Assembly (NCBI GenBank): GCA_021083345.1
Contig: JAJGRE010000007.1
Location: forward strand, 124,001-188,000
Origin: Calditrichales bacterium MX18-03
GTDB lineage: Bacteria > Bacillota > Clostridia > Lutisporales > Lutisporaceae
Direction of reading: 5' to 3'
DNA length: 64,000 bases
The notes under the pieces were generated by a model. That model was not told the DNA's origin, did no database searches, and saw nothing but the letters and a program-made list of their open reading frames with translations. The position numbers and the translations under genes are program-made. Of the stretch, positions 1 to 64,000 are shown piece by piece. Each line of letters begins with the position of its first letter. The first letter of the stretch is position 1.

Positions 1-1708
1 CATCGCTTTCCCGGGTGTAGGACTTGATGGTCTCGGCAAAACGCATCAGAACATAATCCCCGGCTTCATGGCCGTAGGTGTCGTTGAAGCGTTTGAAATG
101 GTCTATGTCGATCATGACGATGCTCAAGTACTGATTGTTGCGCTTGGCCTGGTTGATCTGCTTCTCCAGATAATCATCCAGGAACCGCCTGTTGAACATC
201 TTTGTCAGCGTATCGGTTGAAGCCATCGTGTTCAGGCTCTCCAGCAGCCTCAGATTGCTGATGACCGGTGTGATGGTGTCAACATAAAGCTTAAGCTCCG
301 ATACCATTTCATCGGTAAAAAAATTCTTCACATCGCTTTGAATCTGTATGATTGCGGAAACGTACCCTCCCACCACCACCGGAATGCACATGTGGGATGC
401 CGCTTCGCTGTGAAAGTCCCGGCAGTTGAAATCCCTGTCCTTGTCGTTCATGATGAATTCCTTGCCGCTCCGGATCGCCCAGCAGGCTTCCTCCGGTGTC
501 CGGATAAACCGGTCGATGGCAGTACCGTCATCCTTCAGGGCTTTGTACATTTTAAGATTCTTATCCGTATAATCCTTTTGTACGATGATGACCTGCCGGA
601 TATGTTCCTTGGCCCTCAAAATATCGAAAAGCAGTTCATAGACCTCGTCCTCGGTAATGGCCTGCCTAACCATATCGGAGAACTTCTTCAGGTCCCCCAG
701 CCGTTTGGTGTGCTGCTTCTCCTTCTGCAGGATCCTGTCCGTCCGCTGATAGGACCATGCAAGGATGGAGAACACGGCTGACAGCAGCAGGATAATGATG
801 ATGCTGAAGTTCTTCAGTTGGTTGGCGGAAGAGTCCGCCAGTTGATCGTGATAGAGGATACCCTGTGCGCCTATCACCTGCCCGCTCATATCCTTGATGG
901 GCCTGAAAGCGCAATAGAGAAAATGCTCATACATCAATCCGCCCTGAATGCCGCTATTCATCCGGCCGATATAGATGCCGCCTTCCTGCAGCACCTTGCG
1001 CGCAATCGGCTCCTCCAACTTTCCGCCTATGCGGAAACTGTCTTCCTCTGCTGCAACATTACTGGAAATAATGGTATCTCCGGCAGTGATGATACCGCGC
1101 ATACCGGTTTCTTCCATGATTTTATTCAGGATAATGGTATCCCCATCTAGGCTTATAGCCGTTACAATGGCGCCTGCAGCCGAAGAGCCGCTCCCGACCG
1201 GTACCGCTGCATACTGCACCAACTGCTCTCTTGCCTGATTCTTCTGAGCAAGCAGGTGGGTTCCCATAACGGCTTGCTTCTGCTCCAACACATTCCTGAT
1301 CATGTCGTGCAATATCAGCTTGTCTGCCGAGCGGAGCGTCCTCGTTCCTTTTACATGCTCAGCCATGATCCGGCCGTCCTTGTCTACCACATACCATTCG
1401 TCAACATAGCTCCGATGAACCGCCCAGCCTTCCAGTGTACGCTGCAAGGCGTCCGCATCTCCGGCAGCCAGCCGCTCCTGCAGGCAGGCTTCAGAGGAGG
1501 CCTGCAGCATGCCCATCCGCATCTGGCCCATATAAATGCCGTATGAGGTCTCTGCAAAGCGGATATTTCTTTCCATGATATTATTGAGGTTGTCCTGAAG
1601 CTGCCGCGAATAGGCTGTATAGATGGCACCGCCCATCAGAATGCCCACAAGGAACAATGCAGTCCATACCAGTACGATCCTTCGATTCCGAAAAAAATAA
1701 CTGCCCAT
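1..1708 (-). CDS. Membrane sensor with GAF and GGDEF domains (3' end cut by window)
   Basis: Putative diguanylate cyclase or degenerate GGDEF regulator, running off the left edge after about 569 codons. An N-terminal membrane helix (about residues 8-28) is followed by an extracytoplasmic sensor region of about 240 residues and a second helix (about 275-295). A GAF-like region follows, then the start of a GGDEF domain, recognised by the motifs DTLTKMFNRR and DIDHFKRFNDTYGHEAGD. The GGDEF signature itself lies beyond the window, so catalytic competence cannot be judged. The ATG at 1708 is chosen because GGGGGAAGGG lies just upstream and the membrane helix follows at once. The sensor region resembles a Cache-type chemosensory domain, but that is a weak reading. 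Confidence 0.85.
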   Translation of the reverse strand, partial: MGSYFFRNRRIVLVWTALFLVGILMGGAIYTAYSRQLQDNLNNIMERNIRFAETSYGIYMGQMRMGMLQASSEACLQERLAAGDADALQRTLEGWAVHRSYVDEWYVVDKDGRIMAEHVKGTRTLRSADKLILHDMIRNVLEQKQAVMGTHLLAQKNQAREQLVQYAAVPVGSGSSAAGAIVTAISLDGDTIILNKIMEETGMRGIITAGDTIISSNVAAEEDSFRIGGKLEEPIARKVLQEGGIYIGRMNSGIQGGLMYEHFLYCAFRPIKDMSGQVIGAQGILYHDQLADSSANQLKNFSIIIILLLSAVFSILAWSYQRTDRILQKEKQHTKRLGDLKKFSDMVRQAITEDEVYELLFDILRAKEHIRQVIIVQKDYTDKNLKMYKALKDDGTAIDRFIRTPEEACWAIRSGKEFIMNDKDRDFNCRDFHSEAASHMCIPVVVGGYVSAIIQIQSDVKNFFTDEMVSELKLYVDTITPVISNLRLLESLNTMASTDTLTKMFNRRFLDDYLEKQINQAKRNNQYLSIVMIDIDHFKRFNDTYGHEAGDYVLMRFAETIKSYTRESD

Positions 1709-1931
1709 TGCCCTTCCCCCTCAAGCATGATTTTTTTGCCCGTAAACCAACGCTATTACTCTGTATTTTATCACAATGCTATCGATTTTCGATGTTTTTC
1801 GACTAAAATTTTGCCTATATTTCCTTTATCGGCATGATATGCCGGTGTATCCATCATTCATGGGCTATATTTTTTTGTTCTGTGCAGAAACTATTAGGGA
1901 ATTCGTTATCAATCAAAAAGGAGGAACCCAA

Positions 1932-2141
1932 ATGCCGAATAACAACACCCCTCAGATAGAAGCCAAAAACCTGTCAATTGTATCGGATCAGCTGAATTTG
2001 GAGGCACTGGCCACCAAAAAATACAAGCAGGCAGCGCAGAACTGCACCACCCAAGAGCTGATCGACCTTTGCAACCAGGCTGCGCAGAAGCACAAGAAAC
2101 ATTACGACGACCTGCTGAACTATCTGAATTCGCACCAGTAA
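1932..2141 (+). CDS. Small helical spore-coat-like protein (69 aa)
   Basis: A 69-residue, Gln/Asn/Lys-rich, probably all-helical protein. It starts at the ATG behind AAAGGAGG; the open frame extends further upstream but without a ribosome site. The pattern of two amphipathic helices with charged heptads and the HKKHYDDLL segment is like the short CotF/ferritin-like coat proteins of spore formers. It lies 12 bases ahead of a second coat-like gene and shares the terminator at 2441-2474, so the pair is probably one operon. The coat role is inferred from shape and neighbour, not from a clear family motif. Confidence 0.7.
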   Translation: MPNNNTPQIEAKNLSIVSDQLNLEALATKKYKQAAQNCTTQELIDLCNQAAQKHKKHYDDLLNYLNSHQ

Positions 2142-2153
2142 GGAGGAAGCGGA

Positions 2154-2429
2154 ATGAACAATAAGAATACATTAAGCGAGCAAGATATTCTGAACGATCT
2201 GCTGACCATGGAAAAACAAGTGACCTCAGCATATAATACCGGCATTACCGAGGCATCGTGCAAAAACCTGCGCCAGACACTTACGGATTCCCTGACGGAT
2301 ACCCAGGCTATCCAGTACAACGTCTTCGATGCCATGAGGCGGCAAGGCTGGTATCAGACCAAGGACGCACCGGACCAGGACGTAACCACCGTCAAGGATA
2401 AGTACACTCAGTTGAAAAACCAGCTCTAG
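2154..2429 (+). CDS. Spore coat protein, CotF-like (91 aa)
   Basis: A 91-residue helical protein resembling the coat protein F family (PF07875). It has an early segment around LSEQDILNDLL and MEKQVTSAYN, then a middle helix, then a C-terminal part with FDAMRRQGWYQTKDAP. That last motif, aromatic with W-Y and followed by short acidic turns, is typical of these proteins. GGAGG lies seven bases before the ATG. It follows the 69-aa gene by 12 bases and precedes a perfect bidirectional terminator. It probably acts in the mother cell during coat assembly, though no sporulation-sigma promoter was recognised upstream of the pair. Confidence 0.8.
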   Translation: MNNKNTLSEQDILNDLLTMEKQVTSAYNTGITEASCKNLRQTLTDSLTDTQAIQYNVFDAMRRQGWYQTKDAPDQDVTTVKDKYTQLKNQL

Positions 2430-2440
2430 CGAAATAAAAG

Positions 2441-2474
2441 AAAGACCGTGATCCCGGCCGGGATCACGGTCTTT
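2441..2474. terminator. Bidirectional rho-independent terminator
   Basis: A perfect 17-bp inverted repeat (AAAGACCGTGATCCCGG and its complement) with A-rich and T-rich flanks. It separates the coat-like pair from the convergent unknown gene. Confidence 0.9.
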
Positions 2475-2476
2475 CC

Positions 2477-2956
2477 TTATTCCATCTCTACCATGAGATT
2501 GCCTTCCTTGTCATAGAAGCCTTCCTCATCCACCTGGACATAGCCGTCCGTTGCATCACAGAGGAAATCCAGCATACATTCCAGGAACGACCAGCCCGCC
2601 TCCGTCATATCCTCGTCCACCTCAAAGGCATAGACCTGTACCATGTTTTTGACAATCTCCAGTGCCTTTTTCTGACCTTTGCTGTAGGGAAGCTTTTTCA
2701 AAGCTTCCAGGAACTCCGTCTGCTCCTCCTGGAACAGGCCTCCCGGTTGATCCTTTGTGTTGCGCTCCAGCTCTATCGGCTTGGTATCTTCACCATATTG
2801 GATCACAAAATGCGTCCACTCCGCGTTATTGAATTCCGGCTCATCCTTTCCCGGGGAGGTAGCAAATTCATAACCCGCCTCCACCAGTTCATCGCATAGC
2901 GCATACAGGGAAGGATAGTCCTCCGCCAGTGAAAAAATCCTCACATAAAAGCTCAT
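2477..2956 (-). CDS. Acidic protein of unknown function (159 aa)
   Basis: A soluble, strongly acidic protein with no recognised family. The start is uncertain. The MSFYVRIF start at 2956 is preferred because AGGAG lies about eight bases before it; ATGs at 2962 and 2992 are in frame. The N-terminus predicts a beta strand followed by a helix (SLYALCDELVEAGYEF), and the C-terminus ends in a short strand-rich DGYVQVDEEGFYDKEGN segment. There is no signal peptide or membrane helix. It stands alone between two terminator-like regions. Confidence 0.75.
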   Translation of the reverse strand: MSFYVRIFSLAEDYPSLYALCDELVEAGYEFATSPGKDEPEFNNAEWTHFVIQYGEDTKPIELERNTKDQPGGLFQEEQTEFLEALKKLPYSKGQKKALEIVKNMVQVYAFEVDEDMTEAGWSFLECMLDFLCDATDGYVQVDEEGFYDKEGNLMVEME

Positions 2957-3023
2957 GTCCATCTCTCCTAAACCATCATTTACTTCATCCATATTATACT
3001 ATATCCAGGCAATATGCGACAGC

Positions 3024-3842
3024 CTATTCGCATTCCCTCATGGTCTGAGATTCTTCGCTGCGCTCAGAATGGCAGGCACCTATGACGCAGCCAAGCTTTT
3101 CGGCAAACTGCTTTACATCCAGTGATGTGTTGCAGCAGTAGCCATTTGGCCGCTCATTGATGATGCCTATGACCGGAATGGCACCCACATCCGCTATTCC
3201 GCTCAAAAGCTCCCGCTCGCAGGCCACGGCAAGTATCAGATCAGGCCGCATTTCTCTTACAAGGCTTCGGGCGGCTGTTCCGCCGCCAACCACAGCAGCC
3301 CGGGCACCCACCGCCCTGGTCAGCTCCCTGACCTCCCCGATCCTGCAGCGGCCGCACTGGGCACAGCGCCCAATGTCCTCCGTGATCTTGCTGCCGCAAT
3401 CCTTGTTCTGCATGCAGTGAGGCAGCAGCACCAGCACCTGCTCCGGTCTGATTTCTCTCTTGACCGCAGCTGCCAGGGCGTTGTTTATCCGGATATAGAT
3501 CCTCCGGATATCATCCACGTCACTGTTCAATAGCTCTGCTGCAGCAATGCAGACCGGCAGCATAAACTTCAGGCCGAACTGCAGGAAAAGCAGGATCCCG
3601 CTTCTCACTTGGTTGCTCCGGTATGTATATGAAATAGATGCCATTGTGACGGTCAGAAAGATTTCAAAAAAAAGGATCAATAGAATCAGGTTCAGCAGAA
3701 GCCGCTTATATGGATGATCGTAGGACATGAAATAGAAGTAGGAAAGCACCAGTTCAATCAGAAGAACAAAAGCAATAAAAAAAGAACCGTATCTATTGAA
3801 GCCCCTTAGGCTCCTACCCAGTTTGTTTTCTCCGGCGGACAT
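3024..3842 (-). CDS. DUF116 family membrane protein
   Basis: A 272-residue protein. Two or three N-terminal membrane helices (about residues 17-100) precede a cytosolic DUF116 domain with clustered cysteines (LPHCMQNKDC, CAQCGRC) and the closing INERPNGYCCNTSLD motif. DUF116 proteins are widespread in anaerobes and of unknown function; the cysteines suggest metal or Fe-S binding. The start at 3842 is chosen for the AGGGG about seven bases upstream; the frame runs on to 3935. The last 15 or so residues (CHSERSEESQ...) come from an intergenic repeat that has run into the gene, so the native C-terminus was probably shorter. Confidence 0.85.
   Translation of the reverse strand: MSAGENKLGRSLRGFNRYGSFFIAFVLLIELVLSYFYFMSYDHPYKRLLLNLILLILFFEIFLTVTMASISYTYRSNQVRSGILLFLQFGLKFMLPVCIAAAELLNSDVDDIRRIYIRINNALAAAVKREIRPEQVLVLLPHCMQNKDCGSKITEDIGRCAQCGRCRIGEVRELTRAVGARAAVVGGGTAARSLVREMRPDLILAVACERELLSGIADVGAIPVIGIINERPNGYCCNTSLDVKQFAEKLGCVIGACHSERSEESQTMRECE
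3043..3076. repeat. Dispersed repeat of the SERSEES type
   Basis: The sequence around GATTCTTCGCTGCGCTCAGAAT can fold back on itself (TTCT...AGAA). On the minus strand it encodes the residues SERSEES. This string recurs at the ends of unrelated hypothetical proteins in many bacterial genomes, which is general knowledge and was not checked here. Here it forms the 3' end of the DUF116 gene. Confidence 0.6.
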
Positions 3843-3904
3843 CCGCATCACCCCTGTTATTTTGCATTTCCGCTGAATTTGTGTTATTGCAACTGACGTA
3901 AATG

Positions 3905-3936
3905 GTTGCCAACTACATTGGCTGTTTGTTGGCAAC
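3905..3936. other. Inverted repeat upstream of the DUF116 gene
   Basis: GTTGCCAAC and its complement GTTGGCAAC are separated by 14 bases in the divergent gap between the DUF116 gene and the germination gene. It could be an operator or a leader hairpin. No known motif was recognised. Confidence 0.4.
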
Positions 3937-4033
3937 GCATTTCCAACGATGTATTAGCGAAAAATAGCCGCTTCAAAATTGGGGAATTATTGTTTAACTG
4001 TTCCTTAGTATGTTAATAAACCTCAAAAGTATT

Positions 4034-4063
4034 CGTATAGACTTTTTTTTCTGTATCATACTA
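4034..4063 (+). promoter_or_regulatory. Putative sigma-G type promoter of the germinant-receptor permease
   Basis: A perfect CATACTA (4057-4063) lies 17 bases after CGTATA (4034-4039). The forespore sigma-G consensus is TGAATA, 17-18 bases, CATACTA, so the -10 is exact and the -35 matches four of six. It lies about 40 bases before the ATG at 4103. Germinant receptors are typically sigma-G genes, which supports the reading. Confidence 0.5.
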
Positions 4064-4102
4064 ATATTAACAGTATCATTGTGAATGCAATTGGAGGTAC
4101 AA

Positions 4103-5248
4103 ATGAACCAATCTTCCACACCAGCGCAACAGATTCAGGAAAAAGGGCGGATCAGCGCCCTTCAGCTTGCCCTGCTGAACGTTACCTTCATCATCGCAAC
4201 AGCTGATGTCTTCCTTCCTGCTTTTGTAGCAGAAGAGGCCCAGCAGGACTCTTGGCTGGCCGTCATTGTGGGTACCGCCACTTCCCTCGCCATCATAGCC
4301 GTTTTCTTGTCACTGGGCCTCCGATATCCGGAGAAGACAATCATCCAGTATGCCTGTGATATATTGGGCAAACCGCTGGGTAAGCTGGTAGGCTTTCTCT
4401 ATACGTTTTTTTTTCTGTTCCTGTCCTATGCCGTTACAGGCGAGCTGGGAGAAATATTTACCATATCCTTTAACCCTGCAGCACCCGTTTCCCTGTACAG
4501 CATCGCAATCATTACGGTTGCCGCTTATGCAGTCAAGAAAGGACTGGAGGTCATCACAAGGATCAACGAGGTATTGCTGCCTGTCGGCATGCTGGTTTTG
4601 TTCTTCATAGCCACCGTCAACCTACCGCACATGGATCTGAAATATTTCCGGCCTTTCCTGTACAACGGCATCCCGCCTGTTTTAAGGGGCGGTATTCTGA
4701 TACAGAGCTGGCTCATAGAGTCGGTATTTGTCCTCCAATTGATACCTTTTGTGAAGGAGCGGGAAAAAATCAGAAAGCATGTTGTGTTATCCATCGTCTT
4801 CTTAAGCTTGGGACTTCAGACCGGTGTCATGACGATTGCGGTGCTGGGCCCCCTTACAGGCAAGATGCTTTTTCCCGCGTTGGAGTATGTCCGCTATGCC
4901 AGCATTGGGGTCTATATCAATAATCTCGATATCAGCATCATGGTGGTATGGATATCCGGTATCTTTGTCAAGATCGCCCTGGCCTATTATCTTGCCGTAC
5001 TGGCTCTCGCCCAGCTTTTCGGCTTCCCCTCCTATAAAGAGCTGGTGGTGCCTGTCGGCTTATTGATTATTTCACTGTCTATCGTCGCATCCCAGTCCAT
5101 CGTAAAATTTGTACACGAATTGCATTATATTTTCCCTTTCTATTCCTTTTCCATGGCGTTTATCCTGCCTGCCATTCTTCTGCTGGTTTCCGTGATAAAG
5201 GATAAAATATCCGGCACATCAGGCAAGACTCAATCCGATCAATCTTAG
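4103..5248 (+). CDS. gerKB: Spore germination permease, GerB/GerKB family
   Basis: The integral membrane B subunit of a germinant receptor (PF03845, distantly related to amino acid permeases). It is 381 residues with about ten hydrophobic helices, close to the usual 360-375. The ATG at 4103 follows GGAGG; the upstream ATG at 4085 has no ribosome site. In forespores this subunit sits in the inner membrane with GerA and GerC. Its partner genes are unusually placed: gerKC and gerKA lie 3-7 kb away on the other strand. A CBO0543-like membrane gene follows 18 bases downstream in the same unit. Confidence 0.93.
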   Translation: MNQSSTPAQQIQEKGRISALQLALLNVTFIIATADVFLPAFVAEEAQQDSWLAVIVGTATSLAIIAVFLSLGLRYPEKTIIQYACDILGKPLGKLVGFLYTFFFLFLSYAVTGELGEIFTISFNPAAPVSLYSIAIITVAAYAVKKGLEVITRINEVLLPVGMLVLFFIATVNLPHMDLKYFRPFLYNGIPPVLRGGILIQSWLIESVFVLQLIPFVKEREKIRKHVVLSIVFLSLGLQTGVMTIAVLGPLTGKMLFPALEYVRYASIGVYINNLDISIMVVWISGIFVKIALAYYLAVLALAQLFGFPSYKELVVPVGLLIISLSIVASQSIVKFVHELHYIFPFYSFSMAFILPAILLLVSVIKDKISGTSGKTQSDQS

Positions 5249-5266
5249 AAATGGAGGTACATACAT

Positions 5267-5746
5267 ATGAAGTACTTTTTTTATTACGGTTCAATCGCTA
5301 TTGCCTGGCTCTTATTCCTATGGGCGGCCGGAAGAAAGAAACCGGGACTCCATGATATCTTGATCGGTATTGTTTCCGTGGCCTTTTCCCTGGCTTTTGA
5401 AATCTTGCTTGGCACATATGCACGCCTTTATTATTACATTGATCCGCCTTATGACATCCCGTACATGGTGGCTGCTTCCATTCTGCTCTATCCACTGCTC
5501 AATACCCTATACGTCCTCTTCCTGCCCAAAAAAACAAAGACAGCTCTGCTTTATACTGTCTTTTGGATTGCCGCCATGCTTGTTTTCGAATGGGCCAGCA
5601 TCTTGACCGGTACAGTGGTGCTTACCGGATGGAAAATGGTCCCTTATTCCTATCTGACTTATGTGCTGACCTACTCATGGATCTATCCGCTCTATCGCTA
5701 CTTGAACAGCAAGTACAAAATAGAAGAAGCAAAGGCTTACCGGTAA
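5267..5746 (+). CDS. Small polytopic membrane protein, CBO0543-like
   Basis: A 159-residue protein with about five hydrophobic helices and a charged C-terminal tail, start behind GGAGG. It resembles the group often labelled CBO0543 in clostridia, whose function is not known. It shares an operon with gerKB and converges with, and overlaps by ten bases, the flavoprotein gene at 5737-6810. Three further proteins of the same general build occur at 6914, 19017 and 19505. Family membership is judged from size, helix layout and aromatic/Trp content, not from a signature residue. Confidence 0.75.
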   Translation: MKYFFYYGSIAIAWLLFLWAAGRKKPGLHDILIGIVSVAFSLAFEILLGTYARLYYYIDPPYDIPYMVAASILLYPLLNTLYVLFLPKKTKTALLYTVFWIAAMLVFEWASILTGTVVLTGWKMVPYSYLTYVLTYSWIYPLYRYLNSKYKIEEAKAYR

Positions 5747-6810
5747 GGCGGCTTCAAAATCAGCTTGCTGAATAAGGCACCATATTTTGTTGCATTGATA
5801 TTGGTATTGTATATGATCGGTACAACACCCGGCATTCCCAGAGCCGTCACCAGCATATCATAGCCTGCATTGGTCATGGTGTTGAACAGCTTCCTGAACT
5901 GCCGCATCTCTATATTTCTGTCCATGATTTCCTTGATCTGCTTCTCGTAGTCTTTCCCCAACATAATGGACCGTGCTGTGCTGACTCCCATAACGGCCGC
6001 ATTGATGTGTCCGAAGCCCAGAAAGGGCTCCACACCACCGCCGGCGTTCCCTATAAAATACAGGTTCCCCAACCGGTGCGGATAGGCAAACCCGCTGGTA
6101 TGTGCCATTTTGAACTCTTCGACAATTGGATATCGAATATTCTCAGAATACAAAAAAAGCTCCCAATACCGGTCTACTTCCTTCTCGTTGACCTCCGTCG
6201 CAATCAAGATCAGTGACGCTTTCTTATTGTCAAAGGCAGTCAGGTAGGCATAGCCGTTCTTGGTATAATCCTTGTTCAGCCACACGATAAGCCGGGTGGG
6301 ATCGAAGCTGCCCAATACGACAGCCCCCCTGACATAGGTCTTGAGCCAGCTCTGCCAGATTCCCTGCTCTTCTGCTGCAGCTGAGGTACCGTTTGCTATG
6401 ACGACATAATCGTATTTTTGTGCAAGCCTCTCATAATCTCCGTACTCATTCAAGAAGAGCCTTGACTTCTTCAGCTTGTTATACATCTGTACTTTCAGGG
6501 AATCCGGATCCCTGGTGTATTTGAAGAAATAACCGAAGTGCCCGTAAAGCGTGGTGGTTTTATTGGGTGCGCGGTGTTCTAAGGAACGTACGACATTATA
6601 GGGTGTTATGTCGAGGGCAAGGTCTTTTCTAAAGTACTGAAGCATATCCTTGTGGGGACGGTGGGTGATATCCAGTATGGCCGTAATATGGCTGATGGCT
6701 TCTCCCACATAGCTTCTCATTTCATATATATCGGGCGCTGTGCCCAGCCGCTCCAGCTCATGAGCGCAGTATAACCCTGCCAGACCCGCCCCGATGATAG
6801 CAACCTTCAT
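5737..6810 (-). CDS. FAD-dependent oxidoreductase, geranylgeranyl-reductase type (copy 1)
   Basis: A 357-residue flavoprotein. The N-terminal dinucleotide motif GAGLAGLYCAHELER with the acidic residue of IYE binds FAD. The second FAD motif appears as GNAGGGVEPFLGFG, where geranylgeranyl-reductase and related flavoproteins usually have GDAAG. It lacks membrane helices. It is homologous to the protein at 17893 (shared WLNK..NGYAY and GFG..A patterns). The ATG at 6810 lies just after the stop of a 33-aa peptide that carries the GGAGG. Reduction of an isoprenoid chain is an inference from fold type and from the prenyl genes next to the paralog; other hydride-transfer roles are possible. Confidence 0.85.
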   Translation of the reverse strand: MKVAIIGAGLAGLYCAHELERLGTAPDIYEMRSYVGEAISHITAILDITHRPHKDMLQYFRKDLALDITPYNVVRSLEHRAPNKTTTLYGHFGYFFKYTRDPDSLKVQMYNKLKKSRLFLNEYGDYERLAQKYDYVVIANGTSAAAEEQGIWQSWLKTYVRGAVVLGSFDPTRLIVWLNKDYTKNGYAYLTAFDNKKASLILIATEVNEKEVDRYWELFLYSENIRYPIVEEFKMAHTSGFAYPHRLGNLYFIGNAGGGVEPFLGFGHINAAVMGVSTARSIMLGKDYEKQIKEIMDRNIEMRQFRKLFNTMTNAGYDMLVTALGMPGVVPIIYNTNINATKYGALFSKLILKPPYR

Positions 6811-6815
6811 CGCTG

Positions 6816-6917
6816 TCAGCCTCCATATCTGTCAAGCATTTTAAACCAAAAATATACTAGTACACCGATTATTGAGGTTAATATCGTATAGGTTAGCAAG
6901 CTGATCTCAAATCTCAT
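6816..6917 (-). CDS. 33-residue single-helix membrane peptide
   Basis: A short gene between a CBO0543-like gene and the flavoprotein. Its ATG overlaps the upstream stop codon (ATGA), with AAGGGG about eight bases before it, and its stop lies five bases before the flavoprotein ATG. The peptide begins MRFEISLLTY, holds one hydrophobic helix of about 20 residues, and ends KMLDRYGG. The overlap, ribosome site and membrane-helix composition support a real gene. Function is unknown; it may anchor or regulate the soluble flavoprotein at the membrane (inference). Confidence 0.65.
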   Translation of the reverse strand: MRFEISLLTYTILTSIIGVLVYFWFKMLDRYGG

Positions 6918-7366
6918 TGCAATTGCCCCTTTTTATCGTCTAGCATCACCATGGTGAACCAGCTGAGGATGATCATAACGCCGAGGTTGACCTGCAAGCT
7001 GTCTATGTAATGCCAATTTGTATAGACAACATTCTGCCGGAGAACAAGAAGCAGTTCCTGCGCTGAGTATAGTGCTGCCAGTGCCAATACATTCAGTATA
7101 TTCATTCTTTTGCTCTTAGGATGGTATTGAACCAATAATATGCCTACCACAAGCACCGGCCCAAAAACAAAAAAGCCGGAAGAGCGAAAAAAGTAAAAGG
7201 CATTTTTGTGAATTTCATACAAGCCATGTGTCATTGCCTGAGTATCTACCAGAAACTGCAGTGCCACCGCTATTACGCCGCCCCAGACACTCCTTTTCAA
7301 TCTTTTCCAGTCAATCAACAAAAAAAAGAGAATCCAGCTCACAATAAAGAGAATCAGCCATTCCAT
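6914..7366 (-). CDS. Small polytopic membrane protein, CBO0543-like
   Basis: A 150-residue membrane protein with four or five hydrophobic helices. It starts MEWLILFIVSW behind AGGAGG and ends with a charged DDKKGQLQ tail. It has the same build as the proteins at 5267, 19017 and 19505. It lies within the minus-strand gerKA-led gene run, 21 bases after the 75-aa gene, and its stop overlaps the start of the 33-aa peptide. Function is unknown. Confidence 0.75.
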   Translation of the reverse strand: MEWLILFIVSWILFFLLIDWKRLKRSVWGGVIAVALQFLVDTQAMTHGLYEIHKNAFYFFRSSGFFVFGPVLVVGILLVQYHPKSKRMNILNVLALAALYSAQELLLVLRQNVVYTNWHYIDSLQVNLGVMIILSWFTMVMLDDKKGQLQ

Positions 7367-7387
7367 CCGGAACCTCCTGTAATACCG

Positions 7388-7615
7388 CTAATAATTGGGC
7401 TTCTTGGGAAATATTTTGCCGATGATCCCGGCAGCACCCTTATACCGTTCAACCTTTTGCTGCAGCATGACAATATCCCGCATATCGTCATCCCGGAGCT
7501 GTGTCAGGATTGATCTCACCTCCGGATTTCTGGCTACCATCATGTTTTGATTGTATGACAGCTGACTGGCGATCTTATATTGCAGAATATCCTTCAAAAT
7601 ATCCAGCTCTTCCAC
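7388..7615 (-). CDS. Short helical protein of unknown function (75 aa)
   Basis: A soluble, mostly helical 75-residue protein starting MEELDILKDILQYK from a GTG with GGAGG seven bases upstream. It has a long heptad-like segment and a basic C-terminus (IFPKKPNY). It may be a remnant or relative of ferritin-like coat proteins, since the neighbour at 7635 has the same size and opening residues. It lies in the minus-strand gene run between the germination genes and the flavoprotein. Confidence 0.7.
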   Translation of the reverse strand: MEELDILKDILQYKIASQLSYNQNMMVARNPEVRSILTQLRDDDMRDIVMLQQKVERYKGAAGIIGKIFPKKPNY

Positions 7616-7634
7616 TGCAGTTCCTCCTCTTTGC

Positions 7635-7844
7635 CTAACCCTGTATCTTCAGCTTGATCATCTTGTCCTTCAGGATTTTGATGTGCTCCTCCGAGGTTTT
7701 CTTCATCTTCTTCAGCATATCCTTCAGTTCCTTGTTTTTCAGATCGGTATAGTAGTCCTCATATTTTTTTATCAGCAGTTCTTCTTTGTCTATGGCATTC
7801 CGAAAGACGATGCTGAGGATGTATTCCTGTAACAGCTCCTCCAT
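7635..7844 (-). CDS. Short coiled-coil protein of unknown function (69 aa)
   Basis: A 69-residue protein, MEELLQEYILSIVF at the start, then a Lys/Glu-rich helix (KKMKKTSEEHIKILKDK). The layout looks like half of a ferritin-like four-helix bundle, as seen in small spore proteins. The ATG at 7844 is chosen for the GGGGGA seven bases upstream; the frame is open to 7964. It and the 75-aa gene are 19 bases apart and may form a pair. Confidence 0.7.
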   Translation of the reverse strand: MEELLQEYILSIVFRNAIDKEELLIKKYEDYYTDLKNKELKDMLKKMKKTSEEHIKILKDKMIKLKIQG

Positions 7845-7953
7845 AAATATTCCCCCTGTAAATGCTGCTATATTATTCATATTTTCCCGCAGCTTTGCAG
7901 ATATTATACTTATCCTGTATTTCGCATGTCCCAGTTCGCACCTCGCGATGATG

Positions 7954-8184
7954 CTAATGGGCACTATTGGGAAAAACCCATTGAGAAGGTTTTTCGAAAA
8001 GCAGCTTCAGCAGCATGCCCGGCGTGGGCAATTCCAGGTCTAGCATAACATCATAGCTGTAAGCCAATGCAATGAGCATCAGAATCAGATATACGGCCAG
8101 CTCGGCTTTTTTCTTCTGCATCAGCATGCTTCTCCCCTGTATGATGCTGATGCCTACATAAATGACAGCTACAAGATAAACCAT
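7954..8184 (-). CDS. Small membrane protein downstream of gerKC (76 aa)
   Basis: A 76-residue protein with two hydrophobic helices (VYLVAVIYVGISII and ELAVYLILMLIALAY) separated by a basic loop with KKK, and a polar tail ending QWVFPNSAH. It lies 12 bases after gerKC with AGGAG before its ATG. Small two-helix proteins encoded with germinant receptors (the so-called D subunits of some gerA-type operons) modulate receptor activity; this is a plausible but unproven comparison. Confidence 0.75.
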   Translation of the reverse strand: MVYLVAVIYVGISIIQGRSMLMQKKKAELAVYLILMLIALAYSYDVMLDLELPTPGMLLKLLFEKPSQWVFPNSAH

Positions 8185-8196
8185 AGTCCAGCTCTC

Positions 8197-9402
8197 CTAG
8201 TTACTGACTTTGATACTGTTCTGTATGATCCCGATTCTGACCAGCTTTACCTGGACATCGTACTTGACCGGTATACCCGCATATAGCTCCGGCCATTCCT
8301 TCCCGATCTCCCGCCATGTGTCCGGTTCCTTCCGGTAGATGGCATCTCCAAAGCCGAAGATATCCGCCTTGTATTCCTTCTGCGCTTTTTTGACGGCAGC
8401 CTTCATCTCTTTCACGATACTCTGCGCAAATTCCTTTTCGGCCTTTTCGATGACCGCAGGGTCCATCAAATCGTCCATGCAGGAGTTCTCTACAACTCTC
8501 CCCCGGACACGCAGCTTGATCTCCATTGAGACGCCGTCTTCCGTTACCACCGGCCTGACATCGCTCTTGGCAGATGTGGTTTCCATTGCAAGGCTGCCTT
8601 TGCTGTCGCCTAAGTCCACCACAACAGCACCGATTTTTGCCTTATTGACGATCCACAGATAGCCCCGGGTTTCATAGTCGCTGAAAAAGCCCTTCAGTGA
8701 GCATTCATGGAATACGGCACTGCCGGATAGGAAAGACAATTCTTCCCCCTCCCCCCGGCCTTCGTGCTGCGTCGTTCTCTCCCGATAGGTGGAGAAGGTC
8801 CTGCCGCTGGCCTTCTCAATACCGATATGGCCTGCAACACTTCCGGTATCCTGTTCGGTAAAGGTCTTGGCAAAATCCAGCAAAGTCGGAACATAGGCCT
8901 TGGACCATTCATCCATGTTGCTGATCAGGCCCTTCATTTCCGAGTATAAGTTATTTTCAATGTCGGCGGGCGCCTCCATGACATCCTTGGCCGGTCCGGA
9001 GCTGACCAATACATGATTTCTCAACCGGAGCTCCCTGTTGCGGATAAAAAAATCCAATATTTCCGTCAAGCCTGCCCGGGCTGCTTCTTCCCCAATGATG
9101 ACAATATCGTTCTGAACCCAGGTCAGTTTCTTGGATGCATATTTCCTAAGATTCTTCGATGCCTCCATGGGGCTTTTCCCTGTTGCGCTGCCGATCCAGG
9201 TACTGGACTTTTCTCCCTGCTGCATCATGCCGCCAACCGGATAAACAGCCATGACGGTGATCTGGTATTTTCCGTCCTCATTCAGGTCAATACCGGTAAC
9301 CACCACGATCCCCAGTTCTCCCAGTTCGTTATAGCCGTAGCAGCCGCCAAAGCACATCGCTGTACATCCAAGCAAAAGCAGTAATGTGATTGTCTTCTTC
9401 AT
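8197..9402 (-). CDS. gerKC: Spore germination lipoprotein, Ger(x)C / GerKC family
   Basis: A 401-residue C subunit of a germinant receptor. The signal peptide ends in a lipobox (CFGGCYG), giving a lipid-anchored protein on the outer face of the forespore inner membrane. The body carries the usual family patterns (GIDLNEDGKYQITV, SSTWIGSATGKSPMEA, RHH-type loop around NRELRLRNHVLVSSG). The ATG at 9402 is one base after the gerKA stop, so the two are translationally coupled. Upstream in-frame codons are rejected because they would displace the signal peptide. Confidence 0.93.
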   Translation of the reverse strand: MKKTITLLLLLGCTAMCFGGCYGYNELGELGIVVVTGIDLNEDGKYQITVMAVYPVGGMMQQGEKSSTWIGSATGKSPMEASKNLRKYASKKLTWVQNDIVIIGEEAARAGLTEILDFFIRNRELRLRNHVLVSSGPAKDVMEAPADIENNLYSEMKGLISNMDEWSKAYVPTLLDFAKTFTEQDTGSVAGHIGIEKASGRTFSTYRERTTQHEGRGEGEELSFLSGSAVFHECSLKGFFSDYETRGYLWIVNKAKIGAVVVDLGDSKGSLAMETTSAKSDVRPVVTEDGVSMEIKLRVRGRVVENSCMDDLMDPAVIEKAEKEFAQSIVKEMKAAVKKAQKEYKADIFGFGDAIYRKEPDTWREIGKEWPELYAGIPVKYDVQVKLVRIGIIQNSIKVSN

Positions 9403-9403
9403 T

Positions 9404-11059
9404 TCAATCACCCGCCTGCCCGCTGTTTTGTTCCGGATCCGACTGCTCTGCACGGTTTTTCCATATCCTTATATTATCTTGGATATACGTCGGCCTTTTC
9501 TTCAGATATTTCGCCGGCAGCATGATGATGCTGTCCTTCAAGCCCTGGGTATCGGACGGCGTGAAGGGGGATAGATAAGGTACACCGAAGGACCTCAGGG
9601 CTGCCATATGGATCAGTAGAATCAGGATGCCCGTAATGATCCCGAATATCCCCATGGTGGCGGCAAGTAACATGAAGGGGAACCTCAGTACACTGGCCTG
9701 CCGTTTGGTATTCAGCTTGGGTATCATGAAGGATGCCAATCCTGTAATGGATACGACTACCACCATCATGGGGGAAATGAGGCCTGCCTGGACGGATATC
9801 TGTCCGATAACCAAGGCACCAACGATACTCAATGCGTTGCTGATCCTTGCAGGCATCCGGATACCGGACTCCCGGACAATCTCAAAGATGACTTCCATCA
9901 GGACCGCTTCGACAAAAGCCGGGAACGGTACATCCGCCCGGGCATTCAGGATGGATATCAACAGATTCGTGGGGATCATCTCCGGATGATAGGTGGTAAT
10001 GGCAATATAGGCAGAGGGGCCTAGAAGCGAAATGAAAAAGGCAAAATACCGCAGCATCCGGATAAAACCGGTAAAGTAGCCCCTATCATAATAATCCTCC
10101 GCTGCCGTGAAAAGGAAAGAGAAAGTGGTCGGTGCAATCATGACAAAAGGGTTCCCGTCTATCAAGATGGCAAATCGTCCCTCGGATAGCGCTGCCGCAC
10201 AGGAATCAGGCCTTTCCGTAATCTCTGACTGGGGAAAGGGAGAAAGCGGATCATCTTCAACGAAAGAGATCAGTTCACCTACTGCAAGCGCAATGTCGAT
10301 ATCCATTTTTTGCAAGCGTTTCCTCGCTTCATCAACAATACCCGTTTCAATGATCCCTTCAATATAGGCCAAAATGACCTTCGTCTTGCCTTGGCTTCCG
10401 ATCTCAAAGGCTTCCATCTTAAGCGCATGCGTCTTGATCCGCCTCCGGACCAGAGTCAGATTGACACCGATGTCTTCGACAAAAGCCTCCTGCGGTCCCC
10501 GCACAACCGATTCGATCTTGGCTTCCGAAACGCTCCGCGTCTCCATGGCTTTGACATCCACTGCATAGGCAGTGGCATATCCATTCACTAGTAATAAGCA
10601 CTGGGCCTCCAATATGCTTTTCAATGCATCCTTCAGCATAGTGACTTCCTTGTACTGACTGACAGCCAATATTTCATCCTTGACCCACGCCGGGGGCCCG
10701 GCACAGGTTTCCGTCGTTGTCTCCCGGGGTTTCTGATAGGCCATCAGCCGTTCTATGATGTCATGGTTGAGCATTTCCTTGTTGGTCATGCCATCAAAAA
10801 ACACAATGCTGCAAAGACGGCCGTTTGCCATGGAAAAACGGCGGAACTGGATATCGCTGCAGCCTTTGAATGCTGCCTCCAGGGCTTTAAGATTCACATC
10901 CATATCGATAGACAGAGCCCCATCTTCATAGGGCTTGTATCCATCCTGCTGAATTCTGTCCACCCGATCCTGCAGCCGGTTTTTCTGCGGCCTGCTTCCC
11001 AAATTTTTCATATTCTGCAGCTTAACAGGCTGCTTTCCCGTCATCTTGTAACGCTTCAT
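9404..11059 (-). CDS. gerKA: Spore germination protein, GerA/GerKA family
   Basis: The A subunit of a germinant receptor (PF03323), 551 residues. A large soluble N-terminal domain (about 1-300) carries the typical VEGIIETGIVDEARKRL-like stretch and the LIDGNPFVMIAPTTF segment. A membrane domain of about five helices and a polar C-terminal tail follow. It heads a minus-strand run: gerKA, gerKC, 76 aa, 69 aa, 75 aa, CBO0543-like, 33 aa, flavoprotein. The B subunit is not in this run but on the opposite strand at 4103. GGAAG lies about eleven bases before the ATG. Confidence 0.95.
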   Translation of the reverse strand: MKRYKMTGKQPVKLQNMKNLGSRPQKNRLQDRVDRIQQDGYKPYEDGALSIDMDVNLKALEAAFKGCSDIQFRRFSMANGRLCSIVFFDGMTNKEMLNHDIIERLMAYQKPRETTTETCAGPPAWVKDEILAVSQYKEVTMLKDALKSILEAQCLLLVNGYATAYAVDVKAMETRSVSEAKIESVVRGPQEAFVEDIGVNLTLVRRRIKTHALKMEAFEIGSQGKTKVILAYIEGIIETGIVDEARKRLQKMDIDIALAVGELISFVEDDPLSPFPQSEITERPDSCAAALSEGRFAILIDGNPFVMIAPTTFSFLFTAAEDYYDRGYFTGFIRMLRYFAFFISLLGPSAYIAITTYHPEMIPTNLLISILNARADVPFPAFVEAVLMEVIFEIVRESGIRMPARISNALSIVGALVIGQISVQAGLISPMMVVVVSITGLASFMIPKLNTKRQASVLRFPFMLLAATMGIFGIITGILILLIHMAALRSFGVPYLSPFTPSDTQGLKDSIIMLPAKYLKKRPTYIQDNIRIWKNRAEQSDPEQNSGQAGD

Positions 11060-11108
11060 CCCGTCTTATACTTCCTTCGCATGCTGATGCCGTCATTTGC
11101 ATATGCTT

Positions 11109-11138
11109 TAGTTTTTTACCCCGCTTGATTTTTATGCA
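11109..11138 (-). promoter_or_regulatory. Putative sigma-G type promoter of gerKA
   Basis: On the minus strand TGCATA (11138-11133) is followed after 17 bases by AAAACTA (11115-11109), against TGAATA-17-CATACTA for sigma-G. The spacing is right; the -35 differs at one base and the -10 at two. It overlaps the poly-T of the upstream terminator, so the assignment is tentative. Confidence 0.35.
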
Positions 11139-11180
11139 AAAAAAGAAGGCGGAATCCATCTTTCGACAGATTTCGCCTTC
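11138..11180 (-). terminator. Terminator after the acetyltransferase gene
   Basis: On the minus strand GAAGGCGAAAT pairs with ATTCCGCCTTC (one G-T pair), with a 14-base loop and seven T residues after the stem. Confidence 0.8.
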
Positions 11181-11237
11181 TCCAGCCATCTATTTACGCC
11201 TGCAAAACCTATTGCCTATAGCCCATTGCCTGTATCC

Positions 11238-11726
11238 TTACAACAATTTATAAAAAATCAGATCGTCCACATATTCACCGGCTGCCTCGTTATAGTGGTG
11301 CCGGTAAACCGTCCCTGAGACAGTAAAGCCCAGCCGCAGTGCAGTGTTGATGGACGGCAGGTTGTCGCTGTATACATAGATCCTGGCCAGGCTGACGCCG
11401 TCTTTTTTCATATCCTCCAGCCCTGCCAGGACCAGCTCCTTTGCAATGCCTTTGTTGCGGTAGTCAGGATGGGTGGCTGCGGTCAGCAATACGGCATACC
11501 TGGTACCTGGCTCTCCGCCCCGGATGGCACGTAGTATGGACAAGACATTTTCCCCGTCTTCTGCAATATAGAGAAAAATGTGATCATCGGACAGCCATTT
11601 TTTCAGTTCTTCCTTGTGGGACAAATCCACAATAGAGACGCCGGCCTTCTCAAGCTTCAATACCTCCACCAGCTCCCAAACCTTCTCCAGATCGCTCAAG
11701 TGCATCGGTCGATAGACGATATCCAT
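11238..11726 (-). CDS. GNAT family N-acetyltransferase
   Basis: A 162-residue GCN5-related acetyltransferase. The acetyl-CoA binding segment is visible as HPDYRNKGIAKELV (about residues 95-108), and the C-terminal pattern NTALRLGFTVSGTVYRHHY is that of the last strand-helix pair. A full single domain without additions; the substrate cannot be read from the sequence. It is a single-gene unit with its own terminator and GGAGG before the ATG. Confidence 0.9.
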   Translation of the reverse strand: MDIVYRPMHLSDLEKVWELVEVLKLEKAGVSIVDLSHKEELKKWLSDDHIFLYIAEDGENVLSILRAIRGGEPGTRYAVLLTAATHPDYRNKGIAKELVLAGLEDMKKDGVSLARIYVYSDNLPSINTALRLGFTVSGTVYRHHYNEAAGEYVDDLIFYKLL

Positions 11727-11797
11727 TATGTATCCCTCCTAAAAGATGGTCTTACATTATATTTTAACGGATGGAGAGCATCTATTCAAGATAAGGA

Positions 11798-11817
11798 AAA
11801 GCGCCTTTCGGCGCTTT
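11798..11817 (-). terminator. Short terminator hairpin after the DUF4015 gene
   Basis: AAAGCGCC and GGCGCTTT pair around a four-base loop, followed on the minus strand by TTTTCCTTAT. It lies 16 bases after the stop at 11834. Confidence 0.65.
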
Positions 11818-11833
11818 ATAGTGTAGACAAACC

Positions 11834-13336
11834 TTATTTCGGGACGGCTGCTTCGGAGTATCGGTTGCCTGCGTTCCAGAGAAGGAATTCTTTGACTCCG
11901 TTTTCCTCCAAGGCTTTGATCTGTTCCTCGACCTGCTTGTCCGTATATTTGATGTAGCCTTTGACCCAGGGGGCCGTGAAGTCCTGTATCCAGGGCCTGA
12001 TGGCCGCAGGCGTCTCAATATTCTTGTTCCTTGCCACCGAATCCTTGGTGGAGTGATAGATGGTCTCATAGGGGTACGCATCAGGTACACTCAGCCCATA
12101 GGTCCCGTTGGCATAGTGACTGGGATACATCATGGGGCACACATAGTCAACCATGTTGCTGACCGCTTCCCAATACTGTCCCAGGGACATGTCATCCGCT
12201 ACCGAGCCCACCAGACCGTATATGTCTGCGGAGATATACACGCCCAGCGGTGCCAGCTGTTCTCTTGCATACTTCAGATAGTTCTGGATGGTCTCCGGCT
12301 TAGATTCGCCGGTGGTGTTGCGGTAGTCCAGGGACTTGTCCAGCCTGCCGCCGTTTGAAGCGGGAAACCGCACATAGTCGAACTGGATCTCATTGAAGCC
12401 CGCCTCCGCTGCTTCCTTGGAGACAGCCAGGTTGTATTCCCACAGGTTCCGGTCATGAGCGGAAGCCCATACAAGGCCGTCGCTGTTGGTAAAGGGCTTC
12501 CCTGTTTCCCTGTAAATAATGGCCTTATCCGGGTTATGCCTGGTATAGGTGGGATCCTTGAAGGACACAATACGTGCTATGGTGTAGATATTGTTTTCCT
12601 TCAACTTTTTCATCAGGCCGGCAATATCCTTGACCGTGGCTTTCTTGTTGGCATCGGGGCTGTATTTCTCCGCTGCCTTGGTGGGAAACAGCATGTAGCC
12701 GTTGTCATCCTTGACATCAATGACAAAGGTGTTGATGCCGGTCCGTTTGGTCATCTCGATCAGCTCATCCAGACGCCAGTTGGAGGCGGAGTAAATGGTG
12801 ACGTAGATGCCTTTTACTTCCACCCTGGGATTTCCAGGGTACTCATAGGTCTTCTGCTGGGGCGAAAAATCCAGCTTCCTAAGCGCTTCCCCCAGAAGCT
12901 CTGTGCGGTCTCTGACAGTGTGTTCGGCCAGAATCCATCCCGTCTGCTGAGCCTTAACACTTTCATAGCTGACCTTATACCACAGCTTGTCCGCTTCATC
13001 CTTTTTCTCCTCCAGGAGCACGACGCCGGTTCCCTTGATCAGACTGTCCAGCACCTTTGCATCAGGCTTCGCCTCTTCACGGACCTTCAGCTTGCTGGCA
13101 CTGACATACACCGCGTTTTTGGGTTCCTGTACCGCATCTCCGGGTGCTGCCGCTTCTGACGGTTCTTCCGCAGGTGTTGCTGCCGCTTCTGACGGCTCTT
13201 CCGCAGGTGTTGCTGCCGGCTCTGCCCCTGCCTGTGCAGGCGTCACACGGCTGTACACACAGCTGGCTGCAACTACGATTACAACGCATAATAGAATAAT
13301 TGCTACAATTCCTTTTCTTGTCATTCTGCTCGTCAT
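11834..13336 (-). CDS. Secreted or anchored glycoside-hydrolase-like protein (DUF4015) with SH3 domain
   Basis: A 500-residue protein. An N-terminal membrane anchor (about residues 8-27) is followed by an Ala/Pro/Glu-rich linker with a doubled 11-residue unit. Next come an SH3-like domain (about 75-150, ASKLKVREEAKPDAKVL...GWILAEH) and a DUF4015 (PF13200) TIM-barrel domain (about 180-490). Barrel motifs include GIYVTIYSAS, TFVIDVKDDNG, EIQFDYVRFP and DIYGLVG; the acidic residues at strand ends fit a glycosidase. The family is linked to cell-wall polysaccharide but its substrate is unsettled. The ATG at 13336 follows GGAGGTG; the frame to 13444 has no ribosome site. Confidence 0.88.
   Translation of the reverse strand: MTSRMTRKGIVAIILLCVVIVVAASCVYSRVTPAQAGAEPAATPAEEPSEAAATPAEEPSEAAAPGDAVQEPKNAVYVSASKLKVREEAKPDAKVLDSLIKGTGVVLLEEKKDEADKLWYKVSYESVKAQQTGWILAEHTVRDRTELLGEALRKLDFSPQQKTYEYPGNPRVEVKGIYVTIYSASNWRLDELIEMTKRTGINTFVIDVKDDNGYMLFPTKAAEKYSPDANKKATVKDIAGLMKKLKENNIYTIARIVSFKDPTYTRHNPDKAIIYRETGKPFTNSDGLVWASAHDRNLWEYNLAVSKEAAEAGFNEIQFDYVRFPASNGGRLDKSLDYRNTTGESKPETIQNYLKYAREQLAPLGVYISADIYGLVGSVADDMSLGQYWEAVSNMVDYVCPMMYPSHYANGTYGLSVPDAYPYETIYHSTKDSVARNKNIETPAAIRPWIQDFTAPWVKGYIKYTDKQVEEQIKALEENGVKEFLLWNAGNRYSEAAVPK
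13148..13213. repeat. Tandem 33-bp repeat inside the DUF4015 gene
   Basis: Two adjacent 33-bp units differing at one base (13148-13180 and 13181-13213) encode the repeated linker ATPAEEPSEAA. Slippage could change the linker length without a frameshift. Confidence 0.9.
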
Positions 13337-13416
13337 ACGGCACCTCCTTCCAACATTATACCATGAAATTTGACTGAATTTGTTGCATTTTTGTTTCATT
13401 TTAACAGTAAAAAAAA

Positions 13417-13441
13417 GAAATGCAGGCAATTCCTGCATTTC
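13417..13441 (-). terminator. Terminator after the 175-aa membrane protein gene
   Basis: On the minus strand GAAATGCAGG pairs with CCTGCATTTC around a five-base loop, followed by seven T residues (13416-13410). Confidence 0.9.
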
Positions 13442-13455
13442 CACTTTGACCCGGC

Positions 13456-13983
13456 CTAAGCCAGATATTTCTCATTTTTTCGGTTCACTGCTTCAAGTAT
13501 CCTGTCCTTTAGGGCCTCCGCATCTTCAACAAAAGAAACCGGCAGCTTCTTAGCCATATTGAAATTAATGTCCAAGTCCACACACCCGTCATCCTTGGAT
13601 GCTTCCCGGATGATCTCACCAAAGGGCTTCTTCTGCTTGACGCCTCTGACACAGTCCATTCCCTTATGCCGCCTTTTTACAAAAGCATAAACCAGATGCC
13701 TGCCGTCGTCCAGACCGTGAACGGCACAGAAGGCGATGTCCTCGATGCGGACCGTCAGACGGCTGAAAGGCCTTACAACCACAATTTTTTTGTCGTCCAT
13801 GGTGATCTTGAGTATCACACCGCTATAAGCCAGCGGAACAAAAATCAGAATCAGACCCATGAGAAAATAGGTCAGAAATCCCTTGGGGAAAAAGAAAAAA
13901 ATCGTCAGCAGCAAAGCAACCATAATGGCCAGCATCACGGCCGGTCCTTTGATTGCTTCGGGTCTTGCCTTATATTCGGTCAC
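13456..13983 (-). CDS. Membrane protein with PH-like domain
   Basis: A 175-residue protein. Two hydrophobic helices (about residues 15-60, including LLLTIFFFFPKGFLTYFLMGLI split by a short loop) are followed by a strand-rich cytosolic part (LKITMDDKKIVVVRPFSRLTV and onward). That build matches small bacterial proteins with a PH-like fold after two helices; no signature residues confirm it. It starts at GTG with GGAGGAG upstream. A single-gene unit with a strong terminator. Confidence 0.75.
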   Translation of the reverse strand: MTEYKARPEAIKGPAVMLAIMVALLLTIFFFFPKGFLTYFLMGLILIFVPLAYSGVILKITMDDKKIVVVRPFSRLTVRIEDIAFCAVHGLDDGRHLVYAFVKRRHKGMDCVRGVKQKKPFGEIIREASKDDGCVDLDINFNMAKKLPVSFVEDAEALKDRILEAVNRKNEKYLA

Positions 13984-14079
13984 AGCTTCTCCTCCTCAAT
14001 ACCCTTCATTCAATATATCTATTATAAATAAATCTTGTTCAAGAAGCAAATTGATAATTTTTTATTTATTATTTCCTAT

Positions 14080-14123
14080 TTGTGATTTGAATCACGGTGA
14101 TGCCATATAAATATCGTTAGAAT
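14080..14123 (+). promoter_or_regulatory. HcpR/CRP-FNR-type site and -10 element of hcp
   Basis: GTGATTTGAATCAC (14082-14095) is a perfect five-base-arm palindrome in a TTGTGA..TCAC context, close to the HcpR consensus TTGTGA-N6-TCACAA. A -10 like TAGAAT lies at 14118-14123. With a start near 14130 the palindrome centre falls at -41.5, the position from which CRP-type factors activate by contacting RNA polymerase. No separate -35 is seen, in line with activator dependence. Confidence 0.65.
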
Positions 14124-14193
14124 AAAAATGTGCTTGGAAAACAAAAGCAAAACGCCATCGGTAAAATTTAAATAAATAAGAGGAGGAATCGTC

Positions 14194-15483
14194 ATGTTCT
14201 GTAACCAATGTGAACAAACACCCAATGGGGGCTGTACCAAAATAGGGGTATGCGGTAAAAACGAGGATATCACCGCTTTGCAGGATACCATGATCTTTGG
14301 CCTGAAGGGTGTAGCCGCTTATGCCACCCATGCAAGGGAGCTGGGCTTTATTGACCCCGAGGTGGACGGCATCGCCCATGAAGCGCTCTATATGACCCTG
14401 ACCAATTCCAACTTTAACTTAGAAGAACATATTGCCATGGCCCTCAAGGTGGGTACCGCTACCGTCAAGGTCATGGACCTGCTGGACCGTGCCCATACCG
14501 CCAAGCTGGGCGTTCCGCAGCCTGTCACCGTATCCCAGGACAAGGTGGAAGGCCGCTCCATACTGGTAACCGGCCACAACCTTTTTGCTCTGCTGGAGCT
14601 TTTGAAGCAGACAGAAGGCAAGGGCATCAACATATACACCCATTCTGAGATGCTTCCTGCCCACGGTTATCCCGAGCTGAAGAAATACGCTCACCTGAAA
14701 GGCAATGTAGGAAAAGCCTGGTATGACCAGAGAAAGCTCTTTGAAGCTTTCCCGGGCGCCATCCTGGGTACCACCAACTGTCTCATGCCCATCAAGGGAA
14801 GTTATGCCGACAGGTTCTTCACCTACGGCACAGCCGGACTTGAAGGTGCTGCAAAGATTGTAAATGACGACTTCACACCGATTATAGAAAAAGCCCTGTC
14901 CTTACCGGCAGCCAATATCGACTCCGACAAGACCTTGACAACCGGCTTCCATCACAATACCGTGCTGGGCATCGCACCGGAGATCATAGATGCCGTCAAG
15001 GGCGGCAAGATCAGAAGGTTCTTTGTCATCGCAGGCTGCGACGCACCTACAAAAGGCAGGGACTATTACCGGGAGCTGGCACTTTCACTGCCCAAGGACT
15101 GCGTGCTGCTGACAACCTCCTGCGGCAAGTTCCGGTTCAATGACCATGATTTCGGCGTCATTGAGGGAACCGGCATTCCGAGATACATCGACCTGGGTCA
15201 GTGCAACAATTCCGGTTCTGCCGTCAACATCGCCGTTGCGCTGGCAGAAGCCTTCAACTGCACGGTCAACGACCTGCCGCTGTCCATCGTGCTCTCCTGG
15301 TTCGAACAGAAGGCCGTGGCCATCCTTCTGGGCTTGTTCTCACTGGGTGTCAAGGATATCCGCGTAGGTCCTTCCGCACCGGCATGGTTTACCTCCAACG
15401 TTGTGGGCGTACTGCAGCAAGCCTTCAACTTACAGCTCATCGGCGATCCTCAGGAAGACCTGAAGAAGATGCTGGGCGAATAA
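14194..15483 (+). CDS. hcp: Hydroxylamine reductase / hybrid cluster protein, short form
   Basis: Reduces hydroxylamine and, in better-studied homologs, nitric oxide; soluble and cytosolic in anaerobes. The N-terminal iron-sulfur cluster cysteines are C3, C6, C14 and C20 (MFCNQCEQTPNGGC..GVCG). Hybrid-cluster ligand regions are visible as GHNLF, TTNCLMP, AGCDAPTKGRDYY, TTSCGKFRFND and GQCNNSG. At 429 residues it is about 110 shorter than the E. coli type, and the deletion follows the cysteine motif, as in the class found in Thermotoga and methanogens. GAGGAGG precedes the ATG. The upstream HcpR-like site points to induction by nitrosative stress. Confidence 0.95.
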   Translation: MFCNQCEQTPNGGCTKIGVCGKNEDITALQDTMIFGLKGVAAYATHARELGFIDPEVDGIAHEALYMTLTNSNFNLEEHIAMALKVGTATVKVMDLLDRAHTAKLGVPQPVTVSQDKVEGRSILVTGHNLFALLELLKQTEGKGINIYTHSEMLPAHGYPELKKYAHLKGNVGKAWYDQRKLFEAFPGAILGTTNCLMPIKGSYADRFFTYGTAGLEGAAKIVNDDFTPIIEKALSLPAANIDSDKTLTTGFHHNTVLGIAPEIIDAVKGGKIRRFFVIAGCDAPTKGRDYYRELALSLPKDCVLLTTSCGKFRFNDHDFGVIEGTGIPRYIDLGQCNNSGSAVNIAVALAEAFNCTVNDLPLSIVLSWFEQKAVAILLGLFSLGVKDIRVGPSAPAWFTSNVVGVLQQAFNLQLIGDPQEDLKKMLGE

Positions 15484-15503
15484 TCAAACGAATATCAGAA
15501 GAC

Positions 15504-15539
15504 AGATGGGGTGCAATCCGCTTGCACCTCATCTTTTTT
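15504..15539 (+). terminator. Terminator after hcp
   Basis: AGATGGGGTGCAA pairs with TTGCACCTCATCT (one G-T pair) around five bases, followed by six T residues. Confidence 0.9.
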
Positions 15540-15627
15540 CACTCAGTCCAACTCATATTATGACCTGATATGGAAATGATATTTATAACAGCAGGAAACA
15601 ATAAACCGGCAAAGGAAGGATACAACA

Positions 15628-16632
15628 TTGACAACACAGCTTGGGAAACATGAACCGCTGCCGCAGGGCAAACACTTCGACATCACGGGATTTGCAGAAT
15701 TTGAGGCCATAGAATCTGCACTTCACCATGCCATTGCTGACAGTGAGGGCATCGTGCGGGATATGTGCCTGCATATACTCAATGCAGGCGGCAAGAGGAT
15801 TCGGCCGCTGCTTGTCCTTTACAGCGGAAATCTTTTTTCTGACGGGAATAAGGCAGAACTCTTGCAAACAGCTGTTGCAGCAGAATTGATCCACATGGCT
15901 TCCCTGGTGCATGACGACATTATAGATGGTTCTCCCTACCGGAGAAACAAGCCCTCGGTAAACAAGGTGTGGGGAAACCATTTTGCCGTCCTCTGCGGCG
16001 ACTACTTGTTTGCAAAGGCCTTCGGGCTGCTCTCGGATCCAGGGGCTGCAGCCGGCATGAGCTATATGGTGGAAGCGATACAGGGCATGTGTTATGGTGA
16101 AATACTGCAAGCCTCCGACAAATACGTCACCAGTATAAGTCTGGAGGCTTATTACAACAAAATTGCCAAGAAAACAGCTCTTTTCATTGCCCGCTGCTGC
16201 AAAGCCGGCGCTGTGGTTGCAGGAGCAGATGGGGCTCAGACCGATCTGGCCGGCCAATACGGCATGAACCTGGGTTACGCCTTTCAGATAACCGATGATG
16301 TGCTGGACTTCTGTGGAGATGCAGCCGCAATGGGAAAGCCGGCAGGTGAAGACCTGATGCAGGGCATCCTGACGCTGCCTGTCATCCTGCTGCTGCGTCA
16401 CGATGCCTATGGTCCCTGGATCAGGCAGATGATACAGAACAGGGCTTTTTCCGATGAGAACATCCACCGGGTCAAGCTGATCCTGGAGGAAACCGGCAGC
16501 ATAAAAAAATCCTATGAGATAGCTGAGTATCATATGGAAAGAGCAAAGGCAGCCCTCAGGCTGCTGCCGCAGTCCCGGTATACCGACATGCTGTCCGGGT
16601 TGGCAGACATGCTTCAGACCAGGGTAAACTAA
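15628..16632 (+). CDS. Long-chain polyprenyl diphosphate synthase
   Basis: Condenses isopentenyl diphosphate onto an allylic primer to give a trans-polyprenyl diphosphate. 334 residues. It has GGKRIRP (54-60), the first aspartate-rich motif DDIID (96-100) and the second DDVLD (223-227). The residue five before the first motif is Ala91, the small side chain found in synthases making chains longer than C20, so a C30-C40 product is likely. In heterodimeric heptaprenyl synthases a second small subunit is needed; none is seen here. It starts at TTG with GGAAGGA upstream. It converges with the DUF2600 terpene synthase 26 bases away, its probable user. Confidence 0.92.
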   Translation: MTTQLGKHEPLPQGKHFDITGFAEFEAIESALHHAIADSEGIVRDMCLHILNAGGKRIRPLLVLYSGNLFSDGNKAELLQTAVAAELIHMASLVHDDIIDGSPYRRNKPSVNKVWGNHFAVLCGDYLFAKAFGLLSDPGAAAGMSYMVEAIQGMCYGEILQASDKYVTSISLEAYYNKIAKKTALFIARCCKAGAVVAGADGAQTDLAGQYGMNLGYAFQITDDVLDFCGDAAAMGKPAGEDLMQGILTLPVILLLRHDAYGPWIRQMIQNRAFSDENIHRVKLILEETGSIKKSYEIAEYHMERAKAALRLLPQSRYTDMLSGLADMLQTRVN

Positions 16633-16657
16633 AGTCATTCTGACATCAGGAAGAATC

Positions 16658-17719
16658 TCATAGTTTCCCCTTATACCGCAGCAGCCTGCATATCCTGGCA
16701 TATAAGACCGCTGCTGCCCCGCCTTTTCTGATCAGCTTCCGTGTAACCGGCTTGTTCTTTACGGAAATGGCTTTCGGATCGGTAAGGTACATAGCCAGAA
16801 CGCCTTTCACCACCGTCAGGTGGAAGCCCGGGTGCTTCAGCGCCATGCTGCCGGCAACCGACCTGTCGATGAAGTAGGACAGCCTCTGGCAGCAGAATGC
16901 CGGATCCTTGTAGTAATGCGTGAAGTTCAGATCACCTGACGCAATATCTTCCTCCGAGTCGATAAAGTAGTCCAGCAGGATATGCAGTCCTGCGATCCAC
17001 GGAAAATAAGCCGAATGCAGCCGAAGGATTTCCACTTCCTCTAGTTGGGGATTATGTGCTGCAGCGAACAGTACGAATACCCCTAGTGTTGAACCTGCAG
17101 CTGCAGAGAACTCCCAACGGTAAATGTGCGGATAATCCTTCAGTTCCCGCTCTGCCCAAGCCCACAATTTCTCTTCGCGCCGGTCCTTGCCCAGATGCTT
17201 AAGCGCTTGTAAATCGGTGTATAACGCCACCAGTTGAAGGATTTTGTCTTTTACAAGGGGATAAGAAGGTGCTCCTGCTATCGCAGCACGGCACTCCTCC
17301 ACCAGCGCTTTCAGATAGCCGTTATCGGCTTTATAGGGATAATAGGCATAATAATCTGCTACAGCGACTGACGGGTCGACGGCGTCCCGCATAGACAGGT
17401 GCAGCTGTCTGAACGCTTGTTCATCCTCCACCCCTGCCCGGTCACACAAATTATCCAAATAGTCGCTGATCGTCTGTAATGCAGTGATAAACCTGATCAT
17501 ATTGACCCTATCCGCCCCAGGGTAAAGGGCATAGACACTTCCGCCCAGCGCATGGAACCTCTTATCCCTGATGCTGGCCAAGGCCTGCTGCGCCAACATC
17601 TCATCCTCAGCCTGACGTGCCCGTCCTGAATACTCCTCCAGCTTCATGTCTACCATGGGCCAGACATCCTCAACAAATTCCTTAATAAGCCTAAGCCCTC
17701 TTTTGCTACTCGTTTTCAA
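16658..17719 (-). CDS. DUF2600 (YtpB-type) terpene synthase, tetraprenyl-beta-curcumene synthase-like
   Basis: A 353-residue all-helical protein of the DUF2600 family (PF10776). Its Bacillus member YtpB converts a C35 prenyl diphosphate to tetraprenyl-beta-curcumene, a precursor of sesquarterpenes. Aspartate-rich motifs stand at DYLDNLCDR (86-94) and DYFIDSEED (250-258), where magnesium and diphosphate would bind. Length and motif spacing match the family. It starts at TTG with GGTGA a few bases upstream; there is no good ATG before MVDMK at residue 22. It lies between the prenyl synthase and the flavoprotein paralog, diverging from the latter. The product here is an inference. Confidence 0.85.
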   Translation of the reverse strand: MKTSSKRGLRLIKEFVEDVWPMVDMKLEEYSGRARQAEDEMLAQQALASIRDKRFHALGGSVYALYPGADRVNMIRFITALQTISDYLDNLCDRAGVEDEQAFRQLHLSMRDAVDPSVAVADYYAYYPYKADNGYLKALVEECRAAIAGAPSYPLVKDKILQLVALYTDLQALKHLGKDRREEKLWAWAERELKDYPHIYRWEFSAAAGSTLGVFVLFAAAHNPQLEEVEILRLHSAYFPWIAGLHILLDYFIDSEEDIASGDLNFTHYYKDPAFCCQRLSYFIDRSVAGSMALKHPGFHLTVVKGVLAMYLTDPKAISVKNKPVTRKLIRKGGAAAVLYARICRLLRYKGKL

Positions 17720-17892
17720 TACTTCACCAACCTTTGATACTTTCTATGTCACTCGACGAAGGAAGCGTCTCAGACCCCGGAGACAGCCCTTTGATATAGC
17801 TTGAACTTTTTTTCGTTTTTTAGTCGTTCATGTTTATTGACCAATTTGGAAAGAATATAGAATGTCATCGTATTTGGAAACGAGGTAGTCAT

Positions 17893-18993
17893 ATGAAGGT
17901 AGCCATCATCGGTGCAGGACTTTCCGGGTTGGCCTGCGCCATCGAATTGGAGCGCCATGGAATCAGACCGGATATTTTCGAGGAAACAAAAATGCTGGGG
18001 GATAAGCCGGGAGCCTTGGTTGCCAGCCTCAGGCTCTTTACCGACTCTATCAGAAGTCCTATGAGTTATATGAAAAGCGCCTATGGCATCAGCCTGACGC
18101 CTTTGCACCCTATCAAGCAAATGGTGATGCACGCACCTCTAAAGTCCGTATCGACCAAAGGTAATCACGGCTATGTCTTTAAGAAAGGTATTGAAGCGGA
18201 TTCAGTGGAGCATCAGCTTGCAGCCCATATGAACGTACCGATCAAATTCAATACCCATATCAATCTGCGGGATATCAGGAATGAGTATGAACACATCGTC
18301 GTGGCGACAGGGATCAATACCATAGCAAAAGAGCTGGGGCTCTGGATGACCAACTTTCAAGCTCAATGCCGCCTCGCAACTATCTTTGGAGAGTTTGGCA
18401 ATAATGCTATGCATATGTGGCTGAACAAGTCCTTCGCAAGGAACGGTTATGCTTATATCCTTACCAAGAATCCAAGTGAAGCAGAACTTGTTCTCGTTGT
18501 ATCCGATATAGACCAAACCAGGCTGGACTACTTCTGGAATGAGTTCCTGATCAGAGAAAAACCCGGCTTCCATATTGGCAAATGCAACGATATTGAGCAT
18601 ATCATCGGCTACCCTTTGACAAATCGGTACGAAAATTGCTATTTTGTCGGGAATTGCGGCGGTATGATCGATGATTTTCTGGGATTTGGGTCGTTCCGTG
18701 CAATGGAAAGCGGCATTATGGCTGCCCGTGCTATCGCCTTGAAGCAGGATTTTAATAAGCTCCTGAAGCCATATAAAAAAGAGGTGCTGAGACTGCATGA
18801 GTACCGCAAGATGGTAGATCTCCTGAACAACAAAGATCTGGATATCGATATGTCCATTTTAGGATTACCGGTGTTGAAGCATATGATCTATAATAATCCT
18901 TTGTATAAAGCCAGGTATGGCATATGGGCGCCAAAAGGGATGCAGCTTCTGAAGAAATGGAAATACCCCTTTGATGTCAATCGAAGAGATTAA
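17893..18993 (+). CDS. FAD-dependent oxidoreductase, geranylgeranyl-reductase type (copy 2)
   Basis: A 366-residue flavoprotein, paralog of the one at 5737. It begins MKVAIIGAGLSGLACAIELER, with an acidic residue after the second strand (IFEE); the second FAD segment is GNCGGMIDDFLGFGS. Shared internal patterns include WLNKSFARNGYAY and a C-terminal tail rich in basic residues. The ATG at 17893 follows GAGG; the frame extends to 17830 without a ribosome site. It is followed after 23 bases by a CBO0543-like gene and diverges from the terpene synthase. Reduction or oxidation of the terpenoid product is a plausible role but not shown. Confidence 0.85.
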   Translation: MKVAIIGAGLSGLACAIELERHGIRPDIFEETKMLGDKPGALVASLRLFTDSIRSPMSYMKSAYGISLTPLHPIKQMVMHAPLKSVSTKGNHGYVFKKGIEADSVEHQLAAHMNVPIKFNTHINLRDIRNEYEHIVVATGINTIAKELGLWMTNFQAQCRLATIFGEFGNNAMHMWLNKSFARNGYAYILTKNPSEAELVLVVSDIDQTRLDYFWNEFLIREKPGFHIGKCNDIEHIIGYPLTNRYENCYFVGNCGGMIDDFLGFGSFRAMESGIMAARAIALKQDFNKLLKPYKKEVLRLHEYRKMVDLLNNKDLDIDMSILGLPVLKHMIYNNPLYKARYGIWAPKGMQLLKKWKYPFDVNRRD

Positions 18994-19016
18994 TCTGAAA
19001 TATTAAAGGTGACGAT

Positions 19017-19490
19017 ATGAGTAAGGAAGTATTAATTCTTATTCTAGCATGGACTATAACAACCACAATGCTGATTCTGTATGTCCCAAGGAATAAAGCT
19101 AGAGAAGCCTGGGTTATTTTCCTGTTCAAGCAGTTTATGACTTGGCTGCTGGGTCTTATCGTCGTCCAATACGGGCTGATCGAATATCCCGTCAGGTCCT
19201 TCAGTAATGCAACCAAAACAAGCTTTGACTTCGAATACTTTATCTACCCTTCGCTCTGTGTTGTTTTTAACTTGCATTATCCGGAAGGAAAAAGCCGCAC
19301 AAGGCAATTCCTACACTATTTTTACTTCTGCTCAGTCATGACAGCTATAGAAGTGCTATGCGAAAGGTATACAAATACCATAGAGTACATTCATTGGGAC
19401 TGGTATTTGACTTGGATTACCCTTTTTGCGACATTCTATGCCTCAAGGCATTATTATCTCTGGTTTTTTAAAATAAAGCCAAAGAGCTAA
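19017..19490 (+). CDS. Small polytopic membrane protein, CBO0543-like
   Basis: A 157-residue membrane protein with four or five helices (first helix VLILILAWTITTTMLILYV), several Trp and Tyr residues near helix ends, and a basic tail. It lies 23 bases after flavoprotein copy 2, with AAAGGTG before its ATG, repeating the flavoprotein/CBO0543 pairing seen at 5.7-7.4 kb. Function is unknown. Confidence 0.75.
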   Translation: MSKEVLILILAWTITTTMLILYVPRNKAREAWVIFLFKQFMTWLLGLIVVQYGLIEYPVRSFSNATKTSFDFEYFIYPSLCVVFNLHYPEGKSRTRQFLHYFYFCSVMTAIEVLCERYTNTIEYIHWDWYLTWITLFATFYASRHYYLWFFKIKPKS

Positions 19491-19504
19491 GGAGAAAAAA
19501 CCTT

Positions 19505-20008
19505 CTACCGCATCGTACCTATGGGTAATTTCAAGATATACAACGCCACGGTAATCAATGCGGCTGATATTGGCCATGCCAATAAAGGCTTCTGATAGTG
19601 AAGCCTTATCATGACAAACATCATAACGTCAAAGCCTGACGACCACCATAAGTTCCAACCGTTTTGAGCCAAAAACAATCCCTGCCATGTACATAAAGCC
19701 TCCAGTAAAATATATAAGCCTGCCCAAAGCAATATGTGGAATGCTTGCCTGATGGGCTTTCGGGGATAATGCGACAGGAATAAGATTACTGTGCTTGGAA
19801 ATACAGTGAAAGCAATAAAAATATCACTGAGGGTATGGTTGACTATTTTATAGTTGAATTCCCACAAGGGATAATGCGCAGTCAGAAAATTGGTCAGGAA
19901 ATCAACCAGAATCACGTAAAGAATCGTGGGATAGTACACCTTCCAATTTTTCCAATCCCCCCATTTCCAGCAGCAAAAGATAAAAAAGGGTGCCGATAAT
20001 GCAATCAT
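19505..20008 (-). CDS. Small polytopic membrane protein, CBO0543-like
   Basis: A 167-residue membrane protein with about five hydrophobic helices and many aromatic residues (FFIFCCWKWGDWKNW near the start). It starts at the ATG at 20008 behind AAGGAG; the frame upstream is shadow of the DUF3231 gene. It is convergent with the CBO0543-like gene at 19017, with 14 bases between stops, and follows the DUF3231 pair in the same direction with an 11-base gap, so it may be cotranscribed with them. Confidence 0.75.
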   Translation of the reverse strand: MIALSAPFFIFCCWKWGDWKNWKVYYPTILYVILVDFLTNFLTAHYPLWEFNYKIVNHTLSDIFIAFTVFPSTVILFLSHYPRKPIRQAFHILLWAGLYILLEALCTWQGLFLAQNGWNLWWSSGFDVMMFVMIRLHYQKPLLAWPISAALITVALYILKLPIGTMR

Positions 20009-20019
20009 ACCATTTCTCC

Positions 20020-21030
20020 TTATGAGTTGATGAGCTGGTTGCGGTCCTCCATCTGCGGCGGCTCCTCCAGCCATTTGTGCTTGATCATCAGCTTGCCGCC
20101 TTCCCTGGCATACTGCAGATTGTCCTTTGCAACAGCGCCCATTTTAACTACAAGGTCGCTCCTCATGCTGTACGACATGCCGAATCCGCTGCTGCCCATC
20201 GAATAGTTTGATAATGTATTCGTCAGAAACATCATCAATTTATCTGAAAAGGCGGGTAAGATAGAGTCGGTGGCTTTGCCTGCCCATGTAGTCGGGGGTT
20301 GGATATCGCTCTGCAAAAGAATGTTGCTGAAGTCGCTTATGGTTTGTTTGGCAAGCTCTTTTCCTTTGACAAAGTAATCCCTCACTTCACTCTCTTTGGC
20401 AGTCTGCGCAAAGCCTGTCATTAATTGCATTCCCAATACGTTTGACTCAATCAACTGGAAAATGTATGATACTTCCAGGGCATTCAGAGCCCGCTTCTTT
20501 CCCATCAGTTGTATACCGCTCATGTATTCTTTATCCTCGATGAATTCTACCGCTTTCGGCATGCTGACGTAGGGTGGCCTGACCAGGACGCCTTGCTCCG
20601 TAAGATAGTCAGTGCATGCATTGTATGTGTTTTTGGATACTGGTATTGTATTTGCAAAAAAATCCTGGATATCCTTCCTGTATGACATACCAATATGTAC
20701 GGCATTAAACCCCAAGGTTATCTTTGATATTGTACGTAGAAACATGATATGGAAAATGTCATCAAACAGGCCCGGCGCATCGTTGAAGACATCCCTGCCG
20801 TCAAAGGCAATGGGGACAACCGCTTTTTCATTTTCGAATGTTCTTTTAATCTCCGCAACAAGTGCTTCTTTGTCCTTGGCATAATTGTTCAATATGTCTT
20901 TCGCCTTTTGGTCCGTGGTTTTCTGGGCAAATGATCCGATTATCGTAGTGAACAATGATTTTGTCAAGTAAGACAGCCATAATATGCCTATTTCACCGGA
21001 TGTTATCTTGGTTTCAGTTATGTTGGTCAT
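20020..21030 (-). CDS. DUF3231 family protein (copy 2 of a tandem pair)
   Basis: A 336-residue, helical protein of the DUF3231 family (PF11553), which in spore formers consists of two ferritin-like four-helix units and is of unknown function. It starts MTNITETKITSGEIGILW; repeated features include the doubled YVSMP-type and GMS(Y)SMRSDL segments in each half. The ATG at 21030 follows GGAGG. It lies 23 bases after the other copy, with about two-thirds identical residues by eye and an almost identical last 25 residues. A spore-coat or spore-membrane role is inferred from the neighbourhood. Confidence 0.88.
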   Translation of the reverse strand: MTNITETKITSGEIGILWLSYLTKSLFTTIIGSFAQKTTDQKAKDILNNYAKDKEALVAEIKRTFENEKAVVPIAFDGRDVFNDAPGLFDDIFHIMFLRTISKITLGFNAVHIGMSYRKDIQDFFANTIPVSKNTYNACTDYLTEQGVLVRPPYVSMPKAVEFIEDKEYMSGIQLMGKKRALNALEVSYIFQLIESNVLGMQLMTGFAQTAKESEVRDYFVKGKELAKQTISDFSNILLQSDIQPPTTWAGKATDSILPAFSDKLMMFLTNTLSNYSMGSSGFGMSYSMRSDLVVKMGAVAKDNLQYAREGGKLMIKHKWLEEPPQMEDRNQLINS

Positions 21031-21053
21031 TTTTATCCTCCATGCGGGATTTT

Positions 21054-22064
21054 TTATGAATTGATTAAATGGTTGCGGTCTTCCATCTGAGGAGGCTCTT
21101 CCAACCACTTATGCTTGATCATCAGCTTGCCGCCTTCTCTGGCATAGTCCAAGGTATCCTTGGCAATAACAGAAAGCTTTATAGGCAAGTCGCTCCGCAT
21201 GCTGAAAGCCATACCTAATGCATTACCGGCCATAGCATAGCTGGATAATATATTAGAAAGAAACATCATCATTTTATCCGAAAAAGGCGGCACCACTGTG
21301 TCTGTTGCTTTGCCTGCCCAAGTAGCAGGCGGTTGGATATCACTCTGCAAGATAACATCGCTTAAGTCACTTACAATTTTCTTTGCCAGCTCTTTGCCTT
21401 TGAGAAAATAATCCCTTACTTCTTTCTCCTTGGCAACCTGGGCAAAGCCTGTCGTTAGCTGCATTCCCATAATATTCGATTCAATAATGAAGAAAATATA
21501 GGATATTTCAAGGGTATTCAAGGTACGCTTGTTTCCAAGGAGCTGTATCCCGCTCATGTATTTTTTCGCCTCAATGAATTCTACTTCTTTCGGCATACTG
21601 ACATAGGGCGGACGTGCCAAGACACCCTGCTCTGTAAGATAATCCGTGCAAATATTGAATGTGTCTTGAGAAAGCCTCAATGCCTTTCCGAAGAAATCCC
21701 TTATATCCTTTCTATAGGACATACTCAAATGTACGGAGTTAAACCCTAATTTTGTCTTTGACAGGATCCGAAGAAACATAACGTGGAAAACATCATCAAA
21801 CAAGCTGGGAGCGTCATCAAAAACGTCCCTACTGTCAAATGCCGTTGGAACAACAGCCTTTTCATTTTCAAATATCCTTTTTATCTCCGCTATGAGTTTT
21901 TCATTCTCAGAGACATAATGCGTTAATATGTCTTTTGCCTTTTGATCCGTCGCTTTCCGGGCGAATAGCCCTAACATTTGCGCAAGCAGTGTTTTTGCCT
22001 GATAGGACATCCACAGTATGCCAATTTCCCCGGATGTTATCTTGGTTTCTGTTAAATTAGCCAT
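21054..22064 (-). CDS. DUF3231 family protein (copy 1 of a tandem pair)
   Basis: A 336-residue paralog of the preceding entry, the same length to the residue. It starts MANLTETKITSGEIGILW behind GGAGAGG at 22064. The C-terminal stretch GGKLMIKHKWLEEPPQMEDR is shared exactly between copies, suggesting either strong selection or recent gene conversion. It is the first gene of the run DUF3231, DUF3231, CBO0543-like and begins 78 bases after the terminator of the V-ATPase operon. Confidence 0.88.
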   Translation of the reverse strand: MANLTETKITSGEIGILWMSYQAKTLLAQMLGLFARKATDQKAKDILTHYVSENEKLIAEIKRIFENEKAVVPTAFDSRDVFDDAPSLFDDVFHVMFLRILSKTKLGFNSVHLSMSYRKDIRDFFGKALRLSQDTFNICTDYLTEQGVLARPPYVSMPKEVEFIEAKKYMSGIQLLGNKRTLNTLEISYIFFIIESNIMGMQLTTGFAQVAKEKEVRDYFLKGKELAKKIVSDLSDVILQSDIQPPATWAGKATDTVVPPFSDKMMMFLSNILSSYAMAGNALGMAFSMRSDLPIKLSVIAKDTLDYAREGGKLMIKHKWLEEPPQMEDRNHLINS

Positions 22065-22141
22065 TTGTATCCTCTCCTCTCGCTTGATACTGTTATTGTA
22101 ACCATGAAAAAACAAATTATTGACAGATTGGCAATCTGCAG

Positions 22142-22177
22142 AAAAAAAAGACCGCGGCAGCACTTAAGCTTCCGCGG
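22142..22177 (-). terminator. Terminator of the V-ATPase operon, overlapping the last stop codon
   Basis: On the minus strand CCGCGGAAGC pairs with GCTGCCGCGG (one mismatch) and is followed by eight T residues. The TAA of subunit D (22166-22164) lies in the loop. Confidence 0.85.
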
Positions 22178-22796
22178 CTCTTCTTTCACCTTTCTTTTTT
22201 ACCACCTTCAACCGGAAGAAATCCTCCCGTTCCTTTTCCTCCAGCACCTCCGATATAGCCCTTACGATCTCCTTATACTTGGGAATCTGTATGTTCTGCA
22301 GGGCATTTGCCCTTTTCTGCGTCCTTTTGACCTCCATGGCCAGCTTGTATACCGAATCCTCCACCTCCGAAAGCTCGTAAAGCAGCTTCTTGACCTCCAG
22401 AAATTTCTGCAGCGCCACGTCCATGGCGGTGTTGGTGTTAAAAAAGCTGTAGTAATGAGAAAGCTGCTCTTCCTGATATTTGATCTCAGGAATCTCCACC
22501 CCCATGATGCTTTTTGTCACCACCTCCACACCGGATGCAATGGGTATGGACTGTGCAATCTGCTCCACATTGCTGATGCCCATGGTGATGTTGGCAGTCC
22601 GCAGCGCTTCATATGCGTCCTGAAAAACCACGGCCACCTTCTTTTGAATCTCCTCCGCCCGATCAATGAAGCCCATCATGGTCATGATGAGCACATTCCT
22701 TTTTTTGTCCAAGAGCTCAAAACCCTTCTGAGCAAGCTCCAGGGAGCTCTGGGCGGACATGAGGCTGGTTTTGGTAAACGTAATGTTCTGCTGCAT
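22164..22796 (-). CDS. ntpD: V-type ATP synthase subunit D
   Basis: The central rotor shaft of the V/A-type ATPase. 210 residues, long N- and C-terminal helices forming a coiled coil (KTSLMSAQSSLELAQKGFELLDKKRNVL at the start) with a short globular middle, the normal layout and length for the family. Last gene of the nine-gene operon, 20 bases after subunit B. Confidence 0.95.
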   Translation of the reverse strand: MQQNITFTKTSLMSAQSSLELAQKGFELLDKKRNVLIMTMMGFIDRAEEIQKKVAVVFQDAYEALRTANITMGISNVEQIAQSIPIASGVEVVTKSIMGVEIPEIKYQEEQLSHYYSFFNTNTAMDVALQKFLEVKKLLYELSEVEDSVYKLAMEVKRTQKRANALQNIQIPKYKEIVRAISEVLEEKEREDFFRLKVVKKKGERRAAEA

Positions 22797-22816
22797 GATA
22801 CGACCTCGTCATCCTA

Positions 22817-24184
22817 TTACTTCAGATACTTATCAATGTATTCCGGCTTGATGCGGTTCAGCTCTTCCTTCGGCAGCACCCTCAGGAGCTCCCACATGAT
22901 ATCCAGGGACTCTATGACGTCGCGGTTGCCTTCGAAGCCCTGGTTCAAGAGCTTCTGCTCAAACTGCCTGCCGAACTCCAGGTATTTTTTGTCCAGCTCC
23001 GACAGGTCATCCTCTCCGATGACCTGCGCCAGGGACCGCACATCCTGTACATGGGAGTAGGCGGAAAAAACCTGGTTGGCCAGGTCGGGATGATCCTCCC
23101 GGGTATAGCCCTCCCCGATGCTTTCCTTCATAAGTCTGGAGAGGGAAGGCAGCACGTTGATGGGGGGGTATATATTCTTCTGAAACAGCTCCCTGGACAG
23201 AATGATCTGCCCCTCGGTGATAAACCCCGTCAAATCCGGTACAGGATGAGTGATATCGTCATTGGGCATGGTCAGGATAGGGATCTGGGTAATGCTGCCC
23301 TCGGCATTCTTGATCATGCCGGCCCGTTCATACAGGCTGGCCAGATCAGAGTATAGGTAGCCGGGATAACCCCTCCTGGAAGGCACTTCCTCCCTGGCGG
23401 AGGAGATTTCCCGGAGGGCTTCGCTATAGTTGGTCATATTGGTCATGATGACCAATATGTGCATATCCTGCTCGAAGGCCAGGTACTCCGCCGCAGTCAG
23501 GGCGCAGCGGGGTGTGGTGATGCGTTCTACAATGGGGTCATCCGCCAGGTTGACGTACATGACCACCTTGTTCAGCACCCCGGAAAGCTCGAACTGCTTG
23601 CGGAAGAAATCCGCCTCATCATGCTTGATGCCCATGGCGGCAAACACGATGGCGAAATTATCCTCCCGGGCGCCGGCGATCTTGGCTTGCTTGACGATCT
23701 GCGCAGCCAGCTCGTTATGGGGCAGACCGTCTCCCGAGAAGATCGGGAGCTTCTGCCCCCGGATCAGCGTCGTCAGGCCGTCGATGGCGGAGATGCCGGT
23801 CTGGATATAATTTCGCGGGTAGCGCCGGCCCACCGGATTGATGGGGCGGCCGTTGATGTCGTATTTTTTGTCTGAGTAAAAACCGGCACCGTCGATAGGC
23901 TCTCCTATGCCGTTGAAAATACGGCCCAGTATATCCCTGGACAGCGGTACCGTCATGGGATGCCCAGTGAAAGCCACGCTGGTGTTCCCCAGGGAGATGC
24001 CCGAAGTGCTCTCAAAAACCTGGATCACCACGCGGTCCCGGTCGATCTGGACTACTTTCCCCTTTTTCCGCTGGCTTCCATTGACTTCGATATCCACCAG
24101 CTCGCCGAACACCGCTTCCCGGACACCGGAAAGCACGATCAGGGGACCTTCAATCCGGTCCAGCTTGAGATACTTAACCCTCAT
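22817..24184 (-). CDS. ntpB: V-type ATP synthase subunit B
   Basis: The non-catalytic nucleotide-binding subunit of the V1 head, alternating with subunit A. 455 residues, normal length. Recognisable segments are [45 protein letters not shown] and [21 protein letters not shown]-like (here [21 protein letters not shown]). It lacks a true P-loop, as expected. The start overlaps the end of subunit A by 11 bases. Confidence 0.97.
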
Positions 24185-25964
24185 GCCTTGCGCCCCCTTT
24201 GCTGTAGGTTTTGTCCAGCCCGTCGTAATAGTCCCGGATTTCCCGGATATAATCCTCCAGGATTTCCTGCCGGTTCTCCGGAACGTTGTATTTCATAGTC
24301 GTTATTTTATAAAAAAGCGCGTCATTCTTGACCTTGGACATGGGCGCACCCTTCTTTACGCATTTTATGGCATTCTCATACAGTGCGTCGATGACGCGAA
24401 GCATGCGGTACTGCTTGGCCAGGGATACGTTGGCATCGTCGGCATGATAAGCGTTCTGCTGAAGGTAACCCACCTTGATGACCCTGGAAATCTCCAGGAT
24501 CAGCCTTTGGTCATCCGGCAGTATGTCCTCTCCCACCAGCTTGACGATTTCCTGCAGCTTATCCTCCTCCTGAAGGATCCGCAGCAGCTTGGCCCGCAGC
24601 TCCAGCATCTCCGGTGATGCGTTTTCGTCATACCAGTCCTTCAGGTCGGTCACATATCCGCTGTAGGACCGCAGCCAGTTGATGGAGGGATAATGTCTGG
24701 CGTAGGCCAATGCCTTATCCAGTGCCAGGAAGGTGCTGACCACCCGCTTGGTATTCTGCGTAACAGGCTCCGTAAAGTCGCCCCCTGCCGGCGAGACAGC
24801 GCCGATAACGGTTATGGAGCCGCCGGAACCGCCCAGGGTCTCGATGTCTCCCGCCCGCTCATAAAACTGCGCCAGACGGGAGGGCAGATACGCCGGGAAG
24901 CCTTCTTCCGCCGGCATCTCCTCCAGGCGTCCCGAAATCTCCCTCAGGGCTTCGGCCCAACGGGAGGTGGAATCCGCCATGATGGCTATATGATAACCCA
25001 TGTCTCTGAAATACTCTGCTATGGTAATGCCGGTATAGATGGAAGCCTCGCGGGCTGCAACCGGCATGTTGGAGGTATTGGCAATCAGCACCGTCCGCTC
25101 CATGATGGACTTGCCGCTTCTGGGGTCCTTGATCTCCGGAAAGTCCTCCAGAACCTCCGTCATCTCGTTTCCTCTTTCGCCAACACCGATGTAGACGATG
25201 ATGTCGGCGTCGCTCCACTTGGCCAGCTGGTGCTGAGTGATGGTCTTTCCGGTGCCGAAGCCCCCGGGAATAGCAGCCGTACCGCCTTTTGCCAGCGGGA
25301 AGAAGGTATCGATGACCCGCTGTCCCGTCACCAGCAGCTTGCCGATGGGATTGCGCTTGGCAACCGGCCGTGGCTGTCTCACCGGCCATAGCTGGTACAG
25401 CTTCAGCTCATGGCGGCTGCCTTCCTCCTCAAGGGTCACCAGCGTCTGCTCGATGGTGTAGCTGCCGCTTCTCTCGGCAAACACCACCTTCCCCTTGAGG
25501 TGGGGCGGTACCATGAGCCGGTGTCGGATCATGGAGGTTTCCTGGATGGTGGCATATACCTGCCCTGCGGTCAGGTAATCCCCTTCCTTTGCAACCATTT
25601 CCACTGCCCACTGCTTTTGTTCATCCAGTGAAACAAGACCGACGCCCTCCGGAATGAAAGCGTTTCCATCCTTGTACATGGCAAGCAGCGGACGCTCTAT
25701 GCCGTCAAAAATATTGCTCAGTATCCCGGGCCCCAGCTTGACGGAGAGCGGGCTTCCCGTGGAGAGGATCTCCTCCCCCCGGCTCAGACCGGAGGTCTCC
25801 TCATAAACCTGGATGGTGGCCGTGTCCTTGCTGATGGAGATCACCTCTCCGATCAGCCGCTTTTTTCCCACCAGCACCATTTCCCTCATTTTCAGGCCCT
25901 GGGCATTTTCCGCCTTTACAACGGGTCCGTTTATGTAGATGATTTCTCCTGCATGCTTTTCCAT
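24174..25964 (-). CDS. ntpA: V-type ATP synthase subunit A (catalytic)
   Basis: The catalytic ATP-hydrolysing subunit. 596 residues, with the P-loop GGFGTGKT (about residues 235-242), [11 protein letters not shown], the Walker-B region [30 protein letters not shown], and the large non-homologous insert of A subunits at about 115-190. Normal length. Its ATG lies directly at the end of the subunit E gene (one shared base). Confidence 0.98.
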
Positions 25965-26596
25965 TATCCTGTCACCTCTTCAAGACGGCTGGAAAGTGCT
26001 GTGCCCACGGCTTCCCGGCTGTCTTCAATCAACGTTCTCAGCGTATAATCCACTTGCACGCTTCTTTCGCCGTCTTCTCCGTAGAATCCGCCGATGATGC
26101 CTGACGGGGCTTCCAGCAGCTCATACCCGACCGCTTGCCGCACCCCTTCGATGGTGCTCCGGATCATGTCGCCGTAGGTGCTTCTGTCCGCATCCGTCAG
26201 GTAGAAGCGGACCGTCTCGGCATGCTGCAGCTCCCGGCAGGCCTTCGCTATCTTTTCACAGAGATAGTCGGCATACCTGCCGCTTCCGGCAAAGGCCTCC
26301 GCCTCCTGCCGGATCAGCGCCACCATGGCCTCCAGCAGCGCCTGCTTCTTCTCCAGCAGCCGGTGGGTCTGCCTTGCATGCACCTTGGAAAGCAGCTGCC
26401 TGCTTTCCTTTTCCGCCTTTTTTTCCGCTTCGGTCAGGAGCCGATTGCCCTTGGCTTCCGCTTCCGCCCGCAGCCGGTCCTTTTCCAGCTCGATCCGCTC
26501 CAGAAGCTTTTCCTTCTCTTCTGCAGAATGGTTCTCTATATCACTAAAGATCATTTTCCTGAAAAGTTCGATCTTATCCTCTATGGATACCGCCAT
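25964..26596 (-). CDS. ntpE: V-type ATP synthase subunit E
   Basis: Peripheral stator stalk subunit. 210 residues: an N-terminal charged helix (about 1-110, rich in Glu, Lys and Arg) and a compact C-terminal domain ending in SRLEEVTG. Length fits the family. Sequence identity among E subunits is low; the assignment rests on layout and position between subunits F and A. Confidence 0.85.
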   Translation of the reverse strand: MAVSIEDKIELFRKMIFSDIENHSAEEKEKLLERIELEKDRLRAEAEAKGNRLLTEAEKKAEKESRQLLSKVHARQTHRLLEKKQALLEAMVALIRQEAEAFAGSGRYADYLCEKIAKACRELQHAETVRFYLTDADRSTYGDMIRSTIEGVRQAVGYELLEAPSGIIGGFYGEDGERSVQVDYTLRTLIEDSREAVGTALSSRLEEVTG

Positions 26597-26618
26597 TTGC
26601 CCACCACCTTCACACTAC

Positions 26619-26927
26619 CTATAGTTTCAAACCGATGGATTCCTTGATATAGCTGGTTATGTAATCGCTTCTCCGGCGCTCGCCGTGCCGGTCGGGAATA
26701 ATCGTCACAATGGGCTTGCTGTTATCCAGACGGAGCGCCTTGATTTCCTCAGGCACCCGCTGGGCCAGCAGCTCGGTCATCAGCAAAATGCCGATTTGGG
26801 CATTGCTGCAGGCTTTATCCAGCGCCTCCAGGATCTCCTCCCGTTCATGGACGATGACGCCGTCTATTCCGGCAAGCCGCAATCCGGTGAGGGTATCCAC
26901 GTTATCACTGATGACAAAGAATTTCAT
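26619..26927 (-). CDS. ntpG: V-type ATP synthase subunit F
   Basis: A 102-residue rotor subunit bound to the D shaft. It begins MKFFVISDNVDTLTGLRLAGIDG, the typical strand-loop-helix start, and contains IGILLMTELLAQRVPEEI and KPIVTIIPDRHG, hallmarks of the Rossmann-like F fold. Confidence 0.93.
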   Translation of the reverse strand: MKFFVISDNVDTLTGLRLAGIDGVIVHEREEILEALDKACSNAQIGILLMTELLAQRVPEEIKALRLDNSKPIVTIIPDRHGERRRSDYITSYIKESIGLKL

Positions 26928-26939
26928 ACGCCGCTCCTT

Positions 26940-27359
26940 TTAAAGCTGTCCCAAAATGATGATGGAAATAATGAGTCCATAAATGGCAATACCTTCTGCC
27001 AGACCGACGAATATCAGGGTTTTACCAAGGATGCGCGGATTCTCCGATACGGCACCCAGGGCAGATGAGCCTACGGCTCCGACGGCATAACCGGCTCCGA
27101 TGGTGGCCAGACCGGTAGAAAGGCCTGCGGCCAGAAAGCCCAAGCCGTTGCCGGAGCCGCCTTCGGCTGCTGCATGAACGATGTCGGGCACCAGTACAAC
27201 CAGGAAAAGGGCGATGAGCGCCAGATAGGACAGGATGCTTGCCCTGAGGATATTGCGGATTTTGCCGCTCTGCACCGCTGACTCTGTCCGGTACAAGATC
27301 ACGCCCAAGCCGATTGTGAAAAGAACAATGGCCACTGCTGTCGCTAATACGATATACAT
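26940..27359 (-). CDS. ntpK: V-type ATP synthase subunit K (membrane rotor ring)
   Basis: Membrane ring subunit of 139 residues with four helices. The C-terminal pair is Gly-rich (STGLATIGAGYAVGAVGSSALG) and carries the ion-binding carboxylate Glu122 (GLAEGIAIYGL). The N-terminal pair has no acidic residue within its helices, so there is one ion site per subunit. No Gln stands beside the usual site, which leans towards proton rather than sodium coupling, but this cannot be settled by eye. Confidence 0.93.
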   Translation of the reverse strand: MYIVLATAVAIVLFTIGLGVILYRTESAVQSGKIRNILRASILSYLALIALFLVVLVPDIVHAAAEGGSGNGLGFLAAGLSTGLATIGAGYAVGAVGSSALGAVSENPRILGKTLIFVGLAEGIAIYGLIISIIILGQL

Positions 27360-27411
27360 TTATAAAGCCTCCTCAAAATATAATGCGCTGTAAGCGCGCC
27401 TTATTTTCACG

Positions 27412-29385
27412 CTATTGCACTTCGTTAAACAAACTTGCCGGTCTGTATTCCACCCCGTATCCGGTGTAGTATTTGCTGAAAAGCTCATAGTATTCCAGCC
27501 TGAGACTCTGGATAAAGACGATCAGCCCCTCCAGACCGATGATGATGATATTGCCGATGATCAGGACGATGATGCCGCCAACCTTTGAGTTGATCATCTC
27601 CGCCATGGTGGCGAAAGCGATATAAAGGCCTACGTGGTTCAGGGCAAAGGCACCCACCCTGATAAAGGATATCACGTTAGATAGCACGGACAGAAGCGTT
27701 TCGATGATTCCGAACCCTGCCTCGATGTAGTAGTCCGCCGGTGCCTCGTCATGCAGCTTGTGATGGCCCGCCAGCTTGTTCGCCAGGGGCTGCTTGAATA
27801 CCATCAGAAGCAGCAGCACCGCCAGCATGCCCATGGCCGCCCCATCTGGAAAAAGATTCAGGCCTGCAGCGATGTCGCCCGCCGTCAGGACCAAAGTCCA
27901 GAAGAACAGGAAGCCTACCAGCCCTTCCTTGCCGAACACACCTTCCTCCAGGTTCCGCGTCCTTAAGTGATTGGCCAGGCTATACAGATAACCGACGGTT
28001 ATCATAACGACCCCCAGTACAACGGCTCCCAGCAGCATGGTATTGATATTGTGCATGGGCCTTATGAGCAATGCGGGAATCAGCTCTTCGGTTCCGAAAA
28101 TACTGCCGTACAGGACACCGAAAAGCATGGAACTGACACCCAGCCTCGACAGGACGCCGCCGAAGCTCTTGTTTCCCTTTTTCTGCCCCAGATAAAGTCC
28201 CGCCAGAAGGATCACCAGCCCCTGGCCGATATCCCCGAACATGGCGCCGAATAGCAGCATATACGTCAGTGCGAAAAAAGCCGTCGGATCCTGCTCGTTG
28301 TAATTCGGTATGCCATATAGGTTGACCAGGGATTCGAAGGGCTTAAAAAGCCAATTGTTCTTGATCCGTGTGGGAGGGGCATGCCCTGCCCTCCGGCTGT
28401 CCACATCCTCTACGATCAGGACCAGCTCTTCGCCGAAGGTCTCCTTCAGTCCTGCCTGCAGCCGGCCAAGGCTGCTTTCCGGCACAAAACCGAAAACAAA
28501 AAACAGGTTGTGCCCGATGGCCGCTTCCACTTTGATGCTCTCTACCCGTTTTTCCAGCTCGATCATGCTGAATGCCCGCTTGATGGTTTCACCATATTCT
28601 TCTTTCATGGTCGAGGCGGAATTCTTCAGCGCCTCAATCTCAGCCTTCTCAGCTTCTATCTGCCTGGCCAGCTCTTTGATCACCTGCCCTGCCGTTCCGG
28701 AGCATCCGGTGGGCAGCTCCAGCTCAGTATAGTTCAGCGATGCAAAAATCCTTTCCGCATCCTCCAGGAGCGCCTTGGGTGTCAGTGTCAGAAGCACCAC
28801 CTGCTGGTTCAGCACAGCGTATTCCAATACCACAGCAGGAATATTCTCAAGGTTGGATTCCAGTTTCTTGAAGCTGTCGATGGAAAGCATCAAAAGCCTT
28901 GACTTCAGGTACTCCAGCTGATTCAGGCTGCTGATCTCCACGCTGCTGTTGCTGAAATAGCTTAGGTTCTCCATCTGCTTCTGCATCTTCTGAATGCCTG
29001 CCTGCTTTACCCGGATCCGGTCGAAGGTTTCCTTTACCGTACCGTACCTTTCCCGAATCTCCTTCAGGGTATCGTCGTAAGGATAGGCGATATCCAGGTA
29101 TTCCTTCCGGATCTCCGGCTTCATATCAAATAGCGTGTGAAAGGAGGCGACAACGGCTTCGTCCTTGGAAAAATCCCGCCTGCCGTTGTAAGCCCTCAGG
29201 ATGGAAAGCTCCTGCAGCGCCTGCATATGCTCTTCCGAGGCACTGAGGCTGAAATAGTTGGAATTCAGCTCGGAAAGGGCATTCAGGATATGGGTGTTGC
29301 CGTCCAGCACCACAAAGCGCGATACCCGGTCCAGGTCGCGCAGCTTTCCGATCATGCTGATGATCTTCATTTTTTCTACAGCCAT
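27412..29385 (-). CDS. ntpI: V-type ATP synthase subunit I (a subunit)
   Basis: The membrane stator subunit forming the ion half-channels with the ring. 657 residues: an N-terminal cytosolic arm with coiled coils (about 1-340) and a C-terminal domain of seven or eight helices starting around FFALTYMLLFGAMFGDIGQG, with the conserved Arg near SFIRVGAFALNHVG (about residue 575). Normal length. Its start overlaps the end of the subunit C gene. Confidence 0.95.
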   Translation of the reverse strand: MAVEKMKIISMIGKLRDLDRVSRFVVLDGNTHILNALSELNSNYFSLSASEEHMQALQELSILRAYNGRRDFSKDEAVVASFHTLFDMKPEIRKEYLDIAYPYDDTLKEIRERYGTVKETFDRIRVKQAGIQKMQKQMENLSYFSNSSVEISSLNQLEYLKSRLLMLSIDSFKKLESNLENIPAVVLEYAVLNQQVVLLTLTPKALLEDAERIFASLNYTELELPTGCSGTAGQVIKELARQIEAEKAEIEALKNSASTMKEEYGETIKRAFSMIELEKRVESIKVEAAIGHNLFFVFGFVPESSLGRLQAGLKETFGEELVLIVEDVDSRRAGHAPPTRIKNNWLFKPFESLVNLYGIPNYNEQDPTAFFALTYMLLFGAMFGDIGQGLVILLAGLYLGQKKGNKSFGGVLSRLGVSSMLFGVLYGSIFGTEELIPALLIRPMHNINTMLLGAVVLGVVMITVGYLYSLANHLRTRNLEEGVFGKEGLVGFLFFWTLVLTAGDIAAGLNLFPDGAAMGMLAVLLLLMVFKQPLANKLAGHHKLHDEAPADYYIEAGFGIIETLLSVLSNVISFIRVGAFALNHVGLYIAFATMAEMINSKVGGIIVLIIGNIIIIGLEGLIVFIQSLRLEYYELFSKYYTGYGVEYRPASLFNEVQ

Positions 29386-30443
29386 TACTTCTCATCCCCC
29401 CTTAGCTTGAGTATGATATATTGATGAGCCTGATCCAAAGGCACACCATAACGGATGGATTCTATCACCGCAATGAGGTCCCTGACTTCAAACTCCAGAA
29501 ACAATACATAGGAAAAGGTGGTAATGATGGAGAGCTGGTGGCTCCGGTCCATGGCCAAAAGCTCGAAGTAGACGTGGCGCTCCATCCGGCGCTCCATGTA
29601 AATATCCGTGGTCTCATCATCCTTGAATAAAAAACTGTAGCGTGTCTCACGGGTCAGCCTGAAAAAATTGTCCAGGCTGCCGGCATAGCAGAGGCCCTTG
29701 ACGAAATCGCGCGTCAGCCGGTAACCGATATCGATGGTATAATTCAGAAGCTCTTCCGGCGAGAGCTTGTAGAACTTGATACCCCTGTATATCCATTGGA
29801 GGTTCAGAAGGTCCGCCATCATCCCCTGGGCTTGCTCCAGGATCCGGATATCCCGCTTGTCGAGCCTGCTCCACTCCCGCTGCAGGATACTGTAATAGGC
29901 CATGTCCAGCACCATCTCAAAGCGGAAGAGATTCTCTTGGATATCACCGTTGACCAGCGGTATCAGATGCTTGTAGAATTCAGAGCCTTCCAGGGCATGG
30001 ATGATATCCCGGGTCAGCTTTGCCTCAAAGATCTTGGACCTTTCTATGCCGCTGTATTTGCCTATGAAGGCACTATTCCTGAAATCTCCGGCACTCCTGC
30101 CGTTGTAGACTGCTCTGGCGATCTGCTTCAGCTCTTCTATTTCATACTTGGCATACAGCGTCGCTACAAACCGCCGGTAGTTTCCGTTGAAATAATGGAT
30201 GATCTTGTCAATGTTCCTGATCATGTTCTGCTTGATGAGGTTTTCCAGCTGTCCCCGGTGGATGCCTTCGATATGGGCATGCTCCAGGATCCTGTTGTAG
30301 GCTGTTTTCTCCTTAAGATACCGTGCCGCCTCCATCACTGACCGCTTCTGCAGGAGCTCAATATAGTCCGCTTCCTTCAGAAACGCGCTTCCCATGGTCT
30401 TGATTTTTGAATTGACTGCAGCAAACCGCGTCACATGATCCAT
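29385..30443 (-). CDS. ntpC: V-type ATP synthase subunit C
   Basis: The socket that links the D/F shaft to the membrane ring. 352 residues, entirely helical, with the usual FAAVNSKIKTMGSAFLKEADY start and the repeated helix-turn patterns around FYKHLIPLVNGDI. It overlaps the start of subunit I by one base. Confidence 0.92.
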   Translation of the reverse strand: MDHVTRFAAVNSKIKTMGSAFLKEADYIELLQKRSVMEAARYLKEKTAYNRILEHAHIEGIHRGQLENLIKQNMIRNIDKIIHYFNGNYRRFVATLYAKYEIEELKQIARAVYNGRSAGDFRNSAFIGKYSGIERSKIFEAKLTRDIIHALEGSEFYKHLIPLVNGDIQENLFRFEMVLDMAYYSILQREWSRLDKRDIRILEQAQGMMADLLNLQWIYRGIKFYKLSPEELLNYTIDIGYRLTRDFVKGLCYAGSLDNFFRLTRETRYSFLFKDDETTDIYMERRMERHVYFELLAMDRSHQLSIITTFSYVLFLEFEVRDLIAVIESIRYGVPLDQAHQYIILKLRGDEK

Positions 30444-30447
30444 ATGT

Positions 30448-30762
30448 TTACCTCTCTCGATTCAGCAGCTGATTCCAGATAGCCCTGGCAGCTTCCGGCT
30501 TGAACACTTCAAAAGCAGCCTCCAGCTTCTTCAGCCTTTCCGTCATCTGATCCTCCAGCTTTCTCGCCTGTGCTGCCGCCTCGGCAAGCTTTTCATCATG
30601 TCTTTTCCTGGCCTGTGCCGCTGCCGCGGCTACGTATGCATCCAGCTTTTCCAGCTCGTTGTTGTACTGGGCCTCCATCTCTGCAATCTCCGCTTCCCGC
30701 CTGCTCTGCAGCTCAACTGCCGTGGCGTCCAGCTCCAGAAGCCTCCGCACATAGAGATCCAT
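30448..30762 (-). CDS. ntpF: V-type ATP synthase subunit G-like stator protein
   Basis: A 104-residue Ala/Glu/Arg-rich single helix, typical of the G/H stalk partner of subunit E. The ATG at 30762 has GGAGAAG seven bases upstream; a TTG four codons earlier would overlap that site. First gene of the operon, four bases before subunit C. The assignment rests on composition and position since such coiled coils carry no signature. Confidence 0.82.
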   Translation of the reverse strand: MDLYVRRLLELDATAVELQSRREAEIAEMEAQYNNELEKLDAYVAAAAAQARKRHDEKLAEAAAQARKLEDQMTERLKKLEAAFEVFKPEAARAIWNQLLNRER

Positions 30763-30815
30763 GTTCTTCTCCAAATTATCACCTTCAAAATCAGTTTGTC
30801 TAAAAGCGGTTCACT

Positions 30816-31021
30816 AGTACTCTGTAACACTTAAAACTTGCATTACTCGGCGAGGAAAATTTTCGTATGACACCCGCAAACCAAGGCGGAGGATTGAGTA
30901 ATACTGGCGGTATTACGAATGATCACAAAAAATACCAACTTTGTTGGAATTTTTTGTGCCAACGCAGTCAGACGGAAATTTAACCGGCGATAATGTAAGG
31001 AATTAGGTGTTACAGAGTACT
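30816..31021. mobile_element. MITE-like element, copy 1 (206 bp)
   Basis: Begins and ends AGTACTCTGTAACAC with its inverted copy, the similarity running about 55 bp inwards from each end with mismatches. An internal hairpin TAATACTGGCGGTATTA is present, and relative to copy 2 there are insertions including a 35-bp perfect-type hairpin (CACAAAAAAT...ATTTTTTGTG). It is flanked by CACT on both sides (30812-30815, 31022-31025), a possible target duplication. It has no coding capacity. It lies 53 bases upstream of the first V-ATPase gene. Confidence 0.85.
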
Positions 31022-31317
31022 CACTTTTCAGGCATTATAGAAAAAATTATGGTACGGTTTCTAATAAAAGTCAATTGCTAAATATTCCGATTAATCTGCC
31101 GTATGGCTGTTATCATCCATTAGCGATTAAAGGTGCTTCTTAATCTTAGTTTATGGAAGACTTGCAAAAAAAACCGCTGAAAATTTTGATTCATTGTTCC
31201 GATATATTAAAAGAGAAATGAAATCGCTGCAGCAGCCTGCTATGGCGGTGATTGACCCCTGCATGGCCCGGTCAGCGGCTGTGCGTTATACATCATTAAT
31301 ATATGGGGGCTTTTTAT
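31022..31317. other. Intergenic region before fapA-like gene, no gene seen
   Basis: About 300 AT-rich bases between the MITE-like element and the DUF342 gene. No coding frame, RNA gene or clear promoter was recognised; the -10-like tracts are too many to choose among. Confidence 0.6.
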
Positions 31318-32892
31318 ATGGAAATATACAGAAATGATTTTTTTTCACTGAGCAGCGAAGACGAAAAAGTGTACATTCAAGTATACAGCTCCGACTATGA
31401 CATAAAAACCTTCAACCAGATCATCCTGGACATGCCCTGCATCCAGCTTCAGAGCTTTGCCATCCTGAAGAAAGCTCTGGAGGAGGCCAATGACGCCAAG
31501 TGCCTCATCGGCACCTACAAGCCCCGGGTTGAGGTGCTCCTGAGCGGTGATGAAATGGAAGCTAGGATCAAACTCAATATTACGGCAAAAGAATTTGTAG
31601 AGAACAAGATCGGCATACCCTCCGAAATCATTGAAGCCCTCAATGCGGCAGGTGTTACGGAAGGCTTGGACGATCTCTTCCTGAAGCCCATCTCCGTGCA
31701 GAAGGAAATCCTCGTTGCTAAAGGGATCCCCCCGGAGGACGGTAAGGACGCCGTCATTACTTATTATGAGATTACTGATAAGAAACCCGTTGTCAAGGAG
31801 GACGGCAGCGTCAACCACTATGAGCTGAACCTGATTGACAATGTCAATAAAGGTGATTGGCTGGGGGAAAAGATACCAACCCAGGAGGGCACCCCCGGCA
31901 GAACTGTGACAGGAAAGACCTTGCCGCCGAAGCGTGGCGTGGATTTCAAGCTGAAGTACGACACAAGGACCGTGGGGGAGTATGTGGAAAACGGGCATAT
32001 TGTGCTCCGTGCACTGATAGACGGCGCTGTAAAGCTGGACGGCGACAAAATCAAGGTGGATAATCACCTGATCGTTCCGGGGGATGTAGGCTTCCAGACA
32101 GGAAACCTGGTTTTTGACGGCTATATTACCATCAGGGGGACTGTTAAGGACGGTTTCTCCGTTATCGCCAAGAACGACATCTCCATCATGGGTGATATGG
32201 GTATCGGTGCTGTTGAAAAGATCATTTCAAAGGAAGGCAGCATCTATATAAAAGGCGGCATTTACGGCAAGGGAACAGCCGTCATTGAAGCCAAAAGAAA
32301 CATTTACATGAAATACTGCAATGAGGCCAATGTGACGGCTGGCGAAGAGATAAATGTGGGGTTCTATGCCTTGGACAGCAAGCTGAAGGCCAAGAAGGTC
32401 AGCCTGGATCCCGTTTACGGCAAGATCATCGGCGGCACCGTTATGGCAGAAACCCAGATTATAGCAGGCATTATTGGAAACAAGTCCGAAAAGAAGACCT
32501 ATGTCAGCGTACAGGGCTTTGACCGCAGTGCCATCAAAACTGAGTTCGAGCTTCTGCTGACAAAGTATAAGGACCTGCTGCAGGAGGCAGCCAAGCTGAA
32601 ACAGCATCTGGAGACCTTTGAGCGCAGCATCTCAGGCTCGGAATACTATGACAACAGGGAATACAACGAATGCCTCAACAAGTATGAGGATATCATAGAC
32701 GGGATCAAGCTGCTGGACGACTGCCGGAAGGTGCTGCAGCAGGTCCTGGAAACCAAGGGGGAGGGCGAGATCGGCATATCCAAGGCCGCTTACCCCGAAA
32801 CCTTTATCGAAATCAAGACCTTTCAGAAGCGGATCAATTCTGTGGTAAGCGGCAGCTTTTATGCACAGGACAAAGAGCTGAAGCACAATTAG
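31318..32892 (+). CDS. FapA/DUF342 family protein
   Basis: A 524-residue protein of the DUF342/FapA family. A divergent N-terminal region (about 1-165) precedes the beta-helix domain (about 170-400, LGEKIPTQEGTPGRTVTGK, then repeated VDGDVGF/IIAKNDISIMGDMG turns). A C-terminal coiled coil follows (about 405-500). The family is linked to membrane or polar localisation of signalling and cell-surface proteins, but its exact job is unsettled. The ATG at 31318 has GGGGG eight bases upstream. It is a single gene, ending at a long hairpin shared with tyrS. Confidence 0.9.
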   Translation: MEIYRNDFFSLSSEDEKVYIQVYSSDYDIKTFNQIILDMPCIQLQSFAILKKALEEANDAKCLIGTYKPRVEVLLSGDEMEARIKLNITAKEFVENKIGIPSEIIEALNAAGVTEGLDDLFLKPISVQKEILVAKGIPPEDGKDAVITYYEITDKKPVVKEDGSVNHYELNLIDNVNKGDWLGEKIPTQEGTPGRTVTGKTLPPKRGVDFKLKYDTRTVGEYVENGHIVLRALIDGAVKLDGDKIKVDNHLIVPGDVGFQTGNLVFDGYITIRGTVKDGFSVIAKNDISIMGDMGIGAVEKIISKEGSIYIKGGIYGKGTAVIEAKRNIYMKYCNEANVTAGEEINVGFYALDSKLKAKKVSLDPVYGKIIGGTVMAETQIIAGIIGNKSEKKTYVSVQGFDRSAIKTEFELLLTKYKDLLQEAAKLKQHLETFERSISGSEYYDNREYNECLNKYEDIIDGIKLLDDCRKVLQQVLETKGEGEIGISKAAYPETFIEIKTFQKRINSVVSGSFYAQDKELKHN

Positions 32893-32902
32893 ATTTAAAG
32901 GG

Positions 32903-32971
32903 AATTCAAAAAGGGGACGGTACTTGAATTGAATGAAGCATTCAATTCAAGTACCGTCCCCTTTTTGAATT
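32903..32971. repeat. GGGGACGG-type hairpin, copy A
   Basis: A perfect inverted repeat with 33-bp arms and a three-base loop, holding AAAAAGGGGACGGTAC at the base. It fills the gap between the convergent fapA-like and tyrS stops and would end transcription in both directions. The sequence type is like the dispersed palindromes associated with REP-type (RAYT) transposases, though no such gene is present here. Confidence 0.9.
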
Positions 32972-32976
32972 TATCG

Positions 32977-34224
32977 TTATTCTGCCGCTTTGACCCGGTG
33001 GTAAGTTTTCTTGCCCTTTTTGAGCATCAGCTTGCCGTCCTGCAGGTCTGCCATAGTGATGAACAGCTCGATGCTCTCGACTTTCTTGTCCCCTGCCAGA
33101 ATACCGCCCTGGGTAATGAGCCTTCTGCCTTCTCCCTTAGACGGCGCCAAGCCGGTCAGTACCAACAGGTCCACGATATTGAGCCCTTTTTCCAGCTGCT
33201 CCCGATCCAGGGTGGTGGTGGGTATCGACTCCGAGTCTCCGCCGCCTCCGAACAAGGCTTCGGCAGCCTGCTGCGCCTTCAGTGCTTCTTCTTCCCCGTG
33301 CACGATCCTGGTAATCTCAAAAGCCAATGCTTTCTTGGCTTCATTGATCCTTTCCCCCGGCAGGCTTCCCAGCCGCCGGACTTCTTCCATGGGCAGGAAG
33401 GTCAGGAGTCCCAGGCATTTTTCCACACCTGCATCCTCGGTGTTCCGCCAGTACTGGTAAAAGTCATAGGGGCTGGTTTTTGCAGGATCCAGCCAAACAG
33501 CGCCGGCTTCCGTCTTGCCCATTTTCTTCCCGTCACTGGTAGTCAGCAGCGTAAAGGTAACACCGTATGCAGGTACCCCTTCCGCTCTCCGGATCAGATC
33601 GGCACCCGCCAGAATATTGGACCACTGGTCGTCGCCGCCCATCTGCATCTTGCAGCCGTACCGCCTGTATAGCTCCAGGAAGTCATAGCCCTGCATCAGC
33701 ATGTAGTTGAATTCCAGGAAGGTCAGTCCGCGCTCCAGCCGGTTCTTGTAGCATTCAGCCGTCAGCATCCGGTTGACTGAGAAGTGAACGCCGATCTCCC
33801 TCAGGAAGTCGACGTAGTTCAGCTCCAGCAGCCACTTGGCGTTATTATCCATGACAGCCTTTCCGTCGCTGAAATCGATCAACCTTTCAAACTGCTTCTT
33901 GAAACGCTCGCCATTGCTTTGGATATCCTCGCGGGTCAGCATCTTCCGCATATCGCTCTTGCCGCTGGGGTCCCCCACCATGGTGGTGCCCCCACCGATA
34001 AGCGCAATGGGCCGGTGTCCCGCACGCTGCATATGAGCCATGGCCATGATGGTGAGAAAGTGGCCGGCCGTCAGGCTGTCGGCCGTCGGATCGAAGCCGA
34101 TGTAAAAGGTAACCTTTTCCTTGCCCAGGAGCTCCCGGATTTCCTCTTCATGGGTGACCTGCGCGATAAACCCTCTCTCCTTCAAGGTATCAAAGACATT
34201 TGTTGTTCCGTTTGTTCCACTCAT
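32977..34224 (-). CDS. tyrS: Tyrosyl-tRNA synthetase
   Basis: Charges tRNA-Tyr with tyrosine in the cytosol. 415 residues. The class I motif corresponding to HIGH is SLTAGHF (about 51-57) after GFDPTAD, and KMSKS reads KMGKT (about 234-238). Tyrosine-binding segments are [12 protein letters not shown] and [12 protein letters not shown]-terminal S4-like RNA-binding domain begins around [22 protein letters not shown]. Controlled by the upstream T-box leader. Confidence 0.98.
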
Positions 34225-34296
34225 TATTAAAACCTCCGTTCTTATTTATCCTACACTTACTACTGTACAAGGAAAGTGATAACCTTCCTTATCAAT

Positions 34297-34653
34297 AAAA
34301 AAAGCCCTTCGTCCTTAATCTAAGGGACGAATGGCTCGCGGTACCACCCTTGTTGGCCGGCTGTCAATCATCAGCCGAACCCTCTCACAGAGTACTTTCA
34401 TACTCCCTTCCTCTCTAACGCGGGAAGCCTGCGGCAAAGCCTATCGGCACGGAAGCTTCCGCACGTTCGGCCCGCGGCTCGGAGGTGTATTTCGTAAGCA
34501 GCCCTTACCGGTTCGCACCTTCCCGGATTTCTGATGAAATCCGTCATCAAAATCAGAAACAAGCATTGTTGATGATTTTAATGAACCGGCTCTCTGAAAA
34601 GCGTCTGCAGATTACTTCTCCCCGTCATCGCCTTTACTCTATAATGTATCTTT
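34297..34653 (-). promoter_or_regulatory. T-box leader of tyrS
   Basis: The T-box AGGGTGGTACCGCG (minus strand, 34350-34337) is followed by a terminator of AGCCATTCGTCCCTTA pairing with TAAGGACGAAGGGCT and a run of T. Upstream, about 290 bases of structured leader could form stem I and the antiterminator. A tyrosine specifier TAC may lie at 34489-34487 in the AAATACACC context. Uncharged tRNA-Tyr would stabilise the antiterminator. Leader ends are approximate. Confidence 0.92.
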
Positions 34654-34659
34654 TTATAC

Positions 34660-34688
34660 ATTATATATTCCTGATACCTGAATGTCAA
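34660..34688 (-). promoter_or_regulatory. Sigma-A promoter of the tyrS T-box
   Basis: TTGACA (34688-34683), 17 bases, TATAAT (34665-34660): both hexamers are perfect. Start of RNA is expected near 34653. Confidence 0.9.
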
Positions 34689-34822
34689 TTATTTACGGCA
34701 GAAATTCCCTTTGCTGCCGCCCTTTGCTTGCTTCCCCCGCTTGCTTCATGCTAAAATGATGGGAGGCAGCCCGGTGCATACAGGCTGCAAACAAGGAAAT
34801 ACTTATGCTTGGAGAGATATAT

Positions 34823-35701
34823 ATGAAGAAATCCCTGCGCGCCGACCTGTCGCTGCTCCTGGTCACCATATTCTGGGGAGCCGGCTTTCCAGCCACAAAA
34901 ATTGCATTGCAGACCATGACCCCTATGTACCACATCGGGATGCGCTTTTTTATTGCCGGTTTGCTGCTCACACTGATTTTTCACCAGAAGATGAGGGGCC
35001 TCGACAAGAAGATCCTCAAGCCTGCACTGGTGCTTTCCCTTCTGCTTTTTGCCACCTACGCCCTGCAAACAGTGGGCATCCTGTATACCACCGCTTCCAA
35101 GTCCAGCTTTTATTCCGGGCTGGCTGTTCTGATCGTTCCGCTATTCTCTATTTTTTATCTGAAGAAAACGCTGGACACTAAGACTATCCTCAGCGTCATT
35201 GTCGCTACCTCCGGACTATTTTTGCTCTCCTATACAAACAGCGGTTTTTCCTTCAATATCGGCGATTTCCTGACGGTATTATGCTCTGTCTGCTATGCAT
35301 GGCAGCTGCTTTTCACAGGCACCTACGTCAGGGAGCACGATCCTACGCTTCTGGCGGTGGTGCAGCTGTTTTTTGTCTCCATCATGGGCTTCTGCAGCGC
35401 CCTGCTTTTTGAGCCCCTGCCCGCCAATATTTCCCCCGTCAGCTTCGGCTCGCTGCTTTTCTCTGCCGTCCTCTGCACCGCCTTTGCCTTCTGGGTGCAG
35501 ACTACTGCGCAGCAGTACGCACCGGCTTCGCATATCGCCTTGATTTTTACCATGGAACCTGTATTCGGCGCCGCTACCTCTTATCTTTTCCTTCATGAGG
35601 TTCTCGGCATCCGGGGAATCATCGGCGGCATGCTGATTATAGCAGCCATGCTGATCAGCGAGCTGGACTTCTTCGTCAAGAAGGAACCTACAGCTTCTTA
35701 G
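34823..35701 (+). CDS. EamA/DMT family transporter
   Basis: A 292-residue, ten-helix transporter made of two EamA repeats (about 5-135 and 148-282). Typical segments are TIFWGAGFPATKIAL in the first repeat and CTAFAFWVQTTAQQY and FTMEPVFGAATSYLF in the second. Members export amino acids or metabolites; the substrate cannot be read. The ATG at 34823 follows GGAGAG. It converges with and overlaps the UPF0316 gene by 14 bases. Confidence 0.9.
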   Translation: MKKSLRADLSLLLVTIFWGAGFPATKIALQTMTPMYHIGMRFFIAGLLLTLIFHQKMRGLDKKILKPALVLSLLLFATYALQTVGILYTTASKSSFYSGLAVLIVPLFSIFYLKKTLDTKTILSVIVATSGLFLLSYTNSGFSFNIGDFLTVLCSVCYAWQLLFTGTYVREHDPTLLAVVQLFFVSIMGFCSALLFEPLPANISPVSFGSLLFSAVLCTAFAFWVQTTAQQYAPASHIALIFTMEPVFGAATSYLFLHEVLGIRGIIGGMLIIAAMLISELDFFVKKEPTAS

Positions 35702-36206
35702 GCTGGAAGTATCCGCCCAGGGAAGACCGGATATCCATCGTAGTGATAAAGGCTCCGCAGTCACATCTTTCGATGATCTGCTTCAGGGTCCCTACCTGCT
35801 TTCTGTCCAGTATGATATTGAGCATAAAGCTCTTGCCGTCCATTCCCTGCCCTTCAAATATGGTGACGCCGAAGCCGCCGTTGCGAAGCGCCTGCACCAG
35901 ATCCTCATAGGAATCCTTCACGATAACCTGTGCAAAAATACGCCCTATGGACACTCTCTCCTCTATTTTGCTGCCCACCATATTTCCGGCGGCATAACCC
36001 AGGCAGTAAACGACGATGAGGATCGGCTGGTCGATGCTCCCGACCACCTGCTTGAGGACGATCAAATATACCATCACTTCAAAAAAACCCAACACGGCAG
36101 CTACCCGCCTGTGTCCCTTCACCAGCAGGATTGTCCGCATGGTGCCGATGGACACGTCAACGATTCTGGCTGTAAAAACAAACAGCGCCTGCAATAATAA
36201 ATCCAT
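35688..36206 (-). CDS. UPF0316/DUF2179 membrane protein
   Basis: A 172-residue protein. Three N-terminal membrane helices (DVSIGTMRTILLVKGHRR between the first two is typical of UPF0316) are followed by a cytosolic DUF2179 domain (about 100-170, with ITTMDIRSSLGGYF near the end). Function is unknown; the DUF2179 domain may sense a ligand. Stand-alone gene. Confidence 0.9.
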   Translation of the reverse strand: MDLLLQALFVFTARIVDVSIGTMRTILLVKGHRRVAAVLGFFEVMVYLIVLKQVVGSIDQPILIVVYCLGYAAGNMVGSKIEERVSIGRIFAQVIVKDSYEDLVQALRNGGFGVTIFEGQGMDGKSFMLNIILDRKQVGTLKQIIERCDCGAFITTMDIRSSLGGYFQPKKL

Positions 36207-36419
36207 TTTAACCCCCTTAAAAATTTGATTATCTATACCTATATGTTATAACGAATGATGACATTTTACAATGATGACAAAATATTTCACATCCCGGTCT
36301 CCTCAATTCAGCTATAATTTTCGCCGCTTAATATCAAAATAAATATAGGTGCGTTATACGCAGCTGATAAAGCATGTCAGCATGCTTTATCATTATCTTC
36401 TTTAAGAAAGGAGACCTTT

Positions 36420-37376
36420 ATGCAAATCAAAAAAAGCATCATTGCATTTGCTATCATTGTTCTGATAGTGGGCATCCTAGGCGGCTGCACCATGGATCCG
36501 GCACGGAAATACGCGCCGGACAACAATAACAACACCTATGATACCAATACGCCGCAGTTGCCCAACCAGCCCGGGATACCCGAAAATGTAGTGGGCCGGA
36601 ATAACAATGGAACCGGTAATAACAACGGAACCGGGGATGGAATGATATCGGCAACCTACGAAATGGTAGATTTCAGCGATCTCACCATTGCCATGGACTG
36701 CAAGGCTAAATCCGGTGCGGGGAACAACTTCGGAACGGTCGGTACCCTTCAGGCAGGCGACAAGGTAAGAGCCATGGGCAAGATGGACGGCTGGTATCTG
36801 GTCAAAATGCCGGGCAGCAACCAGATCGCCTGTATCCCCGCCAATAATGCACAGCCTACCGGCAACAATACACCTACAGGCAAGACGACGGGTACCAATA
36901 CCACAACGCCTGCAAGAACCACAGCTCCAGGTGCAACCGGAACCACAGGCACGACACAGGCTGGCACCGCTAATACCGGCGGTTCAACGGCCATGACCTC
37001 CGATGAATCCCGGATACTGCAGCTTTGCAATGCCGAGCGGGCCAAGGTGGGCGCAAAGCCTTTCAAGGCCAATGGCGATTGTACCAAGCTGGCGCGGATG
37101 AAATCCCAGGATATGGTCAGCAAGAACTATTTCAGCCATCAGTCCCCCACTTACGGTTCACCCTTCGATATGCTGAAAAAGTATGGTGTCAGCTATATGT
37201 ATGCCGGAGAGAACATTGCAATGAACCAGACTGCCGATCGTGCTTTCCAGGCTTGGATGAATTCCGAAGGGCACCGGAAGAACATCCTGAACCCCAACTT
37301 CACCGAGCTGGGCATCGGCATCGCGCCAAAAGGCAACGGCAGCAATCTCTATACGCAGCTTTTCATCGGAAGATAA
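36420..37376 (+). CDS. Lipoprotein with SH3-like and CAP (SCP/YkwD) domains
   Basis: A 318-residue exported protein. The signal peptide ends in GILGGCTMD, a lipobox. Low-complexity Asn/Thr/Gly linkers flank an SH3-like domain (about 85-140, CKAKSGAGNNFGTVGTLQ). The C-terminal CAP domain (about 195-318) shows CNAERAKVGAKPF, YFSHQSPTYGSPFDM, AGENIAMN and MNSEGHRKNILNP. It is probably tethered at the outer face of the membrane. It is preceded by AAAGGAG. CAP proteins of this type occur in spore coats and walls; the exact role is unknown. Confidence 0.92.
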   Translation: MQIKKSIIAFAIIVLIVGILGGCTMDPARKYAPDNNNNTYDTNTPQLPNQPGIPENVVGRNNNGTGNNNGTGDGMISATYEMVDFSDLTIAMDCKAKSGAGNNFGTVGTLQAGDKVRAMGKMDGWYLVKMPGSNQIACIPANNAQPTGNNTPTGKTTGTNTTTPARTTAPGATGTTGTTQAGTANTGGSTAMTSDESRILQLCNAERAKVGAKPFKANGDCTKLARMKSQDMVSKNYFSHQSPTYGSPFDMLKKYGVSYMYAGENIAMNQTADRAFQAWMNSEGHRKNILNPNFTELGIGIAPKGNGSNLYTQLFIGR

Positions 37377-37386
37377 AGATCACACA

Positions 37387-37425
37387 AAAGGAACGCAGGT
37401 GCACGGCGCCGGCGTTTCCTTTTTT
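37387..37425 (+). terminator. Terminator after the CAP-domain gene
   Basis: AAAGGAACGC pairs with GCGTTTCCTTT (one bulge), with a G/C-rich inner stem-loop and a following T run. Confidence 0.8.
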
Positions 37426-37429
37426 ATAG

Positions 37430-37577
37430 TACTGGAAAGTATAAACGACTGTACTATGGGGGATGCAAGGGGGAGAATCCCTCTGCCGTTGAAGGAGGGT
37501 GCTCAGAATGCTTGCATTCGTCGAAGGGAACCATAGGGTTCCATAGCGAAAAAAAGTGCGACGTGAGTCGCTTTTTT
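37430..37577 (+). ncRNA. Candidate structured RNA element with its own terminator
   Basis: Nested complementary segments span about 100 bases: CTATGG (37454) with CCATAG (37531 or 37541), and inside it GATGCAAG (37462) with CTTGCATT (37511). Two small hairpins lie within (GGGGAGAATCCCT-like and GGAACC-type). It ends in a terminator (AAAAAGTGCGAC-GTGA-GTCGCTTTTTT). No known riboswitch core was recognised. It might instead be a dispersed repeat or a leader, and its promoter is not clear. Confidence 0.4.
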
Positions 37578-37581
37578 ACGG

Positions 37582-37611
37582 TTGACAAAGGTGCGCTCCC
37601 TTGATGATAAT
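37582..37611 (+). promoter_or_regulatory. Sigma-A promoter of trmB
   Basis: TTGACA (37582-37587), 18 bases, GATAAT (37606-37611), 47 bases before the trmB ATG. Confidence 0.7.
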
Positions 37612-37657
37612 GTTATTTAGAGCAACCATATCGACCAAATCACAGGAGGATATCACT

Positions 37658-38314
37658 ATGAGGATCCGCAACAATCCCCGTGCCCTGGAAAAAAACATGG
37701 CTTATCCCGATATCGTTTTATATAAGCCTCAGGATCAGAAGGGCCGATGGCATGAATTTTTCATGCAGAAAAACGGCAGCAGCCTGACAGCTCCCATCCA
37801 CATCGAACTGGGAATGGGACGGGGTAAGTTTCTCACAACCCACGCCGTCAATCATCCCCATGTCAATTACATAGGCATGGAGCTCCGCAACGAAGTGGTA
37901 TGCGACGGGCTGGAAAAAGCCCTGGCGCTTAAGCTGAACAATATCGTCCTGCTGCCTATCAATATCATGGAGATCGAGGAAGTTTTCGAGAAGCATGAGG
38001 CAGACACCCTGTACATCAACTTCTGCGATCCCTGGCCCAAGGTCCGGCATGCCAAGCGCAGGCTGACCCACCGCTTGTTCCTGGAACGCTACAGGAACAT
38101 ACTGAAAAAGGGCGGCACTGTCCAGCTGAAGACGGACAGCCGGGAGCTTTTTGACTTCTCCGTCGTTGAATTTCAGGAAGCCGGTTTTGAGATCACTGAA
38201 ATCACCCATGACCTGTCCGGCTTGAATGACCCTGACAATGTCATGACGGAATATGAAACGAAGTTTGTCCGGATGGGAATAAAAATCAACCGTCTGAAGG
38301 CAATTTGTAAATAG
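37658..38314 (+). CDS. trmB: tRNA (guanine-N7)-methyltransferase
   Basis: Methylates G46 of tRNAs with S-adenosylmethionine. 218 residues. The SAM-binding motif is IELGMGRGKFL (about 51-61), then NYIGMELR, and the family signature FCDPWPKVRHAKRRLTH (about 127-143). The ATG at 37658 follows CAGGAGG; the frame begins earlier at 37601 within the promoter region and is rejected. Confidence 0.96.
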   Translation: MRIRNNPRALEKNMAYPDIVLYKPQDQKGRWHEFFMQKNGSSLTAPIHIELGMGRGKFLTTHAVNHPHVNYIGMELRNEVVCDGLEKALALKLNNIVLLPINIMEIEEVFEKHEADTLYINFCDPWPKVRHAKRRLTHRLFLERYRNILKKGGTVQLKTDSRELFDFSVVEFQEAGFEITEITHDLSGLNDPDNVMTEYETKFVRMGIKINRLKAICK

Positions 38315-38335
38315 TCAAACAGGGATGGTAAATCA

Positions 38336-38391
38336 GGGACGGTTCTTGAATTGAATGAGAAATCTTTCTCATTCAATTCAAGAACCGTCCC
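38336..38391. repeat. GGGGACGG-type hairpin, copy B
   Basis: A perfect inverted repeat with 27-bp arms (GGGACGGTTCTTGAATTGAA...) and a two-base loop. It lies in the gap between the convergent trmB and phosphodiester glycosidase stops. It is related to copy A at 32903 by the GGACGGT.CTTGAATTGAATGA core. Confidence 0.9.
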
Positions 38392-38401
38392 CATTTGAAT
38401 G

Positions 38402-40903
38402 CTATTTGACGGTAAATTTGAACTGGTATCCGGGATTCAACAGGTTCCCGGCCTTATCCTTCATGGCCAGCTTAAAGGCATATTCCCCTTTTGCCAGAGC
38501 TTTGGAAGGCGTATAGGTAATTTTTCCGCTTTTTGCATCAAATTTGACCTTCACAGCCTTGCCGTTCATCAGAAGCTGGATAGAGGCAGGATTGATACCT
38601 GTTCCCTTGTCTGCCGCCATAATGGCGACCTCCTTGGGCGATGCCTCCAGGACCTTTCCATTTTCCGGCAGTACTGCGGTCACCACCGGGCTGAAATAGT
38701 CCTTATCCGGCTTATAGAGCGCTATGACATCATCCAGATACAGCACGCCTTTGTTTTTTCTTTCCTGCACCGGCTCGGCGGCATAAATCTGCTCCAGCTT
38801 GATGGGGAAGGCCTCATCCCTGGGGACTTCGGCATAGGCGAATTTCCAGCCCTTCCAATCAACGCCGGTATGCTCTGCCGTCAGGTTCAATACCTTCCGT
38901 TCACCCTTGGCATTGACATAGGTACCTCTGACCCAATGGCTGCTTCCATCGCCATACAGCCACACGCCAACTTCAGTGGGCTTGCCGATGATCTTCACCG
39001 GCTCCTTGAAGCTTACATAAGCGGCAGAGGTCCCCTCTGTCCCTGTAAAGTCATAATCCAGCCTCAGGGATATCTTGCCTGTCTTGACAGGCTCCTTGGC
39101 CTGGTTGTGCCTGACGGCTACCTTACCGCGGACTGCGCTGGCGTCCACAGTTTTCACATTGGCGAAGTCCGCAACGATGACAGGTGACTTGCCTACCCGT
39201 GCATCAAGCTCTGCCATAGCCGTACCGGCTATCGCTTTCACTTTGCCTGCGGCTGCTTTTGCTCCGGCTGTAAAAACGCCGTTTGCATCCACCTTACCCA
39301 TCGCGTTTGCCACTTCCCATTTGATTGCGCCTGGGCTGATGATGATTTCTCTTCCGTTTTCATCAAATGCCAGGACTTTCAGTTGGAACTTCTCGCCAGG
39401 CTCCAGGTGAATATCCTCTTTAATATAGTCACGGTTTAGTACAACCAGTGAGCTCACCGTATCTACAATCTGTATAGGCAGCCTGCCCCTGGCTTTCCCT
39501 GCGGTCACATCCAGGTAGCTGACGCCTGCCTTGCTGCCCGCCGTAAAGATGCCATCCTTTGAGGCCTTGGCCGTCTTGGGGTCTGCCGTATATTTCAACT
39601 GCTTGATATCGATTTGTGATGGGTTGTAAAAACGGTCCATCGAATAGAAAGTGGGCTTGTAGCTGCTGTTTTTGTACAGCTTCACATTCTCATCGTTAAA
39701 CCCGATGAAGACCGGCTCCGATACCGGTGCAGCCGACACAAGCTGGATGGAATTGCCCACTGAACGCTCCCTTCCGTCGGAAGGCTTATTGACCAGGTAG
39801 GGCGTGGCCGCGCCTTGCTTTCTTACAACCATTGCAGAAGAGCCGCCGCCGTCCAGATTGATGGCTTCCTGCACACCCTGTCCGATCAGGAACTCCGTCA
39901 GTTCGTACAGATTCATGCCGTCACTGAGGCCGGGCTGCCTGCCATCCACAGTTATCATGAAGATAGAGCCGTCCTTCAGGCCGATGGCCGTCCTGGGATG
40001 CCGCTCTTTGGCATCCTGCCTGGCGGCAATATCCGGCGAGGGCATTCCCTGCTCAATCAGCCTGGGTGCCCCGGACACCACATGCTTCAGGTCCGCTTCG
40101 TCATAATTTACTTGGAAGCTGACCTTATCCCCTACCGCAGCAGCCAAAAAGCTCTGGGCAAAGGGTCCGCTGATGGACAGTACCACCCCGTCTGCAGGGA
40201 TCTCCGTATTCTTTGCATCGGTGATAACCTTTTCGATCGCTCCGGTATACGACCTGTTGGGCTGCAGCGGCAATGGTACTCCCCTGACAACCACATCCAG
40301 CCCGGCAACGGTATTCAGCGTTGTGCTGCCAAAGGCCGGCGTATAGATCACTGCCTGGTTGATCCAGCGCAGCTTATTGACGGAGGTAACCGGCAGCTGC
40401 ACGTTCCCGTAGCTGATGGTAGCGTCCATTTTCAGCGTATCGACAAAGCAGGAGCCATCCTGCTTCACGCCGAATATGGCGGAAGCCGGCACCGAGGACT
40501 TGATTTCGCCGTTAATGATACTGGTTCCGTAAGTAAGGCCTTTTACCAGCGACATATCGAAGAAGTCGCCGTTGACTGCTCCGATGACACGGCTATCCAA
40601 GCCGGACTTCACAAGGGCCTGATGGGTCACAGTCTTGTTGACGATGGGAGACCCGCCGTCAGAAGCCTCTATTTTCAAATATTCCGTTCCTATTGCCGCT
40701 TCCAGGGTGTTGATGACATAGCGGCCGTTGGGCGTTGCATATTGCAAGTTCCTGTAATACGTACCCGGTCCTACATTCTGGCTTGTTTCAACGATTCCCT
40801 GGGATTCCTCGGAATAGACAAAGCCCGAGAGGATGGTGGCAACCATCAGGACACATACAAGCAGCTTTGAGATGGTTCTCCTTCTTTGCAGCAAAATTTT
40901 CAT
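38402..40903 (-). CDS. Secreted phosphodiester glycosidase (NAGPA/DUF2233) with Ig-like domains
   Basis: An 833-residue exported protein. A signal peptide (about 1-30, TISKLLVCVLMVATILSGF) precedes a NAGPA-type domain (about 40-390) with the GGG motif INLDGGGSSAMVV and RTAIGLKDG. The remainder holds a bacterial Ig-like region (about 480-570), a strand-rich carbohydrate-binding-like region, and a final Ig-like domain (about 750-833). The NAGPA domain removes N-acetylglucosamine from phosphodiester links, e.g. in wall polymers; here it probably acts on the cell or spore surface. The ATG at 40903 follows GAGG. Confidence 0.88.
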   Translation of the reverse strand: MKILLQRRRTISKLLVCVLMVATILSGFVYSEESQGIVETSQNVGPGTYYRNLQYATPNGRYVINTLEAAIGTEYLKIEASDGGSPIVNKTVTHQALVKSGLDSRVIGAVNGDFFDMSLVKGLTYGTSIINGEIKSSVPASAIFGVKQDGSCFVDTLKMDATISYGNVQLPVTSVNKLRWINQAVIYTPAFGSTTLNTVAGLDVVVRGVPLPLQPNRSYTGAIEKVITDAKNTEIPADGVVLSISGPFAQSFLAAAVGDKVSFQVNYDEADLKHVVSGAPRLIEQGMPSPDIAARQDAKERHPRTAIGLKDGSIFMITVDGRQPGLSDGMNLYELTEFLIGQGVQEAINLDGGGSSAMVVRKQGAATPYLVNKPSDGRERSVGNSIQLVSAAPVSEPVFIGFNDENVKLYKNSSYKPTFYSMDRFYNPSQIDIKQLKYTADPKTAKASKDGIFTAGSKAGVSYLDVTAGKARGRLPIQIVDTVSSLVVLNRDYIKEDIHLEPGEKFQLKVLAFDENGREIIISPGAIKWEVANAMGKVDANGVFTAGAKAAAGKVKAIAGTAMAELDARVGKSPVIVADFANVKTVDASAVRGKVAVRHNQAKEPVKTGKISLRLDYDFTGTEGTSAAYVSFKEPVKIIGKPTEVGVWLYGDGSSHWVRGTYVNAKGERKVLNLTAEHTGVDWKGWKFAYAEVPRDEAFPIKLEQIYAAEPVQERKNKGVLYLDDVIALYKPDKDYFSPVVTAVLPENGKVLEASPKEVAIMAADKGTGINPASIQLLMNGKAVKVKFDAKSGKITYTPSKALAKGEYAFKLAMKDKAGNLLNPGYQFKFTVK

Positions 40904-41025
40904 AGCACATACCTCGACTTTCATTTGTACCATTCTAGGATTATGACTATTGTACCAAAATTTCAATCCATTGACAGCAATGTTACAGTTTCTTAATCTT
41001 CCAAATTATTCTAAATTGTGCGCCA

Positions 41026-41186
41026 AGTACTCTGTAACACTTAAGCCTTACATTACTCGGCGAGGAAAATTTTCGTATGACAAGGCGGAGGATCGAGTAA
41101 TACTGGCGGTATTACGAGTGACGACAACGCAGTCAGACGGAAATTTAACCGGCGATAATGTAAGGAATTAGGTGTTACAGAGTACT
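41026..41186. mobile_element. MITE-like element, copy 2 (161 bp)
   Basis: The same element as 30816-31021: AGTACTCTGTAACAC at each end in inverted orientation, TIR similarity of about 55 bp with CTTACATTA..CGGCGA in common, and the internal TAATACTGGCGGTATTA hairpin. It lacks the 35-bp hairpin insert and about 10 bp more of copy 1. No clear target duplication. Non-coding. It fills the gap between the divergent phosphodiester glycosidase gene and argD. Confidence 0.85.
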
Positions 41187-41291
41187 AGTTACAATTCCTG
41201 GCATCAGTGAGCTCGTCCGTCCATCTTAATTTGACGTAGCAGGGCGATATCCTGTTCCATGATTTTCTTTCATTGGTGCTTTTATTCGAGC

Positions 41292-41321
41292 AAAAAAAGA
41301 CCGCTCTTTATTAGAACGGTC
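41292..41321 (-). terminator. Terminator of argB-argD
   Basis: On the minus strand GACCGTTC pairs with GAGCGGTC, followed by seven T residues, 18 bases after the argD stop. Confidence 0.85.
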
Positions 41322-41338
41322 TCAGCCTTTCTTTCTGA

Positions 41339-42511
41339 TTATGCCAGCGCCTCAAGGACTTCATCCATGATTTGCACTGCCTTATCAATGTATTGCGGCT
41401 CAATGTTCAACGGAGGCAGCAGCCGCACCACGTCCGTACCGGCACCTACCAGCAGCAGACCTTTTTCGATACATTGGTTTATAAATGCCTTTGGGTCAAC
41501 ACTGAGCCTCAGACCCAGCAGCAAGCCCATGCCCTGTATGCTGACAACGGAAGCAGCATGCTTTGACTTCAATGACTCCAGCTTCCCTGCGAAGTACAGG
41601 TTCATCGCATTGACATTATCCAGCACGCCCTTTTGAAGCAGCTCCTCCAGCACTACTAAAGCCACCGAGCAGGCAAGCAGATTGCCGCCGAAGGTGGAAC
41701 CGTGGTCTCCATAGCTTATCACCTCAGCGGCCTTTGCACCCGCGACTGCTGCGCCGATAGGGAAGCCGCCGCCCAAGCCTTTTGCCAGGCATACGATATC
41801 CGGCTTGACGCCGAAGCGCTGGTATGCAAAGACACTTCCCAGCCTGCCGACTCCGCACTGAACCTCGTCAAAAATCAGCAGCGCATCATACCGGTCGCAC
41901 AAGGCTCTGGCTTCCTGCAAAAATGCCGGATCGGCATTCACCACGCCGCCTTCGCCCTGCACCGGCTCTACGATAACTGCACAGGTATTTTCATTCACCA
42001 CCTGCTTCAGGCTTTCCGCGTCATTGAATATGGCGCTCTGCACACCGGGCAGCAGCGGCGTATAATCCTTCTGGTATTTTTTCTGCCCCGTCACCGAAAG
42101 GGCGCCCAGGGTGCGGCCGTGAAAGGAATTGTCCATGTAGACAATGCCGCACTTCTCTTCACCGCCCTTGACCTTGCCGTGCTTCCTGGCGAATTTCAAG
42201 GCCGCCTCTACGGCTTCGGTTCCGCTGTTGCAGAAAAAAGCGCCGCTCATGTCCGACAGGCTGCACAGCTGCTCCGCCAGCGCCATCTGCTTTTCATTCC
42301 AATAGAGGTTGGATACGTGCAGCAGCTTCCGGCTTTGCTCTTCCAGCACTTTGGCGATGGCCGGGTGGCTGTGTCCCAGGCAGTTGACCGCTACGCCCGA
42401 AACAAAGTCAATGTATTCCTTCTCCTGGTCATCATAAACCAGGCAGCCTTCTCCGTGGGTCAGTGTGATGTCAAACCTTGCATAGGTGTTCAGAATATGT
42501 GCTTTTGTCAT
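41339..42511 (-). CDS. argD: Acetylornithine aminotransferase
   Basis: A PLP-dependent aminotransferase making N-acetylornithine from the semialdehyde. 390 residues of the class III family. The PLP lysine lies in CLAKGLGGGFPIGA (about residue 250); DEVQCGVGR (about 220) holds the PLP-interacting Asp; FHGRTLGALSVTGQ and HGSTFGGNLLACS are typical. It lies one base after argB's stop and is followed by a terminator. Confidence 0.96.
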   Translation of the reverse strand: MTKAHILNTYARFDITLTHGEGCLVYDDQEKEYIDFVSGVAVNCLGHSHPAIAKVLEEQSRKLLHVSNLYWNEKQMALAEQLCSLSDMSGAFFCNSGTEAVEAALKFARKHGKVKGGEEKCGIVYMDNSFHGRTLGALSVTGQKKYQKDYTPLLPGVQSAIFNDAESLKQVVNENTCAVIVEPVQGEGGVVNADPAFLQEARALCDRYDALLIFDEVQCGVGRLGSVFAYQRFGVKPDIVCLAKGLGGGFPIGAAVAGAKAAEVISYGDHGSTFGGNLLACSVALVVLEELLQKGVLDNVNAMNLYFAGKLESLKSKHAASVVSIQGMGLLLGLRLSVDPKAFINQCIEKGLLLVGAGTDVVRLLPPLNIEPQYIDKAVQIMDEVLEALA

Positions 42512-42512
42512 G

Positions 42513-43334
42513 TTATTTCCCTCCTTTTATAAGCGTTCCGGATTGCTCTCCCATGAAAAATCCGCTAAGGCTGTTATTTTTTCGTCCGTCAATCAGGCAG
42601 ACATTTTTCGTACCATTCTCGATAGCCCGGATGCAGCAATCCATCTTGGGGATCATGCCGCCGGTGATGACACCGTCCTTGATCAGCTTGCCAATCTCTT
42701 CTACTGTAATGGAAGGGACAAAGCTGGCCTCATCCTGTATATCGGTATATAACCCTGCCACATCCGAAAGATAAACCAGGTAGCCGGCCTTCAGCGCCGC
42801 TGCAACAGCAGCCGCCGCATAATCGGCATTGATATTGTAGATGTCTCCCGCCTTGTCGCAGGCAATGGGTGAAATGACCGGCACATAGCCGATTTCAAGA
42901 AGATCCGTCACCACTTCCCCGTTAATGCCGACCACTTCTCCAACATATCCGATATCCAGCTTCTCACCGTTTTCATACAGGTACATTTTTTCCGCTTCCA
43001 TGAGGTTTCCATCCCTGCCGCTGATCCCGAGGGCTTTCACCCCGGCCTGTGATAACCTGTAAGCCAAGTCTTTGTTGACTTGTCCCGACAGCACCATTTC
43101 CACCACCTCTACCGATTCCTTGTCTGTCACTCGGAGCCCCTTGATGAAGCCGGATGTAATTCCCATCCTGTCCAGGAACCGGGTAATGCCCGGTCCGCCG
43201 CCGTGCACAATGACGATACGCGCACCGGCCTGCCGAAGCGCCGCCACATCCTCTATAAAAGCTGAAATGGCTGCAGGATTCTTCATGATGCTGCCTCCAT
43301 ATTTGACCACGATGGTTTCCTTATAATCCAACAT
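42513..43334 (-). CDS. argB: Acetylglutamate kinase
   Basis: Phosphorylates N-acetylglutamate. 273 residues. The motifs are VVKYGGSIMK (about 8-17), VIVHGGGPGI (about 40-49), and INADYAAAAVAAALKAGYLVYLSDVAGLY (ATP site, about 175-200). The ATG at 43334 has GGAGG eight bases upstream. The normal arginine-feedback helix is not obvious at the N-terminus, suggesting a short, perhaps arginine-insensitive form, as for other small ArgB proteins; this is an inference. Confidence 0.96.
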   Translation of the reverse strand: MLDYKETIVVKYGGSIMKNPAAISAFIEDVAALRQAGARIVIVHGGGPGITRFLDRMGITSGFIKGLRVTDKESVEVVEMVLSGQVNKDLAYRLSQAGVKALGISGRDGNLMEAEKMYLYENGEKLDIGYVGEVVGINGEVVTDLLEIGYVPVISPIACDKAGDIYNINADYAAAAVAAALKAGYLVYLSDVAGLYTDIQDEASFVPSITVEEIGKLIKDGVITGGMIPKMDCCIRAIENGTKNVCLIDGRKNNSLSGFFMGEQSGTLIKGGK

Positions 43335-43370
43335 CCGACATACCTCCAAAGAAAGATAATAATGGTATTA

Positions 43371-43399
43371 ATTATACAATTAAACTTATTTTTATTCAA
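43371..43399 (-). promoter_or_regulatory. Promoter of argB-argD with ARG-box-like -35
   Basis: TTGAAT (43399-43394), 17 bases, TATAAT (43376-43371). The -35 lies in TTGAATAAAAATAAG, which resembles the Bacillus ARG-box half (TGAATAAAAAT). An ArgR repressor could block it. Confidence 0.75.
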
Positions 43400-43432
43400 T
43401 ACTTTCCGAGCAGTTTTCTGCAAAATTTTTAT

Positions 43433-43460
43433 TGCATATTCATCCATTTGTATGTATAAT
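43433..43460 (+). promoter_or_regulatory. Promoter of argC-argJ with ARG-box-like -35
   Basis: TTGCAT (43433-43438), 16 bases, TATAAT (43455-43460). TTGCATATTCATCCA over the -35 resembles the boxes near argG and the second argC. Confidence 0.65.
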
Positions 43461-43494
43461 ATTAAATTAATATAGAGAGTAGAGGATGATGAAC

Positions 43495-44532
43495 GTGATC
43501 AAGGCAGGCATCATAGGGGCAACGGGATATGCTGGGCAGCAGCTATCCGCCATGTTGTCCATGCATAAGCAAGTGGACATTCTTTTTTTGTCTTCAAATA
43601 GTTATGTTGACAAAAAATTCAGTGAGGTTTATGGAAATTATCAGGGCTTTATAGACGAAACATGTATAGATATGCAATCTGCTTTGCATAAACTTGCAGA
43701 TACCGATGTGCTTTTCCTGGCACTGCCCCACGGTCAGTCCTTTGAGATCGTCGAAAAAGCGCTGGCGCAGGGTGTCAAGGTCATCGACATCGGATCGGAT
43801 TACAGGCTGAAGGCTGTAAAAGATTTTGAAAAATGGTATGGCGTCGGACACCTGCTTGCAGATGTTCTGCCACAAGCTGTGTACGGGCTCCCTGAGCTTT
43901 ACCGCGACAAGATCCGGGGTGCTTCCCTTGTAGCCAATCCCGGCTGTTATCCTACTGCAGGCACTTTGGCAGCTGCCCCTCTTTTCAAGCAGGGCCTCAT
44001 CGACAGCAGCAGCCTCATCATTGATGCCAAGTCCGGCGTATCGGGCGCCGGGAGAAGCGCCAGCATTCCTTCCCTTTTCTGTGAATGCAATGAGTCCATA
44101 AAAGCCTACGGCGTAGCCAGCCACAGGCACACGCCTGAAATTGAGCAGACCCTGAGCGATCAGGCAGGAGAACCGGTAACCATCACCTTTACGCCTCACC
44201 TGGTCCCTATGAACCGGGGCATCCTGGCCACCTGCTACGCCAAGCTCAAAGATCCGGTATCCCAAGCGGAGCTGTATCAGGCCTTCCGGTCCTTCTACCA
44301 GGACGAGCCGTTTGTCCGTGTCGTTGATGCTTTGCCGGAGACCCGTTATGTAACCGGCTCCAATCTGTGCGATATCGCCCTGCGGGTTGACCAGCGCACC
44401 GGAAGGGTCATCGTGGTCTCTGCCATCGATAACCTGGTGAAGGGCGCAGCCGGGCAGGCTGTCCAGAATATGAATATTCTTTTTGATTTTGAAGAAACTG
44501 AGGGAATCAACCGGATTCCCATGGTACCTTAG
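43495..44532 (+). CDS. argC: N-acetyl-gamma-glutamyl-phosphate reductase
   Basis: Reduces acetylglutamyl phosphate with NADPH. 345 residues, the usual length. GATGYAG binds the cofactor; the catalytic Cys151 is in NPGCYPTAG and the His pair is in ASHRHTPEIE (about 207-216). Chosen start is GTG at 43495 with GAGG nine bases upstream; the ATGs at 43486/43489 lie too close to the site. Overlaps nothing; argJ follows after 11 bases. Confidence 0.95.
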   Translation: MIKAGIIGATGYAGQQLSAMLSMHKQVDILFLSSNSYVDKKFSEVYGNYQGFIDETCIDMQSALHKLADTDVLFLALPHGQSFEIVEKALAQGVKVIDIGSDYRLKAVKDFEKWYGVGHLLADVLPQAVYGLPELYRDKIRGASLVANPGCYPTAGTLAAAPLFKQGLIDSSSLIIDAKSGVSGAGRSASIPSLFCECNESIKAYGVASHRHTPEIEQTLSDQAGEPVTITFTPHLVPMNRGILATCYAKLKDPVSQAELYQAFRSFYQDEPFVRVVDALPETRYVTGSNLCDIALRVDQRTGRVIVVSAIDNLVKGAAGQAVQNMNILFDFEETEGINRIPMVP

Positions 44533-44543
44533 GAGGGATTGCA

Positions 44544-45761
44544 ATGAAAATATTGGAAGGTAAGTCCATCACCGACATTAGCGGCATCAAGGCCAGCGGC
44601 ATTGTCTGCGGCATCAAGAAAAACGGCAGAAAGGACCTGTGCGTGGTCTTCAGCGAGCCCAAAGCGGTAGCTGCTGCCGTCTTTACCACCAACAAAGTAA
44701 AGGCTGCACCCATTCTGGTGGACATGGCACACATTCAGTCCGGGAACATCCAGGCCGTTGTTGTCAACAGTGGAAATGCCAATGCGTGCACGGGAGAAGC
44801 GGGACTGGAGGACGCAAAGGAAATGGCCGCACTGACGGCAGAATACCTGGGCATCAGCCCTCAGGAAGTGCTGGTCTCATCCACAGGTGTCATCGGCGTA
44901 CCGCTTCCAATGGAAACCGTCAGGGAGGGGATCAAAGCCGCTTGCGCCGCACTGTCCAAAACCGGAGGCATGGACGCAGCTGCAGCCATCACCACGACCG
45001 ATACGTGCACCAAGACCATTACCGTGGAAACACAGGTAGGCGGCAAGACAGTGATGCTCAGCGGCATGGCCAAGGGCTCCGGCATGATCCACCCCAACAT
45101 GGCGACCATGCTGAGCTATGTCATCACCGATGCGGCAGTCGATAAGGCCGTGCTGCAGAAAGCATTGGAGGAAAGCGTGCAGGACAGCTACAATATGATT
45201 TCGGTAGACGGTGATACCAGCACTAACGATACCGTCATGGTGCTGGCCAACGGTGCAGCGGGTAATACGCCCATCACCGGCTTCGGAGAGGACTATCTGC
45301 AGTTCCGGGAAGCGTTGGACTATGTCAACGTGGAGCTGGCAAAGATGGTCATCAAGGACGGCGAAGGGGCGACCAAGCTGATCGAATGCACCATCAGCCA
45401 TGCCGCATCGGTATCCGACGCCAGGCTGCTGGCCAAGTCCGTCATCGGCTCCTCCCTGGTCAAGGCTGCCTTCTTCGGCAACGACGCCAACTGGGGCAGG
45501 GTGCTGTGCGCTATGGGCTACTCCGGTGCGGCCTTTGCAACGGAAACAGTGGACATTTTCTTCGAAAGCGAAGCCGGCTGCATTCAGCTGATGCGAGGTG
45601 GACAGCCGCTGCAGTTTGATGAGGAGGCCGCTGTTGCCATTATGGCGCAGAAGCTGGTCCGGATCAAAATCGACATGAAGGACGGCAGTGCCGGTGCGAC
45701 GGCCTGGGGCTGCGATCTGTCCTATGAATATGTTAAAATAAACGGCTCTTACAGAACGTAA
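44544..45761 (+). CDS. argJ: Bifunctional glutamate N-acetyltransferase/amino-acid acetyltransferase
   Basis: Recycles the acetyl group from acetylornithine to glutamate, and may also acetylate glutamate from acetyl-CoA. 405 residues; the self-cleavage site before the catalytic Thr lies in GSGMIHPNMATMLSYV (about residue 190). Other marks are DTCTKT, SVDGDTSTNDT and DGEGATKLIE. AGGAGG precedes the ATG. It forms an operon with argC, diverging from argB-argD. Confidence 0.97.
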   Translation: MKILEGKSITDISGIKASGIVCGIKKNGRKDLCVVFSEPKAVAAAVFTTNKVKAAPILVDMAHIQSGNIQAVVVNSGNANACTGEAGLEDAKEMAALTAEYLGISPQEVLVSSTGVIGVPLPMETVREGIKAACAALSKTGGMDAAAAITTTDTCTKTITVETQVGGKTVMLSGMAKGSGMIHPNMATMLSYVITDAAVDKAVLQKALEESVQDSYNMISVDGDTSTNDTVMVLANGAAGNTPITGFGEDYLQFREALDYVNVELAKMVIKDGEGATKLIECTISHAASVSDARLLAKSVIGSSLVKAAFFGNDANWGRVLCAMGYSGAAFATETVDIFFESEAGCIQLMRGGQPLQFDEEAAVAIMAQKLVRIKIDMKDGSAGATAWGCDLSYEYVKINGSYRT

Positions 45762-45770
45762 GAGCCGTTT
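45740..45770. terminator. Bidirectional terminator overlapping the argJ stop
   Basis: AAACGGCTCTTAC and GTAAGAGCCGTTT form a perfect 13-bp stem with a five-base loop; the TAA of argJ lies in it. A T-rich stretch follows in each direction. Confidence 0.8.
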
Positions 45771-45783
45771 CGGTGCCAGGAAC

Positions 45784-48117
45784 CTATTTATTCAACCATT
45801 GGCTGTAAAAACCGCTCATGTCTTTGCCGGCGATTTCCGAAGTCAGCCGGATCAACTCCTCGCCTTTGACAATCTTGAATTTGTGCCGGTCATACAGCGT
45901 CCGGAGAAATCTGTCGAAGGTCTCTTCCCCCAGCTGATCTCTCAAATCCTTGAACATCATAGTTCCTTTATGATAAATTAAGACATAGTATTCGTCCTCA
46001 TCAAATTCATTCAGCGACCTAGCCATGGATGCCCCGGCATTCTGCTCCTCCATCAGGAACACCTTGGCTGACAGCTCGATGTAGTTGCCGTACAGCCGGT
46101 CAAAAGCCTCACGACCGTATTTTTCCTCATAATACGCCAGGGTGGCGAACTGCGTCAAAGGCTCGTCGATCCATGCCTCCCTGTATTCATCATTTCCCAC
46201 CAGCCCATACCACCATTGGTGCCCCAGCTCATGCACGGTCACAAATTCCAGGGATCCCTTGGGTTTTCCGAAGAAAAGCGCAGCGCCGTAATTGGCAAAG
46301 CTGGTATTGCCGTAATCGTTGGACTCTATCATGACCAGGTTGGGATACTCCATTCCCCCGCCGATGTCCGACTGTACGATGCTGCAAGTGGGATAGGGGT
46401 ATTTGCCATACTTTTCGTTAAAAATCCGGATGGCATCCGCACCGATCTCTGCAATCTTTTTTGCTTTGACCCTGCTTCCGGCATAGGACCGCACCAGTGT
46501 TCCCTCCACCATGACCTCTTCCACCCTGAACATATCGCTAGCCACAAAAGCGAAGTCCCTGACGGCATTAGCCCGTATCTGCCATACCCGGTCCGGACCG
46601 GCCTGCTCCCTGCCCAGGATGACACCGGATGCCGCAATCACCTGCATCTCCGGCGCGGCTATCGTCACATCAAAGTTGCTTGTCTCGCTGTAAAAGGCAT
46701 CGCCTTTGTCATCATAGGGATGTTTATCCCATTCTCCGTTTTCATACACAGCCGCAATCGGGAAAAAATTGCCCAGATTGTAGGTATTGTCCCCGTACCC
46801 GAAACGGTCTCCAAAGCCTTTATTTCCCTTTTGGGGAATGCGGATGACATATTCCATTTCGATGTTTTGTCTCCCGCCGGGCTGCAGCGAAGCTTCCAGC
46901 GGTACAGCCAACAGAGTCCTGTCTTCTCCCTCGATCCGGAAATCCGCAGCCTTTCCCGCGGTCCTGACGCTTTTGATATCGATTGAGCCGCCATATTCCC
47001 CAAAGGCATTGGGATAGATATGAAAGTACGCTTCCTTCAATACATCGCCGGTATTATTGATAAAGCTGACGTTTTGCATTCCTTCCAGTGTTTTTTCCCC
47101 TGTATCCAGCCGCAGCTCCAGCTGATAGTCGTGGGTGTCGGGATACCGTCCTATCTGACTGGGTGCAGAACCGTCGGAGGTGATCCCGGTCGGGGTCCAG
47201 GTCATGATCTCAGTAAAGACATAGATCAAGGCCGCTGCAGCGAGGAAGCCCGCAAAAACCTGGTTTTTCCGCCTCTCCAGACCGCCTCTCAGTGTACTTT
47301 CCACCCGTGTATGCCTGATCTGATATCCTAATATCAGCAACAATGCAAGTGTGCAGATCAAGCCGCCCTCCAGTCCAAAGCTGCCGCCTGAGAGCAGTTC
47401 ATGCCCTTTCAAGGAAAGCTTGATGATCCCTCTGCCGGCGCCGCCGCTTACCGGCGAGCTAAAGACAGTGCCCATCAGGAAGTTCCAGCCGAAATGAAAG
47501 CCGATGGCTGATAGAAGGCTGCTATCACGGATGACCAGCAGGTTCAGCACGACCCCGGCCAGAAATACGTTGAACAGCGCCAGAATGGTCGCATTGGGGT
47601 TAAGCGCATGCATCAGGGCAAACAGGAAGGAGGTCATAAGCACTGCACCTGCTGCAGTAAACTTGGACCGCAAGTAATGATAAACATAGCCGCGGGTAAT
47701 CAGCTCTTCCGCCACGGCCACCAATAAAAGGAACCTCAGCATTCCTGCAAGGAATCTGGAAAGCGCCGGGACCGCCCCCGACACTTCCAGACCTCTGACA
47801 GCAGCCAATCCCCCTGCCAACAGCACCAAGATGATGCCCAGTATGGCACCCGCTCCGAATAGGCTGCCTGTGAGAAGCTCCCGTACCCATCCGGCTCTGA
47901 ATACCGCACCGATATCTTTAAAGGTTTTTTTATCAGTTTTCAAGTACAGGAGCACCAGCAGGATCCCTAGGATCAAGCCGGCCGCCTCTGCTGCCAGCTT
48001 CCCGTAAGCTTCCGGCAGCAGCAGGTTCAGTCTTGATGCAGCAATGCCCCATGCAATAAAAAACAGCAAGATAAATCCAAATACCTTAAAAAGCGGCACA
48101 AAATATCTTTTGAACAT
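45784..48117 (-). CDS. Fusion of CPBP intramembrane protease and M1 aminopeptidase domains
   Basis: A 777-residue protein combining two peptidase families. The N-terminal part (about 1-280) has seven or eight membrane helices and CPBP motifs: EELITRG (Glu137/138, Arg142), FALMHALNPN (His170) and HFGWN (His208). After another helix (about 285-305) comes an M1 gluzincin domain outside the membrane: GGMEYPNLVMI and the zinc site HELGHQWW (about 628-635) with EAWIDEPLTQ about 20 residues on. All expected catalytic residues of both parts are present. Stand-alone gene. Joint function, perhaps processing or degrading surface peptides, is not known. Confidence 0.9.
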   Translation of the reverse strand: MFKRYFVPLFKVFGFILLFFIAWGIAASRLNLLLPEAYGKLAAEAAGLILGILLVLLYLKTDKKTFKDIGAVFRAGWVRELLTGSLFGAGAILGIILVLLAGGLAAVRGLEVSGAVPALSRFLAGMLRFLLLVAVAEELITRGYVYHYLRSKFTAAGAVLMTSFLFALMHALNPNATILALFNVFLAGVVLNLLVIRDSSLLSAIGFHFGWNFLMGTVFSSPVSGGAGRGIIKLSLKGHELLSGGSFGLEGGLICTLALLLILGYQIRHTRVESTLRGGLERRKNQVFAGFLAAAALIYVFTEIMTWTPTGITSDGSAPSQIGRYPDTHDYQLELRLDTGEKTLEGMQNVSFINNTGDVLKEAYFHIYPNAFGEYGGSIDIKSVRTAGKAADFRIEGEDRTLLAVPLEASLQPGGRQNIEMEYVIRIPQKGNKGFGDRFGYGDNTYNLGNFFPIAAVYENGEWDKHPYDDKGDAFYSETSNFDVTIAAPEMQVIAASGVILGREQAGPDRVWQIRANAVRDFAFVASDMFRVEEVMVEGTLVRSYAGSRVKAKKIAEIGADAIRIFNEKYGKYPYPTCSIVQSDIGGGMEYPNLVMIESNDYGNTSFANYGAALFFGKPKGSLEFVTVHELGHQWWYGLVGNDEYREAWIDEPLTQFATLAYYEEKYGREAFDRLYGNYIELSAKVFLMEEQNAGASMARSLNEFDEDEYYVLIYHKGTMMFKDLRDQLGEETFDRFLRTLYDRHKFKIVKGEELIRLTSEIAGKDMSGFYSQWLNK

Positions 48118-48182
48118 GTCAACCCCCTCTTTCGGATTCTATATATGAAATTATATCCAATATTCCGTTTTTTTACAACAAA

Positions 48183-48208
48183 ACGGGCTGCCGGATGCGG
48201 CAGCCCGT
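48183..48208 (-). terminator. Terminator of the second Na/Pi cotransporter gene
   Basis: ACGGGCTGCCG and CGGCAGCCCGT form a perfect 11-bp stem around GATG, followed by TTTTGTTGT on the minus strand. Confidence 0.8.
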
Positions 48209-48224
48209 CATATCTTTCATTTAA

Positions 48225-49877
48225 TTAGCACTTTTCTGCTGCTATTTCGCTTTTGCGGTCCAGCTTCAGATTGATGCGGCTTCCGTCACGGACCACATCC
48301 GCCACGTTGACGCAGTGGTCACTGACTCTTTCCAGGTTGGTGACAATATCAAGGAATACAACCCCTGCATTGATGCTGCATTCACCTCTGTTGAGCCGCT
48401 TGATGTGGCTGTCCCTCAGCCGGGTTCTCAGCTCATCCACCTGGTTTTCGTACATATCCACATTATCCACATAAGCCCGGTCCTCGGTGTTCAGTGCTGC
48501 AAACGCATTTTCCAACGCCTTGTCCACCGCTTCGAAAATCATCTTCAGCTCCTCAATGGCATGGCTGGAGAAGGATATCCTGTTGTCAATGTTGTATTGC
48601 GCCAGCTCGGCCAGGTTCTCAGCATGGTCGCCCATTCTCTCCACATCGTGGATGGTATTGAACAAGGATCCGACCTTCTTCTGCTGCTCTTCACCGATGG
48701 CCAGGTTGGATACTTCCTTCAGGTATTCGCCGATGCGCTTTTCCAGTTCATTGATCACCTTTTCGTTATTGTAAAGCTCGGCAATCACTTTTTCATCGGG
48801 ATTGATGATGGCCATGACGCCTTTCTCAACATTACATCTTGCAATCTCACCCATCCGGATGATTTCTTTGACGATCTGCCCCACCGCAATACTGGGGGTT
48901 TCCAGGATACGCTTGTCAAGATACTTCAACTCAAACTGGTCATGCTCCACCTTGCCGGGAACAACCTTGGTCACAAAAGCAATCAACAGGGCTGAGAACG
49001 GAAGCTGTATGACCACGTTGGCAAGATTGAAGAATGAATGGGCATTGGCTATCTGCCTCACCGGGTCAGCCGTTGTAGCTATGACCAGGGATAGCACAGG
49101 CTTCATCAGGATAAGGAAAATGGTCGTACCGATAATGTTGAAAGTCATATGTATGACAGCTGCTCTTCTTGCCGTTACAGAAGCACCTATACTGGCCAGC
49201 AGTGCTGTGACACATGTTCCTATATTTTCTCCAAACAGGATCGGAAGTGCTGCCTCAATGGGAACAAGCCCCTGCATGGCGAGCGCCTGAAGTATACCTA
49301 TCGTAGCGCTGCTGCTCTGAATGATCGCCGTTAAGCCGAAGCCGGCCAGAACACCCAGCAGCGGATTATGCTGCAAATCTACCATGAACTGTGTAAAAGC
49401 CGGTATGTCCTTTAAAGGTTTCATGGCATCACTCATGGCATGCATTCCCATGAAAAGGATACCAAATCCCAGGAAAAGCTCCCCTATCTGCTTATAGGAT
49501 TTTTTGTTAGGGAACATGACCAATACAGCCCCTATAATGATAGCAAAAGGAATAATGTCCTTGAACTTGAAAGCAATGATCTGTGCCGTCATCGTCGTTC
49601 CGATGTTGGCACCCATGATGACACCTACGGCCTGTGTCAGATTCATGATTCCGGCATTCACCAGGCCGACCACCATAACGGTCGTCGCACTACTGCTCTG
49701 GATGATGGCGGTAATCGTTGTACCCACCAATACGGCAATGACCTTGTTTCTTGTCAAAATCTCCAAAAGTCTCTTCATTCTGTCGCCTGCCGATTTCTGC
49801 AATGCATCCGACATGATCTTCATTCCATAGAGGAATAGACCCAAACCGGCGAACAAGGCAATAGACATCTTTAACAA
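48225..49877 (-). CDS. Na/Pi cotransporter family protein with PhoU-like domain
   Basis: A 550-residue transporter: the N-terminal part (about 1-310) has two inverted Na/Pi-II repeats with QSSSATTVM and QSSSATIGI, and the C-terminal part (about 330-540) is a PhoU-like helical domain that usually modulates uptake. Probably sodium-driven phosphate import. The paralog at 50095 is adjacent in the same direction; the two are 218 bases apart with a terminator between. GTG/ATG ambiguity is small: the ATG-like start at 49877 follows a poor ribosome site. Confidence 0.93.
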   Translation of the reverse strand: MLKMSIALFAGLGLFLYGMKIMSDALQKSAGDRMKRLLEILTRNKVIAVLVGTTITAIIQSSSATTVMVVGLVNAGIMNLTQAVGVIMGANIGTTMTAQIIAFKFKDIIPFAIIIGAVLVMFPNKKSYKQIGELFLGFGILFMGMHAMSDAMKPLKDIPAFTQFMVDLQHNPLLGVLAGFGLTAIIQSSSATIGILQALAMQGLVPIEAALPILFGENIGTCVTALLASIGASVTARRAAVIHMTFNIIGTTIFLILMKPVLSLVIATTADPVRQIANAHSFFNLANVVIQLPFSALLIAFVTKVVPGKVEHDQFELKYLDKRILETPSIAVGQIVKEIIRMGEIARCNVEKGVMAIINPDEKVIAELYNNEKVINELEKRIGEYLKEVSNLAIGEEQQKKVGSLFNTIHDVERMGDHAENLAELAQYNIDNRISFSSHAIEELKMIFEAVDKALENAFAALNTEDRAYVDNVDMYENQVDELRTRLRDSHIKRLNRGECSINAGVVFLDIVTNLERVSDHCVNVADVVRDGSRINLKLDRKSEIAAEKC

Positions 49878-50045
49878 AATTACACCCCCAAAATTTTGAA
49901 TCCCCGCAGTTTTTTCTGAATTTAACTCCCAAACCCATTCGACAATGTCGAATCATTTTACCCTCAACCAGACTACCGAAAATTTGTTTTTTCTGCAAGT
50001 ATTGTTGTGTTAATTTTGTGTTAAACAATTGGCGCTGCAGGCATC

Positions 50046-50084
50046 AAAAAAAGAACGAAGGATCACCGGGGGCAATCCTTCGTC
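50046..50084 (-). terminator. Terminator of the first Na/Pi cotransporter gene
   Basis: On the minus strand ACGAAGGATT pairs with GATCCTTCGT across a C/G-rich loop, with seven T residues following. Confidence 0.8.
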
Positions 50085-50094
50085 GTTTATCAAA

Positions 50095-51750
50095 TTAGCA
50101 TTTTTCGGGTGTAATATCGGTTTTTCGATCCAGCTTCAGGTTGATCCTGCTGTCTTCTCTGACAACATCTGCAATATTGACACAATGGTCGCTGATTCTC
50201 TCCAGGTTGGTTATGATATCCAGATAGACCACCCCGGCATTGATGCTGCATTCACCTCGGTTAAGTCGTTTGATGTGGCTGTCCCTGAACCAGGTCCTCA
50301 TATCGTCGACTTTATTCTCATACATATCCACATTGTCCACATAGGCACGCTCTTCGGTATCCAAGGCGGCGAATGCATTTTCTATGGCTATGTCCACTGC
50401 TTCAAATACTGCTTTCAATTCTTCTGCAGCATGCTGGGAGAAGGGTACTTTGTTTGCAATCTTATATTCTGCCAGCTCCGCCAGATTCTCCGCATGGTCG
50501 CCTATCCGCTCTACATCGTGGATGGTGTTAAAAAGTGATCCGACCTTCTTTTGCTGCTCCTCGCCCAGGGCCAGATTGGATACTTCCTTCAAGTACTCCC
50601 CGATGCGCTTTTCCAGCTCATTGATTACCTTCTCGTTGCTATACAGCTCCGCTATGGCTTTTTCATCCTGGTTTAATATTGCCAGCTTGGCCTTTCCTAC
50701 ATTGCACCGCGCAATGTCACCCATCCGCACAATCTCCTTGATGATCTGGCCCACAGCGATGCTGGGGGTCTCCAGGATACGCTTGTCCAGATACTTCAGC
50801 TCGAACTGGTCGTGCTCATCCTCCCCGGGAACGATGCGGGTAACAAAGCCAATAAGAAGCGCCGCAAAGGGCAGCTGTATCACGGTATTGACCACATTGA
50901 AGAAGGTATGGGCATTTGCTATCTGCCTGACCGGATCCGTCGCCGTCTGTATAACCAACGTCGTAACCGGCCTCAGTATGATCATAAAGATAATCGTTCC
51001 GACTATCTTTATTGTTACATGCAATACTGCCGCTCTTCTGGCCGTAACCGATGTGCCGATGCTGGCAATCAGAGCGGTTACACAAGTACCGATGTTTTCT
51101 CCGAACAGGATGGGCAATGCTGCTTCTATGGGTACCAACCCTTGCATGGCCAGCGCCTGCAGGATACCGATGGTGGCACTGCTGCTCTGGATAATGGCCG
51201 TAAGGCCAAAGCCGGCCAGTACGCCCAGCACCGGATTATGCTGCAGCTGAACCATCAAGTCAAGAAATGCCGGAACCTCTTTTAAAGGCTTCATTGCATC
51301 ACTCATCATGTGCATGCCGAGAAACAGTACACCAAAGCCGATGCACAGCTCACCAATCTGCCTATGGGATTTTCTGCCGGCAAACATGACCAGTATCGCC
51401 CCGATAATAATGGCATATGCAATGATGTCTTTGAACTGAAATGCAATCAGTTGTGCGGTCATAGTGGTTCCGATATTAGCACCCATAATGATGCCGACAG
51501 CCTGTGACAGGTTCATAATACCTGCATTGACCAGGCCGACGACCATAACTGTCGTTGCGCTGCTGCTCTGGATGATGGCGGTAATCACCGTACCCACCAG
51601 AACTGCGATGATCTTGTTTTTTGTCAGGATTTCCAGAAGCTTCTTCATCCTGTCTCCGGCAGACTTCTGCAGCGCATCGGACATGACCTTCATGCCGTAA
51701 AGGAACAAGCCTAAGCCGGACAGCAAGGCCAAAACCATTTTGTAGTCCAA
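50095..51750 (-). CDS. Na/Pi cotransporter family protein with PhoU-like domain (upstream copy)
   Basis: A 551-residue paralog of the preceding gene with the same two-part layout and the same QSSSATTVM and QSSSATIGI motifs. By eye roughly four of five residues are identical, most strongly in the Na/Pi repeats and the KRLNRGECSINAGV segment of the PhoU-like part. This looks like a tandem duplication retained as two transcription units. Differing substrate affinity or expression conditions would explain retention but cannot be read here. Confidence 0.93.
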   Translation of the reverse strand: MDYKMVLALLSGLGLFLYGMKVMSDALQKSAGDRMKKLLEILTKNKIIAVLVGTVITAIIQSSSATTVMVVGLVNAGIMNLSQAVGIIMGANIGTTMTAQLIAFQFKDIIAYAIIIGAILVMFAGRKSHRQIGELCIGFGVLFLGMHMMSDAMKPLKEVPAFLDLMVQLQHNPVLGVLAGFGLTAIIQSSSATIGILQALAMQGLVPIEAALPILFGENIGTCVTALIASIGTSVTARRAAVLHVTIKIVGTIIFMIILRPVTTLVIQTATDPVRQIANAHTFFNVVNTVIQLPFAALLIGFVTRIVPGEDEHDQFELKYLDKRILETPSIAVGQIIKEIVRMGDIARCNVGKAKLAILNQDEKAIAELYSNEKVINELEKRIGEYLKEVSNLALGEEQQKKVGSLFNTIHDVERIGDHAENLAELAEYKIANKVPFSQHAAEELKAVFEAVDIAIENAFAALDTEERAYVDNVDMYENKVDDMRTWFRDSHIKRLNRGECSINAGVVYLDIITNLERISDHCVNIADVVREDSRINLKLDRKTDITPEKC

Positions 51751-51917
51751 TTTTACACCCCCAAATTTTTATCCCCGCATATATTCAGGAGCACTTGATA
51801 TGCCCCTGCCCCATATTCATTATACCGATTTTTTAGACTTACTGGCAACCTGCAAACGATTAAACTTTTTTGGATATACTCTCCAAAATTCCGATTCTAA
51901 ATGCCAGGCCACTATAG

Positions 51918-51923
51918 TATAAT
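51918..51923 (+). promoter_or_regulatory. -10 element of the zinc-ribbon gene
   Basis: A perfect TATAAT with only a weak -35 (TTCTAA at 51895-51900, 17-base spacer). Start of RNA expected near 51930. Confidence 0.5.
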
Positions 51924-51979
51924 TAAAGCTAAACAGGTACCCTGTTTAACTTTAATTCAGGAGTTTGCGTACAAACTCC
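51921..51979 (+). promoter_or_regulatory. Two palindromes in the leader of the zinc-ribbon gene
   Basis: The first has 17-base arms with one mismatch (AATTAAAGCTAAACAGG and its complement, 51921-51957) around TAC; the second is GGAGTTTG-CGTA-CAAACTCC (51960-51979). The first overlaps the -10 element, so it can be an operator; as RNA both would form stem-loops. Confidence 0.6.
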
Positions 51980-52013
51980 ATTCTATCGGAAATAAATAAA
52001 GGGAGGGAGACCT

Positions 52014-52436
52014 ATGGACTTTTTGACGGACATCGGCAAGAAGATTACCGAAACAGCCAAAACCGTTACCAGAAAATCAGAAGATATCGTGGAAATCACC
52101 AAGTTGAACCTGACAATCGGCAGTGATGAAGACAAGATCAAAAGAATGTTCTATGAAATAGGCAGTGAGCTGTACAAGAACTACCTGGAAGACCGGTCCT
52201 TCGGTGAGTATTTCGATGCAAAATGCGGCGAAATCAAGGAAATGGAGGCCAATATCGCCCGAATCAAGGAACGGATCCTGACTTTGAAGGGCAGCAAAGC
52301 TTGCAAGGCCTGCAATGCTGTTGTGGACATCGAAGTGAACTACTGTCCCAACTGCGGTGCCAAGGTAGAAACTCCCGTAGTCCTGGAACCGGAAGCTGAA
52401 GAGGAAGCCTCTGCAGCAGAAGAAAAGACCGAGTAA
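52014..52436 (+). CDS. Zinc-ribbon domain protein
   Basis: A 140-residue cytosolic protein. An N-terminal helical part (about 1-90, with IGSDEDKIKRMFYEIG and a long charged helix) is followed by a four-cysteine zinc ribbon CKACNAVV..YCPNCGAKV (about 96-118) and an acidic Glu/Ala-rich tail. The layout is a common small regulator or scaffold type in clostridia, function unknown. GGGAGG precedes the ATG. Confidence 0.88.
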   Translation: MDFLTDIGKKITETAKTVTRKSEDIVEITKLNLTIGSDEDKIKRMFYEIGSELYKNYLEDRSFGEYFDAKCGEIKEMEANIARIKERILTLKGSKACKACNAVVDIEVNYCPNCGAKVETPVVLEPEAEEEASAAEEKTE

Positions 52437-52444
52437 TACGAGAA

Positions 52445-52478
52445 AAACCGACTCGCGTATCAGCGAGCCGGTTTTTTT
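52445..52478. terminator. Terminator between the zinc-ribbon gene and carB
   Basis: AAACCGACTCGC pairs with GCGAGCCGGTTT (one mismatch), followed by seven T on the plus strand and five T on the minus. Confidence 0.85.
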
Positions 52479-52481
52479 ATG

Positions 52482-55400
52482 TCATATGCGATAATCCTGA
52501 AGCGGTTTCACGTTGATTTCATTTCCTGACCTGACATATTGCAGCCCAGTGAAGAGTGCCTGCGCCGTATCCAGCGAGGTCAGGCAGATTACCTTGCTTT
52601 CAACCGCTGCTCTTCTGACATTGAAATAGTCGCTGCCGCAGCTCAGCACCAGCTTAAAACGCTTTTTCTTGATATCGTGCAGAAGCGATGCCGCGTTATC
52701 GCCTTCCCCATCCTTGGGATTGCCCATAAAGGTGAGCTGATAGCCCATAGAGGTCAACCGATCCAATACCTCGCTCCACTTGCCGCTTTCCTTTTCCGGC
52801 ACCGCTACCAGCGCTTCACCACTGGCTGCAGCAAAGCTGCCTGTTGCCATAAAAGCCTTCACCAGTGCCGCTTCATAGACCGCATCCACGCCCATGACCT
52901 CACCGGTGGACTTCATTTCCGGGCCCAGGAGGCTATCCAGCGCCGGGATCTTTTCAAAAGAGAACGCCGGTGCTTTGACTGCGTAGATACCCTTGACCTG
53001 GCGGTATTTGTCCCCGTAGGACATATCTGCCAGCTTCTCTCCCAACATGATGCGGGTTGCGATGTCCACCATGGGGATTCCGGTCACCTTGCTGATGATA
53101 GGCACGGTACGTGATGCTCTGGGATTGGCTTCGATCACATATACCTCTCCATCTTTCAGGGCATACTGGATGTTGATCAGGCCTTTTGCTTTGAGCCCCA
53201 GTGCAATCTTTTCAGTGATTTCCACGATTTTCCCTATTTCGGCTTCCCCGATGGAAATGGAGGGAAATACCGACATGCTGTCACCTGAATGGATGCCGGT
53301 GCGCTCAATATGCTGCATGATCCCGGGGATGAAGATCCTCTCCCCGTCACACAGCGCATCCACCTCTGCTTCAACGCCCTCCACGTATTTGTCGATCAGT
53401 AGGGGCTGATCCTCGGACATCTGCACGCCATGCAGGTACTCTATCAACTCTGCGGTATTTTCGATCAGCCGCATAGATTGACCTCCGATGACGTAGGAGG
53501 GCCTTACCAGCACCGGATACCCCAGCGCCACGGCGCCTTCCAGGGCGGCTTCCGGCTTAACGGCGCTGATGCCTTCCGGCCGCTTAATGCCCAGGCGGTT
53601 CAGCAGTGCATCGAATTTCTTCCTGTCCTCCGCTGCATCAATGGCACTGAAGTCGCTGCCCAAAATGTTGATATCGTATTTTGACAGCTCCTTCACGGCA
53701 TTGATGGCTGTCTGACCGCCGAACTGTGCAATGATGCCCAGTGGCTTTTCCCGTTCCACAACGTTCAGTATATCTTCTATATAGATCGGCTCAAAATACA
53801 GCCTGTCGGAGGTATCGTAGTCCGTACTCACCGTCTCGGGATTGTTGTTGATGATGATGGATTTGTAACCCAGCTTCTTGATTGCAAAGGATGAATGCAC
53901 GGCGCAGTAATCGAACTCGATCCCCTGCCCGATCCGGATGGAACCGGAGCCAAGCACTACAATATTCTTTTCCTGGCAGGGTTCCACCTCATCCTCTTGG
54001 TCGTAGGTGGAGTAGTAATACGCCGTACTGGCCTCAAACTCCGCCGCGCAGGTATCTACCGTCTTGCAGCTGGGCTGGATGCCAAGATAGCGCCTGTCTC
54101 CGCGGACCTCCTTTTCGTCATGTCCCGTCAGAGCCGCTATTTCCCTGTCGCTGTAGCCCATTTCCTTGGCTTCCCGCAGCAGCTCGGCTCCCAGTATCCC
54201 CTTGCACCGCACCAGCTTCTTTTCCAGAGCGATGATGTTTTGCACCTTTTTGACGAACCAGATATTGATGCCCGATACCTCAGACAGCTGCTCGGCGTCG
54301 ATTTCCCTCCGCAGTGCCTCGCTAAGGGCCCATAATCGGAGATCGTCCGGATATTTGAGCATGGTCAGCAGCTGATCGTCTGTCTTGTCCTTAAGCGCTT
54401 TCATATAGAGTCCCACCGGACCGATTTCCAGTGACCGCACCGCTTTCATAAGCGCTGCTTCAAAGCTTCTGTCGATGGTCATGACCTCGCCGGTAGCTTT
54501 CATCTGGGTTGTCAGCCTTCTGTCCGATGTCTTGAACTTGTCGAAGGGCCAGCGAGGGATTTTGACCACTACATAGTCCAGTGTGGGTTCAAAGCAAGCC
54601 GTGGTGCTCTGCGTGATGGGATTCTTGATCTCATCCAGGGTGTAGCCGATGGCTATCTTGGCTGCAATCCGCGCGATGGGATAACCTGCCGCCTTGGAAG
54701 CCAGTGCAGAGGAGCGGCTGACGCGGGGGTTGACCTCGATAATATAGTATTTCATGCTGCCGGTATCCAGCGCAAACTGGATGTTGCAGCCGCCTTCGAT
54801 CTTCAGACTCCGGATGATCTTGATGGCTGCCGTGCGCAGCATCTGGTATTCTTTATCCGTCAAGGTCTGGGAGGGAACCACCACGATGCTGTCGCCCGTA
54901 TGGACGCCCACCGGATCCATGTTTTCCATATTGCAGATAGTGATGCAGTTGTCGTTCTTATCCCGCATGACCTCGTATTCGATTTCCTTCCAGCCAAGCA
55001 GGCTCTGCTCGATCAGTACCTGGCCGGCTACACTGTAGCTCAGCCCCTTCTCGGCAATCTGCACCAGCTCCTCTTCATTATAAGCGACGCCGCCGCCGCT
55101 TCCGCCCAGAGTAAAAGCAGGTCTCACAACAAGGGGAAAACCTGCTTTCCGGGAAAAGGCCACTGCTTCTTCCACCTTGGTGGCAATAATACTTTCCGCC
55201 ACCGGCTCTCCGATTTTGAGCATCATGTCCTTGAACAATTCTCTGTCCTCAGAGGTCTTTATGGTCTCCACTTCGGTGCCGATCAGCTTGACGCCGTGCT
55301 TTTTCAGAATACCGCATTCCGCCAGGGCTACCGACAGGTTCAACCCTGTCTGTCCCCCCAGTGTGGGCAGCAGTGAGTCAGGTTTTTCTATTTCAATTAT

Positions 55401-55628
55401 TTTCTCCAATATTTCCACTGTCAGCGGCTCGATATAGACTCTATCCGCTGTCTGCTCATCGGTCATGATGGTTGCCGGGTTGGAATTCACCAGCACCACC
55501 TCCAGCTTATCCTCCTTCAAGGCGCGGCAGGCCTGAGTGCCTGCGTAGTCAAACTCGGCGGCCTGACCGATGGTGATGGGACCGGAGCCAATTACCAATA
55601 CTTTTTTAATGCTTTTATCCAACGGCAT
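52482..55628 (-). CDS. carB: Carbamoyl-phosphate synthase large subunit
   Basis: Makes carbamoyl phosphate from bicarbonate, ATP and ammonia from CarA. 1048 residues with two ATP-grasp halves (about 1-400 and 550-930). Each half starts with an LVIGSGPITIGQ / VVLGSGSIRIGQG motif. The C-terminal MGS-like regulatory domain (about 930-1048) is normal. The gene starts 13 bases after carA. Presence in the argC2 operon points to arginine rather than pyrimidine use. Confidence 0.98.
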   Translation of the reverse strand: MPLDKSIKKVLVIGSGPITIGQAAEFDYAGTQACRALKEDKLEVVLVNSNPATIMTDEQTADRVYIEPLTVEILEKIIEIEKPDSLLPTLGGQTGLNLSVALAECGILKKHGVKLIGTEVETIKTSEDRELFKDMMLKIGEPVAESIIATKVEEAVAFSRKAGFPLVVRPAFTLGGSGGGVAYNEEELVQIAEKGLSYSVAGQVLIEQSLLGWKEIEYEVMRDKNDNCITICNMENMDPVGVHTGDSIVVVPSQTLTDKEYQMLRTAAIKIIRSLKIEGGCNIQFALDTGSMKYYIIEVNPRVSRSSALASKAAGYPIARIAAKIAIGYTLDEIKNPITQSTTACFEPTLDYVVVKIPRWPFDKFKTSDRRLTTQMKATGEVMTIDRSFEAALMKAVRSLEIGPVGLYMKALKDKTDDQLLTMLKYPDDLRLWALSEALRREIDAEQLSEVSGINIWFVKKVQNIIALEKKLVRCKGILGAELLREAKEMGYSDREIAALTGHDEKEVRGDRRYLGIQPSCKTVDTCAAEFEASTAYYYSTYDQEDEVEPCQEKNIVVLGSGSIRIGQGIEFDYCAVHSSFAIKKLGYKSIIINNNPETVSTDYDTSDRLYFEPIYIEDILNVVEREKPLGIIAQFGGQTAINAVKELSKYDINILGSDFSAIDAAEDRKKFDALLNRLGIKRPEGISAVKPEAALEGAVALGYPVLVRPSYVIGGQSMRLIENTAELIEYLHGVQMSEDQPLLIDKYVEGVEAEVDALCDGERIFIPGIMQHIERTGIHSGDSMSVFPSISIGEAEIGKIVEITEKIALGLKAKGLINIQYALKDGEVYVIEANPRASRTVPIISKVTGIPMVDIATRIMLGEKLADMSYGDKYRQVKGIYAVKAPAFSFEKIPALDSLLGPEMKSTGEVMGVDAVYEAALVKAFMATGSFAAASGEALVAVPEKESGKWSEVLDRLTSMGYQLTFMGNPKDGEGDNAASLLHDIKKKRFKLVLSCGSDYFNVRRAAVESKVICLTSLDTAQALFTGLQYVRSGNEINVKPLQDYRI

Positions 55629-55641
55629 TCGAATACCCTCC

Positions 55642-56724
55642 CTATGCTGACATACAATAGCTCATACTCTGTAGAAACTGCTCAAACAAATATCTTGAAT
55701 CCTGCGGACCGGGTGCGGCTTCCGGATGATACTGCACCGAGAAAACCGGCAGATGCTTGTGGCAGATGCCTTCTATGGTCTGGTCATTGATATTGATGTG
55801 TGTCACTTCCACATCTGCTTTCCCCAGGCTGTTGGAGTCAATGGCATAGCCGTGGTTCTGCGAGGTGATATAGACCCGGTTGTTGCGGAGGTCCTTCACG
55901 GGATGGTTGGCGCCCCTGTGACCGAAAAGCAGTTTGTAAGTGCGGCCGCCGAAGGCAAGTCCAAGGATCTGGTGTCCCAGGCAGATGCCGAATACCGGCT
56001 TGGTCTGCATCAGAGTTTTGACTGTGGGCAGAATGGGACTGAAGCTTTCAGGGTTTCCGGGTCCGTTGGACAGCAGGACGCCGTCGCAGCCCGTGGCCAT
56101 GATGTCCTTTAAGCTGCTCATACCCGGCAGTACGTAGACATCACAACCCATATCCGTCAAATACCGAAGGATGTTCTCCTTGATGCCGAAGTCCAGCACT
56201 GCCACCTTGGGTCCCCTGCCCGGTATATGGTACGGCTTCTCGGTACCTGCTCCGAAGGGGGACGCGATTTCCTCATAGCTGGTGGCCATGGCTTTTTGGG
56301 CAAGCATGTCGATCTGATCTGTCTGGTTGGATATGACGCCCATCATAGCGCCCTTGTTGCGGATATGCTTTGTCAGCGCCCTGGTATCCAGCCCGCAGAT
56401 TCCCGGGATGTTGTTCTTCTTCAAATAGTTGTCCAAGGTATCGGTATGCTTCCAGCTTCCCGAGATGGGGCTGTATTCTTTTACGACCAGGCCTTTTACC
56501 CGGACCTTGCAGGACTCTACGTCCTCCTCGTTGATGCCGTAGTTCCCGATCAGCGGGTAGGTCATCACAACGATTTGGCCCGTATAGGAAGGATCGGTCA
56601 GTATTTCCTGATATCCCGTCATGCCGGTGTTGAAAACCACCTCTCCGGTACCCTCAAACCCGCTTCCGAAGGACTTGCCGTAGAAGCATTTGCCGTCCGC
56701 CAACACTAAAACTGCTTTCTCCAT
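55642..56724 (-). CDS. carA: Carbamoyl-phosphate synthase small subunit
   Basis: Glutaminase subunit, 360 residues. N-terminal domain with GEVVFNTGMTGYQEILTDPSY; class I amidotransferase domain with the nucleophile in FGICLGHQILG (about residue 245) and the His/Glu pair in QYHPEAAPGP. Normal length. GAGGAG precedes the ATG. Confidence 0.98.
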   Translation of the reverse strand: MEKAVLVLADGKCFYGKSFGSGFEGTGEVVFNTGMTGYQEILTDPSYTGQIVVMTYPLIGNYGINEEDVESCKVRVKGLVVKEYSPISGSWKHTDTLDNYLKKNNIPGICGLDTRALTKHIRNKGAMMGVISNQTDQIDMLAQKAMATSYEEIASPFGAGTEKPYHIPGRGPKVAVLDFGIKENILRYLTDMGCDVYVLPGMSSLKDIMATGCDGVLLSNGPGNPESFSPILPTVKTLMQTKPVFGICLGHQILGLAFGGRTYKLLFGHRGANHPVKDLRNNRVYITSQNHGYAIDSNSLGKADVEVTHININDQTIEGICHKHLPVFSVQYHPEAAPGPQDSRYLFEQFLQSMSYCMSA

Positions 56725-56750
56725 AAATTTCTCCTCCTAAATTATATTGA

Positions 56751-56786
56751 AGCCCAACTTCAGTCACGCATTTCTAAAGTTGGGCT
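56751..56786 (-). other. Stem-loop between the argC paralog and carA
   Basis: AGCCCAACTT and AAGTTGGGCT pair across 16 bases with no T run after the stem, so it may stabilise the mRNA or set relative expression rather than terminate. Confidence 0.5.
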
Positions 56787-56792
56787 ATGCTT

Positions 56793-57788
56793 CTAAAATA
56801 AAGCTCCCGCGAACTGCAAGCCCAATTTCTCATCCATCCCGTACATCAGGTTCATATTCTGGATGGCCTGCCCTGCAGCTCCCTTGATTAAATTGTCAAT
56901 TGCCGTAACCACAACGATCTTGTTGGTGTGCGGATCGTAGGAAATGCCGATGTCGCAATAATTGGAATGGCTGACTGCCTTGGTCTCCGGCACTTTCCCC
57001 GCATCATAGACCCGGATGAAGGAATTGCTTTCATAAAAAGCCTTGTACAGCCCGGTCAGTTCGCTGGCGTCCGTCTCCTCCAGCGGGGTTGCATAGATGG
57101 TTGTCAGGATGCCTTTGTTCATGGGAACAATATAGGGGGTATACGTGACGGCGATCTCTTCCCCGAAAAGCTTGTGCACCTGACCCTCAATTTCATTGGA
57201 ATAGGTGCTGTTGCCCAAGGTATAGGCCTTCACGTTCTCTCTGCTTCCCATAAAGCTGTCAAGCAGCTTGTCGTTTTTCGAAAGGCTGGAAATACCCGAT
57301 TTGGAATCGATGATGATGGATTTGGCATCGATCCGCTTCCCGGAAATGAGGGGTGCCAGGCCCAGCATGGCTCCGGTGCAGTAGCTGCTCGGATTGGACA
57401 CAACCTCAGCATGCTTGATCTGTGCTTTGTTCAGCTCAGGCAAGCCATATACCGTTTTCCCAAAGCTGCTGCAAGCAATGGTCTCAAGCATGGCATCCGA
57501 ATCCATGCTGATGTCGATGATCTTCTTTCCTTGCTTCAGGGCTTCGGTATAAATATTAGCTGAATCCTTCTTTGGTATGCCGTTGAAAATCACGTCCGCT
57601 TTTTCTATGGCGTCAAACATGCTCCAGCCGCCCGCCTTATCCTGCACAGCACCGCCCAGGGTCTTCCTGTCATGCAGCTGCGCCATATCGATATAGGTGC
57701 TGATCTGTGCTGCCGGATGCGCCGCTATAAGCTTGGAGAGAACATGCCCTACATAGCCGTATGCTCCGATAATACTAACCCAAACCAT
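56793..57788 (-). CDS. ArgC paralog lacking catalytic Cys and His
   Basis: A 331-residue protein homologous end to end to N-acetyl-gamma-glutamyl-phosphate reductase: GAYGYVGHVL, VYGLPELN, IDSKSGIS, VPMNKGILTTIYA, SNYCDIGI and NLIKGAAGQAIQNMNLMYGM all align with ArgC at 43495. However, the catalytic Cys site NPGCYPT reads NPSSYCT (Ser135, with a Cys two residues on) and the ASHRHTPEIE site reads GNSTYSNEIE, with both His lost. Usual AGPR chemistry is unlikely. The ATG at 57788 follows AGGAG. It heads an operon with carA and carB, behind a TGCAT..ATGCA box. Confidence 0.9.
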   Translation of the reverse strand: MVWVSIIGAYGYVGHVLSKLIAAHPAAQISTYIDMAQLHDRKTLGGAVQDKAGGWSMFDAIEKADVIFNGIPKKDSANIYTEALKQGKKIIDISMDSDAMLETIACSSFGKTVYGLPELNKAQIKHAEVVSNPSSYCTGAMLGLAPLISGKRIDAKSIIIDSKSGISSLSKNDKLLDSFMGSRENVKAYTLGNSTYSNEIEGQVHKLFGEEIAVTYTPYIVPMNKGILTTIYATPLEETDASELTGLYKAFYESNSFIRVYDAGKVPETKAVSHSNYCDIGISYDPHTNKIVVVTAIDNLIKGAAGQAIQNMNLMYGMDEKLGLQFAGALF

Positions 57789-57853
57789 CACGATTCTCCT
57801 TTCTATATAAGGCCGCTTCTGCATGCCTCATATCAGAATTTTTATGCTACCAA

Positions 57854-57869
57854 ATGCATGTTTATGCAT
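57854..57869 (-). promoter_or_regulatory. ARG-box-like palindrome before argC2-carAB
   Basis: ATGCAT-GTTT-ATGCAT, a perfect palindrome with a four-base centre. On the minus strand a possible promoter reads ATGCAT, 17 bases, CATAAA, putting the box over the -35. It resembles the sites at 43433 and 60609. Confidence 0.6.
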
Positions 57870-57932
57870 TGAAGGCTAAAAAAATTTACGTCCCGCCCAG
57901 CTGCAAATTTACATTATTGCGATTATATTATA

Positions 57933-59312
57933 TTATTCCATCTGATGCAAGTACTTTTTTCCTTTTTCTATTTCAGCCAAAACACGGCTTTTGGCCGGTC
58001 CGCCGGCAATGCTTCTTCTCTCTACACAGTTTTCCAGTGCAATATAGTCATAGATATCCGGCTCAAAAACCTCGGAAAACTTCTTGAACTCCTCAGGACT
58101 CAGTTCATCCAATTCCTTATTCTCAAGGATACAGTAGCTGACCATTCTGCCTGAAATCTCATGGGCGCTTCTGAAGGGCACACCCTTTGCAGCCAGATAG
58201 TCGGCAGCATCGGTGGCATTGAGGAACCCGCCTTTCAGGTTCTGACGGATTTGTTCCTTTTTGACCTTCATGGTCAGAAACATGGGGACAAAGGCTTCCA
58301 TACAGGCCTTTACCGTATCACCGGCATCAAAGACCGCTTCCTTATCCTCCTGCATATCCTTGTTGTAGGCCAGCGGCAACCCCTTCATCACGGTCAGGAG
58401 TGCCATCAAATCGCCGTATACCCTGCCTGTTTTTCCCCTGATCAGCTCCGCCACATCGGGATTCTTCTTCTGTGGCATGATGCTGCTGCCTGTGCTGTAG
58501 GCATCGTCCATTTCAATGTAGCCGAATTCACTGGTATTCCAGATAATGATTTCTTCACAGAACCGGCTCATATGCATCATGAAGATGGCACAACAGCTGA
58601 TGAACTCCACCGCGAAGTCACGGTCTGACACACCATCCATGGAGTTGGCTGAGACGGCGGAAAAACCAAGGGCCTTGGCAACCATATCACGGTTCAGGGG
58701 ATAGGTGGTGCCCGCCAATGCACAGCTGCCCAGGGTCATCAGGTCGACCCTGCCAAGGCAGTCGGAAAAACGTGCCGCATCCCGTTTGAACATTTCGAAG
58801 TAAGCCATGAAATGGTGTCCCATGGTCACCGGCTGTGCCTTCTGCAGGTGGGTGTAACCCGGCATAATGGTTTCCACGTTTTCTTCCGCTTTATCCAATA
58901 ATGCCTTCAGCAGCAGCTTCAACATGCCCTGAATGGTGTGGATATCCTGCTTCAGGTACAGCCGCAGGTCCAGGTTGACCTGGTCGTTCCTGCTCCTTGC
59001 CGTATGCAGCTTTTTGCCGGTATCCCCGATCTTTGCGATCAGGAGGCTTTCGATATTCATGTGAATATCTTCAGCCTCCACAGAAAACTCGGCTTTACCG
59101 GCTTCGATATCCGCCAGGATCTCATCCAGGCCGTTTATGATGGCTTCAGCTTCTCCGGCGGCGATGATTCCGCATGACCCCAGCATGGCTGCGTGGGCTT
59201 TGCTTCCTTCGATGTCCTGCCGGTACATCCTGCTGTCTATGGCAATGGAAGCATTGAAATCATCCACTGCCTTCGCCGTATTTTTATCGAATCTTCCGCC
59301 CCAAAGCTTCAT
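57933..59312 (-). CDS. argH: Argininosuccinate lyase
   Basis: Splits argininosuccinate to arginine and fumarate. 459 residues of the fumarase/aspartase fold. The signature SSIMPQKKNPDVAEL (about 276-290) is intact; TARSRNDQVNLDLRLYL, YTHLQKAQPVTMGHH and AGTTYPLNRD complete the three conserved regions. It follows argG after two bases. Confidence 0.97.
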   Translation of the reverse strand: MKLWGGRFDKNTAKAVDDFNASIAIDSRMYRQDIEGSKAHAAMLGSCGIIAAGEAEAIINGLDEILADIEAGKAEFSVEAEDIHMNIESLLIAKIGDTGKKLHTARSRNDQVNLDLRLYLKQDIHTIQGMLKLLLKALLDKAEENVETIMPGYTHLQKAQPVTMGHHFMAYFEMFKRDAARFSDCLGRVDLMTLGSCALAGTTYPLNRDMVAKALGFSAVSANSMDGVSDRDFAVEFISCCAIFMMHMSRFCEEIIIWNTSEFGYIEMDDAYSTGSSIMPQKKNPDVAELIRGKTGRVYGDLMALLTVMKGLPLAYNKDMQEDKEAVFDAGDTVKACMEAFVPMFLTMKVKKEQIRQNLKGGFLNATDAADYLAAKGVPFRSAHEISGRMVSYCILENKELDELSPEEFKKFSEVFEPDIYDYIALENCVERRSIAGGPAKSRVLAEIEKGKKYLHQME

Positions 59313-59314
59313 AA

Positions 59315-60559
59315 TTAAACGATTTTCCTTTCTTCCTTCAGCTTGGCCGCATTCATTTTCATCAGCGCCATAACCTCCAGCGGCAAGCCGAACAGGTTGA
59401 TAAAGCCTTCTGCATCCTTCTGATTATAGATATTATCGACGTTTTCGCCGAAGGTGGCGAAATCCTTGTTGAACAGTGAGTAGGGCGAATCCATTCCCGC
59501 TATGGAGCAGGTGCCCTTATATAGCTTCATTTTGACGGTGCCGGTCACATTCTGCTGTGTGGACTCTACAAAAGCATCCAATGCCTCCTTCAGAGGGCTG
59601 AACCAGAGTCCGTCATATACCAGCTCCGAATACTTGTCGGCTACGATCTGCTTGAACCGCATGGTCATTTTATCCAATGTGATATATTCCAATTCCTTAT
59701 GGGCATTGTACAGGATGGTTCCGCCCGGTGTCTCATAAACGCCCCTGGATTTCATCCCGACCAGTCTGTTTTCCACCATATCGATGATGCCGACGCCATT
59801 TTTGCCGCCGATGTCGTTCAGCTTCTCCAGAAGCTCCATCTGCGGAAGCGCGATACCGTTCAGCATGACGGGAACACCCTTCTCAAACTCGATTTCTATG
59901 ACTTCCGGCGTATCCGGCGCCTTCTCCGGCGGGGTGGTCATCTGATAGATGTCTGTCGGGTGCGGGTTCCAGGTATCCTCAAGGTCAGCGCCCTCATGGC
60001 TCAGGTGCCACAGGTTGCGGTCCATGCTATAGGGTCTTTCCTTGGAAACCGGTACCGGAATATCCCTTGCCATGGCATAGTCGATGGCTTCTTCCCTTGA
60101 CTTGATGTCCCATTCACGCCAGGGTGCGATGACTTTGATCCTGGGATTCAAGGCTTTGATGCCCAGCTCAAAACGCACTTGGTCGTTGCCTTTGCCTGTG
60201 CAGCCGTGGCAGATATATTCTGCGCCTTCCTTCTCGGCAACCTCAACCAGCTTTTTGGCGATCAACGGCCTTGCCATGGAAGTCCCCAGCAGGTATTTGT
60301 CTTCGTATACGGCTCCGGCTTTCAAGGTCGGCATGACGTAATCTTCTACGAACTCTCTTCTTACATCCTCAATATATACCTTTGAAGCACCGGTTCTGAG
60401 TGCCTTATCTCTTACTGTTTTTAGCTCATCCCCCTGGCCGACGTCGACGCAGCATGCGATTACATCCAGGTCGTAGTTCTCTTTAAGCCAGGGAATAATG
60501 ATTGAGGTGTCCAGTCCTCCTGAGTATGCCAGAACGACTTTCTTTTTAAATGGTACCAT
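59315..60559 (-). CDS. argG: Argininosuccinate synthase
   Basis: Joins citrulline and aspartate with ATP. 414 residues. The PP-motif is [12 protein letters not shown] (about 8-19); [15 protein letters not shown] and [15 protein letters not shown] are typical. The ATG at 60559 follows GGGAG. It is the first gene of argG-argH. Confidence 0.98.
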
Positions 60560-60593
60560 ACTATCATCTCCCAGTTTTTATATATTGATAATA

Positions 60594-60622
60594 ATTATAA
60601 TAGGATTAGTATATTTATGCAA
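60594..60622 (-). promoter_or_regulatory. Sigma-A promoter of argG with ARG-box-like -35
   Basis: TTGCAT (60622-60617), 17 bases, TATAAT (60599-60594). The -35 lies in TTGCATAAATATAC, matching half of the palindrome at 60736. Confidence 0.8.
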
Positions 60623-60735
60623 GTACATTTTTGAATTTTTATTAATATTTTTTGTATATATTTCATGCATAAACTGTAAATCTCTATTGATACATTGATA
60701 TATCTGGATTGTACGAGCCGCCCACAAATAGAAAA

Positions 60736-60770
60736 ATGCATATTTATACGTTATGCGCATAAATATGCAT
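60736..60770. promoter_or_regulatory. Large ARG-box-like palindrome upstream of argG
   Basis: ATGCATATTTAT and ATAAATATGCAT are perfect 12-bp arms (60736-60747 and 60759-60770) with an 11-base centre that includes the start of a second palindrome, TTATGCGCATAA (60751-60762). This looks like two adjacent ARG boxes for a hexameric repressor. It lies about 120 bases upstream of the argG -35 and just after the MFS stop. Confidence 0.65.
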
Positions 60771-60792
60771 CCTTTATACTTGAATCTTTATA

Positions 60793-61929
60793 TTAATTTT
60801 CTGATAGTTTCGGAATAAAGAAGCCGATGGCTGTGAAAACGGCCAGTATGCCCAGCGAAGCAAAAACCATCCGGACAGATACATCGGAAAGGTGGCCTAC
60901 GATGGGGTTCAATAAGATCCCCATAACCGAGCCCATCCATGAGAAAATAGACAGCAGCGTTGCCCGGTTGGACCGGATGCTTCGATTGAGTATATCCTGG
61001 ATCAAAGGCTGAAGGATGGCCAGACAGCTCAGGATGACCGCCATAGCCGCAATGGTAGGAAAAGGACTGTCCGTATAGGAGAGGATCAGATAAAAAACAC
61101 CCACCGCCAGCGTGGCACCAACCAATACAAACCTTTCACCCAGCCGCTGCGTCAGGATATGGGTCTTGGACGCTGCCATGCGCATCAACTCCAGCGCCGC
61201 AATAATCATCCCGAAATGCACCACATTGATGCCGGCTCTATGGAACTGCAGCTGATTGAGGAATACCATGGCCTGCCCTATGACACCCAATATACCGGAT
61301 AAAATGGCGATATAAACGAGAAACCGCTTCGCCTTCAGCACCACCAGACATTCTCTAAAGCGGCGGATGAAGCCTTCAGCTTCCTTCTGCTCATGAACCG
61401 GCTCTGTGAGGAATAGAGTTAGAATGGCAGCCAGGAGGTAAAAGAAGATTGTCAGTATGACGGTAAGGTCATAGGAGTATGCAGCCATCCAGCTCCCGGT
61501 AACCGATGCAGCTACGAATCCCAATGCCCCCAATGAATAGTACCTGCCGAAAAATTTCTGTGCATTGCGCTGGCCCAGCGATTCATAGATCAGAGCCGAA
61601 TCGCAGCCTGACAGACCAGAGACGGCAATGGCCAGAAGAACCCGCTCCAGGGAAAACATAAGGAAACTGTCTGAAATGAAGAATACCAGCTTGGATAGGA
61701 GAAATACCAGGTTTGCCGCTGCCAGTGTTTTCTTGTAGCCGATCTTGTCGGCCAGCACACCCCAAGGTATCTCAAAAAGAAGGACAGTGACTAGAAAAAT
61801 CGCTTCAATAATGAAAATCTCATTGATGCCGATTCCCCGACTTTGCCTGTAAAGAGTTGCGATAGGTCCATAGAATACAAAGCTTTGCAAAAATGAAATG
61901 CACAGCATGAGGGTCAGGTTTCTTTTCAT
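60793..61929 (-). CDS. MFS transporter
   Basis: A 378-residue major facilitator protein with about twelve helices. Between helices 2 and 3 lies the motif WGVLADKIGYKKTL, the family signature. Length is on the short side. The ATG at 61929 has AGAGG eight bases upstream; the GTG three codons earlier overlaps it. Substrate unknown; the location next to argG-argH is not in itself evidence for arginine export. Confidence 0.9.
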   Translation of the reverse strand: MKRNLTLMLCISFLQSFVFYGPIATLYRQSRGIGINEIFIIEAIFLVTVLLFEIPWGVLADKIGYKKTLAAANLVFLLSKLVFFISDSFLMFSLERVLLAIAVSGLSGCDSALIYESLGQRNAQKFFGRYYSLGALGFVAASVTGSWMAAYSYDLTVILTIFFYLLAAILTLFLTEPVHEQKEAEGFIRRFRECLVVLKAKRFLVYIAILSGILGVIGQAMVFLNQLQFHRAGINVVHFGMIIAALELMRMAASKTHILTQRLGERFVLVGATLAVGVFYLILSYTDSPFPTIAAMAVILSCLAILQPLIQDILNRSIRSNRATLLSIFSWMGSVMGILLNPIVGHLSDVSVRMVFASLGILAVFTAIGFFIPKLSEN

Positions 61930-62125
61930 ATTAAACACCTCTTCAAAATTAAATAACAGTAGAAGGCCAGGTTACAGCAAAGCCGGCAGTGTGCCGCTTG
62001 TGTTCCAAGCCGTTGAAAGCGTTATTCAAATTGATGGGGTATTCAATGCCTCATGTGTGCAACCTCTTGTAATGTATATTTCTTCCTGAATTCTACCATA
62101 TGGAGCAGTCTTTGGCAAGCATATA

Positions 62126-63244
62126 CTAGAACCGGATCACCTGACGGCGCATCCCTACATTCAATACCAGTCCCACTGCCGCCATATTGGTCAGCAGCGA
62201 GCTGCCGCCGTAGCTGATGAAAGGCAGCGGGATGCCTGTTACCGGCATCAGACCGATGGTCATGCCGATATTCTCAAGTACATGGAAAAGATACATAGCC
62301 GTGACCCCGACGCAGATCAGCATGCCGTAGTCATCCTTTGAAACCTTGGCGACATGGATGCATCTCAGAAGCAGCCACATAAAAAGAACGATGACGGCAA
62401 CTGCACCGATCAAACCCAGTTCCTCCCCTATGACGGAGTAGATAAAATCTGTATGGCGCTCCGGTATGAAACCCAGATTGTTCTGCGTGCCCTGGAACAG
62501 CCCTTTCCCGGCGAACTGCCCCGACCCGATGGCGGTCTGAGACTGCAGCACATGGTAGCCTGCGCCCATGGGATCCAGCTCCGGATTCAAAAACACCCGG
62601 ATACGGTCCTTCTGGTAAGGCTTGAAAAGGAAAAACCACATCATGGGGATACTGATCAGAAAAGTGGCAAATGCGCCTGCAATCATTTTATAGTTCAGTC
62701 CGGCAGCATACAGCATAAAAACCGAGATGAAGATGAAGACTAATGCCGTTCCGAAGTCCGGCTGCAGAAGGATCAATCCGATAATCACACCCATATGCAT
62801 CACAGCCGGCAATACATCAATGATCCTGTTCAGCTTATCCTTTTTCTTTTCCAGGTACTTGGCATAGGTCAGAATAAAGCCCAGCTTGACCACTTCAGAG
62901 GGCTGGAAATTCAAAGGGCCGAAATCGATCCAGCTTCTGGAGCCCTTGATCTTGGAACCCAGAAACAGCACCGAAACCAACAGCAGGATGTTGACGATAT
63001 AAATCAAAGTATAATTGTCGCCAAAGGTATTGTAATCGATCAATAAAATGATGAGCACACCGATGATGCCCAGTATAAAAGCGATGATCTGCACCTTCAT
63101 GAGCCCTGTGGTGCCGCCTCTCGTAATATGAGTCGCGCTGGCTATGGCCGTTATGCCGTAGATAATGAGCAAAACCGTGGAAAACACAACGCCCAGGTCT
63201 ATATTCTTCAAAAGTTTGCGGTCAACTAAATCATCAAATTTCAA
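62126..63244 (-). CDS. rodA: RodA/FtsW family peptidoglycan glycosyltransferase
   Basis: A SEDS family protein of 372 residues with ten helices, polymerising lipid II with a partner penicillin-binding protein. The C-terminal signature is GIPLPFISYGGSSLLTNM; the conserved Asp lies in ERHTDFIYSVIGEELG (about residue 255). The length and LNFQPSEVVKLGFI segment favour RodA over FtsW/SpoVE. It starts at TTG with AAGGA nine bases upstream. Confidence 0.9.
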   Translation of the reverse strand: MKFDDLVDRKLLKNIDLGVVFSTVLLIIYGITAIASATHITRGGTTGLMKVQIIAFILGIIGVLIILLIDYNTFGDNYTLIYIVNILLLVSVLFLGSKIKGSRSWIDFGPLNFQPSEVVKLGFILTYAKYLEKKKDKLNRIIDVLPAVMHMGVIIGLILLQPDFGTALVFIFISVFMLYAAGLNYKMIAGAFATFLISIPMMWFFLFKPYQKDRIRVFLNPELDPMGAGYHVLQSQTAIGSGQFAGKGLFQGTQNNLGFIPERHTDFIYSVIGEELGLIGAVAVIVLFMWLLLRCIHVAKVSKDDYGMLICVGVTAMYLFHVLENIGMTIGLMPVTGIPLPFISYGGSSLLTNMAAVGLVLNVGMRRQVIRF

Positions 63245-63377
63245 TCTTATCAGTCCTTTTCACTTATGTGCGGATGCCAGTATGCACCATTTGCAGGTAC
63301 ACACCGGCGCATCATATCTATTGTAACATATCTTTCCGGTTTTTTTGATAGAAAATTTTGGTGCCCCGGCGAAACGC

Positions 63378-63426
63378 GCAGAAGGCCATTCCAGTTCAAG
63401 CGAGGTTGGCTGGAATGGCCTTCTGC
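63378..63426. other. Long hairpin after the 3'-terminal gene
   Basis: GCAGAAGGCCATTCCAG and its complement form perfect 17-bp arms around 15 bases, between the last gene's stop and rodA. No T run follows in either direction. Confidence 0.6.
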
Positions 63427-63457
63427 CAATGTACAGCGGCACTACCTGCCGCGGATT

Positions 63458-64000
63458 TTAATCCATTCTTGCCGGCATTCCGGTGGAAAGGTCCAGGACC
63501 ATGATGAAATAGCCATAGCTGTTGGATTTGTGCGGCTTGTAGTGCATAAAGCCTTTTGATTTGTAGTACATCTCATTCCGCTTATTGTGTACAGCCGGGA
63601 TACCGAACATGAGATGTGTGACTTTCTTGCGGTCATCCTTATCGCGGTATTCATCCTCCTGGTCATCTTCCCTCTTGTGCCGGTCATATTTGACACCCAG
63701 GATATAATCTTTTCTGCCCATCATATAAACACACTCTTCCATCATAAAGGGATAGCCCATGGGAACCATATACCCCATGAAAGGTATGGCCATACTGTTG
63801 ACAAGATAAATATCATCACCGATCTTATACCAATCCCGGTCCCTCTTTTCATCATCAAAAGGCTCGTAGCGCCGCAGCTTCCGCAGCACCTTGGCCAGCT
63901 TTCTTTGCATGTCGCCCTGATCATAGAGGCTTTCGGGATATTCTTCGTCTTTTTCCTCTTTCTCTTTTGCTTTCTCCTTCTTAGCCTTCTCCTTGTGCTT
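63458..64000 (-). CDS. Unknown protein, 5' end beyond the window
   Basis: The frame is open from the right edge to the stop at 63458, 180 codons visible. The visible N-part is a Lys/Glu repeat tract; the rest is strand-rich with many Met and Tyr residues (MAIPFMGYMVPMGYPFM, THLMFGIPAVHNKRNEMYYKSKGF). The closing segment, a short GIPAVHN motif and a tail with FIMVLDL, is similar in outline to clostridial DUF6128-type proteins, but this is uncertain. An internal ATG at 63910 is unlikely to be the true start. Confidence 0.7.
   Translation of the reverse strand, partial: KHKEKAKKEKAKEKEEKDEEYPESLYDQGDMQRKLAKVLRKLRRYEPFDDEKRDRDWYKIGDDIYLVNSMAIPFMGYMVPMGYPFMMEECVYMMGRKDYILGVKYDRHKREDDQEDEYRDKDDRKKVTHLMFGIPAVHNKRNEMYYKSKGFMHYKPHKSNSYGYFIMVLDLSTGMPARMD

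Follow-up and report, generated by a model that had tools for sequence, protein, structure and literature searches.

The closest described system for spore terpenoids is the sporulene pathway of Bacillus, which involves HepS and HepT, the large terpene synthase YtpB (BalTS) and the cyclase SqhC (PMC7839719, PMC11708026). Synthases of the YtpB type carry two Asp-rich motifs, DYLDNLxD and DY-IDxxED, according to the definition established for class IB enzymes (PMC7839719). On the spores of B. subtilis, some of the tetraprenyl-curcumene stays monocyclic. In this species, tetraprenyl-curcumene itself, more than sporulene, explains the hydrophobicity of spore-surface mutants (PMC11708026). A second system of relevance is formed by the GerA-type germinant receptors, in which little is understood of how nutrient binding leads to germination, particularly outside Bacillus. 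Two protein families complete the background: the geranylgeranyl reductase family (TIGR02032), with the structures 3oz2, 3atq and 4opl, and the CBO0543 family of small membrane proteins (NF041644), whose name appears as a locus tag in its sole literature match (PMC3038992).

The stretch of DNA analysed here, referred to as the window, comprises 64,000 nt of Calditrichales bacterium MX18-03 (contig JAJGRE010000007.1, positions 124,001-188,000 of the forward strand), whose genome (G000) amounts to 4.69 Mb on 15 contigs. The original prediction described the block at 15628-22064 as one spore terpenoid locus, and profile searches found there all the genes, families and motifs that it listed. Our reading of the block is another one: it probably consists of two independent spore-linked units that merely abut, the second of them being linked to germination. 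The features are listed below in window coordinates; numbers preceded by L denote loci of other genomes used for comparison.

4085-5248, + strand: gerB-type germinant receptor subunit, homologous to gerB of L040 and others
5267-5746, + strand: cboC, CBO0543-like membrane protein (NF041644 4.1e-5, 23.7 bits, under the cut-off of 35), at the same place in L040 and L058
5737-6810, - strand: second flavoprotein, flavo2 clade (10 rows, SH-aLRT 100), 60% identical to flavo2 of L040
6914-7366, - strand: cboD, CBO0543-like membrane protein (NF041644 4.6e-7, 30.0 bits, under the cut-off), at the same place in L040, L056 and L058
7388-7615, - strand: small helical protein (75 aa) from a recurrent family of the flavoprotein module
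7635-7844, - strand: small helical protein of ~70 aa, fused to the 75-aa protein in some loci
7954-8184, - strand: 76-aa membrane protein with two hydrophobic segments, probable small (D-type) germinant receptor subunit
8197-9453, - strand: gerC-type germinant receptor subunit, matching gerC of L040, L043, L056 and L058
9404-11059, - strand: gerA-type germinant receptor subunit (PF03323 3.6e-171 at G000:C13:133488; GerXA 4.8e-102)
15628-16632, + strand: HepT-like polyprenyl diphosphate synthase (PF00348 2.6e-66), predicted product C30 or longer; unit 1
16658-17719, - strand: DUF2600 class IB large terpene synthase of the YtpB/BalTS type (PF10776 1.6e-125); unit 1
17893-18993 (ATG at 17893), + strand: FAD-dependent oxidoreductase, flavo1 clade (13 rows, SH-aLRT 97); unit 2
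19017-19490, + strand: cboA, CBO0543-family small membrane protein (NF041644 7.2e-40, 135.8 bits, over the cut-off); unit 2
19505-20008, - strand: cboB, CBO0543-family small membrane protein (NF041644 2.6e-18, 66.3 bits, over the cut-off); unit 2
20020-21030, - strand: DUF3231 protein 1 (PF11553 2.8e-73)
21054-22064, - strand: DUF3231 protein 2 (PF11553 7.3e-75)

Unit 1 (15628-17719) shares with the Bacillus sporulene pathway its synthase family, its HepT-type long-chain prenyl synthase and its occurrence in spore-forming hosts. The DUF2600 protein aligns with PF10776 over its full length (residues 1-328 of 328; 418.8 bits for a cut-off of 25), carries both Asp-rich motifs as DYLDNLCDR and DYFIDSEED, and matches the tetraprenyl-beta-curcumene synthase of PDB entry 5yo8 (1.5e-70). 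The prenyl synthase harbors the motifs DDIID and DDVLD and displays the long-chain signature, i.e. a small residue five positions before the first DDxxD. This residue is an Ala, as in 42/42 prenyl synthases of the sampled loci. Its best equivalog is GerC3_HepT, yet with a score under the cut-off of TIGR02748 (HepT, heptaprenyl diphosphate synthase component II; 264 vs 456.55 bits). The genome encodes three polyprenyl synthases and a single DUF2600 protein. Differences from the Bacillus pathway concern first the arrangement of the genes, the prenyl synthase gene being here the tail-to-tail neighbour of the synthase gene, with a gap of 25 bp, and second the partners: neither HepS (PF07307) nor a squalene-hopene or SqhC-type cyclase (PF13249) was found anywhere in the MX18-03 genome, so that the lack of a cyclase first reported for the locus extends to the whole genome. 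The prenyl synthase is therefore expected to be homomeric and the end product monocyclic. The prenyl synthase would provide a long all-trans polyprenyl diphosphate of C30 or longer, most likely C35, of which the DUF2600 class IB synthase would ionise and cyclise one end to yield a curcumene-type hydrocarbon; since the genome encodes no squalene-hopene cyclase, this product should stay monocyclic. It is plausible for the pathway to stop at the monocycle, because the hydrophobicity of B. subtilis spore-surface mutants has been tied to tetraprenyl-curcumene (PMC11708026).

The pair is by no means peculiar to MX18-03. DUF2600 was detected in 147 genomes of a phylum sample of 398 Bacillota genomes (MX18-03 included in both counts), and its neighbourhood was inspected up to 20 kb around the gene in 60 loci, which mostly represent one family each, and in two loci collected earlier; the 57 loci in which the gene caller recovered the DUF2600 gene were analysed. 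A polyprenyl synthase gene lies within 500 bp of DUF2600 in 36 of these 57 loci, mostly one per family. Among the directly adjacent pairs (n=35), 29 are arranged tail-to-tail, while the other 6 have both genes on one strand; the spacing seen most often is an overlap of both gene ends by 4 bp. The prenyl synthase and DUF2600 genes thus form a genuine conserved two-gene unit. With GerA used as the spore-germination marker in genome counts, the pair is almost confined to GerA-carrying genomes (144/147 genomes with DUF2600 vs 200/251 without, p 1.5e-8). The original prediction was thus right to associate the two genes and to place them in a spore context. On sequence evidence, the terpene unit would represent a widely distributed version of the known YtpB pathway, and its tail-to-tail occurrence across the phylum suggests that curcumene-type terpenes are common in spore-formers well beyond Bacillus.

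The same prediction went further and took the flavoprotein, CBO0543 and DUF3231 genes as the continuation of the terpene pathway. According to this single-pathway explanation, the prenyl synthase and the DUF2600 protein would make a C30-C35 terpene to be reduced by the adjacent flavoprotein, with the CBO0543 and DUF3231 proteins as carriers or envelope partners. The genes are indeed adjacent in a genome without a cyclase to finish the product, the top structural matches of the flavoprotein are geranylgeranyl reductases, and sigma-G-like promoters are enriched for both families (see below). However, a conserved neighbourhood is lacking on either side. Within 8 kb, no flavoprotein or CBO0543 gene was found around DUF2600 in any of the 57 loci (the window not being among these), and no DUF2600 or prenyl synthase gene around the flavoprotein in any of 83 loci. 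The latter were collected from relatives, named genomes and the phylum sample, and the flavoprotein family was defined by the alignments A1 and A2. At the genome level, co-occurrence of the two families is at chance (p 0.75): leaving out MX18-03, 19 genomes carry both, 29 only the flavoprotein, 127 only DUF2600 and 222 neither. The flavoprotein family is present in 49/398 Bacillota genomes (MX18-03 included), and DUF2600 is absent from 29 of the 48 others. These neighbourhood and co-occurrence tests led us to discard the single pathway, which we regard as improbable.

By contrast, the flavoprotein keeps other company, namely CBO0543 proteins, small helical proteins and germinant-receptor genes, which are its conserved partners. 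When the 83 loci were merged at a flavoprotein identity of at least 80%, 72 independent clusters were obtained. A ger gene is found within 8 kb in 21 of them (p 4e-16 vs a chance level of ~2.8%, derived from the measured GerA numbers) and within 1 kb in 17, and CBO0543 genes are found within 8 kb in 16. Only 2/57 DUF2600 loci, taken as controls, have such ger proximity (p 8e-5). In addition, GerA is encoded by 48/48 other flavoprotein genomes of the phylum sample. The flavoprotein-ger link is strong, not universal, 51 of the 72 clusters (~70%) having no ger gene within 8 kb. The fullest cluster has the order gerB, CBO0543, flavo2 (reverse), CBO0543, 75-aa protein, 70-aa protein, flavo1 (forward), small membrane protein, gerC and gerA, an order that recurs with minor differences in L040, L043, L056 and L058. 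Among neighbours without an assignment, the family formed by the 75-aa and 70-aa proteins is met most often, with 30 members in 21 flavoprotein loci; in L061, L062, L178-L180 and L186, the two are joined in a single protein of ~155 aa. The small helical proteins were also considered as DUF3231 relatives; this was rejected, the hmmscan matches being sub-threshold and profile-profile support absent.

The window itself contains this cluster, minus flavo1, at 4085-11059. As in GerA-type receptor loci, gerA, gerB and gerC are all present together, accompanied by the probable D subunit, whose place and size match those of L040:10374-10598 and L058:11077-11313; the genome has four GerA genes. Unlike in GerA-type receptors as described in the papers searched, the receptor genes are interleaved, on both strands, with two CBO0543-like genes, a flavoprotein gene and genes for two small helical proteins. 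The copy at 5737-6810, in the same window as that at 17893-18993, lies between the CBO0543-like proteins and the ger genes. The original prediction had not linked this set at 4085-11059, with its second flavoprotein, its pair of CBO0543-like proteins and its ger genes, to the block.

In the phylogenetic tree, both window flavoproteins fall in the ger/CBO0543-linked clades flavo1 and flavo2. MX18-03 encodes six copies of the family, two of them without ger or CBO0543 genes nearby. The flavo1 protein of the ger cluster L040 (from the related genome G009) is 54% identical to the MX18-03 copy C8:220570 and 44% to the window copy. Since C8:220570 is the closer of the two to this ger-embedded protein, the window flavo1 is a clade member but not a proven positional orthologue, and it may be a diverged paralogue. 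The idea that it has merely moved out of the ger cluster was rejected: there is no remnant at the expected place, and C8:220570 is closer to the ger-embedded relative. The number of copies, together with the two that stand apart from ger and CBO0543, could be taken to mean that the flavoprotein and the genes around it share no function and are paralogous passengers, with a ger linkage that reflects the ancestry of a few clades. Yet the ger-linked members are scattered over the tree and need at least 19 state changes, so that the association either recurs or is repeatedly lost; we consider the passenger explanation unlikely.

The original prediction also assigned the flavoprotein to the geranylgeranyl-reductase type. 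As far as the fold is concerned, this holds. The AlphaFold model of 17893-18993 (pLDDT 92.6) has a geranylgeranyl-reductase-like fold, with the GGR-like 3oz2 as best PDB match (E 1e-18, TM 0.72) and the geranylgeranyl reductases 4opl and 3atq as other matches, and the protein retains GxGxxG at its N-terminus together with the Glu after it. Membership in the named family does not: TIGR02032 (GG-red-SF) is the best named family (3.8e-9), with a score below its cut-off (36.6 vs 158.8 bits). The window flavoprotein further differs from geranylgeranyl reductases in its low identity (15-17%), its shorter length and its ger/CBO0543 linkage. A GD motif for FAD is usual in this type of fold. In the flavoproteins, the corresponding site is GN in 57/89 and GD in 2/89; given this replacement, FAD binding and catalysis are not certain. 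The modelled fold makes a lipid substrate possible.

Of the small membrane proteins, cboA and cboB belong to the CBO0543 family by their scores and by the conserved Glu and Trp (29/31 and 26/31, respectively), the Glu of the fourth long helix being the most conserved residue of the family. In its model (pLDDT 88.6), cboA forms five main helices packed as a bundle. The idea of a membrane enzyme fold already known, for which a lycopene-cyclase-like one was considered, was rejected, as a Foldseek search against the PDB gave no match (best E 3.5). The two DUF3231 proteins are 71% identical to each other. Their genes are not firmly placed in unit 2, since the small helical proteins have no supported DUF3231 kinship; their adjacency in this window suggests that they perhaps belong to it.

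According to our preferred reading, unit 2 (17893-20008, possibly extending over the two DUF3231 genes up to 22064) would be a copy of a germination-linked module, in which the GGR-fold FAD protein acts with CBO0543 membrane proteins, and whose full form would add two small helical proteins and stand beside the gerA/B/C receptor genes. The module would be sited in the forespore or spore inner membrane. There, the CBO0543 proteins might hold a lipid or quinone of the membrane for the flavoprotein to reduce or oxidise, a reaction that would tune the germinant receptor. Such a lipid or quinone redox role beside the receptor is our best guess. In its most specific form, the proposal would be a new kind of germinant-receptor accessory, with paired GGR-fold flavoproteins, CBO0543 and small helical proteins making receptor activation depend on the inner membrane's redox or lipid state, which we put forward tentatively. 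A different possibility, to be kept in mind with similar reserve, is that the flavoprotein and CBO0543 proteins form a general lipid-modifying set of the forespore or spore membrane (e.g. for prenyl-lipid or quinone reduction), located near ger only because forespore genes cluster, and leaving germination itself unaffected. The GGR-like fold, the 51 clusters devoid of a nearby ger gene and the sigma-G-like enrichment seen also for non-ger genes would fit such a set, whereas the fixed order, with gerB and gerC/gerA flanking the flavoproteins in several lineages, and the 17 clusters with ger within 1 kb exceed loose co-location. Literature searches for a ger-linked flavoprotein, CBO0543 or DUF3231 found nothing relevant, and the flavoprotein/CBO0543/ger module is apparently undescribed. 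If the germination link is true, the flavoprotein/membrane module found among the receptor genes of many Clostridia, as well as of other Bacillota, would give the receptor a new partner that lends itself to direct testing.

Promoter signals were finally compared between these gene sets. The exact sigma-G pattern proved too strict (2/23 for the gerB control), and sites were scored instead, with shuffling and altered spacing as controls. Using scoring matrices from general knowledge, with the other genes of the same loci for comparison and related sequences that are not independent, the upstream AUC was 0.79 for gerA (positive control), 0.74 for paired prenyl synthases, 0.67 for flavoproteins and 0.64 for DUF2600. 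The effect nearly disappeared with a wrong spacer (AUC 0.45-0.57), and sigma-A sites were not enriched upstream of the same gene sets. This sigma-G-like enrichment may be read as a population-level hint on expression. Within the window, sites before the prenyl synthase, DUF2600 and flavo1 genes are weak, and a strong sigma-G-like site, GTATA-N17-CATACTA, is found before gerB only, ~50 bp upstream of the gene.

Germinant-receptor genes (gerA, gerB, gerC) and genes of the flavoprotein module, which comprises flavoproteins, CBO0543 small membrane proteins and two small helical proteins, are interspersed in one cluster of the window. This cluster, the genes before it and those flanking the prenyl synthase to DUF3231 block are as follows:

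1776-2429: CotF-like spore coat genes, immediately ahead of the germinant-receptor cluster
4085-11059, both strands: germinant-receptor genes, among which lie two genes for CBO0543-like proteins, one for each of the small helical proteins and one for a second flavoprotein
14194-15483: hydroxylamine reductase (hybrid cluster protein) gene, adjoining the prenyl synthase gene
22164-27359: V-type ATPase operon, immediately downstream of the DUF3231 genes

The Coat_F match is clear for one CotF-like gene and sub-threshold for one, and similar genes occupy the same position at comparison locus L040. At L205, L209 and L210, flavoproteins of a different clade immediately adjoin germinant-receptor genes as tandem pairs, with which no CBO0543 genes were detected. 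The two small helical proteins are fused into a single protein of ~155 aa, adjoining tandem flavoprotein pairs, at L061, L062, L178-L180 and L186.

The family-model match of the hydroxylamine reductase begins well within the model, which means that this protein has a short or diverged N-terminal part. In many families (L220, L222, L225, L228, L236 and others), prenyl synthase and DUF2600 (YtpB-type terpene synthase) genes are conserved as a tail-to-tail pair whose ends overlap by 4 bp, an unusual layout for a two-step pathway.
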